Below, piece after piece: positions 1 through 64,000 of a stretch of 64,000 nt of DNA (its first letter is position 1; each line of letters starts with the position of its first letter). The notes beneath the pieces were generated by a model. The model searched no databases and was not told the origin of the DNA. It saw only the letters and a list, made by a program, of their open reading frames with translations. The position numbers and the translations under genes are program-made. Origin of the DNA: Solanum dulcamara (lineage: Eukaryota; Streptophyta; Magnoliopsida; Solanales; Solanaceae); NCBI RefSeq assembly GCF_947179165.1, contig NC_077237.1, forward strand, positions 14,164,235-14,228,234. Reading direction: 5' to 3'.

Positions 1-2212
1 CAAGAATAGCAACAGAATCATCCTCCTACTGAACGTCCATCTCTAGCAAGATCGAATCCTATATGATAATATAATCTACATCCTGTGGTAGCTCTTCATC
101 ATGGATACATGGAAACTAGATGGACTCTGTACAGACTATATGGCAATACTAACTTGTAGTCTACATCCCTACACTTTTAAGAACATCAAATAGACCAATA
201 TATCGAGGGCAGCGCTTCCTTCTTGCCAAACCTCATTACTCCCTTCATTGGTGACACTTTTAATAGGACGTGTTCACCAATCTAAAATTTCATGTCCTTA
301 CCTAATGATCCACATACTCCTTTTATCTGCTCTGGGTTGCCTACAGCTTGGTTTGGATACCCCTCACCCTTTTCAAAGCTTCCTTTACTAAGTCAACGCC
401 TAGAGTCTTCATATCACCTGCCTTAAACCACCCTACGGGTGATCTACATCACCTCATATAAAATGCCTTGAGTGGTGCCATGTCTATACTGGACTGATAA
501 CTATTGTTGAATGACAACTTGCACAACAATAAGGATTGATCTCAATGTCCCCAAAATGAATCATAGATGCTCTCATCATGTCCTCTAACACATGAATCAT
601 CCTCTCCGAGTGACCATCCGTCTGAGGATGAAAGGTTGTGTTGAAAGTGATTTGGGTGTCTAACTCTTCATGTAACTTGACCCATAATTTAGAAGTAAAT
701 TATGTACCTCTGTCTGAAATGATGAAAAGGGGAACCCCATGAAATCTTACTACCTCCTTGACTTAAATTTTGGCCAACTATTAGGAGTAATAGTCTGCCC
801 TAACTAGAATTAAGTGGACTGATTTAGTAAACCCATCCAGGATGACCTTAATTGAATCGTACTTTCCCAAGGTCTTCGGAATACCCACCAAGAATTCCAT
901 TGCTATCATTTTCCCCTTCCACTCAGGAATGGACATCCTTTGAAACAATCCTGCAGGCCTTTAGTGCTCATATTTTATCTATTGACAATTTTGACACTTA
1001 GACACATATTCAACGATGTCCCTCTTCATCCCATACCACCAATAGAGTTGCCTCAAATCTCGATACATTTTGGTTACGCCCAGGTGAATCAAGTACCAAG
1101 AACTATAAGCTTCTGCCAATACATTCTGAACTAGGTTATCAACCCTAGGGATACAAATCTTCCCTCTAAAGTATAACACCTCACATACATCAAGTGTGGC
1201 ATTCGGGGCTTCCCTAGAAACCATTTTGTTCCAAATTTTGTTCAACTGCTCATCCTTAAATTGTTTAGCCTTGATTTCCTCCAAATATATGGCCTTAACT
1301 TCGATACTGGACTGCACTATACCCTTTATAAAATTCTCAACTTTATAAACTTAGATACTACAGTTTGAATATATCTAGCCAAGGGTCGCTAGATACCTCA
1401 AGAAAGTAGAGCTACCCATGTCGACCATTTTCCATCTTAATACATCTGCCACCATATTACTTTACCCAGGTGATATTGAATGGTCACATCATAATCTTTG
1501 AACAACTTCATCCACCTTCTCTATCTCAGATTCAAATCCTTCTATGTAAACACGTGTTGCAGGTTGTGATGGTCTGTGAACACTTCACACCTGACACATA
1601 GAGATAGTGTCACGAGATCTTAAGTGTATATACTACCGCTGTAAACTCTAAATCATGGGTATGGTAGTTTTTCCAATGGGGATTCAATATCATTGAAGCA
1701 TAAGCTATAACATTCCTTTTCTGCATCAACACAGCACCCAATCTCGAATGTGAAGCTCAATAAATATAATGAAATCCTTACCTTTAATCAACAGTGTTAG
1801 AAAACGAGTTGTATTTAAGAGTGACTTTGAGTTTTTGGAAACTGCCCTCATACTTGTTGAAGAACACAAAAGGGCACCTCCTTTGGGTCAATCTTGTTAA
1901 ATGAATAGCAATGGAAATAAAGTTCTTGAAAAACCTGTGATAATAGCTAGCAAGACCCACAAAGCTCCTTACCTCAATCACAGAGCGAGGTCAGACACAA
2001 CTCTTAACTGCCTCAATCTTTTGGGAATCCACTATCACCCTTTTTTTCTAAAACCATGTGCCCTAAGAAGGCAACCGAATTCACACTTAGAAAACTTGGC
2101 ATACAATTTATGTTTCCACATGATCCCCCAAAACAATGCAAACGTGCTCTGCATGTTCCTCCTTACTCATGGAGTAGATCAAAATATCAACTATAAACAC
2201 AATTACAAGTAG
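1..2212 (-). mobile_element. Ty3/gypsy pol relic (Tekay/Del-like chromovirus)
   Basis: This is a degraded gypsy polyprotein on the minus strand. Reading right to left, a reverse transcriptase tail with FVGLASYYHRFF lies at 1784-1981, an integrase zinc-binding region at 979-1317, and a late integrase stretch near 180-300 that reads SPMKGVMRFGKK, typical of Tekay/Del chromoviruses. Frameshifts and stops separate the pieces, so no functional protein is possible. The reverse transcriptase core and gag are missing and the window edge cuts the other side. Clade assignment rests on remembered motif style and is an inference. Confidence 0.8.
979..1317 (-). pseudogene. gypsy integrase zinc-binding (HHCC) fragment
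   Basis: This is a 112-residue open stretch of the gypsy relic. It contains LIHLGVTKMYRDLRQLYWW followed by VSKCQNC, the histidine/cysteine zinc-binding region that precedes the integrase catalytic core in Ty3/gypsy elements. The first H of the usual H-x-G-H pattern is kept but the surrounding residues are altered. It is not an independent gene: the catalytic core downstream is broken. Confidence 0.8.
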
Positions 2213-2219
2213 CCACCCT

Positions 2220-2921
2220 CCTTATCAGTGTGGGGATCATCGTATTCCATGTTATAGCTCGCATGATCTTATATGTCCATCAAAAGTCCTATCCCACACT
2301 ATTTAAAACAAAGGTATAAAGTTCTCATGATAATGATATTTTTGATGCATTGAATAATGAATTAAATGTTTTAAGATTTTCATGACTTATGACATGTTTT
2401 AAAAATATTTGTCTTGCATCTCATGATTCATATTGACTATGTACTACTATTATTGTCCATGCATATTCTCACTTACTTAATGTATTTCATGTACTAACGC
2501 ATATTTTTTGCCATATTATATCCTAATGTAGGATCCAATGATAACGTTCATCCTCCTCCCGTTCATGGCTAGAGTCTACTACTATTGTACTGTTGGTAAA
2601 TCCTCATGTTCTAATGACAAGACATTTTACTTCTTATGAGCTTATGACTTCTTTTCCTCTTTTATATTGGGTAAGCTAGGAGATTTTCTTACGCTCCCAT
2701 CTAGTAGTAGAGGCATGTTAGAGAGAAAGAGTCTATGTTGTCACTTTCTCATTTTAAGACTTATGCTTTCATGGAGATTTTGCCTTCATATCTTTAATTG
2801 GGATTTATTTACTTTATTTACCTTATTTATGCTCATGAATAATATGCTAAGAAGCTAGATTGGAGTCCCTCAGGATCCTAATCGTCGTGTCACGACTTGG
2901 CTCTAGTTTAGATTGTGACAA
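2220..2921 (+). repeat. gypsy LTR-like fragment
   Basis: This stretch resembles the 3' half of the LTR at 9382-11837. Both contain a block about a mutated ATAGCTCGCATG(A/G)TCTTA and end in a GTCGTGTCAC...TTG(T)GACA terminus. It lies between the minus-strand gypsy relic and the next LTR. No coding sequence is visible, and the left edge is approximate. Confidence 0.5.
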
Positions 2922-3538
2922 TTATCTCCCACAGTTAGTCTTTCAGATTTTTGCATGACCAAGTAATCAATTATTTTAGTACAGTATTTATCAAATTTCA
3001 TGTTATTTACCTTGTCAATGCACCAGCTTATGTCATTTTAGTTCAAAATATTTAGTTATTATTTTATCATGCATGTCTCACATACTCAGTACATTCAAAG
3101 TACTGACCTCATACTTTCTGTCTATATTATCTAATAATATAAGTTCGAACGTTCAACACTCAGGTTACGATTAGTACAACTCCAGATCATCTTAGTAGTA
3201 CTTTTTGTTTTTCCGCACCTTTCAAGGACATCCATTACATTTTAGTTAGTATTGCTATTTTTTTGAAATAATTAGAGTTAGGTAGGTACTTATTATAGCA
3301 ACTCATATTAGTAGAGGCTTTCAGACAGTCAGTTTACTTTCAACCTATGTTTAATCAGATATTTATCTATTTGATTATAATAGATAATTTGAGGTTTAGC
3401 AATCGCATTGGTAATTCAATTATCTTTAAATATTGCTTTTGTATATTTTAGTGTCATTCCAGACCATGACATTAGCTTGAGGTCACTTGTGGCTCTAAGC
3501 ACCATATTATGATTATGGGATAGTCTGAAGTCGTGACA
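2922..3538 (+). repeat. 5' LTR (3' part) of the plus-strand gypsy relic
   Basis: The right edge is clear: it ends in GTGACA just before a primer-binding site. The stretch contains AGTACATTCAAAGTACT at 3088-3104, which is identical to 11359-11375 in another LTR. The left edge is unclear because two LTR 3' halves seem to lie in tandem here. Confidence 0.55.
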
Positions 3539-3541
3539 AAC

Positions 3542-3556
3542 TTGGTATCAGAGCAT
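3542..3556 (+). promoter_or_regulatory. primer-binding site (initiator tRNA-Met type)
   Basis: TTGGTATCAGAGC follows the LTR end by a few bases. This is the usual plant LTR-retrotransposon primer site complementary to the 3' end of initiator tRNA-Met. It fixes the orientation of the downstream gypsy relic as plus. Confidence 0.8.
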
Positions 3557-6130
3557 CAGGTTCAGGTGTCCTCGGATGTGTGAAAGTTGGGTTAAGTAGA
3601 GTATTGTTCTTGGGTGTGAAATATGTCACATCTATGAATAAGAGGTTATAAAATATTTTACAAAATATAACACTTCTTTCTTACTCTCAGTCATGGGATA
3701 AAGTTCAACTCTATACAATATCCTTCTTATTCATGCTATACGTATTTACAGAATCCTACCTCCCAAAAGAGTTTACATCATAAGGAACAAGAATGAAGAC
3801 TAGCCAGCACCACTAGCTCCAACAGACTCTTTGGTTGAACAAGTCTGCCATGTTCAATTTAGGGCTGCTTTTCAAGTGTTATCTCAAGCCATGACTGCTT
3901 AGGACAATTAATAAGGTATGGTCCCATTTAATTCAAATGGGAACACAATAGTTGCAAAGGTCTAGGATTTCACTTAGATGAATCCCTTAGAGGTTTATGG
4001 TTCCAAGGTCGAGAAGGATCCATAAGATTTTATTAAGGCTATCTAGAAGATTACTTAAACTGTGGGTGTCACTCCAATTGACAGTGTTGATTTATCTATG
4101 TATCAGCTGAAAGGAGTAGCTCGAATTCGTTACAAGAAGTGGAAGGACGATAGGGCTTAGGATGTAAGCCTAGTGGACTGGGACAAGTTTGAGGCTGCTT
4201 TTCTGGACAGGTTCTTTTTGCTTGAGTTAAGGGAAGCTAAGGTCTAGGAGTTTATTAATCTAAAGTAGGGTAACATGATGAAAGAGTAATCTTTGAAGTT
4301 TACTCAACTTTCAAAGTATGCCCCAACTATCGTGGCCGATTTTAGGGCCCACATAGTAAATTTATCTCCAATATTTTTGAGATGGTGGTGAAAGAGTACA
4401 GGACTGCTATGTTGATTAAGGAGATGGACATCTCTAGATTGATGAATCATGCCTAATATATCAAGACAGAGGAGGTTAAGGAGAATTTTAGGGATAATAA
4501 AAGGGCTAGAACAGATAGTATGGACTATAAAAAATGGGCGGAGGCAATCGCTCAATGTTTCATCAAAATTATTCAGGTCCAACCCCATCCTTTAATAGTT
4601 CTCCAGTACCTAATTTTAGATCATATTATAAGGATAGGGTGCTAGTCTGTAAGTTACATGGCAATATCAATAGTGGTCTCACTTTTTTGATACATCAAAA
4701 GCGTGGTCAGAACCACTCTGAGAATGTGTATGGCCGGTAGTGGTATCAATTTTGGGTGTTGTAACATAGGTCATAGATTGAGAGATTTTCCAGTAATGTC
4801 GGGAGGGAACAAGGATATTCTTCATATAAATTACTCCAATCCTTCAGCATATCTAGTAGGTCACTAGAATTAGCAAGGTACCTTATTTAGAGGAAGTGGC
4901 GGTCAGTGCCAGAACAGGCTCTATGCTCCTCAAACTCGAAAAGATCAGGTAGAAAGATGATATCAAAGGGTTGTATCTTCCATCTAGTTTGGGTTAAGAA
5001 TTTCATTTTTGAAACTCCAATCCTTTAGTCAGTTCCAATAGTAAGTGAATTTTCAGAAGTATTTCTAAAGGATCTTCCTGGAGTCCATCCCAAAAGGAAA
5101 ATCAAATTTGAGATAGACCTTCTTCTAGATACCCAGCCTATCTCCATACCTCCATACATAATGGCTCCATCTAAGCTTAAATATTTGAAAGATCAGTTAA
5201 AGGACCTTCTAGATAAAGGTTTCATTAGACCCAATATCTCTCCATAGGGTGCTCTAGTTCTCTTCGTGTATAAGAAAGATGGTTCTCTTAAAATATGCAT
5301 CAATTACCGTCAGTTGAACAAGGAAAAAATCAAGAATAAGTATCTGATCCCTAGGACTAATGACTGTTTCAAATAGTTTTAGGGTGCTAGTTTCTTCTCG
5401 AAGATCAACCTCAGATAAGGCCACCATCATCTCAAAGTCAGATAATGTGACATTCTAAAGATACTCTTCAAGACTCAATATGGTCATTATGAATTTGTGG
5501 TTATATCTTTTGGACTGAGAATGCTCCTGTGGCATTTATGAATTTGATGAACAGGATGTTCAAATAGTACTTGGACTTGTTTATCATTATTTTCATAGAT
5601 GACATCCTTATCTATTCTAAGAGCGAGGATGAGCATATAGGCCATTTAAATATCGTCACTTATTTGCTAAGTTCAGTGAGTGTTATTTTTGGTTAATATC
5701 AGTAGCATTCCTTGTCCACATAGTCTCTAACGATGGTACTCAGGTAGATCCTCAAAAGACCAAAGCAGTCAAGAACTGGCCTAGACCCCTTTCTCCTACA
5801 GATATCAAAAGTGTTTTGGGTATAGTTGGTTGCTACAGATAGTTTGTGGAAGGGATTTCCTTTATTTCTTCTCCTTTTTCTAAACTAACTTAGAAGAAAG
5901 TAAAATTTCAGTGGGTTGAAGATTGTGAGAAGGGTTTTTAGAAGTTGAAGACTCAACTTACATCAGCCCCAGTTTCGACTCAACCAGTGGGTTCAGATGG
6001 TTTTGTGGTATATTATGATGCTTTTAGAATCGATCTTGATTGTGTATTGATGCAACATTGTAAGGTCATAGCTTGTGCTTCTTGGACACTCTAGTATGAG
6101 TAATAGGAACATCTTTAAATAACCCCCAAC
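3557..6130 (+). mobile_element. Ty3/gypsy gag-pol relic, plus strand
   Basis: A broken gag region runs from about 3750 to 4850. A degraded zinc knuckle lies near 4757 (NIGHRLRD kept, the first cysteine spacing lost). Reverse transcriptase is recognisable from 5075 to 5360 (KYLKDQLKDLLDKGFIRP, then [19 protein letters not shown]) and again near 5578-5640 with the catalytic FIDD box and LIYSKSEDEH. An RNase H start lies near 5995 (GFVVYYDAF). Stops and frameshifts occur throughout. Integrase and the 3' LTR are not seen, so the element is truncated near 6.1 kb. Confidence 0.85.
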
Positions 6131-6740
6131 AAACAAAAAATAGATTTTTCCTTCAACGCGTTCTTTCATTTTTAGTTGCTCACTTCACTCTATTCAGGTA
6201 CAGGTATATTCTATAGTTTTTAAATTCTTAATATGTTAAAAGAATAAATGTATATTAGCTTGATAACAAAAATATTAATACTAGCTTGCTATTTTTTTTC
6301 TTTTTCACAAAATTAAGATTAACAATGAATAAAACAAACACAATTGGTAGGAATCATCCAAAGAAATTTAGTCAAAAAGAAAACTAAACTAATTGCAAGT
6401 GTCAAAAGAAAAATATATTTAATAAGAAAACTCCACATACAACGAACATAGAACCATAAGATTGTGGAAAGCAAAACTAACCATATAAAAGCAAACGTAT
6501 CACTATAAACTATCAAACTACATTTTTTGACAAGAGAGCTATTAGAAGTAGGCAAACACAAGATAGAGATCAAAAGAATATAAATTTTAAAAATAAAGAT
6601 GAAAACATAACTCATTGAAACATTGTATCGATCAAACATTTATCAAGAGTAGGTGGATAGATATTTTTGTTTCTAAATTATTTATTCTTCATAGGATACA
6701 TGTACAATTTATCCACAATCTTTAGTGCTTACCAATTTTG
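6131..6740. other. AT-rich spacer, nothing recognised
   Basis: No conserved domain, RNA gene or clear repeat boundary is visible between the gypsy relic and the copia relic. A 106-codon minus-strand frame here (6319-6639) is rich in I, F and L, as expected of chance frames in AT-rich DNA. Confidence 0.5.
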
Positions 6741-9381
6741 TTTCAAGACAACCCTATAACAAATATGCATAGCATTAGGTTTACTATTTTTTTTCAATTT
6801 AAATTACTCTTTTAGATAATAAGTGTTCCAATATAAGAAAAAATATTTTTTATATGTTGCTCTAAGGAGGTACTATATACAAAAGTTCACTGAACCATCT
6901 CCTCTAGACAAGGAAATCAATATGCTATCAACAACCTTATTCAAGTAGACTTTCCAGAATAGCAATGTAATTGAAAAAAGAAAGTATATTTAAACTATGT
7001 GAAATAGAGAGCCAGTGAATCAATTTTCTTATAATATTATTCCAAGAATAAGAGCTATTTGTAGGTGTACAAGTACATACTTTCTTTGAGATAAGAAAAT
7101 ATAATTCTTGCTTCTAGCTACTTCTACACCTAAGAAATATTTTAATTGTCTCAAGTCTTTGGTATGAAACTTGGCATGTAAAAACTACTTGAGAGAAGAA
7201 ATTCAAGTACAATCATCTCCTGTAAAAATAATATCATCCACATAGACAACTAGAAGAAGAATAATAGTCAATGACCGTCTATAAAAGACTGAGTGATCAC
7301 ACTTGCTTTTCTTCAACCCAAATTTTTGAACTACATTTCTAAATTTACCAAACCAGGCACAAGGACTCTGCATTACACCATATAGAGATTATTTTCAGAT
7401 GACAAACTTTTCCATACTCCCCCAACCAACAAATCTAGAAGGTTACTCCATGTACACCTCTTCATAGATATCGCCATGAAGGAAAGCATTTTTGATATCC
7501 AACTGATGTAAAGGACAATGTTGAGAATCAGCTAAGGAAATAAACAAACAAATAGAGATGAGCTAGCTACGGGGGAGAAAGTGTCCACATAATCTAACCA
7601 TAAGTCTGAGAATAGCCTTTAGCCACAAGTCTAACCTTAAGTCTTGCGACAGAACCATCAGGATTGACTTTGACTGTAAAGACATATTTGCCTCCGACTA
7701 ATTTCTTTCCCTTTAGTAAATCCAAAAAATCCCAAGTGTAATTTTCATCTAGAGCATGTATCTCTTCAAGCATTGCACCATGCTATCCAATATTAGTCAA
7801 GGCTTCTTTCACTATTTTGGAAATAGAGATAGAGTCTAGAGAGCAAATAAAATAACTAGATGTAGGAAATAAGTGGTCATAAGAAACAAAATTAGAAATG
7901 GAATATGTGAATTTACACTAACGTTTACCTTTTTGAAGAGCAATAGAAAGGTCAAGATTTCATAAAGAATCAAGTGGAGAAGGAACTAATGATGAAGGAG
8001 TTGATGTAGGACAGATATCATCATTACCTTGCCTCCTTTAGTAATCTTGAACAATTGGCAATCTTGCTAGAACAGATGAAGCAGATTCTGTAGGCATAAT
8101 AGTTGACTAATTCTCAGTAAACGAACTAGAAGATGGAAGAAAAACATCATATGATTGTTCTATTACAACACGAGTAACCTGATAGACTAACCATTCATCT
8201 TCTTCCACTTGACTTATAGAAATGGGAGGTGCATAGAAGAATGTTATAGCCTCTGAAAATACCATATCAGTTGACACTAGGTATTTTTCAAAATCAATAG
8301 AGTAAAAATGATATTCTTTTTGAAGTCAAAAATAGCCCAAGAAAATACATTTTAATACCTTTGGATCCAATTTGGTAATAGATACTCGAACATCTAAAAC
8401 ATAACATGTATTTTCAAACACCTTAGGTTCCATCGAGAATAGTGATTTATTTTAAAAAAAGAATACTATAAGGCATATTATCTGCCAACACAATTAAGGC
8501 ATGTGATTAATCAGAAAAACAAGTTGTAGAGACTACATCAGCCCAAAATTATTTAGGGACTTTCAATTAGAACAAAAGTGTCAAGCTGTCTCAAGTAAAT
8601 ACCTATTCTTCCTCTCAATAACTCCTTTTTAAGAAGGTGTATCAACATATGAAGATTGATGAAGAATACTGTGGTTTCTCATGTAAGACCGAAATAATTC
8701 TGACATATATTCTTTAGCATTATCACTCCTTAGAATTCATACTCAGACATTAAATTGAGTATTGACTTCAGCACAGAAGGCAGTAAAGTGATAAACACTT
8801 CAGATCAAATCTTCATAAAGTAAATATAAGTCATTCGAGAAAAGTTATCCACAAAAGTAACAAAATATTTATGCCCATTTTTAGAAACAACATGACATGA
8901 TCCCTAAATATCTGAATGTACTAACTCAAAAGAAGATTCAACTCGCTTATTAACCTTTCGACCTACTGAGATACAATAGTGTTTTGCAAATTTACATAAC
9001 TCATATACCAATGAGGAAATATTCTGAAATTGAGGATAAAGCTTTTTCAACAGAGGGAGAGAAGGATGTTCTAATTGATAATGTGCTTCAAATGGAGACA
9101 CGACACTTGAGTAGTCAACAAAATAGAGATTCACATTTCTCAAGAATATAAAGATCATCATATACACGTCCTTTATTGATAACCTGATTTGTTGTAAGAT
9201 CACAAAACAAACAATGATCAAAAAAGAAAGAGATATAATGATGAAGATATCTAGTAACTTTACTAATAGAAATCAAATAAAAGGCCAATTTTTGTAGACT
9301 TAATACATATGACAGGGTAATAGAGGAGGTAAGTTTAATGGTTCTTAATCCAACACTGTTACAGGTTGATCCATCAACTAT
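6741..9381 (-). mobile_element. Ty1/copia pol relic, split by an LTR insertion
   Basis: Read on the minus strand, the order is protease edge near 9380-9240 (VDGSTCNSVGLRTIKLT and LISISK), GAG-pre-integrase at 8904-9221 (HYQLEHPSLPLLKKLYP), integrase core near 8920-8790 (NGHKYFVTFVDNFSRMTYIY), and reverse transcriptase with VVYVDDIIFTGDD near 7200-7245. Stops break every domain. The frame stops at about 9382 where a gypsy LTR begins, and copia gag-like sequence (RGRG, SSNSSKSGKK) resumes at 11838-11940. The element was therefore present before the LTR arrived. Confidence 0.85.
8904..9221 (-). pseudogene. copia GAG-pre-integrase fragment
   Basis: This 105-residue open frame contains the H-x2-L-x-H-PS pattern of the copia GAG-pre-integrase domain and a zinc-site remnant (YELCKFAKHY). 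It ends at ELVHSDI, where the integrase core should start. An in-frame stop separates it from the core sequence that follows. Confidence 0.8.
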
Positions 9382-11837
9382 TGTAACCAGAGAGGGTGCT
9401 TTGCGTGGTATCGAGCTCGATGACTTCTACTTGCATATATGAGTTAGGATCAATTCCTAAGTATTTGAAGTGTATTAGATGTGTTTTAGGGCCATAAGGG
9501 ATATCTAACACCAAGCCAAGTCCAAAGAATTTCCATCGGTTAAGTTTTCATATAAGTCCATATAAAGGTCAACTTCAAATGACCATATCTCTTACATATA
9601 ATGAATTAGGTGTCTAATTACTTTCAAATTAATTTTCTTTAAGTCTTTTTCCCAACGCCATCAAGATTGCATTATTTGGAGTTCGGAGTAAAAAGTTATG
9701 TCATCTTAACCAGAAGAGTGCGCGCCAAGTTTGCATTGCTGACTTGGTCAATCTTGGCTCAAATTTTTGTTTCGAGAAAAAATGAACTAAAGGGGGGCAC
9801 CTCCGCATCGCGGATCTGATCCCATTAGGTTCAAAATTTAGTGAAAATTTCCAGTTTCAAGTAAGAAAAATTTGGACAATTCTCTGAACATATATAGACG
9901 AACTTAGACGCGTTTTGGGGTCATTTTTGCAGTCTTTTACCTCCCCAAAACCCCAAACTTCATACTCCTCTATCTCAAATAATCCCCTTCAATTTTTCTC
10001 TCAAACTCAAAGGATTCAAGGCTCCTCATTGAAGACCAAGAATCAAGCTTTCTTAAAGTTTCACTCTAAGGTATGTGGATTTTCATCCATGGGTTCTTCC
10101 ACCCATGGATTCCAAATATTTTCTCAACTTAGTATTGCAATTTTAAATAATGAAATCTTATGGGCTTTTACATGACGGTTCCAAATGCATAATTATGGTA
10201 TATTTGAAGTTTATGTACTCATATTGATATATATATATATATATATATTGACTCTCAATATTAAGTGGTGAGTTTTATGGATTTTCGTACTACGATTTTA
10301 AATATATAGATTATTGAATATTTGAAGTTTATTTGTCTATATTGACTTATGTTGATTTTTATTTACATGAAATGGATGATTTATCAAGGTCCTTATATGA
10401 AGGTTTAAAAGTAGTTTTAAATTATATTGGTGGGTTATTTTAAGATGTTTAAATGATGAATTCCTTCACTCTCATGCATGCTAGCATTGATTTGAATGAC
10501 TTGAAAGTTGATTGATTTAAATCCACCTAGTTTCCTATGATAAAATAAAGTTGAAATAAAATTTGACCCCAATGAATGTTATGGAGTAAATGCTTATGAA
10601 AAGGAGTCTTTATGAAATGATTGATTGATGAAAGGGATTCTTAAGCAAAGTAAGGTTTCAATGTGAAAAGACAATCCTCACACTGAATCAAATGAAATGT
10701 TTAAGCTTATGATATGACATGTATGACATCCCTATATGCCTTCAATGCTTTTGAATATTTTTCCAAATGGTAGGTCCAATTAGTATGATACCCAAAATAC
10801 CATCACTGATTGTAGACCTAATTTTCTTATAAATCAAGGTTCATTAGTAGGATGGTAAATAGGGCATGGAAGCCATGATGATATTATAAACCAAAGGTTT
10901 TAATGAGCTATTCTACCGAATGTGATGTTTGAATTCTCAAGCTATATGATATAAATATTTTGACGTATTATACTATTATGTGGGATTTGACTTAGCACCG
11001 CATGTAGCATGTATATGAGGACTCGACCGAAGGAGTTCTTAAGTAAAGTCTCATGTTGCATTAACTATGTGACACCATAGGAGTCCTTGTAGGCTAAGCC
11101 TTTGTATCCACCAAATGTTAAATAAATGAATGTAAATTGAATGGAGTTCTACCCGGCAAGTAGTCTCCCCGTGCCAATGTAGGGGTTATGTTGGATTCCA
11201 TGTAATAGCTCGCATGGTCTTAAATGTCGATTATAGTCATATTCCCACATATGTATAATTTAAATATTATCTACTTGATTACTCATGCATGCATTCACTC
11301 AGGTATTTTACCTTATGAATGTCTTAATGTTTTTATCATGAAGCATGCCGACATACTTAGTACATTCAAAGTACTAACACATACTCTTTTGCCTACATGA
11401 TATCACCATGTAGGTACCGGTGTTCCTCCTCCTCCACATGGTTAGTTTGGATCTTTTGAAGGCCACTTTTTGTGAGTTCCCATTATTTCGGGGAAAATAC
11501 TCATCCCCTTTCTAGAATATGTTATGTTGAGGCATTAAGACACCTATTTTGGTACTTCATTGTTAGTTTATTTGAGGGTGATCTAGAGACATGTCTTAGC
11601 CCCCGCTAAGTCTATTAGTAGAGGTATTTTGGACATAAATGTATGATGATCTACGATTGATGATGACTCTTATTTTATGATGTTTTCCCTTAGTCCCGCT
11701 TTCCCTTTTTTTATTCCGCTTGGTATTAATTGTCATTACTGATGAAAGGCTAAATAAATGCTAATAGGCTTGGGTGAGGTACCTCCGGGTTCCTCATTCG
11801 TCGTGTCACATCTAGGCCCTAGGCTTGGGTCATGACA
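9382..11837 (+). repeat. long gypsy LTR (about 2.4 kb), probably solo
   Basis: This stretch interrupts the copia relic. It appears to start at TGTAACC (9382) and clearly ends in GGGTCATGACA (11837). Its 5' part resembles the LTR fragment at 12830-13734: both have CCAACGCCA followed by a GAGTTCGGAGT block. Its 3' part resembles 2220-3538. No internal coding region or second LTR is seen nearby, so a solo LTR is the simplest reading. I could not find a clean target-site duplication, so the left edge is uncertain. An (AT)n run lies at about 10229-10249. Confidence 0.6.
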
Positions 11838-11940
11838 GATCTATAGGCCTAAAAGATGCTTTCTTACCACTCTTACTTGAATTACTACTCTAACTACCTC
11901 GACCACGATCACTACCACATGAGGACATCTGCATACAAGT

Positions 11941-12735
11941 TTATATTAATATTAAGAAATTAACAAGTATTAAATAAAACTGCTTTAAAAAAAGGCAACA
12001 TATTAGTCGTCATTCTCTCATTCTTCTCCTCGCTTGTTTCATTTTCATCATTCTCCAATATTCTTCATCCTCGCTTCTTAGAAATTGATTATTTCCCGCA
12101 TTCTAATTATACGGAGGATTTGCGCATAATGACGTGCTTTGTTGGGATTCTGATGTTAAAAGTTCATTTGTGATAAGAATAAAGGCATGATGGGCTTTTG
12201 TATGGTGAATTATCCAAAGGGTTTCATGAGCCATTTCAGTACTTAGTGTGTTCAAATCTCTCACATGAATGTCACGTATTGTGTTATGACTCTAGACTCT
12301 AAAGAACTAGATTTTTTCGGAGAAATGATGGTTCACATATGAGATAAACATTGTATATAGGTATTTTGAGTACAAGATTTCTATTTCATTATTCAAAAAA
12401 TATCTACAGGAACTCCTCTTACTAGCAAACTTCTTGCTACAAATGATAGATTTCATGATCCATTATTGTGCTCAATATGTTCAATATCTCACATGAATGT
12501 CCGGTATTATGTTACGAATTTAAAAAACTATGGTTTTTTTGAAGAATGGAGGTCTTTATCATTGTATAGGCCTTCCGAATACAAACGTTCTCCTGAGATC
12601 CTCTTACGAGCCCCCGCTAATGGTACATGAGCAGGGTGTCAAGTAGAATAGACTTAAGAGTTTATTTGTGAAGTAAAGCTGATCATTTGACTTCGCAAAT
12701 TTTGTGACAATATCTCATGAAGATCCCTATATAGG
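11941..12735. other. non-coding stretch with a degenerate tandem duplication
   Basis: No gene is visible. Two stretches, about 12215-12425 and 12450-12610, share an ordered series of short blocks (CATGAGCCATT-like, CTCACATGAATGTC, TATTGTGTTA-like, a GGAG-containing block, TCCTCTTAC). This suggests an old imperfect tandem duplication, possibly part of a transposon untranslated region. Confidence 0.4.
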
Positions 12736-12829
12736 CAGGGTGGATCTATTAAGGCCCGTGGGGATGCCACGCCACCCACCAGTTTTGACAAAAATTTTAT
12801 GTATGTGTGTATATATATATAATTGTAAC

Positions 12830-13734
12830 AACCCTCAAAAATTTTCTTAAGATTCGGACCCTTCTTGTATTTGGGTAGGGTCGAACTCGAGTATTGTGGA
12901 GCATTTGAATGAGTTAAGATGAGTCTTTGAGAAATTGAGCAGCGTTAGAGCTAATGTGGGGTCATGAAGGACCCCTAGAACCAAATCAAATCCAAAATAT
13001 TCGTCGTGGCTAAGTTTGAAGAGGAGTTCGCATAAGGGGTTGACTTTTAACGACCCTATCTTTTGAAGGACAACAATCTGGGTGGCCCACGACCTATTAA
13101 ATTAAAGGTCATCGAGTCTTCTTTCCAACGCCACTAAGAATGTAAATTTTAGAGTTCGGAGTCAAAAGATATGACGATCCTAAGACGAACTAGCACGACA
13201 GAAATTTTAGGCCTGGGCTGCAACTGCTGGGGATCTGAGCTTGGCGCCGCAGTGGCGCGACACGCTACTATCGCACCAGGAATATGCCTCAGTAGTTTGG
13301 TCCCTGGCGCGGCGCGCCACTACGAGGTGTGTAGGGTTTTTCAGGCCAAATTTCCAGAACCCAGAAAATATGGCCTTGGCGCTGTAAGGGCGCGACGCGC
13401 CACTATCGCGCCAAAAATGTGCCTCAGTACTTTGGTCCTTGGCGCGGCGCGCCACTAACAGATGTGCAGGTTTTAGGCATAATCGACCTAGCGCTGCAAT
13501 GGCGCGACGCACCACTATCGCGCCAGGAGCGTTTTAGCCTATTTTTCAGAACTTTTGAGAAGGGGCAATTTGGGAATTGTCCCAAATTATATATGTATCA
13601 TCCTTGACCAATTTGAGAATATATTTTTAGCCCTCTCTCTCTCTAAAAGCCCTAGGAGTCACTCTCTCTCTCTTCTTCTTCTTTTCCATTTCTAACAAGG
13701 AATTGCCTCTAAGAGCTCCAAGATTCGAAATACA
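12830..13734 (+). repeat. gypsy LTR fragment with GC-rich internal repeats
   Basis: It begins TGTAACAACCC, a common chromovirus LTR start. Its 5' portion resembles the first kilobase of the LTR at 9382-11837. From 13240 to 13530 there are three copies of a GC-rich unit built on GGCGC...GGCGCGACGCGCCACTATCGCGCC, in otherwise AT-rich DNA. The fragment is cut at 13735 by the copia insertion and probably continues for a short distance after 19971. Confidence 0.6.
13240..13530 (+). repeat. GC-rich minisatellite, three imperfect units
   Basis: Units start near 13240, 13378 and 13488. Each contains a GGCGCGAC(A/G)C(G/A)C(T/C)ACTATCGC motif, and the first two are followed by GCCTCAGTA(G/C)TTTGGTCC and GGCGCGGCGCGCCAC. 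CpG density is far above the surroundings. The long frames seen here on both strands come from GC content and not from coding. Confidence 0.75.
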
Positions 13735-13998
13735 TGTTGTGAAAATAAACTAAATACAATAAAATAAAGCGGAGAGAGTAAGTAAAGAAAAAAAAGGACA
13801 AAAGAGAGAAAAGAGAAATTTGCACTATATGTATTTATGCGTGTTTTTCTGCACACACAGAAATGGCAAAGAATTGCCATATTTATAGCAAAGAAAGCCA
13901 AGCAAGTTGTCCAACTTACCTAGTGGTCTACACATTATCAAATTGGTAGTGGGAAATTGGTAGTGGGTTCCACTGAAAATAACATCCATTACTTAACA
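13735..13998 (-). repeat. copia LTR (3' LTR of the minus-strand element)
   Basis: The 264-bp repeat starts TGTTGTGAAAATAAAC and ends TACTTAACA, and pairs with 19705-19966. I count about a dozen substitutions and one 2-bp gap between them, or roughly 95% identity. The inner edge is followed by CTCCCCCTTGGATG. Genomic TACA(T) lies just outside both LTRs (13731-13735 and 19967-19971), which marks the insertion site. Confidence 0.92.
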
Positions 13999-14199
13999 CT
14001 CCCCCTTGGATGTCTATGTATAATATGTCTCAAAAAAAACTCTATAAAGGATAATATACATATTTATCCTGAACACACATCTGGTAATACGCCTTGATTG
14101 CTGCCTCATTAAAAACCTTACCTGGAAAACCCAGTGGGACAAAACCATGGTTAAGGGAAAAAGAGTGCAGCGCATATTTTACTCCCCCTGATAAAAACT

Positions 14200-15831
14200 T
14201 TATTTGATATTTTGAAGACGACGCATTCCAATCTTATATCTTAGCTTCTCAAAAGTTGATGTTGGTAATGCCTTTGTAAATAAATCTACAAGATTATCAC
14301 TCGAACGAACTTGTTGTGCATTAATATCACCATTCTTTTGTAGATCATGTGTGAAGAATAATTTTGGTGAAATATGTTTCGTTCGGTCTCCTTTTATGAA
14401 GCCGCATTTCAATTGAGCTATGCACGCACCATTGTCTTCGAATATAATTGTGGGTACTTTAACTTTCATTTTCAGACCGCATCTTTCTTTGATGAACTGT
14501 ATCATCGATCTCAACCACACACATTCTCTACTTGCTTCGTGAATTGCTATTATTTCAGTGTGATTTGAAGAAGCAGCAACAATGGACTGCTTTATAGATC
14601 GCCATGATATAGCAGTCCCTCCGTGTGTAAATAGATAACCTGTCTGAGATCGAGCTTTATGAGGGTCTGATAAATAACCTGCATCTGCATAACCAATAAG
14701 GTTTGCGGAACCTTTGTTAGTATAAAACAAACTCATATCAATAGTACCCTTCAGGTATCGCAAAATATGTTTGATACCGTTCCAATGCCTTCGCATTGGG
14801 GATGAACTATACCTTGCCAGCAAATTGATAGAGAATGTTATATCAGGCCTAGTTGCGTTAGCAAGGTACATAAGTGCACCAATAGCACTGAGATATGGTA
14901 CTTCAGGACCAAGAATTTCTTCATCCTTTTCTGGAGGTCGAAATGGATCTTTTTCCACTTCAAGTGATCGAACAACCATTGGAGTACTTAATGAATGTGC
15001 TTTGTCCATGTAAAATCTTTTTAAGATTTTCTTAGTGTAGGCAGATTGATGGACAAAAATCCCGTCTGCTAAATGTTCAATTTGCAGACCTAGACAAAGT
15101 TTTGTCTTTTCAAGGTCTTTCATTTCAAATTCTTTCTTTAGATATTCAATTGCCTTTTGGACCTCTTCAGGGGTTCCAATGAGATTTATATCATCAACAT
15201 AAACGGCGGGTATAACAAATTCTAATTCCGTTTTCTTAATAAAAACACATGGACAAATGACATTATTTATATAACCTTCATTTATTAAGTACTCATTAAG
15301 GCGATTATACCACATACGCCCTGATTGTTTCAGACCATAGAATGATCTTTGCAGTTTTATTGAGTACATCTCCCAAGACTTATTACATGCTTCAGGCAAT
15401 TTTAATCCTTCTAGAATTTTTATGTAAATTTCATTATCAAGTGAACCATAAAGGTAGGCTGTAACTACATCCATTAGATGTATATCAAGATTTTTATGTA
15501 CAGCTAGACTGATGAGATATCGAAATGTTATTCCATCCATAACCGGTGAATATGTTTCTTCATAGTTGACTCCGGGTCTTTGAGAGAATCCTTGTGCAAC
15601 AAGGCGTGCCTTATATCTTACAATTTCATTTCTCTCATTTCGTTTTCTAACAAAAACCCATTTATAGCCAACTGGTTTTACACCTTCAGGGGTTTGGACT
15701 ACAGGTCCAAAAACCTCACGTTTAGCAAGTGAGTCTAATTCTGATTGAATTGTCTTTTGCCATTCTAGCCAATCACATCTACGTCGACATTCTTCGACGG
15801 ATTTAGGCTCAAGATTTTCACTATATTGCAT
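14200..15831 (-). pseudogene. copia reverse transcriptase and RNase H
   Basis: The 543-residue open frame begins with EWQKTIQSELDSLAKREVF and VGYKWVFVRKRN, the entry to the copia reverse transcriptase. The catalytic YVDD lies near residue 215 (AVYVDDINLIG). The RNase H domain near residues 375-520 has GYADAGYLSDPHKARSQTGY, a SSNHTEI variant of the usual EAEY-like site, and a closing KALPTSTFEKLRYKIGM. This is the longest intact frame in the window. The frame lacks the upstream pol domains because stops intervene, so it is a piece of a polyprotein. Confidence 0.92.
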
Positions 15832-16725
15832 GAGGTTAAGTGCAACATTATATGCAAAAATATTATCAACCGTGATTTTAGATAAAAACCAAAGTAATTA
15901 GGAAATGACTCAAAATCAGATATGGGGAGAAATATTTCTAGGAACGATGCCTTTACCCAGAGTATGCCAAACTAGGTCACAACAAAGCACCACTAAGCCA
16001 AAACTATGGCTTTGACAAGCCTCTGAGATCTTAGGCACTAGAATAAGGTACACCTATCCAATACAAGCCCTACTAGAAGCTATGCCTAACTTTAAGGGCG
16101 ATGAAACACAAGTTAAAGCATCTAATTTCAAACCTAGCCTAAGGCCATCCATACTGATCGTAAAGAGCATAATAATGCTAAATAAACACCACAACCAAGG
16201 CCCATGACCTAAAATAAGGATCTCACGAAACTATTCTAGTCTAAGGCTTAAGCAGGAACCAAGAAAAATGGAAGGAGGAGAACTTTAATCTCGACAAATA
16301 CCAACCAAAATCATATGCAATATATACTAAACAATATCTAATAAAGCTCAGTCAAAGTGGGAGACTGTAGCCTAGCTCGAAGCCGATCACGTTTTCTCTG
16401 AATCCTCAAATTTGAAGCTTTCGACCTCTGAATTACCTCAAATTGCCGCCATGCTAAACAAATATTGATAACCTCATCAATAAAGATGATTTGACACAAA
16501 AATCACATTTTTTGGAGACGGACCCAAAATCATCTCTAAAACGGGATTGTGAGACCTATGCCGAAAAACTCAAAATCGACAAAGTTCATTTGAGGTTACA
16601 AAACTTGTGTCCACAAATATGACACAATTTGATGCTTGGAAATAAGGAAATCATTCTATGCATTAAATTTCCATAAATAATCTAATCCAAGCTTGAGAAG
16701 TCCTTTAGGGGTGGACTTTCGAAGA

Positions 16726-17070
16726 TCATCGACCGAAAGAATTTATTGAAAGTTCTTCATTTACTTGAGTCTCGGGTTCACTGATTTCTTCAGGAATATC
16801 AGGATTACTCAAATCTTGACCTTCTTCAGGAGGTTCTATTGTAGTATCATCTTTATTATTTCTCACGCTTCTTTTTCTAGGATTTTTATCCTTTGAACCC
16901 AACGGTCTACCACGCTTCTGGCGTGTTTGGGATTCAGAAGCTATGATACCTGTAGATGGTTCTTTTGGAACATCAATCCGGATAGGTACATTCACTGCAG
17001 GGATATGTGACTTAGTTATCCATTTCAAATCAGTAAATGCATCTGGCATTTGATTTGCTATTTTCTGCAA
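16726..17070 (-). pseudogene. copia pol linker region
   Basis: This 114-residue frame lies between integrase and reverse transcriptase. It is rich in charged and proline residues (KRGRPLGSKDKNPRKRS), as expected of the poorly conserved integrase C-terminal/linker region of copia pol. It has no enzymatic motif. A non-coding stretch full of stops (15832-16725) separates it from the reverse transcriptase frame and may contain an unrelated insertion. Confidence 0.7.
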
Positions 17071-17268
17071 GTGGATGATCTTCTAGACCTCCTGTTCACA
17101 TGTGCGGGTACGTGGATCAAAATGTGATAGTGATGAAACTTTCCACGCAATTTCTTTTTCTTTTTCGGGTTCCTTTTTCTCTCCCCCTAATGGCGGGAAA
17201 ATTGTTTCATCAAACCGATAATCTGCAAATTGAGCAGTGAATAAGTCTCCAGTCAACGGTTCAAGGTA

Positions 17269-18036
17269 TCAAATTATGGAGGGTGAGTCAAATCCAACAT
17301 ATATGCCCAACCTTCGTTGAGGGTCCATTTTTGTACGTTGTAGTGGTGCTACAGGCACGTATACCGCACAATCAAAAATTCTTAAATGGGCTATATTTGG
17401 TTCATGACCAAATACTAATTGTGACGGAGAATATTTATTATAATGTGTCGATCTGAGAAGTAAAAATGCTGCTGCATGTAAGATAGCATGACCCCAAACA
17501 GTAATTGGCAATTTTGTTTTCAATAGTAGAGGTCTTGCTATTAATTGTAGGCGCTTAATAAATGACTCTGCAAGGCCATTTTGAGTATGAACATGAGCAA
17601 CAGGATGTTCAATTTTTATCCCAATTGATAAGCAATAATCATTAAATGTTTGGAATGTAAATTCTCCAGCATTATCAAGGCGAATGGCCTTAATTGGATA
17701 ATATAGGAATTGCGCTCTCAATCTTATTATTTGTTCTAACAACTTCGCAAACGCCAGGTTGCGAGATGATAACAGGCACACATGAGACCATCTAGATGAT
17801 GCATCTATTAGGACCATAAAATATCTAAACAATCCACTAGGTAGATGAATAGGTCCACATATATCTCCATGTATACGCTCTAAAAATACAGGAGATTCGA
17901 TGCCAACCTTCAGGGTCGATGGTCTGGCAATTAATTTGCCTTGATAACAAGCAGCACATGAAAATTCATCATTTGTAAGAATCTTCTGGTTCTTTAACGG
18001 ATGTCCAGTTGAATTTTCAAGAATTCGTCTCATCAT
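17269..18036 (-). pseudogene. copia integrase
   Basis: The 255-residue frame contains the end of the zinc-binding domain (CAACYQGK) and the DDE core. The acidic residues are visible in HGDICGPI, RLDNAGEF and QNGLAESFIKR. The C-terminal end runs into the conserved ERNIPxLxIFGCxVYVPI-like box (LRIFDCAVYVPVAPLQRTKM) and GIYVGFDSPSII. It is intact over the core but disconnected from the neighbouring domains by stops. Confidence 0.92.
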
Positions 18037-18099
18037 TATTGATCCAGGATAACATATTCGATCATGTCATAGCACAAATATATTTGGATCAGTAAACTT

Positions 18100-18582
18100 C
18101 TAGTTTACGATCATATTTACTTCAATTGCACTAATTTTTGCATAATATAGGCCAGATGACAGAGTTGGTAATTTTTCCAAAATATATTTCTGGCCTGAGA
18201 CACTCTTGGTTATACCAAGATATTCAATATTCATTTCATTTAATGTCTCAACATGATATCCATTTCTGCGGATATCTTTAAAACTTAACAAGTTTCTTGG
18301 GGATTTAGAAGAAAATAGTGCATCTTCTATAACAATTTTTGTCCCCTTAGGCAGAATTATAGTAGCTCTTCCGGAGTTTTCTATCATTTTTGAATTACCA
18401 GAAATTGTAGTAACATTAGCTTTTCTTCTAAGTAAATTGAAAAAATATTTCTCGTCTTTAAATATAGCATGGGTTGTTCCACTATCAATTACACAAAAAT
18501 CCTCGTGATTTATCATTGATCCAAACAAGATTTGAGGCATTTCCATATTTTCTTCAATAAAAAATAAAATACGTATTAACAC
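18100..18582 (-). pseudogene. copia protease region
   Basis: The 160-residue frame contains the aspartic protease active site DSGTTHAIF and later VEDALFSSKSPRNLLSFKDI, the usual protease tail before the GAG-pre-integrase segment. It lies between gag and integrase, as expected in copia order. It is separated from gag by a short gap with stops. Confidence 0.88.
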
Positions 18583-18664
18583 ATGGTATATTACATAAAT
18601 TTTTATTTATTTACATTGATTAGAAAAATACAAACATCATATTTAATACAGATAAAAAAAATAT

Positions 18665-19333
18665 TTACATATTATTAGTCCTGTCAATTTTCATATTTTC
18701 GTCTGGAAAATTAAAGAAATTAGCTACATCCAGATGCATAGGCTCAATATTATCTTCAGAGATAAAATTTATCTCTGGATTATTTTCTGTCCTTTTTAAT
18801 GATGCCTGATATAGCTGAACTAGATGTTTTGACGACCGGCAAATCCACGACCAGTGCCCCACACCTTCACATCTATGACATATTGTTTCTGAATTATTTT
18901 TCGGTAAAGCTTCTGGCTTTTTGCCTTGCCTTTTATATTGCTGGTTATTTCTCGGTGCCAGCCGACCATCATGATTAAAATTTCTTCTTTGACTACGACC
19001 ACAACCACGACTGGGGCCATGGCCTCTTTCTCGTTGGTTAGAATTTGTCTGATTCACTTCAGGGAGTGGCAAAGAACCAACTGGCCGATTATCATGATTT
19101 TTCATTAATAGTTCATTATGTCTTTCAGCAATAAGAAGGTGAGAAAGTAATTCAGAATATTTTTTAAATTCTTTTTCGCGATATTGCTGCTGTAGGAGCA
19201 TATTCGCGGGTGGAAATGTGGAGTATGTCTTTTCAAGTTTATCTTGCTCAGTGATCTCTTCTCCGCATAAATTTAACTGAGCTATAATTCTAAATAAAGC
19301 AGAATTATATTCAGTTATATTTTTGAAATCCAT
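18665..19333 (-). pseudogene. copia gag (C-terminal part with zinc knuckle)
   Basis: The 222-residue frame holds the gag core (FRIIAQLNLCGEEITEQDKLEKTYSTFP) and a CX2CX4HX4C zinc knuckle (CHRCEGVGHWSWIC) near residue 151, after a basic RGRGHGPSRG-like stretch. The N-terminal gag portion (19334-19650) is read in other frames (AKAMIFLRHHLDERLKLQYL-like), so frameshifts have broken it. In the intact family gag would start near 19625. Confidence 0.9.
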
Positions 19334-19679
19334 TAATCTCAGATTTAGTCAATCATGACGAGCTTGTGGAAGCATGACCAACTTTAGGTGGTCATATCTT
19401 TCTTTTAAATTTTTTCACAATTTAAGGGGGTCTTTTAATGTAAGATATTGTAATTTTAGCCTTTCGTCAAGATGGTGACGGAGAAATATCATGGCTTTAG
19501 CACGGTCTTGATTGGATGCCCAGACCCATTGATTCTAAATGAATTTCGGCATTAAGTGCCCATGATGAATAGCTTTTTCCAGAGATATCAAGAGCAATAA
19601 ATTCAATTTTGGAAATATTTGCCATTTTATAAAAATAAAAGTAAATAAAACTCTTACCACTTTTGTTACCTTGAAAAAT

Positions 19680-19704
19680 TAGCCGGAGCCTCGTGCTGAT
19701 AACG
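19680..19704 (-). promoter_or_regulatory. copia primer-binding region
   Basis: Just inside the 5' LTR the minus strand reads GTTATCAGCACGAGGCTCCG. Its position next to the LTR and its TATCAGCACGAG core suggest a tRNA-Met-type primer site. This is also the junction that proves where the LTR begins (TGTTGTG at 19705). Confidence 0.6.
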
Positions 19705-19966
19705 TGTTGTGAAAATAAACTAAATACAATAAAATAAAGCAGAGAGTAAGTAAAGAAAAAAAAGGACAAAAGAGAGAAAAGAAAAATTTGCACTATTAGT
19801 ATTTATGCGTGTTTTTCGGCACACACAAAAATGGCAAAGAATTGTCATATTTATAGCAAAGAAAGCCAAGCAAGTTGTCCAACTTGCCTAGTGGTCTGCA
19901 CATTATCAAATTGGTGGTGGGAAATTGGTAGTGGGTCCCACTGAAAATAACATCCAATACTTAACA
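19705..19966 (-). repeat. copia LTR (5' LTR of the minus-strand element)
   Basis: This 262-bp partner of 13735-13998 has the same termini (TGTTGTG...TTAACA). It contains a conserved run GCAAAGAATTG(T/C)CATATTTATAGC that includes a TATA-like segment suited to the minus-strand promoter. The sequence outside continues TACATAAATTTTC. Confidence 0.92.
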
Positions 19967-20120
19967 TACATAAATTTTCATCTTAGTACTATTCATATTT
20001 TATTGATTGATTTTTCACATAGATCGAAAAGATGAATAATTCGATCTAAACCTAATGTTGACTTAATCGATAAATCTACTTGGAACCCAGAGACTCTAAA
20101 TCTTGGATCCACCTCTATTA

Positions 20121-20716
20121 ATATAGGAGTGCGAAAATCGAACCGACCAATAAATCGAATCGAAAAAAATATTATTATTTTGTTGTTATTGGATTAACGG
20201 ATTTTTAATGGTTTTAGTAAAAAGAATATATATCGGGTTATCGGTTCGGTTCTGGTTCTTTTAATATTGAGTTATTGGCTAAATCGATAACCCATTAAGA
20301 CGGTAGTAATTTACTACTTTATCCCTACATAAAAATTAAATATTATTATTAGTATCTTACTGGTTACTGTCTTTGTCCTTTAGCCTTTAATTCACATTAT
20401 TATTCTAGTTCTTTTATTTGTGTTACACTTGTATAGTTCTTTTCATGTTAGTTATTATTATTTCTATTTTATGAGCATTATGTAAAGTTATATTATTGTT
20501 CCGTCACACCAAATTGTTGGAGAAATCATGTATTTATTTTATGAGTATTTTTTCTATTGGTTATGCTGAAAATCGAGCTATTAAGGATCAATAACTGATA
20601 AACCGACAATCAATAAAAAAAATTATTGATTTATTAGTGTATTTAAACATCGAAAACTGATAAACAAATTGATAATATATAAAATCGAATCGAGCCAACC
20701 AATATGCGCCCCTATT
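20121..20716. repeat. MITE-like repeat with short inverted ends
   Basis: The ends are imperfect inverted copies: TATAGGAGTGCGAAAATCG on the left and the inverse of AATATGCGCCCCTATT on the right. The interior is AT-rich with several reiterated GGTTCGGT/AATCGAATCG-type motifs near both ends. No coding capacity is seen. Family assignment is not possible by eye. Confidence 0.45.
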
Positions 20717-20895
20717 CATGCGCTGTATTGTTTTTTACAGTGTAGAGGTTTTTTTTTAAAAAAGGGGGAAGACATTTAACTATAAGACATGAATTTTGTT
20801 TACAAGTTACAAATGAGCTTTGATTTTTGGCAACTATCAAAAGAATCCAAACAATATCAATATAAAGTAATCTGTTTTGGAGAATGTTAAAGAAT

Positions 20896-22928
20896 TTAAG
20901 GCCTGTGGAACCTTTTGCTTTCCCCACAGCCCATGATAGAAGTAGGCAGTTTGCCAACTTTCTCAATTCCTTCTTCAAAGGCAACTCCCATTCCCATGAA
21001 GAAATGTGACTCAATATGGCAATGGAAGGCCCAAACTCCTGGATTATCAGCCCGAAACCGCAATGCGGTCCATCCATAAGGATGGACTGGGATTGTGTTT
21101 TTCATTATTGGGTTCACAAAGTTGTAATTCCTTGGGTCAATAGATTGGTTGAACTTGCCATTACCATAGCCCATGACCCAAAAGTCATGTCCATGTAAAT
21201 GCCAAGGATGTGTCTCACTGTTGTTGGGATTCATTGTGTTGGCATTTTGCAATATGATGTCCACTGTTGTGTTGAACTTCAATCGATAAATCGAGTTGCT
21301 AGTTGTGGCATTTACATTTGGCGCGATATTGAAGATGTCATAACTCTTGTGGTCATAGTTGTCCGGAGGAGGAGTTTGCTCGAAAGTATGTAATAAGTTG
21401 TGCTTAAGGGCGATCAGGTAAGGCGTATGGGGCATGTTGAACGAGACATTATTAACTGACCAACGCACAAACCCATTCACCCTGTTTTGTGTGTTGAGCA
21501 TGACGATGACCCTGTCCGATGTCTGAGGAGGGGCATGGATGAAATCTTTGTGTGACTTGATAGCAACACTCTGAGCCATCCTGGGGGCAACGTCGTCCCA
21601 ACGAGGCCCCGGGGGTGGTATAGTAGGAGGATATCTCCTAGGATGATTTGGGTAGTAATTGAAAATGCCCAAACCATTTGGAGTAGTGTTATTCCTGCTG
21701 ACAACTTTTGTACTAGCCCAATAATTTCTTGTAGGGTCTTGATCAGCTTTAATTAGGACCGAGTATGTTTCTCCAGAATAAATGAATAGATTTTGTACCA
21801 CAAATGGCTCCACATAGTGACCATCTGCCTCAACAACTGTCATGTTATGCCCCTGCATCATAAAATTTAATTAATAAAAAAGTAACAAACTTATTTATTT
21901 ATCTAAGTTGTTGATATAGGGGAATTGTGAAAAATACCTCAATTTCAAAACTTAGAGCAGAAAGAGCAGTCAAGCTGCCAATTCTAAGCCTATAAGTCTT
22001 GCCAGGAACAACAGTCATTGAATAAGGTGTACATTGAGGATTTGTAGCATTACAAAGTTTAGGATCTATGCTTGGAGTAGAACAATTGAACCTTCCTCTT
22101 CCATGAATCAAGATTGACTGAAAAAAGCAAATTAAAAATTAGCAACATTAATATAAGAGTAAGATTCAAAAAGTTTTCTTGTGACTAACAAATTGAAACG
22201 TTTTGAATAATAATAATTTACCTGAGGTTCTCCAACCCATTCAAAGGGCAATGAAGCAAGACCAGTTGCTTGTTCATAAGTGCTTTTGTGGTACCAATCA
22301 GTGAGAAGAATACTCCTATCATGGTCATATGAAAATGGCTCAACAACTCCATCAGGGACTAATACTCTGATCATTCCTTGTAGTCCTGCTTGCCTTTGCA
22401 TACCATAATGAGCATGGTACAAATATGTTCCAGGCTGCACAAAATTTGCAAAAAAATTAGGAAACAGATCTCATAATAATGGTACTGCAAACATTATTGT
22501 TTCTCGCGCTTCAATTAAAGTGCAAAATAAATATTTCATGATCATGTCAACAAGAGGGGTTTAAAAGACACGCTTTTATCAAGAAGAGGTGTCTATCTGG
22601 GTGGTCAATTAATCGTTCGTTAGCCTATAAAAATAAAAGAACTTACTCTATCGATTAAAGTGCAAAATAAATAGTTCGTGATCATGTCAACAAGAGGGGT
22701 TTAAAAGACATACTTTCATCAAGAAGAAGTGTCTATCTGGTCACTGGTGATCAATTAGTCATTCGTTAAGTGACAATTTAAAAGGATCATCTGTGTATTT
22801 CGCCTATAAAAATAAAAGAACTTACCCTATCAACAACAAATTTGTACACAAAAGTATCCCCTGGCACAATGGGACATTGTGTCACTCCTTCTGTTCCATC
22901 AGCCCATGGTGTTCCGATCTGCAATCAG

Positions 22929-22965
<37 letters not shown>

Positions 22966-23315
22966 AAAATCACAATTAATAAAATTGATAAAATTAATTT
23001 AAGGGAAATTTTTTTGGTTTGGATATATTTATTGACCTGTCTGATTCCATGCCAATGGATAGCAAGATTTTCAGTTAACAAGCTATTTTTGACTTGAACA
23101 ACAATAGTGTCACCTTGTTGAGCAACAATAGTAGGTCCTGGAGTTTTACCATTGATGCTAATTGAAAGTTTCTTGAAACAATCTGGGGATTTATATTCAT
23201 ATTTAACCTCCCATTTATGGTAACGAACTCGAGCTTCAACTGAAATATTACTAGCCAGAGATAACAAGCATAGAAATACCACAAACTTTACAAATTTAAA
23301 ATATTGCTCAACCAT
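20896..23315 (-). CDS. L-ascorbate oxidase (secreted multicopper oxidase)
   Basis: This enzyme oxidises ascorbate with O2 in the cell wall/apoplast. By hand the coding exons are 23037-23315, 22826-22918, 22222-22434, 21938-22117 and 20896-21852 (all joins phase 0, GT-AG), giving 573 residues with a TAA stop, which is family length. A signal peptide covers residues 1 to about 28. Copper ligands are visible as HWHG at 87-90, HAH at 131-133, HPWHLHGH at 468-475 (ligands 470, 473, 475) and HCHIESH at 532-538, with axial M543. The plant ascorbate oxidase signature [10 protein letters not shown] and SPDC distinguish it from laccase. I see no frameshift and all key ligands are kept, so it should be functional. 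The four introns are short, and a TATA box lies about 90 bp upstream of the start codon. Confidence 0.95.
22514..22830 (-). repeat. tandem duplication in ascorbate oxidase intron 2, copying a splice donor
   Basis: Two direct units, 22514-22653 and 22654-22830, share long blocks (ATCATGTCAACAAGAGGGGT, GTGTCTATCTGG, CCTATAAAAATAAAAGAACT). The second unit includes the last five bases of exon 2 and its donor. The first unit keeps a near copy of that exon/donor junction (GATAGAGTAAGT against GATAGGGTAAGT). Confidence 0.85.
22931..22963. repeat. (AT)n microsatellite in ascorbate oxidase intron 1
   Basis: About 16 AT units fill more than a quarter of the 118-bp first intron (22919-23036). Such long AT runs are usually highly length-variable. 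Confidence 0.95.
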
Positions 23316-23401
23316 GGTGGATGAGCTTGAATAAGCAAGAGAGAAATATTTGTTCTTTTTTTGCTAAGGTTTCTGTCTAGGTAATTATATACGTTGTGCA
23401 T

Positions 23402-23413
23402 CTATTTATATAG
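23402..23413 (-). promoter_or_regulatory. probable TATA box of the ascorbate oxidase gene
   Basis: The minus strand reads CTATATAAATAGA here, a good plant TATA match about 90 bp before the start codon at 23315. That places a likely transcript start near 23370-23380. Confidence 0.65.
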
Positions 23414-23519
23414 TTTCTAAATGGACTAGTCAATCAAAAATGGCAGCTTACTCTGACTAAGACAACGTAGAACTTGGTAATACACGTTTTTCTTTTTGTT
23501 TGTGTTTTTTTCTTTAAAA

Positions 23520-26500
23520 AAAAAAAAAAGTTGCTAGAGAAGCAAGTGGGAGTCTGAACTCTGACATTGATATTTTACTGAAGAAACTTGACTAAAAATG
23601 CTGGAGCATGGGGCCTACATGATGATCGGCAACAGGATATTACTATTTCTTTATCTAAACAAATTCTTAAAATATTTTTGATAATTTATTTTTTTTGATG
23701 AAGTTTTTATAGATTTTTAAAAAATATATTTAACTTTTAAATAGATATGATTTATATCTATAAATTTTAAAAAATTATTAAAAATACTCATAAGTTTATA
23801 GAATATTATTATTTTATAATAAAGATGTTTCGACAACGAACTCAATCAATTTGAATTTGAAAAATAAAAAACAAAAGAAAAGTATCATTGATTTGTATAT
23901 GAAAAACTATTATTACTACTTGTAACTGGAAGTGACTTTAGAGAGTAAGCTCGAATAAAAATTATATATAATATGCATAAAACTGTATAAATTTTGTACA
24001 ACACTAGGACTGAAATTTAGCTGAAAATTATAAATGATGGATATTTTTATAAAATATAAAAAAATAGGGTAATTTTTTAAAATCTCAAATACTAGAATTT
24101 GGCCCAAATCTAGTTTTTTTTAGAATTTGGAAACCTGAAATGTTTGTCAAATATATTTGTCAAGTAATAATAAATTATATGATCAAACATTAATTTTCAA
24201 ATTTTCCCCAAGTTTTTTTCAAATATATTTATATTCAAACGGGCATCATGTAACTCCGCCCGCATGTATAAGCTCGCTCTAGTTTTCTATCCTAGGCACA
24301 TATAAATGACCAGTGTTGTGAGTGTATGTCGTACTACTTTTTTGGTGATGTTTTAGTCTTTTTATTTTATTCTAAAATAAATAATGTTTTGGATTTCAAG
24401 AAGTAATTGATATTATTTTTTTAAAATTACTTGTTTACATAATCAAGAACTATTAATTAACTTTTTTATTAGGAATCAGTTAGTAAAAACACTCTTTATT
24501 TTTTGAAAATAAATAATTTTTTAAGAGTTATCCCCAAATTAAAAATATCACTTATTTAGAACTGAATAGCAATTATCGTAAAACTAGTCAATAATAAATA
24601 CTCTTCATTTCAAGTTTTCAACATATGTTATATTGCACCGCAATTGTTGGGCTCTTGTTATTTCAAGAAATTATTGTGGTTTTATTAGAAGGTTCACTAT
24701 CACATATTAGGTTATGGATAAGAAATTTACATAGGTATTTAACTTTTTTCACGAACAACGCAGAAAAGTTTAGTATTATCATATTTTAAAAAACTGATAG
24801 GTTAAAAGAGTAACTATAAAGTAGTCTTGAAAATAGAGTAATTACTTACGGAAAAAATTAACTTATATATAAAGGAGAAAATATTAGTCTTGGATTATGA
24901 CTTATGATGTGCAATTACGCGTGAATGAAGTTCTCTTTGCGACTTTGTAAACTTACTATTATTAGTATTATTATTATTATTTTTATTATCTTTTGAATGA
25001 AGCATAGGAAATAGCATATGGGAATTATAAAAGAAGATTTCCATGTGAAAGCGCGTTGTCAAATATATTTTATTCATATCCACGAGGTGTAGATTAAAAA
25101 AGTTCCACCTAAGGAACGTGTCTCCGTCTCTTTTGGTCGTTGGTCCCAAAGTTTTGTACAAGCACTAGTTGAAGCTTTAAGCAGTAGAGAAATATTCTCC
25201 AACAACATTTTGGTGAAAAAATTATAGAGGAATTACAACTTTTTAAAAGAAATATAACTACACCTACTTTCAAATAATTTAACAAATATAATTTATTACC
25301 ACCTTTTAATCAAGACTCCGGGAATTTCAATATGTCCAAAGTTTCTTTATTTTTAATGACTTTTCTCAGCCTTTTATAACGTTTGATAGATAGATAGTAT
25401 CACTAGAAGTTGATGTGGATTCAATTGTTACCAATTACCATCTACTTTCTTTGATAATATTGATATAATTAAAAAGGGTAAGAAAAATACAAGTGAACAT
25501 TTTTGGGTCCATAATTTGGCGGTCAACTCAACTAATTAATGTTGATGGAAATTATTTAATTATTTATTTGTTTGGCTATCCGACCTAGATATTTGATTTC
25601 AAATAAGATGATCCTGCATGTGATGGCACTGCACTTGTCTGCATTATTTAATATTCATCTTAGGGATATTAGGAAACAACCTAATTGACATTTGTTATGT
25701 CCAATTAACTTCTTTGTTTTTGGTTTGGATTTTGTGGGGGAGGAAGGGATTAGATCTAAGCTCTAGGTTGAGAAATGATATTTTTATTTTTTTAGAAAAA
25801 ATGATCAACTTTGCACTTGAATTATCCAAAATAGGATGGTTTTGTTCTATATTTTGTTTTTTTGTGCAAAAATGCGCTTGCAAATTGCCAATCGACTCAA
25901 AAATGTACTTCCCCGCTAACAGTTTTTCGATTCATATGTAATATGATTAATTTGCTTCTAAATTATTTGAAATTGGATAATTGTCATGTGTTTCCTAGAG
26001 TTTAGTGGTAAAAATTATTACATTACTATAAATGTGATCAAATTTAAAATAAGTTGACATTTATATAGGACAAACTTTTGGGGGGTAAAAAAAGGGGATG
26101 AATAAACTAAGAGAAAAAGAAAGTGCGCTATCTTAGAATTTGTAAGCTAAATCCAAGGACTTTTTTTGGTAAACTAAAAGGTCACTTGAAAGAAAATTAC
26201 TACAAATTGGTTGAATATCACCTAAGCTTCATGAAAAAGAAGTTTAGCACAGCCAATGATGATCAAGGATTAAATCTTGAATTGATTGTTCTATCATGTT
26301 TCATGCATATTGTATACTTTAACATTTAGGGACAATAATTTAGAAGAAGTTTTTGTAGCTGAAATATTTATGAAATTAAATGTAGATCAACAAATGCCTT
26401 TAGCATTTAATTTGAATTATTTTTTAAGGAGGATCATATTGATGATAATTCACAATATATTTCTTTAGTTTCTTATTTTCTCTCCTCATATTAGAAAAAC

Positions 26501-27095
26501 TAAAATATATCTCCGATCTTTTTTGAGAAATTTATTTGTGTGGATCGTGGTAGATTCATTAATAATATACTACATATCAAAAGTTATAAGCTGAAAAATA
26601 TTTAATTCCTAACCTAAAATCAATCGAAAGAGAGAAATTAATCATAATTTATTGGTCTGATGCATACAAGTATTGTTGTATGCAATATATCATATCATAG
26701 ATCAGCACACGAAGAATTGTTCTCATAAGTAATTGCTCAACAATTTTACTTCAACGTTTCAATTTGAAATTTTGATTTCAAACCAAATTCACCTAGAAGA
26801 TATATTTTTAATTTCAAGTTTGTAATTTTATATTTTAAAATTTTAAAATCTGATTAATAAATTTATATTTTATTAAAAAAATATTCATAGTTTTAAATTT
26901 ACAAAAAAAAAACCATACTCGACATGAAAGATTGTTCATATCATATGGAAAGGATTATATTAATGAATAGTTAATTACTATTATTATTGATTATTGGCTC
27001 AGTGGATCTTTGTAAAATTATATATATTTAAAAGTTTGTAATAACATATAACCACAAGCATTTTTTTATAAAAGAAACATGGAAGATATGTGATT
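23520..27095. other. AT-rich intergenic DNA, no gene recognised
   Basis: Frames here are short, AT-driven and lack motifs. Only simple features are visible, such as poly(A/T) runs and an (ATT)n-like run near 24955-24985. I see no splice-joined coding series and no clear transposon domain. Confidence 0.5.
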
Positions 27096-27097
27096 TA

Positions 27098-27735
27098 TTA
27101 AGAGTTAATAGTTAAAGTCCCCTTAAACTTGACCCACTTTAATAAATGCACATCTAAACTATGAGAAGTCTCAATTACCCCGTCAAACATAAATTCTTGA
27201 AACTATTTACCCCCGTAACCTATGAGAAGTCTTAACTATCCCCTAAAACATGAATTTTTAGAATTATTTGCCCCCCTAATACGCCAAATGATTAAGAAAA
27301 ATTATTTTGTTTCAATTTATATGATTCGCTTTCCTTTTTAGTCAATTCCAAAAAGAATGATACATTTTTATATTTAATAAAAAATTAACTTTAAATTTTT
27401 CATTTTACCCCTAATGAAATAATTATTGTCACACAAATATTTATGACTTATTTTAAACCACAGATTTCTTAAATTTCATTTCAAGTTAAACTACATTATA
27501 TAAATAAGAATGAAAATTAAAATATAGAAATATGTCATTTCTTTAGGAATTATCTAGAATGAAAAGTGAGTCATATAAATTGAACATAATAATTTTTTTG
27601 TGCCTTATGACATATTAGTGGTAAATAGTTTCAAAAATTCATGTTTGAGAGGATAATTAAGACTTCTCATAGCTTAGATATACATTTAATAAAATGTGTC
27701 AAATTTAAGAAGACTTTTAATTATTAATTCGATTT
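27098..27735. repeat. foldback MITE-like element, family A
   Basis: The two ends are long inverted relatives: TTAATAGTTAAAGTCCCC...TTAAACTTGAC on the left and the inverse of GTCAAATTTAAGAAGACTTTTAATTATTAA on the right. Symmetry continues inwards (ACTATGAGAAGTCT against inverse AGACTTCTCATAG; TATGATTCGCTTTC against inverse GAAAAGTGAGTCATATAAA). The same family recurs at 44471-45590 and 46540-47565. There is no coding capacity. Confidence 0.75.
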
Positions 27736-28180
27736 ATTAATATAGTGTGCCTTAGGACATTTCGATACATTATGAATCATATAATTTATACAAACCGTGA
27801 GATTTTCATATTTAGAGGTAAAGTATAACTTTTAAAATTTAACTTATATGTAAAAAGAAAAAAAAATCAACTTCAAACTAACCACTACCCAATTTAATAA
27901 TCTCCCATCATGATTTCAAATTCACATCCAAGGACTCTTACTTTTTTTGTTTTACAGTACTTTTGTCACGGTCACTTGTCATTTTCTTAATTTAATTAAC
28001 AAATGGACATTGGAAAGTTCTTTGACATCAGTTTCTAAGTCAACTATGAACCGCATTATTCATTTTTGTCTCCTTTTATTAAATGCATAGGTATTTTCCC
28101 AAAATATACTAATCATGGCGGAGCTATCCTTGCTCCACGGTGTCAAGCGATATCCATTCTTTAAAAAATTACATTATATA

Positions 28181-28863
28181 TAGAGTTGTCAAAATGAGTT
28201 TGGCCCGTGAGGCCGGCTCAACCCAATCCTTGAATTAAGTGGCGTTGGGCTAAAAAATTTCAATTCATTTAGGAATGAGACTTTTTAGCCCAGCCTCATA
28301 GGCTCAATCCGCGAGCCTCAAAGGCCGGTCCATGGGTCATGAATTTTAAAAATATTTATTATATATATTTTAAGTAATGTTTTATTTTACTAAATCTCCA
28401 GCAACTAGGCAATTGAAGTTATTATAACTATGAATCTTTGACCTTTTTTACTTTTGTGTTTAAGCTTAATTTTTCGTTTCTCCTTTCTTATCTAGTTTAT
28501 GAAAAAAAATGATCATGTAATGTATGTTGTTATGATGAATTTTATGATTGTTGACTGTTGTATCTTTCATGTTCTATTGTTTTCTTAAGTATTCCTATAA
28601 AGTTTGTGGAATTCATGGACATGTGAATTTTTGACGTATTGGTGTTGCGTTGATCAACGTTAGATCTTTTGAAGAGGTCAATATTGTTCATCTTTTGATT
28701 GAAGGGGCAATCCGTCCCAACCCACAACCCGCTTAGGACTGGGTTGAATTGCTATTTTATAGACCCTTTAGTTAAAATGGTTAGCACGTCCTAATCCATT
28801 TAACTCGCTAGCTCTTTAGGGTTGGGTTGAGTTGAATTGGGTCAACCCATTTTGACAGCTCTA
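28181..28863. repeat. hAT-type MITE with 8-bp target duplication
   Basis: The element starts TAGAGTTGTCAAAATGAGTT and ends with the inverse of TAGAGCTGTCAAAATGGGTT. Flanks are ATTATATA (28173-28180) and ATTGTATA (28864-28871), an 8-bp duplication with one mismatch, as expected for the hAT superfamily. Near the ends it has GGCTCAACCC-type repeats. No transposase frame is present, so it is non-autonomous. Confidence 0.8.
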
Positions 28864-28904
28864 ATTGTATATATGGGCAAAATTTGATTTAATAAATATA
28901 TATA

Positions 28905-29065
28905 TGACTTGACACCTTTTAATACAAGTTGAAGATTTAGTGTAGTGGTTAAGGATTTGCAAAAGTTGCTTAAAGTTGTGGGTTTCTACCCCTGGAATTT
29001 CATGGTTGGACTGTATTAGGATTGACAATCAAATTGATTACAATATTAACAGTAATTAAACAAAA
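28905..29065 (+). repeat. degraded tRNA-derived SINE-like sequence
   Basis: A-box-like TTTAGTGTAGTGGTTAAG and B-box-like GTTGTGGGTTTCTACCCC lie about 40 bp apart, followed 3' by an A-rich tail (29058-29072). The spacing fits an internal Pol III promoter of a tRNA-derived SINE. No target duplication was found. Confidence 0.5.
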
Positions 29066-29649
29066 AAAAAAAGATTTCTCTATTTTGTTATTTTGAGGCT
29101 TCAATAGTTATCGTCAATTAAAGTTTAACTCAACAATTTACAACTTATAACATGCAAAATATATATATATTTGAAGTCTGGTGGTGTTTCATGTAAATAA
29201 TTAATTTCTTTATTTTTTATTTTATTTTATTTTATTTTGGCTGAAATCTAACTGACCGAGTCTATAGACTAATAAAAAGTAAATTAATTATAAAATTGTA
29301 ATGGACTACTTTGCATTTTAAGAATAAACTTCAAATAAATATAAGAGTATAAAAACTCTATTAACTATATTTAAAACCACTACTTATTCTAATGAGCCAT
29401 TCCTCTATATAGTTTGGTTGGTTTGTGATTTCAAATACTAAATCAAATTAATTGTGTTGAGTTTTTAAATTTATAAATTATATTAAATTAAATTAATAAA
29501 AGTCGATTTTTTTTATTTTTCCCTATAAAGTATTCATACAAAAAATATAATTTGTACTTGAAATATTTCTTTAATTTTAGTAAAATATAACTATATAAGG
29601 TGTTTCATAATTAAGAAAATAATACAAACTATGAAATGAGTGATGACAT

Positions 29650-29775
29650 TACAACAACAACCCAGTGAAATCCCACAACGTGGGGTCTAGAGAGGGTAAA
29701 GTGTATGCAGACCTTACTCCTACCAAGGTAAGACGGCTGTTTCCGAGAGACCATCGGCTCAAAAGAAGCATAAAA
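29650..29775 (-). repeat. RTE LINE 3' end / SINE-like fragment
   Basis: Minus-strand orientation: the 3' end carries (TTG)n, seen here as ACAACAACAACCCAGTG. The body contains CCCACAACGTGGGGTCTAGAGAGGGTA and GGCTGTTTCCGAGAGACC. The same block closes the RTE LINE at 35162-36061, so this is best read as a strongly 5'-truncated RTE copy. Confidence 0.7.
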
Positions 29776-30282
29776 AGAGGTTAGATAAGGCTAAAAAATT
29801 TAAAGCGTTATGAAAAAATAAATAACACAAATATAATGAAGAACATACAACAAATATTGCTAATAAAACGGTCATTATGAAAATAATCATAATCTCAAAG
29901 TATCAAGTCGTTCCAAAATAAGTACGACTAATAAAAATATTAGTTACACTACTAAATATTAAAGAAAAAAAGTCAAGTTGTGTACTTTCACTATGTAAAT
30001 TAAACATTGCAAACCAATTACATGAGGTGTGATTTGGATCTTTTTTTAGTTAAAATTAAATTAATTCTGATCGAATTTTTTCCTAAAATCAAATCAAATT
30101 ATTAATTAAATTTTTTTTACGATTTGACTCGAATCATCAATTTGATGCGGTTTGTGACCTTTTTTTTAGAATTACACAAATCTCATAGTGTTAAGAGTTA
30201 ATTACAATTCTATTCCTACTCTTGTCCAAATTACAAAAATTTCTTAAATTTGGTGGAATCCGAATACATCTCAAAACGTTCG

Positions 30283-30370
30283 AATACATTACGTAAAGTG
30301 ATATATCAAATCGATACATCGTGTAAAGTGATGTATCCGATCGATACATCGCGTAAAGTAATGTATCCTA
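30283..30370 (+). repeat. short tandem minisatellite
   Basis: Three imperfect units of about 30 bp are built on GATACATCG(T/C)GTAAAGT(G/A)ATGTATCC. Each unit is partly self-complementary (GATACAT/ATGTATC), so the array could fold. Confidence 0.75.
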
Positions 30371-31070
30371 GAATAGGAGAGAGTAAGATAGAAAATTTTA
30401 GAGAATTGTATATTTAAGTAATTTTTCTTTTTTATAGAACGAAGAGCATGACAAATGATTACCATTAATTAATACATCAACTCATTATAGGAAATAATCG
30501 TAATAATAATAACGAAGTTGTAAAATAGATTTATCTTATTCGAGTGGGAAAAGTGGGTCATCACTAGAATCCTTTATTTGACTATCTTTGATCTTACTTG
30601 TTATCAATTTTAAGAATGACAAAAATTAAGCTAATTATTTTGATGTAGTTTAAAGATTTGGTAAAAGCTATTTAATTTGTTCAACGATCTAGAAGTCAAA
30701 TACTAATAGGGTACCCAATACTAATATAAGAACTGTTAGCTTGCTGGCAAGCAATTTGATTAATTCAAAGTAGTGTTTATACAGATTTATAAGCAACCAT
30801 GAACATTCAAAAGCAAGTCTTTTCGTTGAAAATATTGACTTTTCTGTCTGTGTAAAGTTTACAGAAAAAGAGAGCTTACAAGTATTACAAATTTCACATA
30901 TTTTAACAAACACTAATGTCTAACTTATTTCAGGTCACATTTTTTTGTGAATACAGAATTTCATTTCATGATACAATTAATATAGTAACGTATCAAATTA
31001 TTTTAGCGCTTGCAATTAAGTTGAGTATTGTAAAATACTAAATAAATTCTCCAGTTGATTTAGAAGAATT

Positions 31071-31537
31071 TGTTGGGTTTGCCCTGACTTTTCTTGTATA
31101 ATTAGGTTTTCCTTTTCGGAAAAGGAAAACACAATGTCTCCATATTTGGCTAATCATTTTTCTTATAGGAAAAGGTTTATAACTTTATAAATAGAGGTTT
31201 ATTCCTTCTAACTTGGTAGTATTCACAATGTAGTCCTAAAGGGCTTTGAGAGTTTTGTGTAGGGGGAGAAACGGTGAGACACAAGTGTTACGTTAACACT
31301 TGTGTGAACCTCTTTTTATTCCGAGTGAATTGTGTGAGGTTATTTCTCTCGATTATTTGTACTCTCATATTTATAGTGGATTGCTCATCTCCTCTTGTGG
31401 ACGTAGGTCAGTTGACCGAACCACGTTAAATATTTGTGTCTCTTATGGTATATTTCTCGTTTGTCTTCTTACTCATGGTCATTCAAGGTTTGCTTTGCTA
31501 GCTTCCGCATGACACCTAATTATTTTCGGTCCTAACA
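31071..31537 (+). mobile_element. solo LTR of a copia-like element
   Basis: The 467-bp repeat starts TGTTGGGTTTGCCC and ends GGTCCTAACA. It is flanked by a perfect 5-bp duplication GAATT (31066-31070 and 31538-31542). It contains a TATA segment (TTTATAAATAGAGG near 31184) and, downstream, transcript-leader-like sequence with an ACACAAGTGTTACGTTAACACTTGTGT palindrome. No internal region is attached, so internal recombination between two LTRs has removed it. Confidence 0.85.
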
Positions 31538-32094
31538 GAATTTTCATATATAAAATTTATGAAATTGATTGCCGTTTTAAAATTTTTGTAAAAAAAAAAA
31601 AAGTTGCCCTTTCAGCTCCGAATTCAAATAGAAACAACGTTTATTAGGAATTCCATTAAAATCAAGAAATATTAATTTTTTTAGCGGTCGAGTTATTAGT
31701 TGAAGGGGAGGGAAAAAAATTGAGTGGGTCTGAAAGGGTATTTGATTATTGGATCATTTAAATTTAATTATATGATTGTGGCCTTCTGAGAATGAATAAT
31801 CTATGTATAAAGCAAATGGTCTTCTTTTTCTTCTGATCAAGAACATCTTGATTTAAATGTGTTACACATGAATTTCTAGCAAATAATTGATATAACGCGT
31901 TTTCTGGTTCAATTCCCTTTTTTTTCCAAAAGCAATATTATGATGTTTTAATGATAACTGAAAAAAGATTACTTGCCATAAATCAATGGCATAGTCAGAA
32001 AATTCACCAAGAATGTTCAAGCATTGAGTAAGTAATTTTTATTTTTTTTTACAAATGAGTGCACCAAAATTTTTTAAATCAAAAGGATGAATTT

Positions 32095-32800
32095 ACCCCG
32101 AACTATCAAAAATGGTACGTAAATACCCTCCGTCATACTTTAATTCTTTTTAAAGATTTTTACGAGAAAATCAAATCTCTTGATCGCTTGTTAATTACAT
32201 AAAAGAAAATGATTTTTTGTGATCTCTTATGTGTAAAAGTAAAAATATCATATAAATAGACCATAAAACTAAATAAGAATTATTAATAAATAAGTAACAA
32301 ATTTCATGGAAAAGTTAAAGGATGCGGGAATCGATCCTACACACACCTGCTCAGGCGACTGAACCCTTATTGAACATTATTGATCACTGAGCTACCCCAT
32401 TAAATATACACGGCACAATTTTTCGACGTAAGGTGTCCGCTAGACCATCCTCGACACACTTTAGCTCCGCCCCTCATAAAGTATTAATACCTTTTTTTGT
32501 TTTTCCAAAATGAAAGACGGTTTATAATGATGTGATAGTACTTTTTTCAACAATATTCCTAAGGCTCATCTATATCCTTTTTTTTTCTTCTAGCAGACAG
32601 ATTCTCTCTTATATCAAAGAAGAAGGGTTGGTGGGGTGAATTGGCACGCCATGTCATTAAAATAGATGGAGTTAACAGCGGAATGACAAATTTGACACTT
32701 TTAAAACGTTAGGGACATATATATATACTGATAATATAATGGAGGATAATATTTTAAAAAGTTCAATAGTAGAGAGGCAAGTATGACCCTTTTCCCTTTT
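32095..32800. repeat. repeat-rich stretch with a tRNA-like module
   Basis: On the minus strand 32460-32325 holds GGTAGCTCAGTGATC (A-box-like) and GGATCGATTCCCGC (B-box-like), near GGTCTAGCGGACACC. The module resembles a SINE or a tRNA-derived segment inside a larger repeat. It lacks a tRNA cloverleaf. Surrounding sequence has imperfect inverted ends of the type seen in foldback elements (CCCGAACTATCAAAAATGG near 32096). Confidence 0.4.
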
Positions 32801-33069
32801 AACTAACCATATAAATGAGCGCAAGGAAAAAACAAAATGAAACCAAATACCAACACAGTAGATTCGGGTTCACAGCATAAATGTTTTTCACAACCAAATT
32901 CAATGGCATTTTGTGCCATCCAGTAAGTCACTGTTATCATGGAGACATGGACTATGAACTTATATACTATAAGTTATTAACGAAAGTATATATACAGATA
33001 CTAACTCGATTTGAAACCCAGCATCATATCAGACCATACCAAATAACTGAACTGGAACCAAACGACTAA

Positions 33070-33982
33070 AATTGAATCGAACCAAACAAACTACAGTTCC
33101 GTATTCAGTATATACATCCAAAAACTAAAGTACCGAATAAGGAACGCACCCCAGTGACAAAGGCCAGATGGTTGGAAATGAGTTAACAAAGGCCACACAA
33201 ATGTATCTAAACTTGATTATTGATCAGAGTAACACATAAATTTCAGGGGGGGGGGGGATAATCCACAATAACAGGAAAAAAAAATTAGACTGCTGCTTGA
33301 GCAACAAACTTTAAAAGAGGCTCGAGTGTGTGTGATTTAAACAAACTTATAGTATGCACAAACCAGCTCAGGTATTACAGCAGAAGTGTTATTTTCAATG
33401 GTGACAAAGGCTGAATATGGCCATAACATATCATAAGAGCTATTGCTATGTTAATTGTCCTCCTGAACAATCTCTTGGCTTAACAGTTGCTGGTAAATTA
33501 TACTCATCTGCCAGTAGCAAAGGCCTCTACCCTTGGAAACGTACAATGAAGCACTCAAAAGTTATTTCACCGGTGGATTGTCAAGTAATTAAATGCTTCC
33601 TGAGGCTCAAAGGTAAACAGATCTTATCACTGTCTTCCTTTTTTTCTTCTTTTAAGTCAGAATTTGAGGGTACAAGAAGCAACAATCTGATTGTCATATA
33701 TGATATATATTATGCCATAATCCTGTATTGCTCTAAAACTTTGAATTAGACCATAGAAGTTTTACCTCTGAGATTAGTAGTTGTGTCTCCCATAGTTGTT
33801 CCATAAAAATTGGTTGCATCCAACAATAAAATTCCAATAAAAGCAGCTTGACTTTCCCTCAGGACATGCTGTTGAAACAAGATTTCTGGTACTTGAAAAG
33901 GACATCCAACACAACATTACATTTTGCCATTTAGCTTGTGTTCCATTTGAGGAATAAACCACTTCAAAAACAGACATCCTTA
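33070..33982 (-). other. GTF2H2 downstream region / probable 3' UTR
   Basis: No other gene is recognised here. The 110-codon plus-strand frame at 33417-33749 has no motif and overlaps the likely 3' untranslated region of GTF2H2. A run of 13 G residues at 33247-33259 is the only unusual local sequence. Confidence 0.4.
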
Positions 33983-36900
33983 TCATCCTTCCATATCACT
34001 AATGGTCTTGGAATTCCTTAAGCTCTCACAACCTGGACAATTGTGCAAGCTCTCATGTATATAAATATCACAGTCAAGGCAGAAGTGTTGCTTGCAGTTT
34101 GGACAAGCAACCTGTGAACCTGGCAAATTTCCTACATCAAATCAAATAAAGAAAAAAGTGAGAATATCCAGATGACTGGAGAGAAAAGAGGAACAAGTAA
34201 AAAGTTAGACTCCTGTACATAATATTTGCATTAGGCCAAACACATGGACATCCCCTTAAATCTTAATGTTGCCACGACTTTTCACTTAGACACCTCGATT
34301 GAGGTTATTAGAGCGCATGAATTGCAATGTGATTTTTTTGTTTTATTTCTTTCTTCTTCTCTCCTCCAGCTCTCTGCTGATGCCACCACCTACATACTAC
34401 CAATCACCGGAAACCACTGCAGCCTTTGTCTCTCCCTCCTAAATAGAATCCCACCAGAGAAAAATACCAACTAGCGATCCTTCATCTTCCAATAAGCGAA
34501 ATACCATCGGAAACCAAGACTGATCAATGGAAAGACTACCATGAATGAACAGAAAACCCAGCTTTTACTACTACAGCACATCATCCATACACTACACCAT
34601 TCCAACCTGACAAATCGACGGCCTTCCAATTTCAAGCAAAACCCCTCACAACTACCTCCGTATCAACACTTAAATTTATTGAAACTAAGGGGGTGTCAAC
34701 CCATGAACAAGTAGAAGAAAAAGAAGATGATGAACCACATTCATTCAGTCAAACAAAGCGTCCATTGACAGTCGGTTTAGCACCTTGAAACGTGGTTTAT
34801 ATAACTTTGCCTGAGAAAAGCTAACTCTATTGTTGGGCCTCTAAAGTAAAACGTCAAGATGAGTGGTCATGGAAATGAAGATGCTAAGATGAACGGCAGT
34901 CATACAAGACTAGACAAGATTAGAACCGATCACATTCACAAGAAGGTTCAAGTAGTATACATCGAGTCAAAAAATAAGAGAAGGTCGCTTGAGATGGTAT
35001 TTATGTCTTGCATAAACTTCAAATTCACCGGTTTGTAGATAAGTGGTGAGAGAAAGTAATAAAAAGGGATGAGGTACCTAAATCACTTAGAAGGAAGTTG
35101 TATTGAAAGACTAACAATTTATTGAGGTTCATGCAAGGCTTAGTGAAAGATAAGGGCACAACAAAAACAACAACATACCCAGTGAAATCCCACAAATGGG
35201 GTCTGGGGAGGGTAGGGTGTACGCAGACCTTACCACTACCTCATGGAGGTAGAGAGGCTGTTTCCGCAAACCCTCGGCTCAAAAGTCACAGTTCCAAGTT
35301 CGAGAGAAAGACAATATATATAGCATAATAAAATAGAAAATAAAAAAAGCAAATTTTACAAGACAATAACAATAGCGATAACATAGTAATGCGATAATCA
35401 AAGGCAATATCAACACAACTATACAGGCACGCCTAGACCTACGACCACCCTAAACCGACACACGGCAAGACACCATTCAATCCCTACTAGTCTTCTACCC
35501 TAATTCGCGATCTCCACTCCTTTCTAAGGTCATGTCTTCGATAATATGTAGTAGCACCATATCTTGTCTAATCACATCTCTTCAATACTTTTTCGGTTTA
35601 CCCCTACCTTTCCGCATAGCCCTCAAATCCAACCGCTCGCACCTTCTAATTGGGTCGTCGACATCCCTCCTCTGCACATGCCCAAACCATCTCAGTCTCG
35701 CTTCTCTCATCTTGTCTACCACAGATGTCACTCCCACCTTCTCCCGAATAACCTCATTCCTGATCTTATCACTTCTAATGTGTCCACACATCCATCTCAG
35801 CATCCTCATCTCCGTAACATGCATTTTCTGAACATGAGAGTTCGTTACTGGCCAGCACTCCACTCCATATAACAACGCTGGTCTAACCACCATTCTATAG
35901 AACTGACCTTTAAGTTTAAGTGGTACTTTCTTATCACACGGGACTCCAGAGGCAAGCCTCCATTTCATCCACGCTGCCCCAATGCGGTGCGTGACATCAT
36001 CATCGATGTCCCCACTACTCTGGATGATGGATCCAAGATATTTAAAGTTTTCTGTCTTAGGGATAAGGGCACAATGGAAGAAAAAGATCTATGTAGGAGA
36101 TATCTATTAACTAAGAGCACGTTGTAGTCATGCTAACACTTTCACTTTACGTCCTATACTTTTATCAGAGTTGTTTAGCCTTTCAGAAATTTATACGACT
36201 GTAGCAAAAAGAACTTCTAGTACTTTTTATGTTGCTTTATTTTTATTCCTATTATTTCATATGATATTGTCCTCAGATGGTTTGATTGGAGTAATATGGT
36301 CAGTGAGGATTCCTATAGCCGATTCCTATAGCCGACCCCAACTTGCTTGGGACTGAGGTGTAGTTGTTGTATTGTTGGGCAGCTGAGTAAGGTAGGGATG
36401 ACTTGAGTATTTATAGGCATGATTTGTGTTGTTCAGAATATAGTGACATATTTCTATTTTTTCTTCTATTTTCAGGTTTTTAGAGAGCAAATTTAAGGAG
36501 AGATTTTCACGAGGCATGGGAGAAAATGGAGGAATGAGTTGCCGGAGATTGATCAGAGAAAAAAAAGGTAAGGTTGGGGAAGATGACAAGGTGGCAGTTT
36601 TTTTATTCTAAAGATAGTGGTTTCTTTTTCCTTTTTTATTAGTTGGATTCAAAAGCCACATGGTTTTGTTCGATTTGCCATTTTACCACATCATCGCATG
36701 TCAACCACCCCACACCCCCTACCCCTCACCTTCACCCGTCATAGTATTTGTTTAAATTGTATAAAAATGCTTAATAGGATAATATATTTTGCTTGTGTAC
36801 TGAACACAAGAAAATAAGTAAGAAACCCGCTTATTTTCCTAGAACACATTTTCTATCATACCAAACACACCCACTTATTTTCTTGGAACACATTTTCTAT

Positions 36901-39900
36901 CATACCGAACACACCCTAAGTGTTTGCTTGGTAACAACTTCAATTAAGGTGTCTAAATGGTTGTCTATGTATTTGGACTTGCATTAAGAAGAGAGATTGC
37001 TTCCTTTCCAAGTTTTATGATCCCAAGCCATGTTTGGTCCAAGCACAACTCATTTTACAGAATAATTTCCTAATTCATCACACAAGTTACAAGAAATTTG
37101 GCCAAAAAAAAAACCAATCTGGCTGAATACAAACACTAGTTCAACAGGCTACTTCCTTAAAAGACCGAAATTCAGCATTGCTTGAAATTTTGCCTCAACA
37201 CAGTCCTCAAAGGACATAATTACAAAAATCAGGGAGAAGCACAGAATTGTAACATCAAATAACATACCATCTTGGACGTGCATAATTTAAGCTCTAGAAA
37301 CTAAGCATCTTGTTTATTCTGTAGAACACTAGAGACATTTCTTTTGCTTCAGTTCAACAAAAGCTCAGTTAAGCTAGTGCATGTTTTTTTTTTCCTTTCA
37401 TTCTTTTTTAATTGGAGAAATGCACATACAAGATATCTCAGATGACAAACAATTATGTAAATACCCTCTACAATTCTCTGCAGCTATGAACTTAAAGAAA
37501 GGAACTTCACTGACATCCTCACCGACACAAGATGTTTCAGGTCAGGGTTATGTACCCAGGGTTAATCTGATAAACTACTCCATTTGAGAATTATTAAATT
37601 ATCGAACATCATAGCATATACATGGATAATGTTAATATCTGCCAAACAAATGCAAATCTCAGGTGTTTCATTTTGATAAGGAAGACCAGCTCAGGTGCTT
37701 CATTGGGTCCCAGATTCACTTTAAAACTTATTTGCAATGCAATCTTGAGAGCAAACAGAAAAGACATGTTTTCCTCATTTTGGCATGAATCTTTTACCAC
37801 TGGAGGTTTCAATTCTGAACCAAAAAATTGTATATCATTTTACAAATATATTGTGACCAGGTGCTTCATTGGGTAGCAGATTCACTTCAGTGGTTATTTA
37901 CAGTGTAATCATGAGGGTAAACAGATAAGACAGATTTCCTTGTTTATTGGCATGAATCTTTTACCTCTAGATAGTTTCAATTTTGAAAATAAGCTTAAGA
38001 GTTCTCATACCAGGATTTAGAAGACTCAGTTGGCAACCAAAGCAATTGTTTGGTAACTTGTGAAGATCTTTCAGAACGGAGGGTGAAATGTCATCAAATG
38101 GCCTTATTGGGAAGAGATGATGATATGACCTTGCCAAATGTGGAGAAGATACAAGGGTCAGTCCGCAGATGCAACACTCAGTAGGCAGCTCACATATGCG
38201 TGCTTTGCATCTCGGACAAGTGTATCCACCACCAACTTTAGCCTCTTTATGGCATGAACAAATTGAAATGACACCCTCTGCTGTTCTTTGGGGGAACCCC
38301 ATCTTGATCAAATTTGCAACAGCGAACTCTGCAATAGCTGGAGGAGGTGGAGCATGCTCCAATACTAACTCTTTTAAATGAAGCTGACAGAGCAATACAC
38401 AAAGAATCAAATTATAAAAAGTTTTAACAATATAATGCTTGTCACATATTACGAATCATTCAATGAGACATTTTACATAGTAGGCAATTAGAACCAAATT
38501 TCTCCTAAATTTCCAGCAAAAGATTTCCTTATTCTATTACTTTTTTGTTTCACAAGTTCGCATATTATCATTACTTCAGAGCGCAATTATCTATTCCTTA
38601 CCTCATCCAATGCAACAAAATACATTCCACCAGTCTCTTGGCAGAGATGCTTGCATATGTAGAGTTCTGCAGAGAGACCAATTACTGAGCACCTTATCTT
38701 AAACGCTTTGCATTTTTGGATGGTTTCCAGTATATCCCCCGGATCACATGTGCTAAGAGCTGAATACAAGATAAGGACTTCACGATGACCATAAGATGGA
38801 ATTTGATTTAGGAGATCACACACAAGATCTAGGCCATTCTGAAGGGATGCATCACCTGAGGTCCCCAATTTACCCATCAATGCTTTGATATGAGCCTCAG
38901 GACTGCCACCAAGATCTGTTAAGCAATGAGCTACTCCATCTTTCAAGATCACCAAGCCAATTTGACTCAGGGGATTCTGGTCAAAAAATTCTCTTATAAA
39001 AGCCTCCACTTGCCTAGCAACTACAACCATTCGGCTTGGTTTATAATCCATTTCTGCAGCAGCCTGAAATTCAAAATTCAAGTGAGCAATTATTAACTCA
39101 AAAGTTGTATAAAGTTCAAGATATTATGAGACATTAGTGCCTTTCTTTCAAAAGTCATTCTTAAAATCATCCAGACTTAATTGAAATGAATGCTAAAAGT
39201 CTCTTTTACTATATCTAGATTTCTAGTACTCAAAGCATTTCAATTTTCTTCTAGCTTTCCAAGTTGGCTTGGGCGTTGCGGAACTATAAGCGTATAATAA
39301 AAGTATCAAGTAGATAAAACCAATTCTCAGAAAAAATTCAAGCAATGTGAAAAAAAGAAAACTAGGAAAATGTCACAAAAAAAAAAAAGATGCTGACAAC
39401 TTGAAAGGGGAACTATCAGCAAAAAGTTTACATGCAAATGTTTAAGATTGTTTATTGCAGCACCTCGTCACTGATAAAAGAAAACATCTAATGCAGTGAT
39501 AAGCACAATCCAATTAAGGGACATTTTCAAAAGGCAATATTGTCTTAGACACACTGAATTCACAATTTTATCTCAGAAATTCAAAACATGGTTTAGAGAA
39601 ATCAATGTGAGGTGATGTTCAAGCATACATGGTGACATCAAAACTGAAAGTGGGTATTCGCTTGAATATTCATTAGATTCACTGATCAAAGACGACCCAA
39701 TTGCATAGCAAACAGCAGTGCGATTTTCTGAAAAAGTTATTCAGAGTGTTGGTTTCTCAAGCCATTACAAGAAACAGAAATATACTTAGCCTTATCAATA
39801 TCTCATAGCATAATAAACTAGTTGCAATCACTAAATCTTAGACACAAATAGAAATCCATAAAACTAAGAGCTGCTGGTTCTTTGAAAGGACCATATCGTA

Positions 39901-40383
39901 TTCCTTCTTAAGAAACAATTTGCTAGCATCGAAAGGAGATCAACAGATTGTCTGGGAAATTGGACCCGATTAACTTCTTCCGGAGACAACTCATTTACAA
40001 ACAGATAACTATAGATACTTAAATAATTATTTCATATCTTGCAACGAAAAATTAAACCTTTAAATGTCAGTAACCAACTACAGTAATGCAGTTATTGTGC
40101 AATCATATAGGATTTTACATACCCTGGAGAAATCAATGATAATGTAGAGGTACCGAATCAGACCCTTCTGAATTCGCGCAGCAGTTGCAGTGCGGAGACG
40201 TCGTCGATACTGAGCATGGGATAGAGTTTTGTTGTCAATTGGACGAAGGAGTCCTGATTCATCCTCTTGCAAAGACTCCCATGATCTTTCATCTGCATAA
40301 GTTCTTTCCCATGCTTCTCGACCTCTCCCATTTTCCTCCTCATCCTCCTCTTCTTGATTAAATCGTTTTTCTTCATTGTTCAT
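33983..40383 (-). CDS. GTF2H2: general transcription factor IIH subunit 2 (p44/SSL1)
   Basis: This is a core subunit of TFIIH, which opens promoters for RNA polymerase II and unwinds DNA in nucleotide excision repair; in other eukaryotes p44 binds and stimulates the XPD helicase. Hand-joined coding exons are 40123-40383, 38602-39063, 38011-38383 and 33983-34131, giving 414 residues with a TGA stop, close to family length. An acidic N-terminus precedes the SSL1/VWA domain (about residues 78-245, IIIDFSRAAAEMD, then [13 protein letters not shown]). A zinc-binding region follows (CPRC at 297-300, CCIC at 311-314, then [12 protein letters not shown]), and the C-terminal C4-type finger has CPNC 375-378, CLDC 383-386 and CPGC 397-400. 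The start is chosen from the acidic N-terminus. A splice-acceptor-like TCTAACAG lies just upstream of the ATG, so a 5'-untranslated exon is likely. Intron 3 is 3.9 kb and full of transposons. Confidence 0.95.
34840..36369 (+). mobile_element. RTE-like LINE, 5'-truncated, interrupted by a second RTE
   Basis: This insertion lies in GTF2H2 intron 3, antisense to the gene. It is bounded by an 11-bp duplication TATTGTTGGGC (34829-34839 and 36370-36380). It ends with the plant RTE-type tail CCCCAACTTGCTTGGGACTGAGG then TTG repeats. A decayed reverse-transcriptase C-terminus is visible near 34870-35000 ([16 protein letters not shown]). The second RTE (35162-36061) splits it. Confidence 0.85.
35162..36061 (-). 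mobile_element. RTE LINE, 5'-truncated, nested insertion
   Basis: A 13-bp duplication GATAAGGGCACAA (35149-35161 and 36062-36074) bounds this 900-bp insertion. On the minus strand it carries 128 intact codons of an RTE reverse-transcriptase C-terminus (35582-35968; motifs [49 protein letters not shown]). A 3' end with CCCTACCCTCCCCAGACCCC and a TTG-rich tail follows. The 5' part is missing, which is usual for target-primed insertion. Confidence 0.9.
37690..37985. repeat. imperfect tandem duplication in GTF2H2 intron 3
   Basis: Units about 37690-37815 and 37857-37985 share GGTGCTTCATTGGGT, CAGATTCACTT, TGGCATGAATCTTTTACC and a closing TTTCAATT. The second unit ends about 25 bp from the donor side of exon 3 (exon edge 38011). 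Confidence 0.75.
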
Positions 40384-40480
40384 TTCCCTGTTAGATATAA
40401 TGCAAACTCTTAATAAGACGACCAGATACTTGAGAAACTAATTGACAAACTCAATATTATGTGTGTGTTCTGAGCTCTTT

Positions 40481-40710
40481 TATTTTTTATGATAAGGGAA
40501 ACCCGCAGCCGCTACCCTTTGGGTGCGCACAGGGTAAAAACTCCGCTCCTATGCAATAGCTCGCAAACCATACAGGAGAGGTGACCCGCACTAGGCAAGT
40601 CCGATGCGACGAGCTTGACCCAGAAGGCAAACCCCTTGCTTTTGCTGGCAAGGGGTTTCGAACTTGAGACCTCCAACATGGAAGTCCAAGCCCAAACCAC
40701 TGAGCTCTTT
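40481..40710 (-). repeat. tRNA-derived SINE (SolS-type)
   Basis: Minus-strand A-box GCTCAGTGGTTTGGGC and B-box GGTCTCAAGTTCGAAACCC are well preserved near the right end. The body is GC-rich (GGTCACCTCTCC, GGGTAGCGGCTGCGGGTTTCCC) and ends TATCATAAAA. Direct repeats CTGAGCTCTTT lie at 40470-40480 and 40700-40710 and probably mark the target duplication, though the right copy overlaps the SINE start. It lies upstream of the GTF2H2 start codon, in its promoter or 5' intron. Confidence 0.85.
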
Positions 40711-40906
40711 CCATTACACATCCTTATTGTATGCACTATTTTCCAATTTGCACCTATTCCTTTGCCATTTCTATACTTCACTTTTCCCCCTAAAGTGTGT
40801 CGCACCCCATTTTCTCGCAAAAGCGGGTTTCAACATGTGACAACTCTTTTAATGGGATAAAAGAGAAGAGTCGTCACCTAATGGGTTAAGGTGTGTTAGG
40901 ACACCT

Positions 40907-41134
40907 AAAATATTTTTTGATAATTGCGGTGTCCGGGCCAGCTTACGTGCACCTCTACTAATTCCACAGGATACCTGTCACCTCTTATTAGCAAGAGGTA
41001 CCAAGTAACGTCCACCAAGACTAGAACAAATGGGATGAAATCACCTAGTTTTTTGTCTCTGCTAGGATTTGAACTTGAGACCTTAGGGTTCTCAATCCAC
41101 TTCATTGACCACTATGCCACACTCTTGATTGCAC
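40907..41134 (-). repeat. TS-type SINE
   Basis: The minus strand has A-box TGGCATAGTGGTCAATG, B-box GGTCTCAAGTTCAAATCC, and the TS body motifs GGTGGACGTTAC, GTGACAGGTATCC and GCTGGCCCGGACACC, ending in TATCAAAAAA. TS SINEs are known from tobacco and other Solanaceae, which supports the host family. Flanks GTTAGGACACCT (40895-40906) and GTTAGGGCACCT (41135-41146) form a 12-bp duplication with one mismatch. Confidence 0.9.
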
Positions 41135-41146
41135 GTTAGGGCACCT

Positions 41147-42646
41147 ATTTACTACAACTAATTGCAAATAATTCCATTTACTACTATCCGCAACCTGAGA
41201 TCGGTTAAGAGTTCAGATTACCTCAAAAGAAAAGTGTTAGGTACCATTCGAGATCCACAATGCCCCTCTGAATTTAAACTAGGTGGGATTTAAGTGCTTG
41301 AGCTAAATAATTCTAAATGACCTAGATGATTAAAGATTCAAGTTAATTATATCAACCCGAGTGAGATAACTGATTAAGTGTACAATTTACTGTTAATAAT
41401 TAATGCTAGAATGAAGCTAGGTGTTGAAGTAGAAATATGGTTTGGAAAAATTAAGAGAGGAAGCTTCATTGATAAAGAAAATACATATAATATTTGTACA
41501 AGGAAAATAGACATAAAAGGAAGAAGAAACAACTGAGACTACAACAGACAAAGGTTTTCATTGACAAAAGGAATTTGAATTTTGAATACAATATCTTTAC
41601 AAAGGTAAGCCTACGAATTAAAAAATAAAAATAATAAAACTTGAATAAATTAACACTTATCTACAAACAACAACAACACATGCCCAATGTAATCCCACAA
41701 GTTGGGTCTGGGGAGGGTGGTGTGTAACGTAGCCTTACCCCTACCTTGTGAAGGTAGAGACATATCAAAATTAGTAAGAAAAGGAAATAGAGTAATGAGG
41801 AAACCATATAGAAAATAATGGAGAAAAGAACAGTAGCAATAACAAATAGTATGCTAACCGAAGCAGAGGAAACAAAAGGGTAACAATAAAATTGAATAAT
41901 AAGGTAATAGGAGCGTACTAATGATAATACTGATACGGGGAACTCGGCAACACTCGACTACTCAGGAACATAAGAACATAAACACGAAATTACAACCAAG
42001 ATGTAAAAATTCTACAAAGAAAAATATTTGAGTTTTGTTGACAATGACGAAAATAGTAAGTAAAAAAAAGAGAAATAGAAAGAAAAATGAACATGAGGGA
42101 GATGAATGTGAAGTCTAAAATAGTAAGAAGGAGAAATAGAGAGAAATAAACACGAGGGGAGGGCCGAATACAATCCCCTTCTCAATGGAAAAAATACATA
42201 TGAATTTGGAATTAAGAGTAAGTCCATTACTTAGAGTATCGAGAGCAACAATGTAACATGTTACCATGATTTTGTGTACTATGGAAATTAAGGTGATTAA
42301 ACACAGAGACATACTTATATGTTTAGGGCAAAATTTAGTTTGAGGCTTTCTCTTTTAGAATTGGTAACATTAGTTTGAGGCTTTTGACTTCAAGTATTCA
42401 AGACGAGATACAAAATAGAAACAAATAGAATCAAATAGAAATAACAATATTTTTTAATGCAGAATACAAATATAAATGTTTACACCTCTACACATGAGGG
42501 GGTAAGCTCCTAGGTTATAAAAGTGCGGAGAACGAAGATCTAGAATAAAATGAATTAAATAATATTAATTTCTGCTTCATACTGCTGGAACCGTTAATGC
42601 CTCGCATAATCAACATTTTAATGGGGAAAAAAACATGAGAAATTTG
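41147..42646. other. intergenic stretch with one RTE 3'-end copy
   Basis: No gene is recognised. At about 41672-41765 there is another minus-oriented RTE 3'-end/SINE-like fragment (CAACAACAACACATGCCC, TCTGGGGAGGGTGG, CTACCTTGTGAAGGTAGAGA). The rest is AT-rich, with a purine-rich stretch at 42050-42170 that produces meaningless frames. Confidence 0.6.
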
Positions 42647-43204
42647 GTCAGATATTTGGTTCGAATGGGTGGAAAGAAGTCAGAACTTGATGCGCAGAAC
42701 CACTATTAACAAGAAACCAAGGAATGGATCGTTTTTTCTCTACGAGAAGCCTCAAGGGAGGACGATACGCATACGAGAAGATGGAAGATGAATGAACAGT
42801 TTGCAGATTTCTTTTGCTCGAGAAAACATAACAGTTTTGGCAGATTCATTAGTATTGTAACAGAACAAGGGGGGAAAAGATCTGCCACATAAATTATGAG
42901 AAGTTTTAATTATACTTCAAAAGATCTGCCAAAAAAAAAAAAATTACAGGAAGTAAGATGCACACAAACTCGATGTGTCTCCGATATCAGTACTTGACAA
43001 CGAAGTTTGTGTCCGTACATTATTCTTTGTTGGAATTTATTTGGTTGTTATTCTTGGCATGCATTGTTCCTCTTTCCTTATATAGGTTGGTTAATGCTAT
43101 TCTTCTTATTACCCACAACCTTGAAACCTAGACAAATCCTAAAAACTGTATACACAAACATAAATCTCAACAGCTAACAGTGTCAAGAAGCTTTCTCGAC
43201 TATA

Positions 43205-43366
43205 CAACAACAACAACAACAAACCCAGTGTAATCCCACCATGTGGGGTCTGGGGAGGGTAGAGTGTACGCAGACCTAACCCCCACCTTAAAAGGTAAGG
43301 CGGCTGTTTCCGAAAGACCCTCGGCTTAAGAGAGAAGAACAAGGGAGGAGAAACAAGGGAAACAAG
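43205..43366 (-). repeat. RTE 3'-end insertion in the left arm
   Basis: The insert is (CAA)n, then CCCAGTGTAATCCCACC, TCTGGGGAGGGTAGAGTG and GGCTGTTTCCGAAAGACC. Flanking duplication CTATA lies at 43200-43204 and 43367-43371. The paralogous stretch at 61225-61260 lacks the insert and reads straight through (TTTCTCGAATATATGGCATG), an empty site. The mirror copy is at 48669-48830. Confidence 0.85.
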
Positions 43367-44239
43367 CTATATGGAATGAATTTGCAGCGAACTTACTGAA
43401 ACCTATATACATTTAATGCTGACTTACCTTTTCTTATTTTATTTTCATAGTTTTTGTAAACTCACTCTTCTAATATAGTAGAAATAAGCTAAATTCTGCA
43501 ACGACATAAACATTGGGCCCGTGCTTGCACGGGCTAATATCATCTAGTCCTACTATTTAGAAAAGCAACTTAAGAGGCAGGATCGGGAAGTATTGTTGTG
43601 AACCCAGATAGTATATGGATGACAGTGAGGCAACCACGGCAGATAAGAAAATTATTCAGCTGAGACGGGGCACAAGGGTATAATTACCACTTAGAAGACT
43701 TGTTGAGTTTGTGCGAAAGAAGGGTAGCAAAACGTGATGGGCAAGTATGGGTGGAGGCAGCATATGAAAGATAGTAAAGTTTGTTATAAGTGGCTATCAA
43801 GAGTCATAACAAACAAGGCTATTCTTGTGTATTGGTATTCTGCCATCTCATCTATTTTTTCTGCTTTATTTCTCGTATCAAATCCTCTCTACTTAATTCA
43901 GACTCTGTTCTATTGTTTCATTGATATTAGTGGCTTGTAATTCCATTTAGTTAAAGCTAATATACACTCTTAGGGATGAATACAAAATTAAAACTTTCGG
44001 TGACTTCCTATACCTCGAACCTCCCCTTCATCCTCCCAAAAGAAGGAACCTCTACTGCATAAAAATCAAAACTTTCACCATCACAAGCATTCTCAAGTTC
44101 AAAAAACATAAAAAATTATGTTGCATCCAACTAAACAAAAACTAATTCACCAACTTCAATATTCTATTTACAATTCAAAATTCTTTGATGTAATTGCAAT
44201 TAACAACCAAAAAAACAACAAGGGAAGAGAAAAAATTAC

Positions 44240-44372
44240 TTGAGAGAGAGACCACGGAGGTTAGATGAAAAAGAGATTGATGTGGGGTTGAGTGAATCAG
44301 AATGAAGTCCAGGAATGGTCAGTCTTGAACCAATTCTTGATGAACCCAGTACAGAAAAAAAATGTTTGTCGC
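44240..44372 (-). pseudogene. degraded copy of a plastid-targeting first exon
   Basis: This is the same exon-like sequence as 59186-59319 and 62228-62361. The start codon has become GCG and the serine-rich start is altered by a run of T residues, so translation from this copy is not expected. Downstream residues (GSSRIGSRLTIPGLHSDSLNP) are still recognisable. The mirror copy is at 47663-47795. Confidence 0.65.
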
Positions 44373-44470
44373 TTGGTGTGGGATCTATATCCACTTTCAA
44401 AGTTGGGTTTCAATTTGAGGCTATATTACCTTAATACCCTTTTTATTTATTTAACCATTCTATTAAATTT

Positions 44471-45590
44471 TGAGTTAATAGTTAAAAGTTCATTTAAACT
44501 TGATACATTTTGAGCCCGTTTGGATGGGCTTATAAAAGTTATACATTTTGAGCCCGTTTGGATGGACTTAAAAAAAGTAACTTTTATGTATGAAGTGCTC
44601 TTAGAACTTTGAAGTGCTGAAAGTTATTTTTATAAATAAGCAGTTGAGTGTTTGGATAAAAATGCTTAAATGAGGAAAATGATGTGAATTTTAGGGTTAA
44701 AAGAATAAAAAGGGTAGTTTGGGAATTTAGTTAAAATATAAGGGATATAAAAGTAATTTCCATGGTCAAAGAAAATGACTTTAAGGACTTAGAAAAAAAA
44801 AAGTTCATTTTTGACTGACTTTAAAAACTTTATGACTTAAAGTTATCATTAGGCAAATACGTTTAAAAGCTAAAAAGTGGTTTTAAGTTGATTTTGACCA
44901 ACTTAAAGACCATCCAAACAGGCTCTTTATTTGGACACATAAATTATGAGAAGTTTTAATTATCCTTCAAACACGGATTTTTGAAACTGTTTACCTCCTA
45001 AATTATGAGAAATCTTAATTACCCCCTTAGATATAAATTTTTGAAACTATTTATTTCTAAGATGTTCCAAGGCACAAAAAAATTTACTATGTCTAATTTA
45101 TACGACTCACTTTCCATTTTAGGTAATTTCTAAAGAAATGTCTGCATTTTTTTATTTAGTAAAAATTTATTTTTTGTTTCTATTTATATAATGTAGTTTG
45201 ATTTGAAATGAAGTTTAAGAAAGACGTGGTATAAAATAAGTCATAAATATTTATGTGTCAATAATTATTTCATTAGGGGTAAAATAAAAATTTTAAAGTT
45301 AAATTTTTACTAAATATAAAAATGTGTCCTTCCTTTTGGGATTGACTAAAAAAGAAAGCGACTCATATAGATTGAAATAGAATAATTTTTTTAATCATGT
45401 GGCATATTAGGGTACAAATAATTTCAAAAATTCATGTTTGAGAGGGTAATTGGGACTTTTCATAGTTGAGGGAGTAAATAGTTCCAAAAATCCATATTTA
45501 AGAAAATAATTAAGACTTTTCATAATTTAGAGGTGCGTTTAATAAAATATGTCAAATTTAAAAAGGCCTTCAACATTAACTTAAATTTTT
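44471..45590. repeat. foldback element, family A, with a MITE inside
   Basis: The left end (GAGTTAATAGTTAAAAG...TTAAACTTG) and right end (inverse, GTCAAATTTAAAAAGGC...TTAACTT) match the family of 27098-27735. The MITE at 44550-44925 interrupts it near the left end. The inverted-duplication boundary at 45495 falls about 95 bp before the right end, so this copy is complete while its mirror copy is cut. Confidence 0.7.
44550..44925. repeat. Tourist-like MITE (left arm)
   Basis: Termini are GAGCCCGTTTGGATGGAC and the inverse of GAGCCTGTTTGGATGGTC, flanked by TTT on both sides. A partial duplicate of the left end lies at 44512-44549. The same family is at 47110-47485 (mirror) and 56790-57170. A 3-bp duplication and GxGCCCGTTTGG ends suggest PIF/Harbinger. 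Confidence 0.75.
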
Positions 45591-46539
45591 TTAAAAAGAA
45601 AAAATCAAGGAAAGGCAACTTTTGAAAGCACTGATTGGGACTTGTGTTTCCGAAGAGTTGTGATGCTTAAATAGATTAGAATGAAATAAGATAAAAACTT
45701 CACAGTATTTTACTACTAACATGTAACTAAAACCCCACAAAATAAAAATTATGCCCTACAGTGAGCATTTCTTCATCTTGAGTTATTATTTTAGTAGAAT
45801 CTCTTCTTGCTTTATCCTAGAGGTAATTATAATTGTCCTCACGCTTCTCGATTCCCTTTTTTACTGCTTTGAATTTGTTTTTTTTTTACAAAAATTACTA
45901 TGATTCATTGTTATTATTTTCTTGATAATATAATATGATATTTAAATTATCAATAAAATAATAGCAATGTATGAAGAGAACAAATTTAAAAGAAAATGAT
46001 GAAGTATGTTATCTTTAAAAAAAATGTTGCATACCAATTTTTCTATTACTTTACTTTACTATATATAAAACCAAAAAAATTAAAAAAATATTCCAACCAT
46101 TTCAATCATCTCGAGTTTTCTATGGTAGTCATACGGCTCGATTAATTTTAGTATTTTTTATTAGTCACATAGAAATTGTCATCTCTTTTAATCATATATG
46201 TTAATCTCAAGGAGAAAATGTCTGAAATTTTATGACATGTTGAGTGAATGTGTATAATTAAAGAAAATGTCATATTTTAAGTAGTTAATTTAACTATCTA
46301 ATTGATAAATGAGAACACATGCAAACAAAATTAATCTAAAATTTGAATCGAAAGTGTCTAAATGAACACTTTATTAGTTGTTGAGGTGCTCAATTGAAAC
46401 ATAGCATAGTTTGAGTATCTAAATAAAACATGGAAAATAGTTCAAAACACACTCCTACTATGACCGAAATTGTTGTTACACACTCCAACTTTGCGGGATA
46501 ACACCCATGGACTATTTCTAACTAAAATTTCTAACACCC
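45496..46539. other. unique spacer of the inverted duplication
   Basis: This 1044-bp stretch has no gene and no self-complementarity comparable to the arms. Its first 95 bp are the end of the left foldback element. Confidence 0.8.
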
Positions 46540-47109
46540 ATGGATTTTTGGAACTATTTACTCCCTCAACTATGAAAAGTCCCAATTACCCTCTCAAACA
46601 TGAATTTTTGAAATTATTTGTACCCTAATATGCCACATGATTAAAAAAATTATTCTATTTCAATCTATATGAGTCGCTTTCTTTTTTAGTCAATCCCAAA
46701 AGGAAGGACACATTTTTATATTTAGTAAAAATTTAACTTTAAAATTTTTATTTTACCCCTAATGAAATAATTATTGACACATAAATATTTATGACTTATT
46801 TTATACCACGTCTTTCTTAAACTTCATTTCAAATCAAACTACATTATATAAATAGAAACAAAAAATAAATTTTTACTAAATAAAAAAATGCAGACATTTC
46901 TTTAGAAATTACCTAAAATGGAAAGTGAGTCGTATAAATTAGACATAGTAAATTTTTTTGTGCCTTGGAACATCTTAGAAATAAATAGTTTCAAAAATTT
47001 ATATCTAAGGGGGTAATTAAGATTTCTCATAATTTAGGAGGTAAACAGTTTCAAAAATCCGTGTTTGAAGGATAATTAAAACTTCTCATAATTTATGTGT
47101 CCAAATAAA

Positions 47110-47485
47110 GAGCCTGTTTGGATGGTCTTTAAGTTGGTCAAAATCAACTTAAAACCACTTTTTAGCTTTTAAACGTATTTGCCTAATGATAACTTTAAGT
47201 CATAAAGTTTTTAAAGTCAGTCAAAAATGAACTTTTTTTTTTCTAAGTCCTTAAAGTCATTTTCTTTGACCATGGAAATTACTTTTATATCCCTTATATT
47301 TTAACTAAATTCCCAAACTACCCTTTTTATTCTTTTAACCCTAAAATTCACATCATTTTCCTCATTTAAGCATTTTTATCCAAACACTCAACTGCTTATT
47401 TATAAAAATAACTTTCAGCACTTCAAAGTTCTAAGAGCACTTCATACATAAAAGTTACTTTTTTTAAGTCCATCCAAACGGGCTC
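47110..47485. repeat. Tourist-like MITE (right arm, mirror copy)
   Basis: This copy arose through the inverted duplication and not through its own insertion, because its flanks mirror those at 44550-44925 exactly. Confidence 0.75.
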
Positions 47486-48668
47486 AAAATGTATAACTTT
47501 TATAAGCCCATCCAAACGGGCTCAAAATGTATCAAGTTTAAATGAACTTTTAACTATTAACTCAAAATTTAATAGAATGGTTAAATAAATAAAAAGGGTA
47601 TTAAGGTAATATAGCCTCAAATTGAAACCCAACTTTGAAAGTGGATATAGATCCCACACCAAGCGACAAACATTTTTTTTCTGTACTGGGTTCATCAAGA
47701 ATTGGTTCAAGACTGACCATTCCTGGACTTCATTCTGATTCACTCAACCCCACATCAATCTCTTTTTCATCTAACCTCCGTGGTCTCTCTCTCAAGTAAT
47801 TTTTTCTCTTCCCTTGTTGTTTTTTTGGTTGTTAATTGCAATTACATCAAAGAATTTTGAATTGTAAATAGAATATTGAAGTTGGTGAATTAGTTTTTGT
47901 TTAGTTGGATGCAACATAATTTTTTATGTTTTTTGAACTTGAGAATGCTTGTGATGGTGAAAGTTTTGATTTTTATGCAGTAGAGGTTCCTTCTTTTGGG
48001 AGGATGAAGGGGAGGTTCGAGGTATAGGAAGTCACCGAAAGTTTTAATTTTGTATTCATCCCTAAGAGTGTATATTAGCTTTAACTAAATGGAATTACAA
48101 GCCACTAATATCAATGAAACAATAGAACAGAGTCTGAATTAAGTAGAGAGGATTTGATACGAGAAATAAAGCAGAAAAAATAGATGAGATGGCAGAATAC
48201 CAATACACAAGAATAGCCTTGTTTGTTATGACTCTTGATAGCCACTTATAACAAACTTTACTATCTTTCATATGCTGCCTCCACCCATACTTGCCCATCA
48301 CGTTTTGCTACCCTTCTTTCGCACAAACTCAACAAGTCTTCTAAGTGGTAATTATACCCTTGTGCCCCGTCTCAGCTGAATAATTTTCTTATCTGCCGTG
48401 GTTGCCTCACTGTCATCCATATACTATCTGGGTTCACAACAATACTTCCCGATCCTGCCTCTTAAGTTGCTTTTCTAAATAGTAGGACTAGATGATATTA
48501 GCCCGTGCAAGCACGGGCCCAATGTTTATGTCGTTGCAGAATTTAGCTTATTTCTACTATATTAGAAGAGTGAGTTTACAAAAACTATGAAAATAAAATA
48601 AGAAAAGGTAAGTCAGCATTAAATGTATATAGGTTTCAGTAAGTTCGCTGCAAATTCATTCCATATAG

Positions 48669-48830
48669 CTTGTTTCCCTTGTTTCTCCTCCCTTGTTCTT
48701 CTCTCTTAAGCCGAGGGTCTTTCGGAAACAGCCGCCTTACCTTTTAAGGTGGGGGTTAGGTTTGCGTACACTCTACCCTCCCCAGACCCCACATGGTGGG
48801 ATTACACTGGGTTTGTTGTTGTTGTTGTTG
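48669..48830 (+). repeat. RTE 3'-end (right arm, mirror copy)
   Basis: This is the inverse of 43205-43366, differing at one base within the box that reads GTACGCAGACC in most copies (here GTACGCAAACC). It shows that the RTE insertion predates the inverted duplication. Confidence 0.85.
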
Positions 48831-49388
48831 TATAGTCGAGAAAGCTTCTTGACACTGTTAGCTGTTGCGATTTATGTTTGTGTATACAGTTTTTAGGATT
48901 TGTCTAGGTTTCAAGGTTGTGGGTAATAAGAAGAATAGCATTAACCAACCTATATAAGGAAAGAGGAACAATGCATGCCAAGAATAACAACCAAATAAAT
49001 TCCAACAAAGAATAATGTACGGACACAAACTTCGTTGTCAAGTACTGATATCGGAGACACATCGAGTTTGTGTGCATCTTACTTCCTGTAATTTTTTTTT
49101 TTTTGGCAGATCTTTTGAAGTATAATTAAAACTTCTCATAATTTATGTGGCAGATCTTTTCCCCCCTTGTTCTGTTACAATACTAATGAATCTGCCAAAA
49201 CTGTTATGTTTTCTCGAGCAAAAGAAATCTGCAAACTGTTCATTCATCTTCCATCTTCTCGTATGCGTATCGTCCTCCCTTGAGGCTTCTCATAGAGAAA
49301 AAACGATCCATTCCTTGGTTTCTTGTTAATAGTGGTTCTGCGCATCAAGTTCTGACTTCTTTCCACCCATTCGAACCAAATATCTGAC

Positions 49389-49897
49389 TTTGTCAGTTTT
49401 GGCACAACCAGATTTTAACAAGGTGTTCGTGGTTGAGGCAGATGCTTCGGGATTAGGGATTGGAGCTGTCCTAATGCAAGGAGGACATCCCATCACTTTT
49501 CTTAGTCAAGGACTTCCCATTCGAGCTCAAACTACATCATATGAGAGGGAGTTGATGGCCATTGTTTTTGCTGTACAAAAGTGCCGTGATTACCTGATGG
49601 GTCAACAATTCATTATACAAAATTATCAACGAAATCTACAATATCTCAGGGCCAACATGCTGTGGCAGAGGAGCAACAAAAATGGGAAACCAAGTTGATG
49701 GGATCTACTTTTGAAATTCAATATGGCCCAGGTTGTGAAAATAAAGCAGTTGATGCCTTGTCCCGCTAATTTCATTTCATTGCTTTTTTTGTTCTATGCA
49801 GTAGTACCTTAGATGATCTTTCCACAGAAATTCGACAGGATGATCAATTTCGTCAATTGACACAAGATTTGCTTCAAGATCCGGCTTCAAGGCCGAA
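49389..49897 (+). mobile_element. Ty3/gypsy chromovirus (Reina-like), RNase H part
   Basis: RNase H is clear: VFVVEADASGLGIGAVLMQG, ITFLSQGLP, YERELMAIVFAVQKCRDYLMG. Then, after a frameshift, FEIQYGPGCENKAVDALSR (about 49710-49768) and DLLQDPASRPNY (to about 49897). The reverse transcriptase that should precede it is missing at the inverted-duplication breakpoint. The element resumes at 54330 after the LINE. Confidence 0.88.
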
Positions 49898-50430
49898 CTA
49901 TGTCTATCCAGTTCCTTGAAGCTGTTGAATCGTGGGAGACAGCAACTGAGATGAAGGAGAATAGTAAAGGTGGGGAAGAACCACCTTCTGAAGAAGTCTC
50001 GCACATACAGCAGTGCAAGACGACGCAAACCATTGAAAATAAATCGCATAACTTGAATCATTCAGAGAAGGACGGAAGAGACCTACAAATACAACAGATT
50101 GTCGAGGCAGATCCAGTGGCAATTCAGAACTCAGCAGATCTTGAAACAGTTGAAACAGAGGCATCAAACTGGGTTAATTCCCACATCCTGGAACTGAGCA
50201 ATACTTACGGAATAGCGTTTGAGGGTTTTGAAAGTGAAACTTTGGCTCTCCTCAAGAGAATTGATGAGAGAAAAGTGGCACTTGACAACAAGGAGATAAG
50301 GAAAGCAAATGTGACACCCAAGAGCAGAGGCAAAGGTAAAAATGAGTTGAAAAACTTACAGTCAAGCCTAAACAAGGAGGTAGAAGCGGTAAGAAGCAGG
50401 GGGAAGGCTCTCAGCTTAACATTTAGATGA
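49898..50430 (+). pseudogene. LINE ORF1 C-terminal remnant
   Basis: This is a 176-residue highly charged frame (acidic first, basic at the end: KSRGKGKNELKNL) without a visible zinc knuckle. Its TGA stop overlaps the ATG of ORF2 in ATGA (50427-50430). ORF1 proteins of plant L1 elements bind element RNA; here only the end is left. Confidence 0.65.
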
Positions 50431-51155
50431 AGATCAAAATTTGTCATGGAATGTAAGAGGTCTTAACAACTTGACTAATAAAGCTCTGGTTAAGACATGT
50501 CTACATAAATGGAAAGCAGATGTGATCTGCCTTCAGGAAACAAAAATTAATAAGAGAGTAGAGGAAATAGCATATCAACTGTGGTCGTCAAGATGGATGG
50601 AATGTGGATATATAGAATCGGAAGGGAGCAAAGGGGGTATACTAATTATGTGAGACCGCAGGGTGTGGAAGGGTTCAGAGGTAAAGGAAGGCAAATTCTC
50701 GATCACTTATAGATTCGAGTCAGTTCTTAATTCTTTTTGCTGGTTCTTTACTGGTGTTTGTGCACCCCACACTAGAAGTGAAAAGCTAGAATGTTGGGAA
50801 GAAGTAGCAGCTATGAAGGCAATGTGTGGCGATCATTGGGTCACGGTCACGGGTGGTAGAAAGAAGTGGATGCAACAGACTCACTAACATAATGCTTGAA
50901 TTCTCAAGTTGGATAGAAGAGCTGGAACTTCATGATCCAGTTCTGAGGGGTGGGAGTTACACTTGGTTTAGGGGAATTAATCACCAAAGTGCTGCTAGGT
51001 TGGACAGATTTTTGTATTCTATGGAATGGAAGGAAAATTTCAAAAGCATCATACAAAGAACTCTACCAAGGGTAGCTTCTGATCACTGTCCTATATTTCT
51101 TGAATGTGGAGACTGGGAACAGAGACAACCCTATTTCAAATTCGAAAATTGGTAG
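50427..51155 (+). pseudogene. LINE ORF2 endonuclease domain
   Basis: The start MKIKI is followed by a one-base loss, after which LSWNVRGLNNLTNKALVK continues in another frame, then VICLQETKI (catalytic E) and later a broken core. The closing TLPRVASDHCPIFLECG holds the conserved SDH. An in-frame stop at about 50651 also breaks it. This is an apurinic-like endonuclease that nicks the target in active elements. Confidence 0.88.
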
Positions 51156-51299
51156 CTCAAGGTGGAGGGATTTAAGGATTTGGTACAGGACTGGTGGAGT
51201 AGCTTTGCTGTTGAAGGGTGCCCTGATTACAGATTAGGGGCCAAGCTCAAAATGCCAAAAGATAAAGTTAAAAGAATAGAGTAAGAAGACTTTTTCCGA

Positions 51300-52950
51300 C
51301 CTAGCCAACAGGAAAAACAATCTCCTGGAGGAACTTTCTGAGCTTGACAAAATTCAAGAGGATAGGCTTCTCTCTGAGGATGAAGCGACAATAAGGGCTA
51401 CAATACTGGTGGAGCTGGAAGTTCTGGCTAAACAGGAAGAAGCTAGCTGGAGGCAGAAGTCTAGAACCCTTTGGCTGAAGCAAGGAGATAAGAACACTAG
51501 ATTTTTCCAAAGAGTGGCTACAGACCACAGGAGATATAATACTATTGACAAAATCATGGTAAGAGGTGAGGAGGTGCAAAAACCCAAAGAAATCAAAGAG
51601 GCAATGATAGAGTTCTATTCCAATTTGTACTCGGAATCTGAACTATGGAGACCTTCCTTTGACCTGGAAGGATGTCCTATAATCTCAGTGGAAGAAAATG
51701 AGTGGCTCCAAAGACCATTTACAGAGGCAGAGGTGATACAGATCATCAAGCAGTGTGATGGAGATAAGGCTCCAGGGCCAGATGGATTTACTATGGACTT
51801 CTTCAAGACATAATGGGATATCCTAAAAGAAGACCTGATGCAGACCATTCAGAATTTCCACCAAAGGAGTATTTTTGAAAAGTCCTTCAATGCCACTTTC
51901 ATAGCATTAATTCCAAAGAAGCCTGGAGCAGTGGAGTTGAAAGACTTCAGACCAATCAGTTTGATAGGAGGGGTATACAAAATCATATCTAAGTTGATAA
52001 CTGAGAGGTTGAAAACAGTTATAGGGAGATTGGTGGATGAGCACCAAATGGCATTTTTGAAAGGAAGACAAATAATGGATGCAGCTTTGTTGGCCAATGA
52101 GTTGGTAGATTCTAAAGTGAAACAAAAGAAAAAGGGTATCTTTTGTAAGCTAGATATTGAGAAGGCCTATGACCATGTTAATTGGAATTTCCTCCTAAAA
52201 ATTCTAAAGGACATGGGATTTGGCAACAGGTGGATTAGCTGGATAAAATTTTGCATTTCAAGTGTGAAATTCTCTCATTATCAATGGAAATACTGAGGGT
52301 TTCTTCCAGCACATAGAGGTCCAGCACAAGGAGACCCTATGTCCCCGTTCCTTTTCCTAATGGCAATGAAAGGACTGAATCATATGATTAAGATAGCAAA
52401 AACTAATGGCTGGATAAAAGGTTTCAGTGCTCAACCAGGCAGGGGAAATGAGCCGGAAATCACTCATCTGTTTTATGCAGATGATGCCCTCATATTCTAC
52501 GAAGCAGAGGTGGTGCAGATTAGACATCTAAGGGCAATTCTAACAATTTTTTAAGTCATTTCAGGTCTTCATGTCAACTGGCTGAAAAGTATGCTATTCC
52601 CTATCAATCAAGTTGATAATTTGCAATGCTTAGCACAAAACTTGGGCTGCCAGATTGGATCACTACCATAAAAATACTTGGGCATGCCATTAGGTGCTAA
52701 GAATATAGAGTTGGAGGTATGGAGTGAGGTGCTAGAAAGATGTGAGAAAAAACTATCAAGGTGGAGGAGCCAGTATTTATCCCTGGGTGGGAGACTGACA
52801 CTTACTAAAGCAGGGCTTGATGGTCTGCCTACATACATGATGAGTCTATTTCCTATTCCTAAAAGCATAGAAAAAAGAATAAATAGATTGAGAAGATCCT
52901 TCCTATGGCACAAGGGAATAAGGAGAAGAAAGGCTACAATTTGGTGAAAT
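51300..52950 (+). pseudogene. LINE ORF2 reverse transcriptase
   Basis: Motifs in order: SRTLWLKQGDKNTRFF, GDKAPGPDGFTMDFFK, FIALIPKKPGA and DFRPISLIGGVYKIISKLI, then LDIEKAYDHVNW, GDPMSPFLFLMAM and the catalytic FYADDALIF (about 52471). The thumb region MPLGAKNIELEVWSEVLERCEKKLS follows. Stops at 51811, 52294, 52552 and 52668 divide the domain. Confidence 0.92.
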
Positions 52951-53399
52951 GGGATATTCTTACCCTTATCAGAGAACAAGGGGGTCTTGGACTGAAGAAT
53001 CTCAGCAAACAGAACAATTGTCTCCTACAAAAGTGGTTATGAAGATTTTGCACAGATGATTGGGTCTTATGGAGAAGGTACATAGCAGGAAAGTATGGCT
53101 TACTTAGCCACTAGATAACTGAAGAAGTCACAAGCACATTGGTTGTAGTGTCTGGAAAACAATCAGGAGACTTTGGCCTTACTTTATTAACAATATCTAC
53201 ATTGATGTTGGTAATGGTCTGAAAACTGCTTTCTGGAATGAAGTTTGGGTAGGGGAGAACAGCTTGACAAACTTATTCCCCCAATTATACCTGTGAGATA
53301 ATGATACTATCTCACAGGTATGGAGCCAACAAGGCTGGAACTTACTTTTCAGGAGAGCACTGATGACTGGGAAATTGAACAAGTAGCAGGTTTCCTGGG

Positions 53400-54214
53400 A
53401 ACTTTAAACACTTCTCCTGGTATTTCCATGAGTCTCTGGAAACTACACAGCAAAGGCCAGTGCACAGTCAAGTCATGCTACTGGAACATCAATTCCAACC
53501 AGATAGCAACAGACATAGGGCCTTGGAAGGCAATCTAGAAAGCCAGAAGTCCACCAAAAGTGACTTGTTTCACATGGCTAGTGTGCAGGAAAGCCTGCAT
53601 CACCCATGAGACACTGCAGAAAAGAGGATGGCAAATATGTTCTAGATGTTTTATGTGTGAGCAGGAAGCAGAAGTAAATAGTCATTTGTTTATGCATTGC
53701 AATACTGACACAAGCCTTTTTTTTTTTTTTTTTTTTTTTACGGGAACAGACCCTACACGAGGCTCCCACCTCTCGTGCACAGCCAGGGGTTGAGCCGCAC
53801 ACCCCCAAGCCTTATTATACATAAAACAGAAAAATACACGGAGGGGGACATAAACCTAACCTCCAATCCTATGGTGGTTCATAAGTCGGTCATCCTACTA
53901 AGGGGGACACAAGCCTATGGAACAGTTTCTTGTGCACTTTATGAGTTAGCTGGGTGATGCCCAAGACAACCTTGGAGTTGATGAATCAATGGTCAGGAAT
54001 TGGCAAAAGAGGAAAAGAAGAAGATTGGTGGAAGACAATACCAGCTTGTATATGGTGGACATTATGGAGAGAAAGGAATGATAGGTGCTTTGAAGATCAG
54101 AGAGTCAATATACAGAAGATTAAGATGAAGTGCATAAGCATGCTATTTTTTTGGTGTAAACAAGAGTTGGTAGGGGAGACAGTAGATTTAGTAGATTTCA
54201 TCAGAAACTTGTAA
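53400..54214 (+). pseudogene. LINE zinc-binding (zf-RVT) and C-terminal region
   Basis: SPPKVTCFTWLVCRKACITHETLQKRGW, then CSRCFMCEQEAEVNSHLFMHC, form the zinc-finger-like region common at the C-terminus of plant LINE ORF2. A 188-bp insertion (53718-53905) splits the domain. The frame continues after it with LWNSFLCTL and ends in a 86-codon stretch, IWWTLWRERNDRCFE, stopping at 54214. Confidence 0.88.
53718..53905 (-). repeat. poly(A) retroposon insertion in the LINE
   Basis: An 11-bp duplication GACACAAGCCT (53707-53717 and 53906-53916) brackets an insert that, on the minus strand, ends in about 22 A residues. The body contains GCTTGGGGGTGTGCGGCTC and GTGGGAGCCTCGTGTAGGG. I see no convincing Pol III boxes, so it could be a SINE or a short LINE tail. 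Removing it rejoins the LINE frame exactly. Confidence 0.85.
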
Positions 54215-54329
54215 AAGTACCCAAATAGGGGTGTGCCCACCACTCTGTGGGTTGTAAGTTTCCAATTCATCATTCATTGAATGATGAATTTTTCGTGTGA
54301 ATACAAAATTACCCTTATCTCAAAAAAAA

Positions 54330-55669
54330 ATGGTTGCCTATTTTTCAAAAGTCAGCTATTGATTCACCGTTCATCATTACACATTCCCATGCTCCTTGGG
54401 GAATTTCACTCCACACCTATAGGTGTACACTCAGGCTTTTTCCAGGCATACAAGCGCATTTCACAAGAGTTGTATTGGAGTGGAATCAAAAGGGATGTTA
54501 AAAACTTTGTGGCTAGTTGTGATGATTGCAAGTAGAACAAGTGTGAAGCCCTTAGTCCCACTGGCTTGCTGCAGCCATTACCTCTTCCTACTCTAGTTGG
54601 AATGATATTGCTATGGATTTCATCAGCGGGTTACCAAAAGCAATGGACATGATACTATACTTGTTGTGGCGGATCGTTTCACTAAATATAGTCATTTTCT
54701 CCTCTTATCTAATTCATACACAGCAAAGAGAGTTGTTGAGCTATTTGTTCATGAGGTTGCATGTTACATTGTTTCCCCAAATCAATTGTGTCTGATCGAG
54801 ATCGGGTTTTGTCAGCCAATTTTGGCAAAAATTATTCAAGTTGTCTGGTAATAGCCTCAAATTGAGCTCAAGTTATCACCCTCAAACAAATGGTCAAACT
54901 GAGGTTGTCAACTGCTCTTAGGAGACTTATTTACGTTGTTTTGCAAGGGCACATCCAAAACTATGGCCAAGATGGATTCCTTGGGCTGAATTTTGGTCCA
55001 GTACCACTTACCATGGTTCCACCAAGATGACCCTTTTTAGATCTTTATATGGGAGAGATCCTCCTCTTTGTTGCAGTTCACTGATGTAATTTCTGTTGTT
55101 GAAGAGGTCAACCAGCAGCTTATGGCTCGCAACACTATTTTAGATGAACTCAAAGCTGATCTGACTCATGCTCAAGCTATGCTGATGCCAAGCGTCGTGA
55201 AGTTGTGTTTCAGCTTGGTGCTTTGGTTTACCTTCACGTGCAACCTTTCAAACTTTGCTCACTTTGCTAAAAAGGTTAATCAGAAGTTAAGTCCTCGTTA
55301 CTATGGGTCATATACTATCTTCAATAAAATTGGTGAAGTTGCTCATTGCCTTGATTTACCCCCTCATTCACGGTTGCATCCCACATTTCATGTTTCTAGG
55401 CTAAAGCGTGCAGTAAAGGATTCTACTCTACTTCATGAGCTTCCTCCTTTCTTATCTGAAGAACTTGAAATGCAAGTGCAACCTGAAGGTATAGTAGACT
55501 GCCTTACACTCTTGAATAGATCCAAGAGATGTTTATTAAGTGGAAGGACTTGGGAATCCTATGAAGTCATTGATGCACAGTTTCCTCATTTTCACCTTGA
55601 GGACAAGGTGAAACTCAATGGGGCGGGTATTGTTAGACCTGTTGTTACTAGAGCCTATAAGCACAGGAA
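54330..55669 (+). mobile_element. Ty3/gypsy chromovirus (Reina-like), integrase and chromodomain
   Basis: The zinc-binding domain GEFHSTPIGVHSGFFQAYKR, then LYWSGIKRDVKNFVASCDDC, is followed by integrase core pieces (DFISGLPKAMD, VVADRFTKYSHFLLL, SDRDRV, then SSYHPQTNGQTEVV in another frame). The 207-residue frame 55068-55691 holds KLSPRYYGSYTIFNKIGEVAHCLDLP, HPTFHVSRLKR and a chromodomain ending WESYEVIDAQFPHFHLEDKV, as in Reina chromoviruses. It is broken by several frameshifts. Confidence 0.88.
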
Positions 55670-56699
55670 CAAAGGCAGATCCGGGATTTGAAGTCTCTGG
55701 GTGCCGCAATGGGTCCACCGTCCGCTGTCGACGGAGAAAGCAACAATAGCGGCACGAGGCTGAGGCGACTGGCGAGTGAAGTTGATATTTGGAGAATCCG
55801 GCTCCTCTCCATGTCTTATTCATATATCAATGATGCAAATTTTTAAGTAATCAAGTGTCTTAATCATGATTAAAGGATATATACTATCATTTAAATCTAT
55901 CTAGTTTTAGCCATAAAATAAGTCATATCACAATTTTTTAGCACCATTATTTAAATTGTTTTAGTTATCTATAATTTTTCCATTCACAAAAAATATTTCT
56001 TCACAGACAAATTTCTTCCAATTCAAAATCAGCATTTAAATAAGATATTATACGAAGAAAAAATATTGTATTTAGATATTAAATAAAAAGTATTAAAAAT
56101 TACTTTGCCATAAAATACAAAGAAAAATAATATAATTTTGTATTAGGCAATTTTTTCAAAAAGAGACAAATTTTTAAAAAAAAAAACGTCTATAGATCTT
56201 GATCGTGACTCAAATTGTAAAACTATTGTTCTTCATTATATATGAAGAATTTAATGCTATTTAACTGAAGTAGTTTCATTTGTTCTCAAAATTTTGAAAA
56301 ATGGATATTTTCTTACCAAAGTTGAAAAAATTAAATCCCAAAATCTCTTCTTTTAGTCATGGTTAATTAGTAAACTTCTTTGATTAAGAAAACTAATTAA
56401 TATAGACCTTTAATATTTAAGTAACATATGTGTCACACATTTAAATAGAAATTTACAAAAAATGGATAGAAGAGAAATGGAGAAGAGCCAAATCCATATT
56501 TGGAAAAAAAAGGAGAGAACAAAACTTTTATAAATTTTTATCTTTAAGCAAATATTAACTAATAAGAAATAAAAGAAAAGCAAAGACTAATAAATTAATT
56601 TAGTCAAAAATAATTATTTATTATTACTTAATAAAAGTCAGTTACAATTAGAAACAAACAAAAAACAAGAAAAGATTTGTGCCGAGTGATGTTGCTGTC

Positions 56700-56789
56700 A
56701 AATCTTTTTTTAAAAACCGCCAATAGGATTCGATCCCACGACCTCGCATAGAATATATATGACCCTTTGCCACTTGCACTAGAGACTAT
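56700..56789 (-). repeat. tRNA-like SINE relic
   Basis: The minus strand reads CTCTAGTGCAAGTGGCAAAG (A-box-like) and then GTCGTGGGATCGAATCCTATTGG (B-box-like), with spacing fitting a Pol III promoter. It is too degraded for a family name. Confidence 0.5.
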
Positions 56790-57170
56790 GAGCCCATTTG
56801 GATTGGCTTTAAGTTGGTCAAAACCAACTTAAAGCCCCTTTTTAGCTTTTGGACGTGTTTGCCTAATGCTGACTTTAAGCCATAAAGTTCTTAAAGTCAG
56901 TCAGAAATGAAAAGTTAGGATTTCTAACTTTTTTTTCCAAAGTGCTTAAAGTCATTTTCTTTGACCATGGAAATTACTTTTATATCCTTTATATTTTAAC
57001 TAAATTCTCAAACTACCTTTTTTTATTCTTTTAACCCTAAAATTCACATCATAACCACTTTTATCCAAACACTCAACTGCTTATTTATAAAAATAACTTT
57101 CAGCACTTCAAAGTTCTAAAAGCACTTTATACATAAAAGTTACTTTTTTTAAGCCTATCCAAACGGGCTC
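56790..57170. repeat. Tourist-like MITE
   Basis: Ends are GAGCCCATTTGGATTGGC and the inverse of GAGCCCGTTTGGATAGGC, flanked by TAT on both sides (56787-56789 and 57171-57173). The interior is similar to 44550-44925 in reverse orientation. It lies inside the larger terminal-inverted-repeat element. Confidence 0.8.
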
Positions 57171-57335
57171 TATGTTGGTTCCCTAGGTGGCAAGTTTATT
57201 ATTTATATATGTCGAATATATATATACCTATATATACATAGAGATTCCGTCGAAGTCCATGGGTGGCGTGGCACCCCCACGGACCTTAATAGGTCCGCCC
57301 CTGGCGCAGGAAGACGGGTGAAAATAAGGCTTAAA

Positions 57336-57598
57336 TGTAACTGTTTTATTTATTAATTATTATGTGTACGTATTTCTAGTGGTTACCTAGCAGTTAACTA
57401 GCAATTTAGGCAATTATAATAAAGGAAGACAGTCAGTTTTTTCTGTAGGATTTTCTCTGGCAGATTTGGAGGCTAACGTTCCTCGAAATACCTTGATTTT
57501 GTTAGAAGTATTCTCTATTTGCTATTGTAAAACTCATTCTATTGTTGGTGGCAGTAAATAATAGTTGAAGTGTTATTCCTATTTCTAGGTTCCTAACA
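57336..57598 (+). repeat. probable 3' LTR of the Reina-like gypsy element
   Basis: It starts TGTAACTG shortly after the end of the gypsy frame and ends TTCCTAACA. Its length of about 263 bp suits Reina chromoviruses, which have short LTRs. No partner LTR is in the window because the 5' half of the element is lost at the inverted-duplication breakpoint. Confidence 0.5.
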
Positions 57599-57750
57599 CA
57601 ATATCACAACTTTTTGGCACCATTTTGAGAGGGGAGACACTATCTTTGCAATACGTAATGGGAAACATTTTATAACCAGAAACAAGGGTAGCTGAAGATA
57701 AAATGTAAAAAGATTAAACTATCACCCATCATTTAACAATGGTTATACCT

Positions 57751-57856
57751 AAAGGGCAGCCCGATGCCCTAAAGCTCCCGCTATGCGCAGGATCCGGGAA
57801 AGGGCCTGACCACAAGGGTCTATTGTACGTAGTCTTATCTTGCATTAGAAAACTAA
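57751..57856 (-). repeat. Au-type SINE, 5'-truncated
   Basis: The sequence AAGGGCAGCCCGATGC, CTCCCGCTATGCGCAGG, CCACAAGGGTCTATTGTACG and CTTATCTTGCATT resembles the 3' half of Au SINEs, read on the minus strand. A perfect 17-bp duplication TAACAATGGTTATACCT flanks it (57734-57750 and 57857-57873). The family name is from memory. Confidence 0.8.
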
Positions 57857-57885
57857 TAACAATGGTTATACCTACACGACTATTT

Positions 57886-58060
57886 ATCAAAAATGATTAT
57901 ACTTGAGATTCTTTACCAAAAAAGGATTATACTTGGAATTCTTTATCAGAAAATGGTTATTTATCAGAAAATGATTATACTTGAGATTCTTTATCAAAAA
58001 ATGACTATGCTGAAGAATTTTTATCAAGAAATGATTATACTTATGATTCTAGAGCAGTGG
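57886..58060 (+). repeat. tandem array, about 35-bp unit
   Basis: About five imperfect units of AAAATGATTATACTTGAGATTCTTTATC follow the SINE directly. One unit is shortened. A 63-codon frame runs through it (repeats of MIILEILYQK) but only because the unit has no stop. Confidence 0.8.
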
Positions 58061-58979
58061 CTCATCTTCTTTCTTAGCCACTAACTAACAATTAGAAAAC
58101 TAGTAACAATGATTACATTAGTTAGTTTTGTGGCCCAAGGTTTACATAGAGTGTCAATTACTATGATAAGCCTATAAGAATTGCTAGTTTAGATGATTTC
58201 CATTATTCGAAATGAATGCAGTGTTCTAAGCTAATTACTCCATTCAGAGTCGTACTGTTTAATTTCTCAATGCAGATTTAGCTATTAGCCAAAGATAAAC
58301 ATATCCAAGAAAGAGAAAAGAAAAATTACTAGACACCATGTTTATAGCAAATTCACAAACTACAAGCAGCAGTGTTTAGGTCCATCTGAAGGAGTGTGTT
58401 AAAAATTAACACCACACCCAGTGTAGTCTCATATAGTGGGGTCAGGTAAAAGTTAACAATAAGATAAATTTGGTCAATACTCTTAGTTACCTCATTTAGA
58501 TAAAATTCCATCCTTGCAATTCACATAGTAACTGTGACAAATTTGGGTACATTTTCAAATGTCGGCAGAGGGAACACAGAGTGAATAATGTTGTAGAAAT
58601 CTCATGAAAAATGTACTCTAGGTTGGACAAGCTTATTGAACAAAAGTCAACTAATTAAATAAATTGACATTAACAACATTGAGAATATTAGATTAAGTTA
58701 TTTATTTTCTCCTTTAACTTGAGTAAACTTTATCACCTTAAGTTACTACAACTTGAACTGACAAACTTAAAAAATCTAAAGATGTAGATAAAACCCAGCC
58801 TGATAAATAAAATAGAAATTAAAGGTTATAACAAAAGATTTGTCTTTGAAGAAGGGGGGAGGATATTGCTAGTTTGACAACATATATAATAATTCAAACT
58901 AATACAAAGAGGTTAACAAAGATACTAACAGACTAAATTCTCGCACAAAGGAGATCAAAAGCTAAAAACATTCATTAAA

Positions 58980-59500
58980 TTGGGAAATATTCCCAAACCT
59001 CTCATTCCACCCTCCCAAAAAAGAAGGAATTTCTACTGCATAAAAAACGAAACTTTCACCATCCCAAGCATTCTCAAGTCCAAAAATATAACAATAAGAT
59101 TCCTAGAAAATGTGTTAACAATTCAAAAAAAATGAGGTAATTGCAATTAACAACCAAAAAACAACCGGGGGAGAGAGAAAATTACTTGAGAGGGAGACCG
59201 CGGAGGTTAGAAGAGAAAGAGATTGATCTGGGGTTCAGTGAATCCGAATGAAGTCCAGCAATGGTGGGTCTTGAAGCAATTCTTGATGAACCCCATAGAG
59301 AAGAAGAAGATGCAGTCATTTGGTGGGATCTATATCCAATTTCAAAGTTGGGTTTTCAATTGAGGATTCCATTTGGGTGTTGGAAAAGAAAATTACATAG
59401 AGAAATGAGGGTTGGTAAGGTTAGAGGAAGAAGCCTAATAGTTGTTGAAGGCTGTTTTGCTCTTCTTGGTTGGTAAAGCTGTTTCTTTTTTCTTTTCTTA
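58980..59500 (-). pseudogene. gene fragment with plastid-targeting first exon (copy 1)
   Basis: The likely exon is 59186-59319, starting ATG at 59319 in a good context (CCCACCAAATGACTGC). It encodes 44 residues (MTASSSSLWGSSRIASRPTI, then a stretch ending LRGLPLK), rich in S and R and poor in acidic residues, like a chloroplast transit peptide. A donor GTAATT follows. A possible acceptor (TTTTTTATGCAG) lies near 59035-59046, but I could not extend the gene from it. I do not recognise the protein. Related copies lie at 62228-62361 and, degraded, in both arms of the inverted duplication. Confidence 0.55.
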
Positions 59501-60099
59501 TTTGCTTTGTTTTTTGTTAGAGTAAATCTATCATGATCTTCTTCTTTTTTTAAAGAATAAATATGAACTTATAAGTATAAATAAATAATCAGTAGTACTC
59601 CTTATTTTGAATTATATATACCTTACGGAGTTTTAGTTTCTCTAAATAAAATTAAATATTTCAATATACATTTATAATCGTACCAGATAATTAGGATAAG
59701 TTTTTTTATTTTATAAAAAAATATCAAAAAAAACTTAAGTATAAAAAAAAATTGTTTTGTTATTTCAGCCTTGGGATAAATTTTGTTAGAAAGAGTACAA
59801 TATCAAACTCAAAACCTATTGTCCTTACTACAACAATTCAAGTACTCAAACACTACCTCCTCCGTTCCAAAAACAGTTGTCTCGTTTTCTTCTTGAGAGT
59901 CAATTTGACTAATTTTTAAAGCTAAATTAGATTAAATTAACTCGATATTTAAAAATTATAAAATTTGAATATTCAAAAACTATACCCAAAGTATTATAAA
60001 TTGCAATTTTTATCATATCAATATGATGAAAAGACATATCTTAAAATGTTGGTCAAAATTCATATCATTTGCTCTCAAAAAGAAATTTGTGACAATTAC

Positions 60100-60985
60100 C
60101 ACCACAACTTGCGCTAGCTATACGTCCAAGGCCAGGTGTGTGAGAGTACCTGTCACAGAATCTTAAAAGACACGGAAAGTCGCTGAATTGGCATCGTTGA
60201 GTACCTTTGATTGGAAGAGAACGTTGTCGATGAAAGGTAATTTTGAGTACTTTACGATTTTGCTTTGTGAATCAAGCTCATTTTGTTTGATTTTTAATGT
60301 TTGTGTCTCAATTATGCTAACAGTGGAAATATCTTGGAAGTGAATTTTGAGTCATTTACTACTGTAACCCCTCCAAAGATACTTCTTTATGCTTTTTATA
60401 TAAGAAAACACATTGTATTGTAATGGTCCATTTAACTAATTAATTATGCAGAGTTTTGGATGTCTTTCTATCTGTACTCTGATTACTTACACAGAGGTAT
60501 GGCAATTTTTTTTTCTAATTTGAAGCAAATTGAGCTGTTATAAGAGAGTATTCAAAACAAAAGGAAAAATCCATGTATTTAAAGCTGTCCATTGTTCCTA
60601 CGTATTTCCATCCGAAGCTTGTCCAGTCCCCTTAAAGTTCACCTTCTAAGGTTACCAACTATAGAAATCACGATAATTTCTTTTGTTACCTTGTGTAGGA
60701 AAAAAAAATGACTCAGCTTATAAATTTAATCGAGAGAAACTCAGGCCTGCATCTATTATTAGCACCCACACGTTAGTCTTAATGTGTTAAATCCAAAGGG
60801 TTTGACCTTCTATTCCCATCCTTTGCTTCCTCTTGCTCATACTTGGTACCTTTTATTGATATAATTTCTCCCATTGCTTCAGTCTAAATGCTTTCATTAA
60901 GTCTAGGCAGCTTTCCTGATCCACCAATACCAAACTTGGTGTCTTATGGGCTGCAAAGCGAATGCGTGTCCAAAAATTTAATTTT
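60100..60985 (+). other. gene-fragment-like DNA, unassigned
   Basis: No known domain is seen. A GT donor-like GAAAG/GTAATTTTGAG at 60235-60248 follows a less AT-rich stretch that may be a leader exon. A 95-codon frame starting at 60888 (MLSLSLGSFPDPPIPNLVSY) runs into the shared repeat. Both are weak evidence for a broken host gene. Confidence 0.3.
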
Positions 60986-61492
60986 TTTTATAGGAAGTAA
61001 GATGCACACAGGCTCGACGTGTCTCCGACACCAGTACTTGACAATGAAGTTTGTGTCCGTACATTATACTTTGTTGGTATTTATTTGGTTGTTATTCTTG
61101 GCATGTATTGTTCCTCTTCCCTTATATAGGCTGGTTAATGCTATTCTTCTTATTACCCACAACCTTGAAACCTAGACAAATCCTAGAAACTGTATACACA
61201 AACATAAATCTCAACCAGCTAACAGTGTCAAGAAGCTTTCTCGAATATATGGCATGAATTTGCAGCGAACTTACTGAAGCCTATATACATTTAATGTTGA
61301 CTTACCTTTTCTTATTTTATTTTCAGAGTTTTTGTAAATTCACTCTTCTAATATAGTAGAAATAAGCTAAATTCTGCAACGACATAAAAGTTGGGCCCGT
61401 GCTTGCACGGGCTAATATCATCTAGTCCTACTATTTAGAAGAGCAACTTAAGAGGCAGGATCGACATGTTTATTTTTAGTCCTACCATAAAT

Positions 61493-61778
61493 CCAGTTCA
61501 GCAGGTTACAACTGTCAGATTTTGATGCACATGAGATTGAGGTTGCACCGAACCTTGAGGGCAAGGTTCTTTCGCAGGAGGGAAGTATTGTTGTGAACCC
61601 AGATGGTGACATGGATGACAGCAAGGCAACCACGGTGGATAAGGAAATTATTCAGCTGAGACGGGGCACATTTGTACAAGTGTGTAATTACCACTTAGAA
61701 GACTTGCTGAGTTCGTGCGGAAGCAGGGTAGCAAAACGTGATGGGCAAGTATGGATGGAGGCAGCATTTGAAAGATAG
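61493..61778 (+). pseudogene. exon-like fragment of an unrecognised protein
   Basis: An open frame runs SRLQLSDFDAHEIEVAPNL, through VNPDGDMDDSKATTVDKEII, to QLRRGTFVQVCNYHLEDLL and VAKRDGQVWMEAAFER, then a TGA stop at 61776-61778. The mixed composition is unlike AT-driven chance frames, and a CAG acceptor-like site lies at its start. In the arms the frame is broken by the 115-bp loss and by substitutions. I do not recognise the family; it looks like the last exon of a host gene. Confidence 0.45.
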
Positions 61779-62227
61779 TGAAGTTTGTTATAAGTGGCTA
61801 TCAAGAGTCATAACAAAAAAAAAAGGCTATTCTTGTGTATTGGGATTCTGCTATCTCATCAATTTTTTCTGCTTTATTTCTCTCATCAACTCCTCTCTAT
61901 TTAATTCAAACTAATGAACACAAAATTAAAACTTTCAAACTAACCCCAGTGTTATATCAACATGTGCAAAGTATACAATCTTCTAACTGTGACTTCCTAC
62001 CCTGAACCTCCCCTTCATCCTCCCAAAAGAAGGAACCTCTACTGCATAAAAATCAAAACTTTCACCATCACAAGCATTCTCAAGTTCAAAAAACATAAAA
62101 AATTATGTTGCATCCAACTAAACAAAAACTAATTCACCAACTTCAATATTCTGTTAACAATTCAAAATTCTTTGATCTAATTGCAATTAACAACGAAAAA
62201 AAACAACAAGGGAAGAGAGAAGATTAC

Positions 62228-62361
62228 TTGAGAGAGAGACCACGGAGGTTAGATGAGAAAGAGATTGATGTGGGGTTGAGTGAATCAGAATAAAGTCCAG
62301 GAATGGTGGGTCTTGAACCAATTCTTGATGAACCCAGTAGAGAAGAAGAAGAAGCAGTCAT
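62228..62361 (-). pseudogene. plastid-targeting first exon (copy 2)
   Basis: This copy has the same length (134 bp) and donor position as 59186-59319. It starts ATG at 62361 and encodes MTASSSSLLGSSRIGSRPTI, then a serine-rich stretch ending LRGLSLK. A leader with CTCTATATAG lies upstream on the minus strand (near 62440). Downstream exons are not found before the opposite-strand exon at 61778. Confidence 0.5.
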
Positions 62362-62499
62362 TTGGTGGGATTTATATCAAATTTCAGAGTTGGGTTTTCA
62401 ATTGAAGACCTCATTTGGGCGATGGAATAAACTATATAGAGAAATGGGAGAGGGTTGGTAAGGTTAGAAGAAGCCTAATTGTTGTTGGAAGGCTGCTTT

Positions 62500-63565
62500 G
62501 CTCTTCTTGGTTGGTGAAGTTGTTTATCTTTTCTTTTCTTAGTTACTTTGTTTTTTGTTAAGAGTATCTGTCATGATCTTTTTTTCTTTTTCTTTTTTTG
62601 TTTAAGAATAAATATGAAATATGAAATATGATTTCATTATAATTTTATAATGTATCGGATAATTTTTTATTTTATAAAAAATATCAAAAAAATAAGATAT
62701 TAAAAAAAAATGGTTCTTGAGCTTTGGGATAAATTTTATTAGAATACAATATCTAATTCAAAACCTATTGTCCTTGCTTTAACAATTCAATTACTTAAAA
62801 ACTATTTGGTTCGTTTCAAAATACTTGTGGCATTTATTTTTCAAGAATTAATTTGATTAATTTTTAAACTTAGATTAGATTAGATTGATTTTATATTTTA
62901 AAATTGTATATTTTAAATATTTAAAAATTATACGAAAAGTATTAGAAATTATAATTTTTCTCATATCAATATGATGAAAAAAAACATAACTTAAAATATT
63001 GATCAAAATATATATCCTTGGACTATCAAAAATAAAATTGTGACAAGTATTTTGAAACAAATGAAAATAGTTTGTTCTTCGTGATTATCTTAAACTATAA
63101 GTTATAACATAGCAACAGAAGACACAATCCATCCGTGTTGGTTATAGGCTATTAAATTGAGGTGAGATTTTCACAATATTTGTTTTGTATATTCAAGTAT
63201 AGATTAATATTAATTTTTTAATATAATAAAATACTTTCTTGATAGGATAATGATCTTGTACAAGCAAAACAGATTATGTTACAAAGGATACTAAAATACA
63301 CAAATTTAGAAGCTCCTTGGATGGGTTAGTAGGTTTCAACTTATTTTTGTCTTTTTGATTTTAAATTAAATGCTTGGATTTTATTCCTTTTTTATTCAAA
63401 TATTATAAAAATGCTTAAAAAATATTTTAGCTTAAACACTTAATATAAGTCAATCCAGATAGACTCTTAATTGTTCAACTAAATCAATTATAAAATTCAA
63501 TTTAAATCAAATACATTTTTTCATATACCTCTTCATAATAAGAGTGGTGCATCATGTGATTAATT
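62500..63565. other. AT-rich intergenic DNA, no gene recognised
   Basis: Stop-rich on all frames. The stretch 62560-63060 resembles 59500-60090 in order of short blocks (TCATGATCTT, AATATCAAAAAA, AACCTATTGTCCTT, TCATATCAATATGATGA), so it belongs to the same duplicated segment. Confidence 0.55.
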
Positions 63566-63691
63566 ATGCTAAACGTATTGTTTCTATTAATTGGTATTGT
63601 ACAATATTATAAAGGAAATAATATTTTTATGCTAAACGTATTGTTTCTATTAATTGGTATTATACAATATTATAAAGGAAATAATATTTTT
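63566..63691 (+). repeat. 63-bp tandem duplication
   Basis: Two nearly identical direct copies, 63566-63628 and 63629-63691, each begin ATGCTAAACGTATTGTTTC. I see one difference (GTACAATA against ATACAATA). A unit of 63 bp keeps the reading frame, but no gene is evident. Confidence 0.9.
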
Positions 63692-64000
63692 CAAAAAGCG
63701 AAATGTCCTTTTATTTTTATGAAGATAATATTAATATATATTTTTATCATTAACTTTTAAAATTATCACATTTAAATAGTTATATACATATATTATATGA
63801 TTTACACCAATTTAAAATTAAAAAAAAAAGTATCAAAAATTATGATTCCGCTATAACATTTTTGTAATGTCATCAATATATGACCGTGAGAGCAATCAAT
63901 ATGTGCTTTTGAGCATCCAAATACCACAATGATATCAAGCACAACTGAGTGCTCGTATAATCTACTCTTATATAATAGGTAAAGCAAAAAAATGTTATAT

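Follow-up and report, generated by a model that had tools for sequence, protein, structure and literature searches.

Fold-back inverted duplications reported in humans comprise an inverted copy and a single-copy (disomic) spacer, with short microhomology at the join, and their spacers range from 766 to 70,466 bp (PMC3907307). In yeast, fold-back priming has been reported at short inverted repeats, whether the loop is short or long, for example with a 5-bp repeat and a spacer of 35 bp (PMC10622511), and it has been proposed that after fold-back synthesis the other end is captured through end joining, the captured-end insertions being mostly 5-34 bp long (PMC11724301). ODIRA is described as giving inverted triplications (PMC10766183), and in plants and animals templated filler at breaks consists of nearby sequence that has been copied in (PMC4423477, PMC2671141). 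In maize, Mu killer, a partial inverted duplication of mudrA, silences MuDR (PMC3440606).

The locus described here lies in a window, by which we mean the whole 64,000-nucleotide stretch that was analysed (C1:14164235-14228234). It resembles the human fold-back cases in combining an inverted copy, a single-copy spacer and short microhomology at the join, but the human cases reported are mostly terminal and very large (PMC3907307), whereas here the duplications are interstitial and small, and two of them face each other with a common join. With yeast fold-back priming, in which short inverted repeats prime the copying, it would share the occurrence of short and long loops and a second end that is end-joined (PMC10622511, PMC11724301); the yeast products described, however, are dicentric chromosomes or insertions mostly of 5-34 bp, whereas the segments here measure 2.8 and 19.5 kb and are joined by their outer ends. 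No inverted triplication was found at the locus. Fillers of 1-123 bp at rice excision sites (PMC4423477) and of up to 619 bp within human chromosomes (PMC2671141) are far shorter than the arms here, but a 36-bp patch within one arm fits templated filler well. Like Mu killer, the locus is an inverted duplication holding transposon sequence, but Mu killer has a known silencing effect and transcripts (PMC3440606), and none are known for the locus here. The fold-back studies compared concern human disease, cancer and yeast; the present example is an apparently young, interstitial one in a plant, in which the original and derived copies, their join and their private mutations can be told apart.

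Organisation of the locus

We found that positions i and 92035-i of the window are complementary from 42647 to 45495, exactly as the preliminary description had claimed, with only three mismatches (42743, 43167 and 43273) and no gaps; such agreement, at 2846 of 2849 positions, is far beyond chance. The two arms, A (42647-45495, plus strand) and A' (46540-49388, minus strand), of 2849 bp apiece, enclose a spacer, S (45496-46539, plus strand), of 1044 bp, and the complementarity ends sharply at all four arm ends. In a control of ten 20-kb blocks (200 kb) from the same chromosome, C1, none contained an inverted pair of at least 200 bp at 85% identity or more, the filter being one that misses spacerless palindromes and the sample being a single chromosome. 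Among the best 40 of 427 candidates scored in the assembly (942 Mb, 32 contigs), there was no second full-length match to S, which holds repeat pieces at 46161-46431 and 46424-46539. None of the relatives found for the final part of S continues beyond 46539, and three matches reach 46533-46539, a pattern that fits either a cut at this point or a natural end of the repeat.

When 10 kb of left-hand and 30 kb of right-hand flanking sequence were added to the window, a second inverted duplication, of 19.5 kb, became apparent between 49385-68892 (B; C1:14213619-14233126) and 71304-90809 (B'; C1:14235538-14255043), the window numbering being continued. The alignment of B and B' comprises 19,509 columns at 99.93% identity, with nine mismatches and four gap positions, and the part of B within the window occupies 49385-64000 on the minus strand. 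A' and B meet at their outer ends, which coincide, and the overall order is L-A-S-A'-B-centre-B'-R, where L and R are the flanks, so that A/A' forms only the smaller part of a compound structure. As a practical warning, the 64-kb view revealed this smaller half only, and the larger half lies on an assembly gap.

The centre of the B/B' palindrome is 4.9 kb past the end of the window and adjoins a gap of 500 N at 70789-71288 (C1:14235023-14235522), 6.8 kb past the window end. The contig to the left of the gap continues for about 1.87 kb beyond the palindrome centre, and this tail repeats, in slightly poorer form, the beginning of the contig that follows (one mismatch and six gap positions). Relatives of the sequence at the centre mostly stop at least 50 bp short of it, and those reaching the centre are the locus itself (40 of 74 candidates scored). 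The gap at the larger centre and the overlap of the contig ends are both features that might result if fold-back or chimeric reads had tangled the assembly graph, so that the path traversed A and B once forwards and once backwards. Fold-back reads are reported to make up 0.55-0.6% of Nanopore genomic reads and can tangle graphs, and some of these artefact reads have about 2 kb between their halves (PMC12870357). However, a fold-back read over S would pass from A' into the reverse of L, and not into B; three false joins (S/A', A'/B and the centre) would be needed; and the smaller repeat sits in gap-free sequence, the window containing no N. We therefore consider an assembly artefact unlikely, while allowing it, as the chief competing explanation, an appreciable share of the probability, and the position of the larger centre, at a contig break and beside an N gap, counts against a fold-back origin.

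Original and derived copies

A paralogue on contig C10 spans L, the repeat piece at the outer end of A and the segment 42944-44415, its coverage ending short of S. C10:945015-946708 is 94.7% identical to 40976-42643 (L) and is followed by 215 bp where the window has 2 bp; C10:946924-947164 is then 95% identical to 42646-42887, and C10:950412-951791 matches 42944-44415 in pieces (94, 89 and 82%). Since C10 independently has L followed by the sequence of A, A appears to be the copy in place. The difference of 215 bp against 2 bp marks the L/A boundary (42643-42649) as a rearrangement junction, and no more than about 1-4 bp separate this deletion junction from the outer arm end. At the inner end, a self-complementary repeat (44932-45581, plus strand) is intact across A/S (44998-45581 against its relative at 27677-27103, 81%), whereas in A' it is cut and starts only at 46544.

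For the larger pair, evidence came from a Ty3/gypsy open reading frame of 155 codons (L042:6496-6963), further upstream of which the element is interrupted by stops. This frame is continuous over the B'/R boundary at L042:6809, but the corresponding RNase H piece (49389-49698, plus strand) is cut at the A'/B join, the PF17919 match beginning at profile position 1 in B'-R and at position 9 at the join. B' is therefore also a copy in place, and with A and B' in place, A' and B are the new inverted copies, fused to each other. Thus, as is characteristic of fold-back duplications, one copy is ancestral and the other derived, according to the C10 paralogue for A, the gypsy frame for B' and the repeat crossing A/S; in addition, original and inverted copies in A/A' and B/B' are separated by single-copy sequence, S being single at full length among the candidates scored.

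The ends of A' and B have in common the microhomology TGAC (49385-49388), a feature of fold-back events at the point where the copied end is joined; in this sequence, random pairs of points share a run of at least 4 bp with a frequency of 0.024. The layout, the identity of the original copies and the common join with its microhomology can all be read from the sequence itself.

The long perfect arms, and the occurrence of TTTG at both flanks of the smaller duplication (42643-42646 and 49389-49392), could also recall a transposable element with 2.8-kb terminal inverted repeats that had inserted at this site. Insertion into the gypsy sequence of B predicts gypsy sequence on the left as well, where L stands instead, as it does on C10, so that despite TTTG the flanks do not form a target-site duplication in a site that is intact apart from the insertion. 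In B'/R this gypsy site occurs with no insert, and the arms carry pieces of several unrelated repeats. We rejected this candidate, to which we assign next to no probability.

Divergence and age of the copies

Regarding the age and INDEPENDENCE of the copies, we counted 12 substitutions in about 22.4 kb for A/A' and B/B' together, which supports the recent event that had been suggested from the window alone. The divergence of the two pairs is compatible (3/2849 versus 9/19,506; Fisher P 0.19). Plant mutation rates are 7e-9 to 1.3e-8 per site per year, and on these rates the duplication would be of the order of 20,000-40,000 years old.

All three differences between A and A' are changes of A'. 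The base of A is carried by C10 at 42743, by a relative at 61211 in the case of 43167, and by SINE-like relatives at 29651 and 35158 in the case of 43273, where the relative at 41666 also carries it, beside a gap. For the LINE part of B/B', we used B and B' in turn as queries and compared the two scores obtained at each shared genomic place. Among 40 shared places, which are not independent and some of which cover none of the four sites concerned, 32 scored higher with B and three with B', and five tied. These 40 include two (27 and 73 bits) that changed in extent and one pair matched despite a 2-base difference in start, and they omit the places that had no partner, three from one listing and two from the other, C1:51129370 being among those omitted. 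Short matches over site 52528 alone were divided (four for B, three for B' and one tie); with the closest relative (C23, 85%), the advantage of B amounts to only about one site net. Five of the nine B/B' substitutions (54061, 54445, 59426, 60469 and 60584) stand outside this comparison. The changes in the LINE part seem to lie mostly on B', the copy in place, with 52528 split.

Two of the B/B' substitutions, at 53240 and 53243 (and at the mirror sites of B'), are 3 bp apart and perhaps represent one mutational event. In addition, two tandem 63-bp units, 98% identical to each other, are located at 63564-63689, and position 63623 within them is the sole B/B' indel that is not in a long T run.

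If the new copies had been made by error-prone synthesis, all mutations might be expected on them. This holds for A' (3/3), yet the changes in the LINE part are mostly on B', so the changes do not track new versus old copy and the proposal was rejected. The presence of private changes in each pair, three on A' and most of those in the LINE part on B', argues against one sequence having been read twice, as an assembly artefact would require, although two haplotypes could also be the source of these private differences.

None of the nine B/B' substitutions falls in the inner 8.3 kb of B, next to the centre (P about 0.007, post hoc). The lack of substitutions in this part could be due to gene conversion or to a consensus shared by the assembler, and to that extent it also speaks for an artefact. 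Active homogenisation, which the preliminary description had offered as an alternative to a recent origin, left no sign in A/A', where all three differences are on the right arm; in B/B', gene conversion is one of the two possible causes of the substitution-free inner part.

Mode of formation and arm contents

From the sequence features described above, the locus is probably a real and recent compound inverted duplication, generated by fold-back or template-switch DNA synthesis. A specific version, in which both ends of a break folded back, is possible, its chances being somewhat short of even. For this version, we infer a single event that started with a double-strand break and involved the folding of both ends. 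In an ancestral order L-A-S-...-B'-R, one break would have fallen on the right-hand side of S. Its left end would then have folded back, with S as a loop of 1044 nt, and copied A over 2849 nt to produce A', while the right end, turning back at a loop of about 30-45 nt, would have copied 19.5 kb of B' to produce B, after which both new ends would have been joined via the TGAC microhomology. Loops of 1044 and about 30-45 nt are within the fold-back range reported for humans and yeast. If the template had already been broken at L/A, this would account for A' ending near the deletion junction.

Somewhat more tentatively, we suggest that one germ-line break, with both ends folded, 2.8 and 19.5 kb copied in reverse and the products stitched at 4 bp, may have left a double palindrome, stable and interstitial, that measures about 48 kb. 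The coincidence of breakpoints at 42647 would suggest that the first copy ran off the broken end of its template. Such a locus would record the natural healing of a break without loss of the chromosome end, and would show how long near-perfect palindromes arise and survive. On the other hand, the simple fold-back model gives no reason to expect a deletion junction between L and A at the arm end, and the captured-end insertions of yeast, with their usual 5-34 bp, are far below 2.8 and 19.5 kb.

MMBIR and FoSTeS are pathway names for serial template switching at replication forks, a process that falls within the broad reading of fold-back or template-switch synthesis. Switching of this type, or of the ODIRA type, could replace two-ended break repair, since two U-turns and one same-strand jump at 4 bp of microhomology would lead to the same product, and sequential switching at short inverted repeats has been described in yeast (PMC10766183). 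However, three separate switches would be required, and the usual ODIRA product, an inverted triplication with a reversed middle copy (PMC10766183), is absent, A and B being present twice each; we therefore regard serial switching as rather unlikely. In breakage-fusion-bridge, sister chromatids would have fused on both sides of the break, the bridges would have broken and the broken ends would have been joined. This would yield inverted copies with spacers on either side, their outer ends newly joined, as observed, and sister fusion at microhomology has been described (PMC10622511), but it is improbable that two bridges would break just 2.8 and 19.5 kb from the fusion points, and we give this origin a low probability. 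Both breakage-fusion-bridge and serial template switching give nearly the same product as two fold-backs, and breakage-fusion-bridge in particular is difficult to separate from fold-back by sequence alone.

The arms contain repeat pieces plus a low-copy segment, much of each arm being repeat sequence. The outer end of A is a repeat-family piece (42646-42887, plus strand) identified by its C10 match, which we take, from our own reading of the C10 copy, to be LINE ORF1-like. The 36-bp patch (42886-42921, plus strand) is 97% identical to 44936-44971 of the same arm, a source 2 kb away, and is flanked by duplicated AAGATCTGCC (10-bp duplication). It looks like an older, small templated repair, and as it was apparently copied within A, the locus may already have been repaired by copying before. 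The segment 42944-44415 (plus strand) has relatives at 60988-62403, in B, and at C10:950412-951791, and an insertion at 43204-43367 (plus strand), presumably SINE-like, is lacking in both the relative at 61246 and that on C10.

Stop-to-stop open reading frames wholly within the arms are of at most 75 aa; the two arm frames tried against Pfam gave no matches, and a search of the window against Rfam gave none. The nearest genes recognised by Pfam, with the intervening frames mostly outside that search, are represented on the left by Ssl1-like frames (37967-39123, minus strand) and on the right, beyond R, by an aminotransferase frame (PF00155; L042:9059-9433, plus strand), and both are transcribed away from the structure. 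With such short frames, repeat-rich arms and genes pointing away, the earlier suggestion of a hairpin RNA acting against genes was unsupported. The wider proposal, that the locus has been kept because a hairpin RNA silences transposons or genes, would draw on the near-perfect long arms with their repeat pieces and on the precedent of Mu killer, but the orientation of the nearest recognised genes does not favour it, there has been too little time since the event for selection to show, and the silencing by Mu killer has been tied to short antisense transcripts and not to a hairpin (PMC3440606). We hold this proposal to be very improbable; the structure, in which no function is evident, is most likely non-functional.

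The SINE-like insertion at 43204-43367 has many near-identical copies in the assembly (matches of 95-98%). Another inverted pair was observed to the left, between -8116 to -7172 (L009) and 10890-11835, with 92% identity over 946 columns and a distance of about 18 kb between its members.
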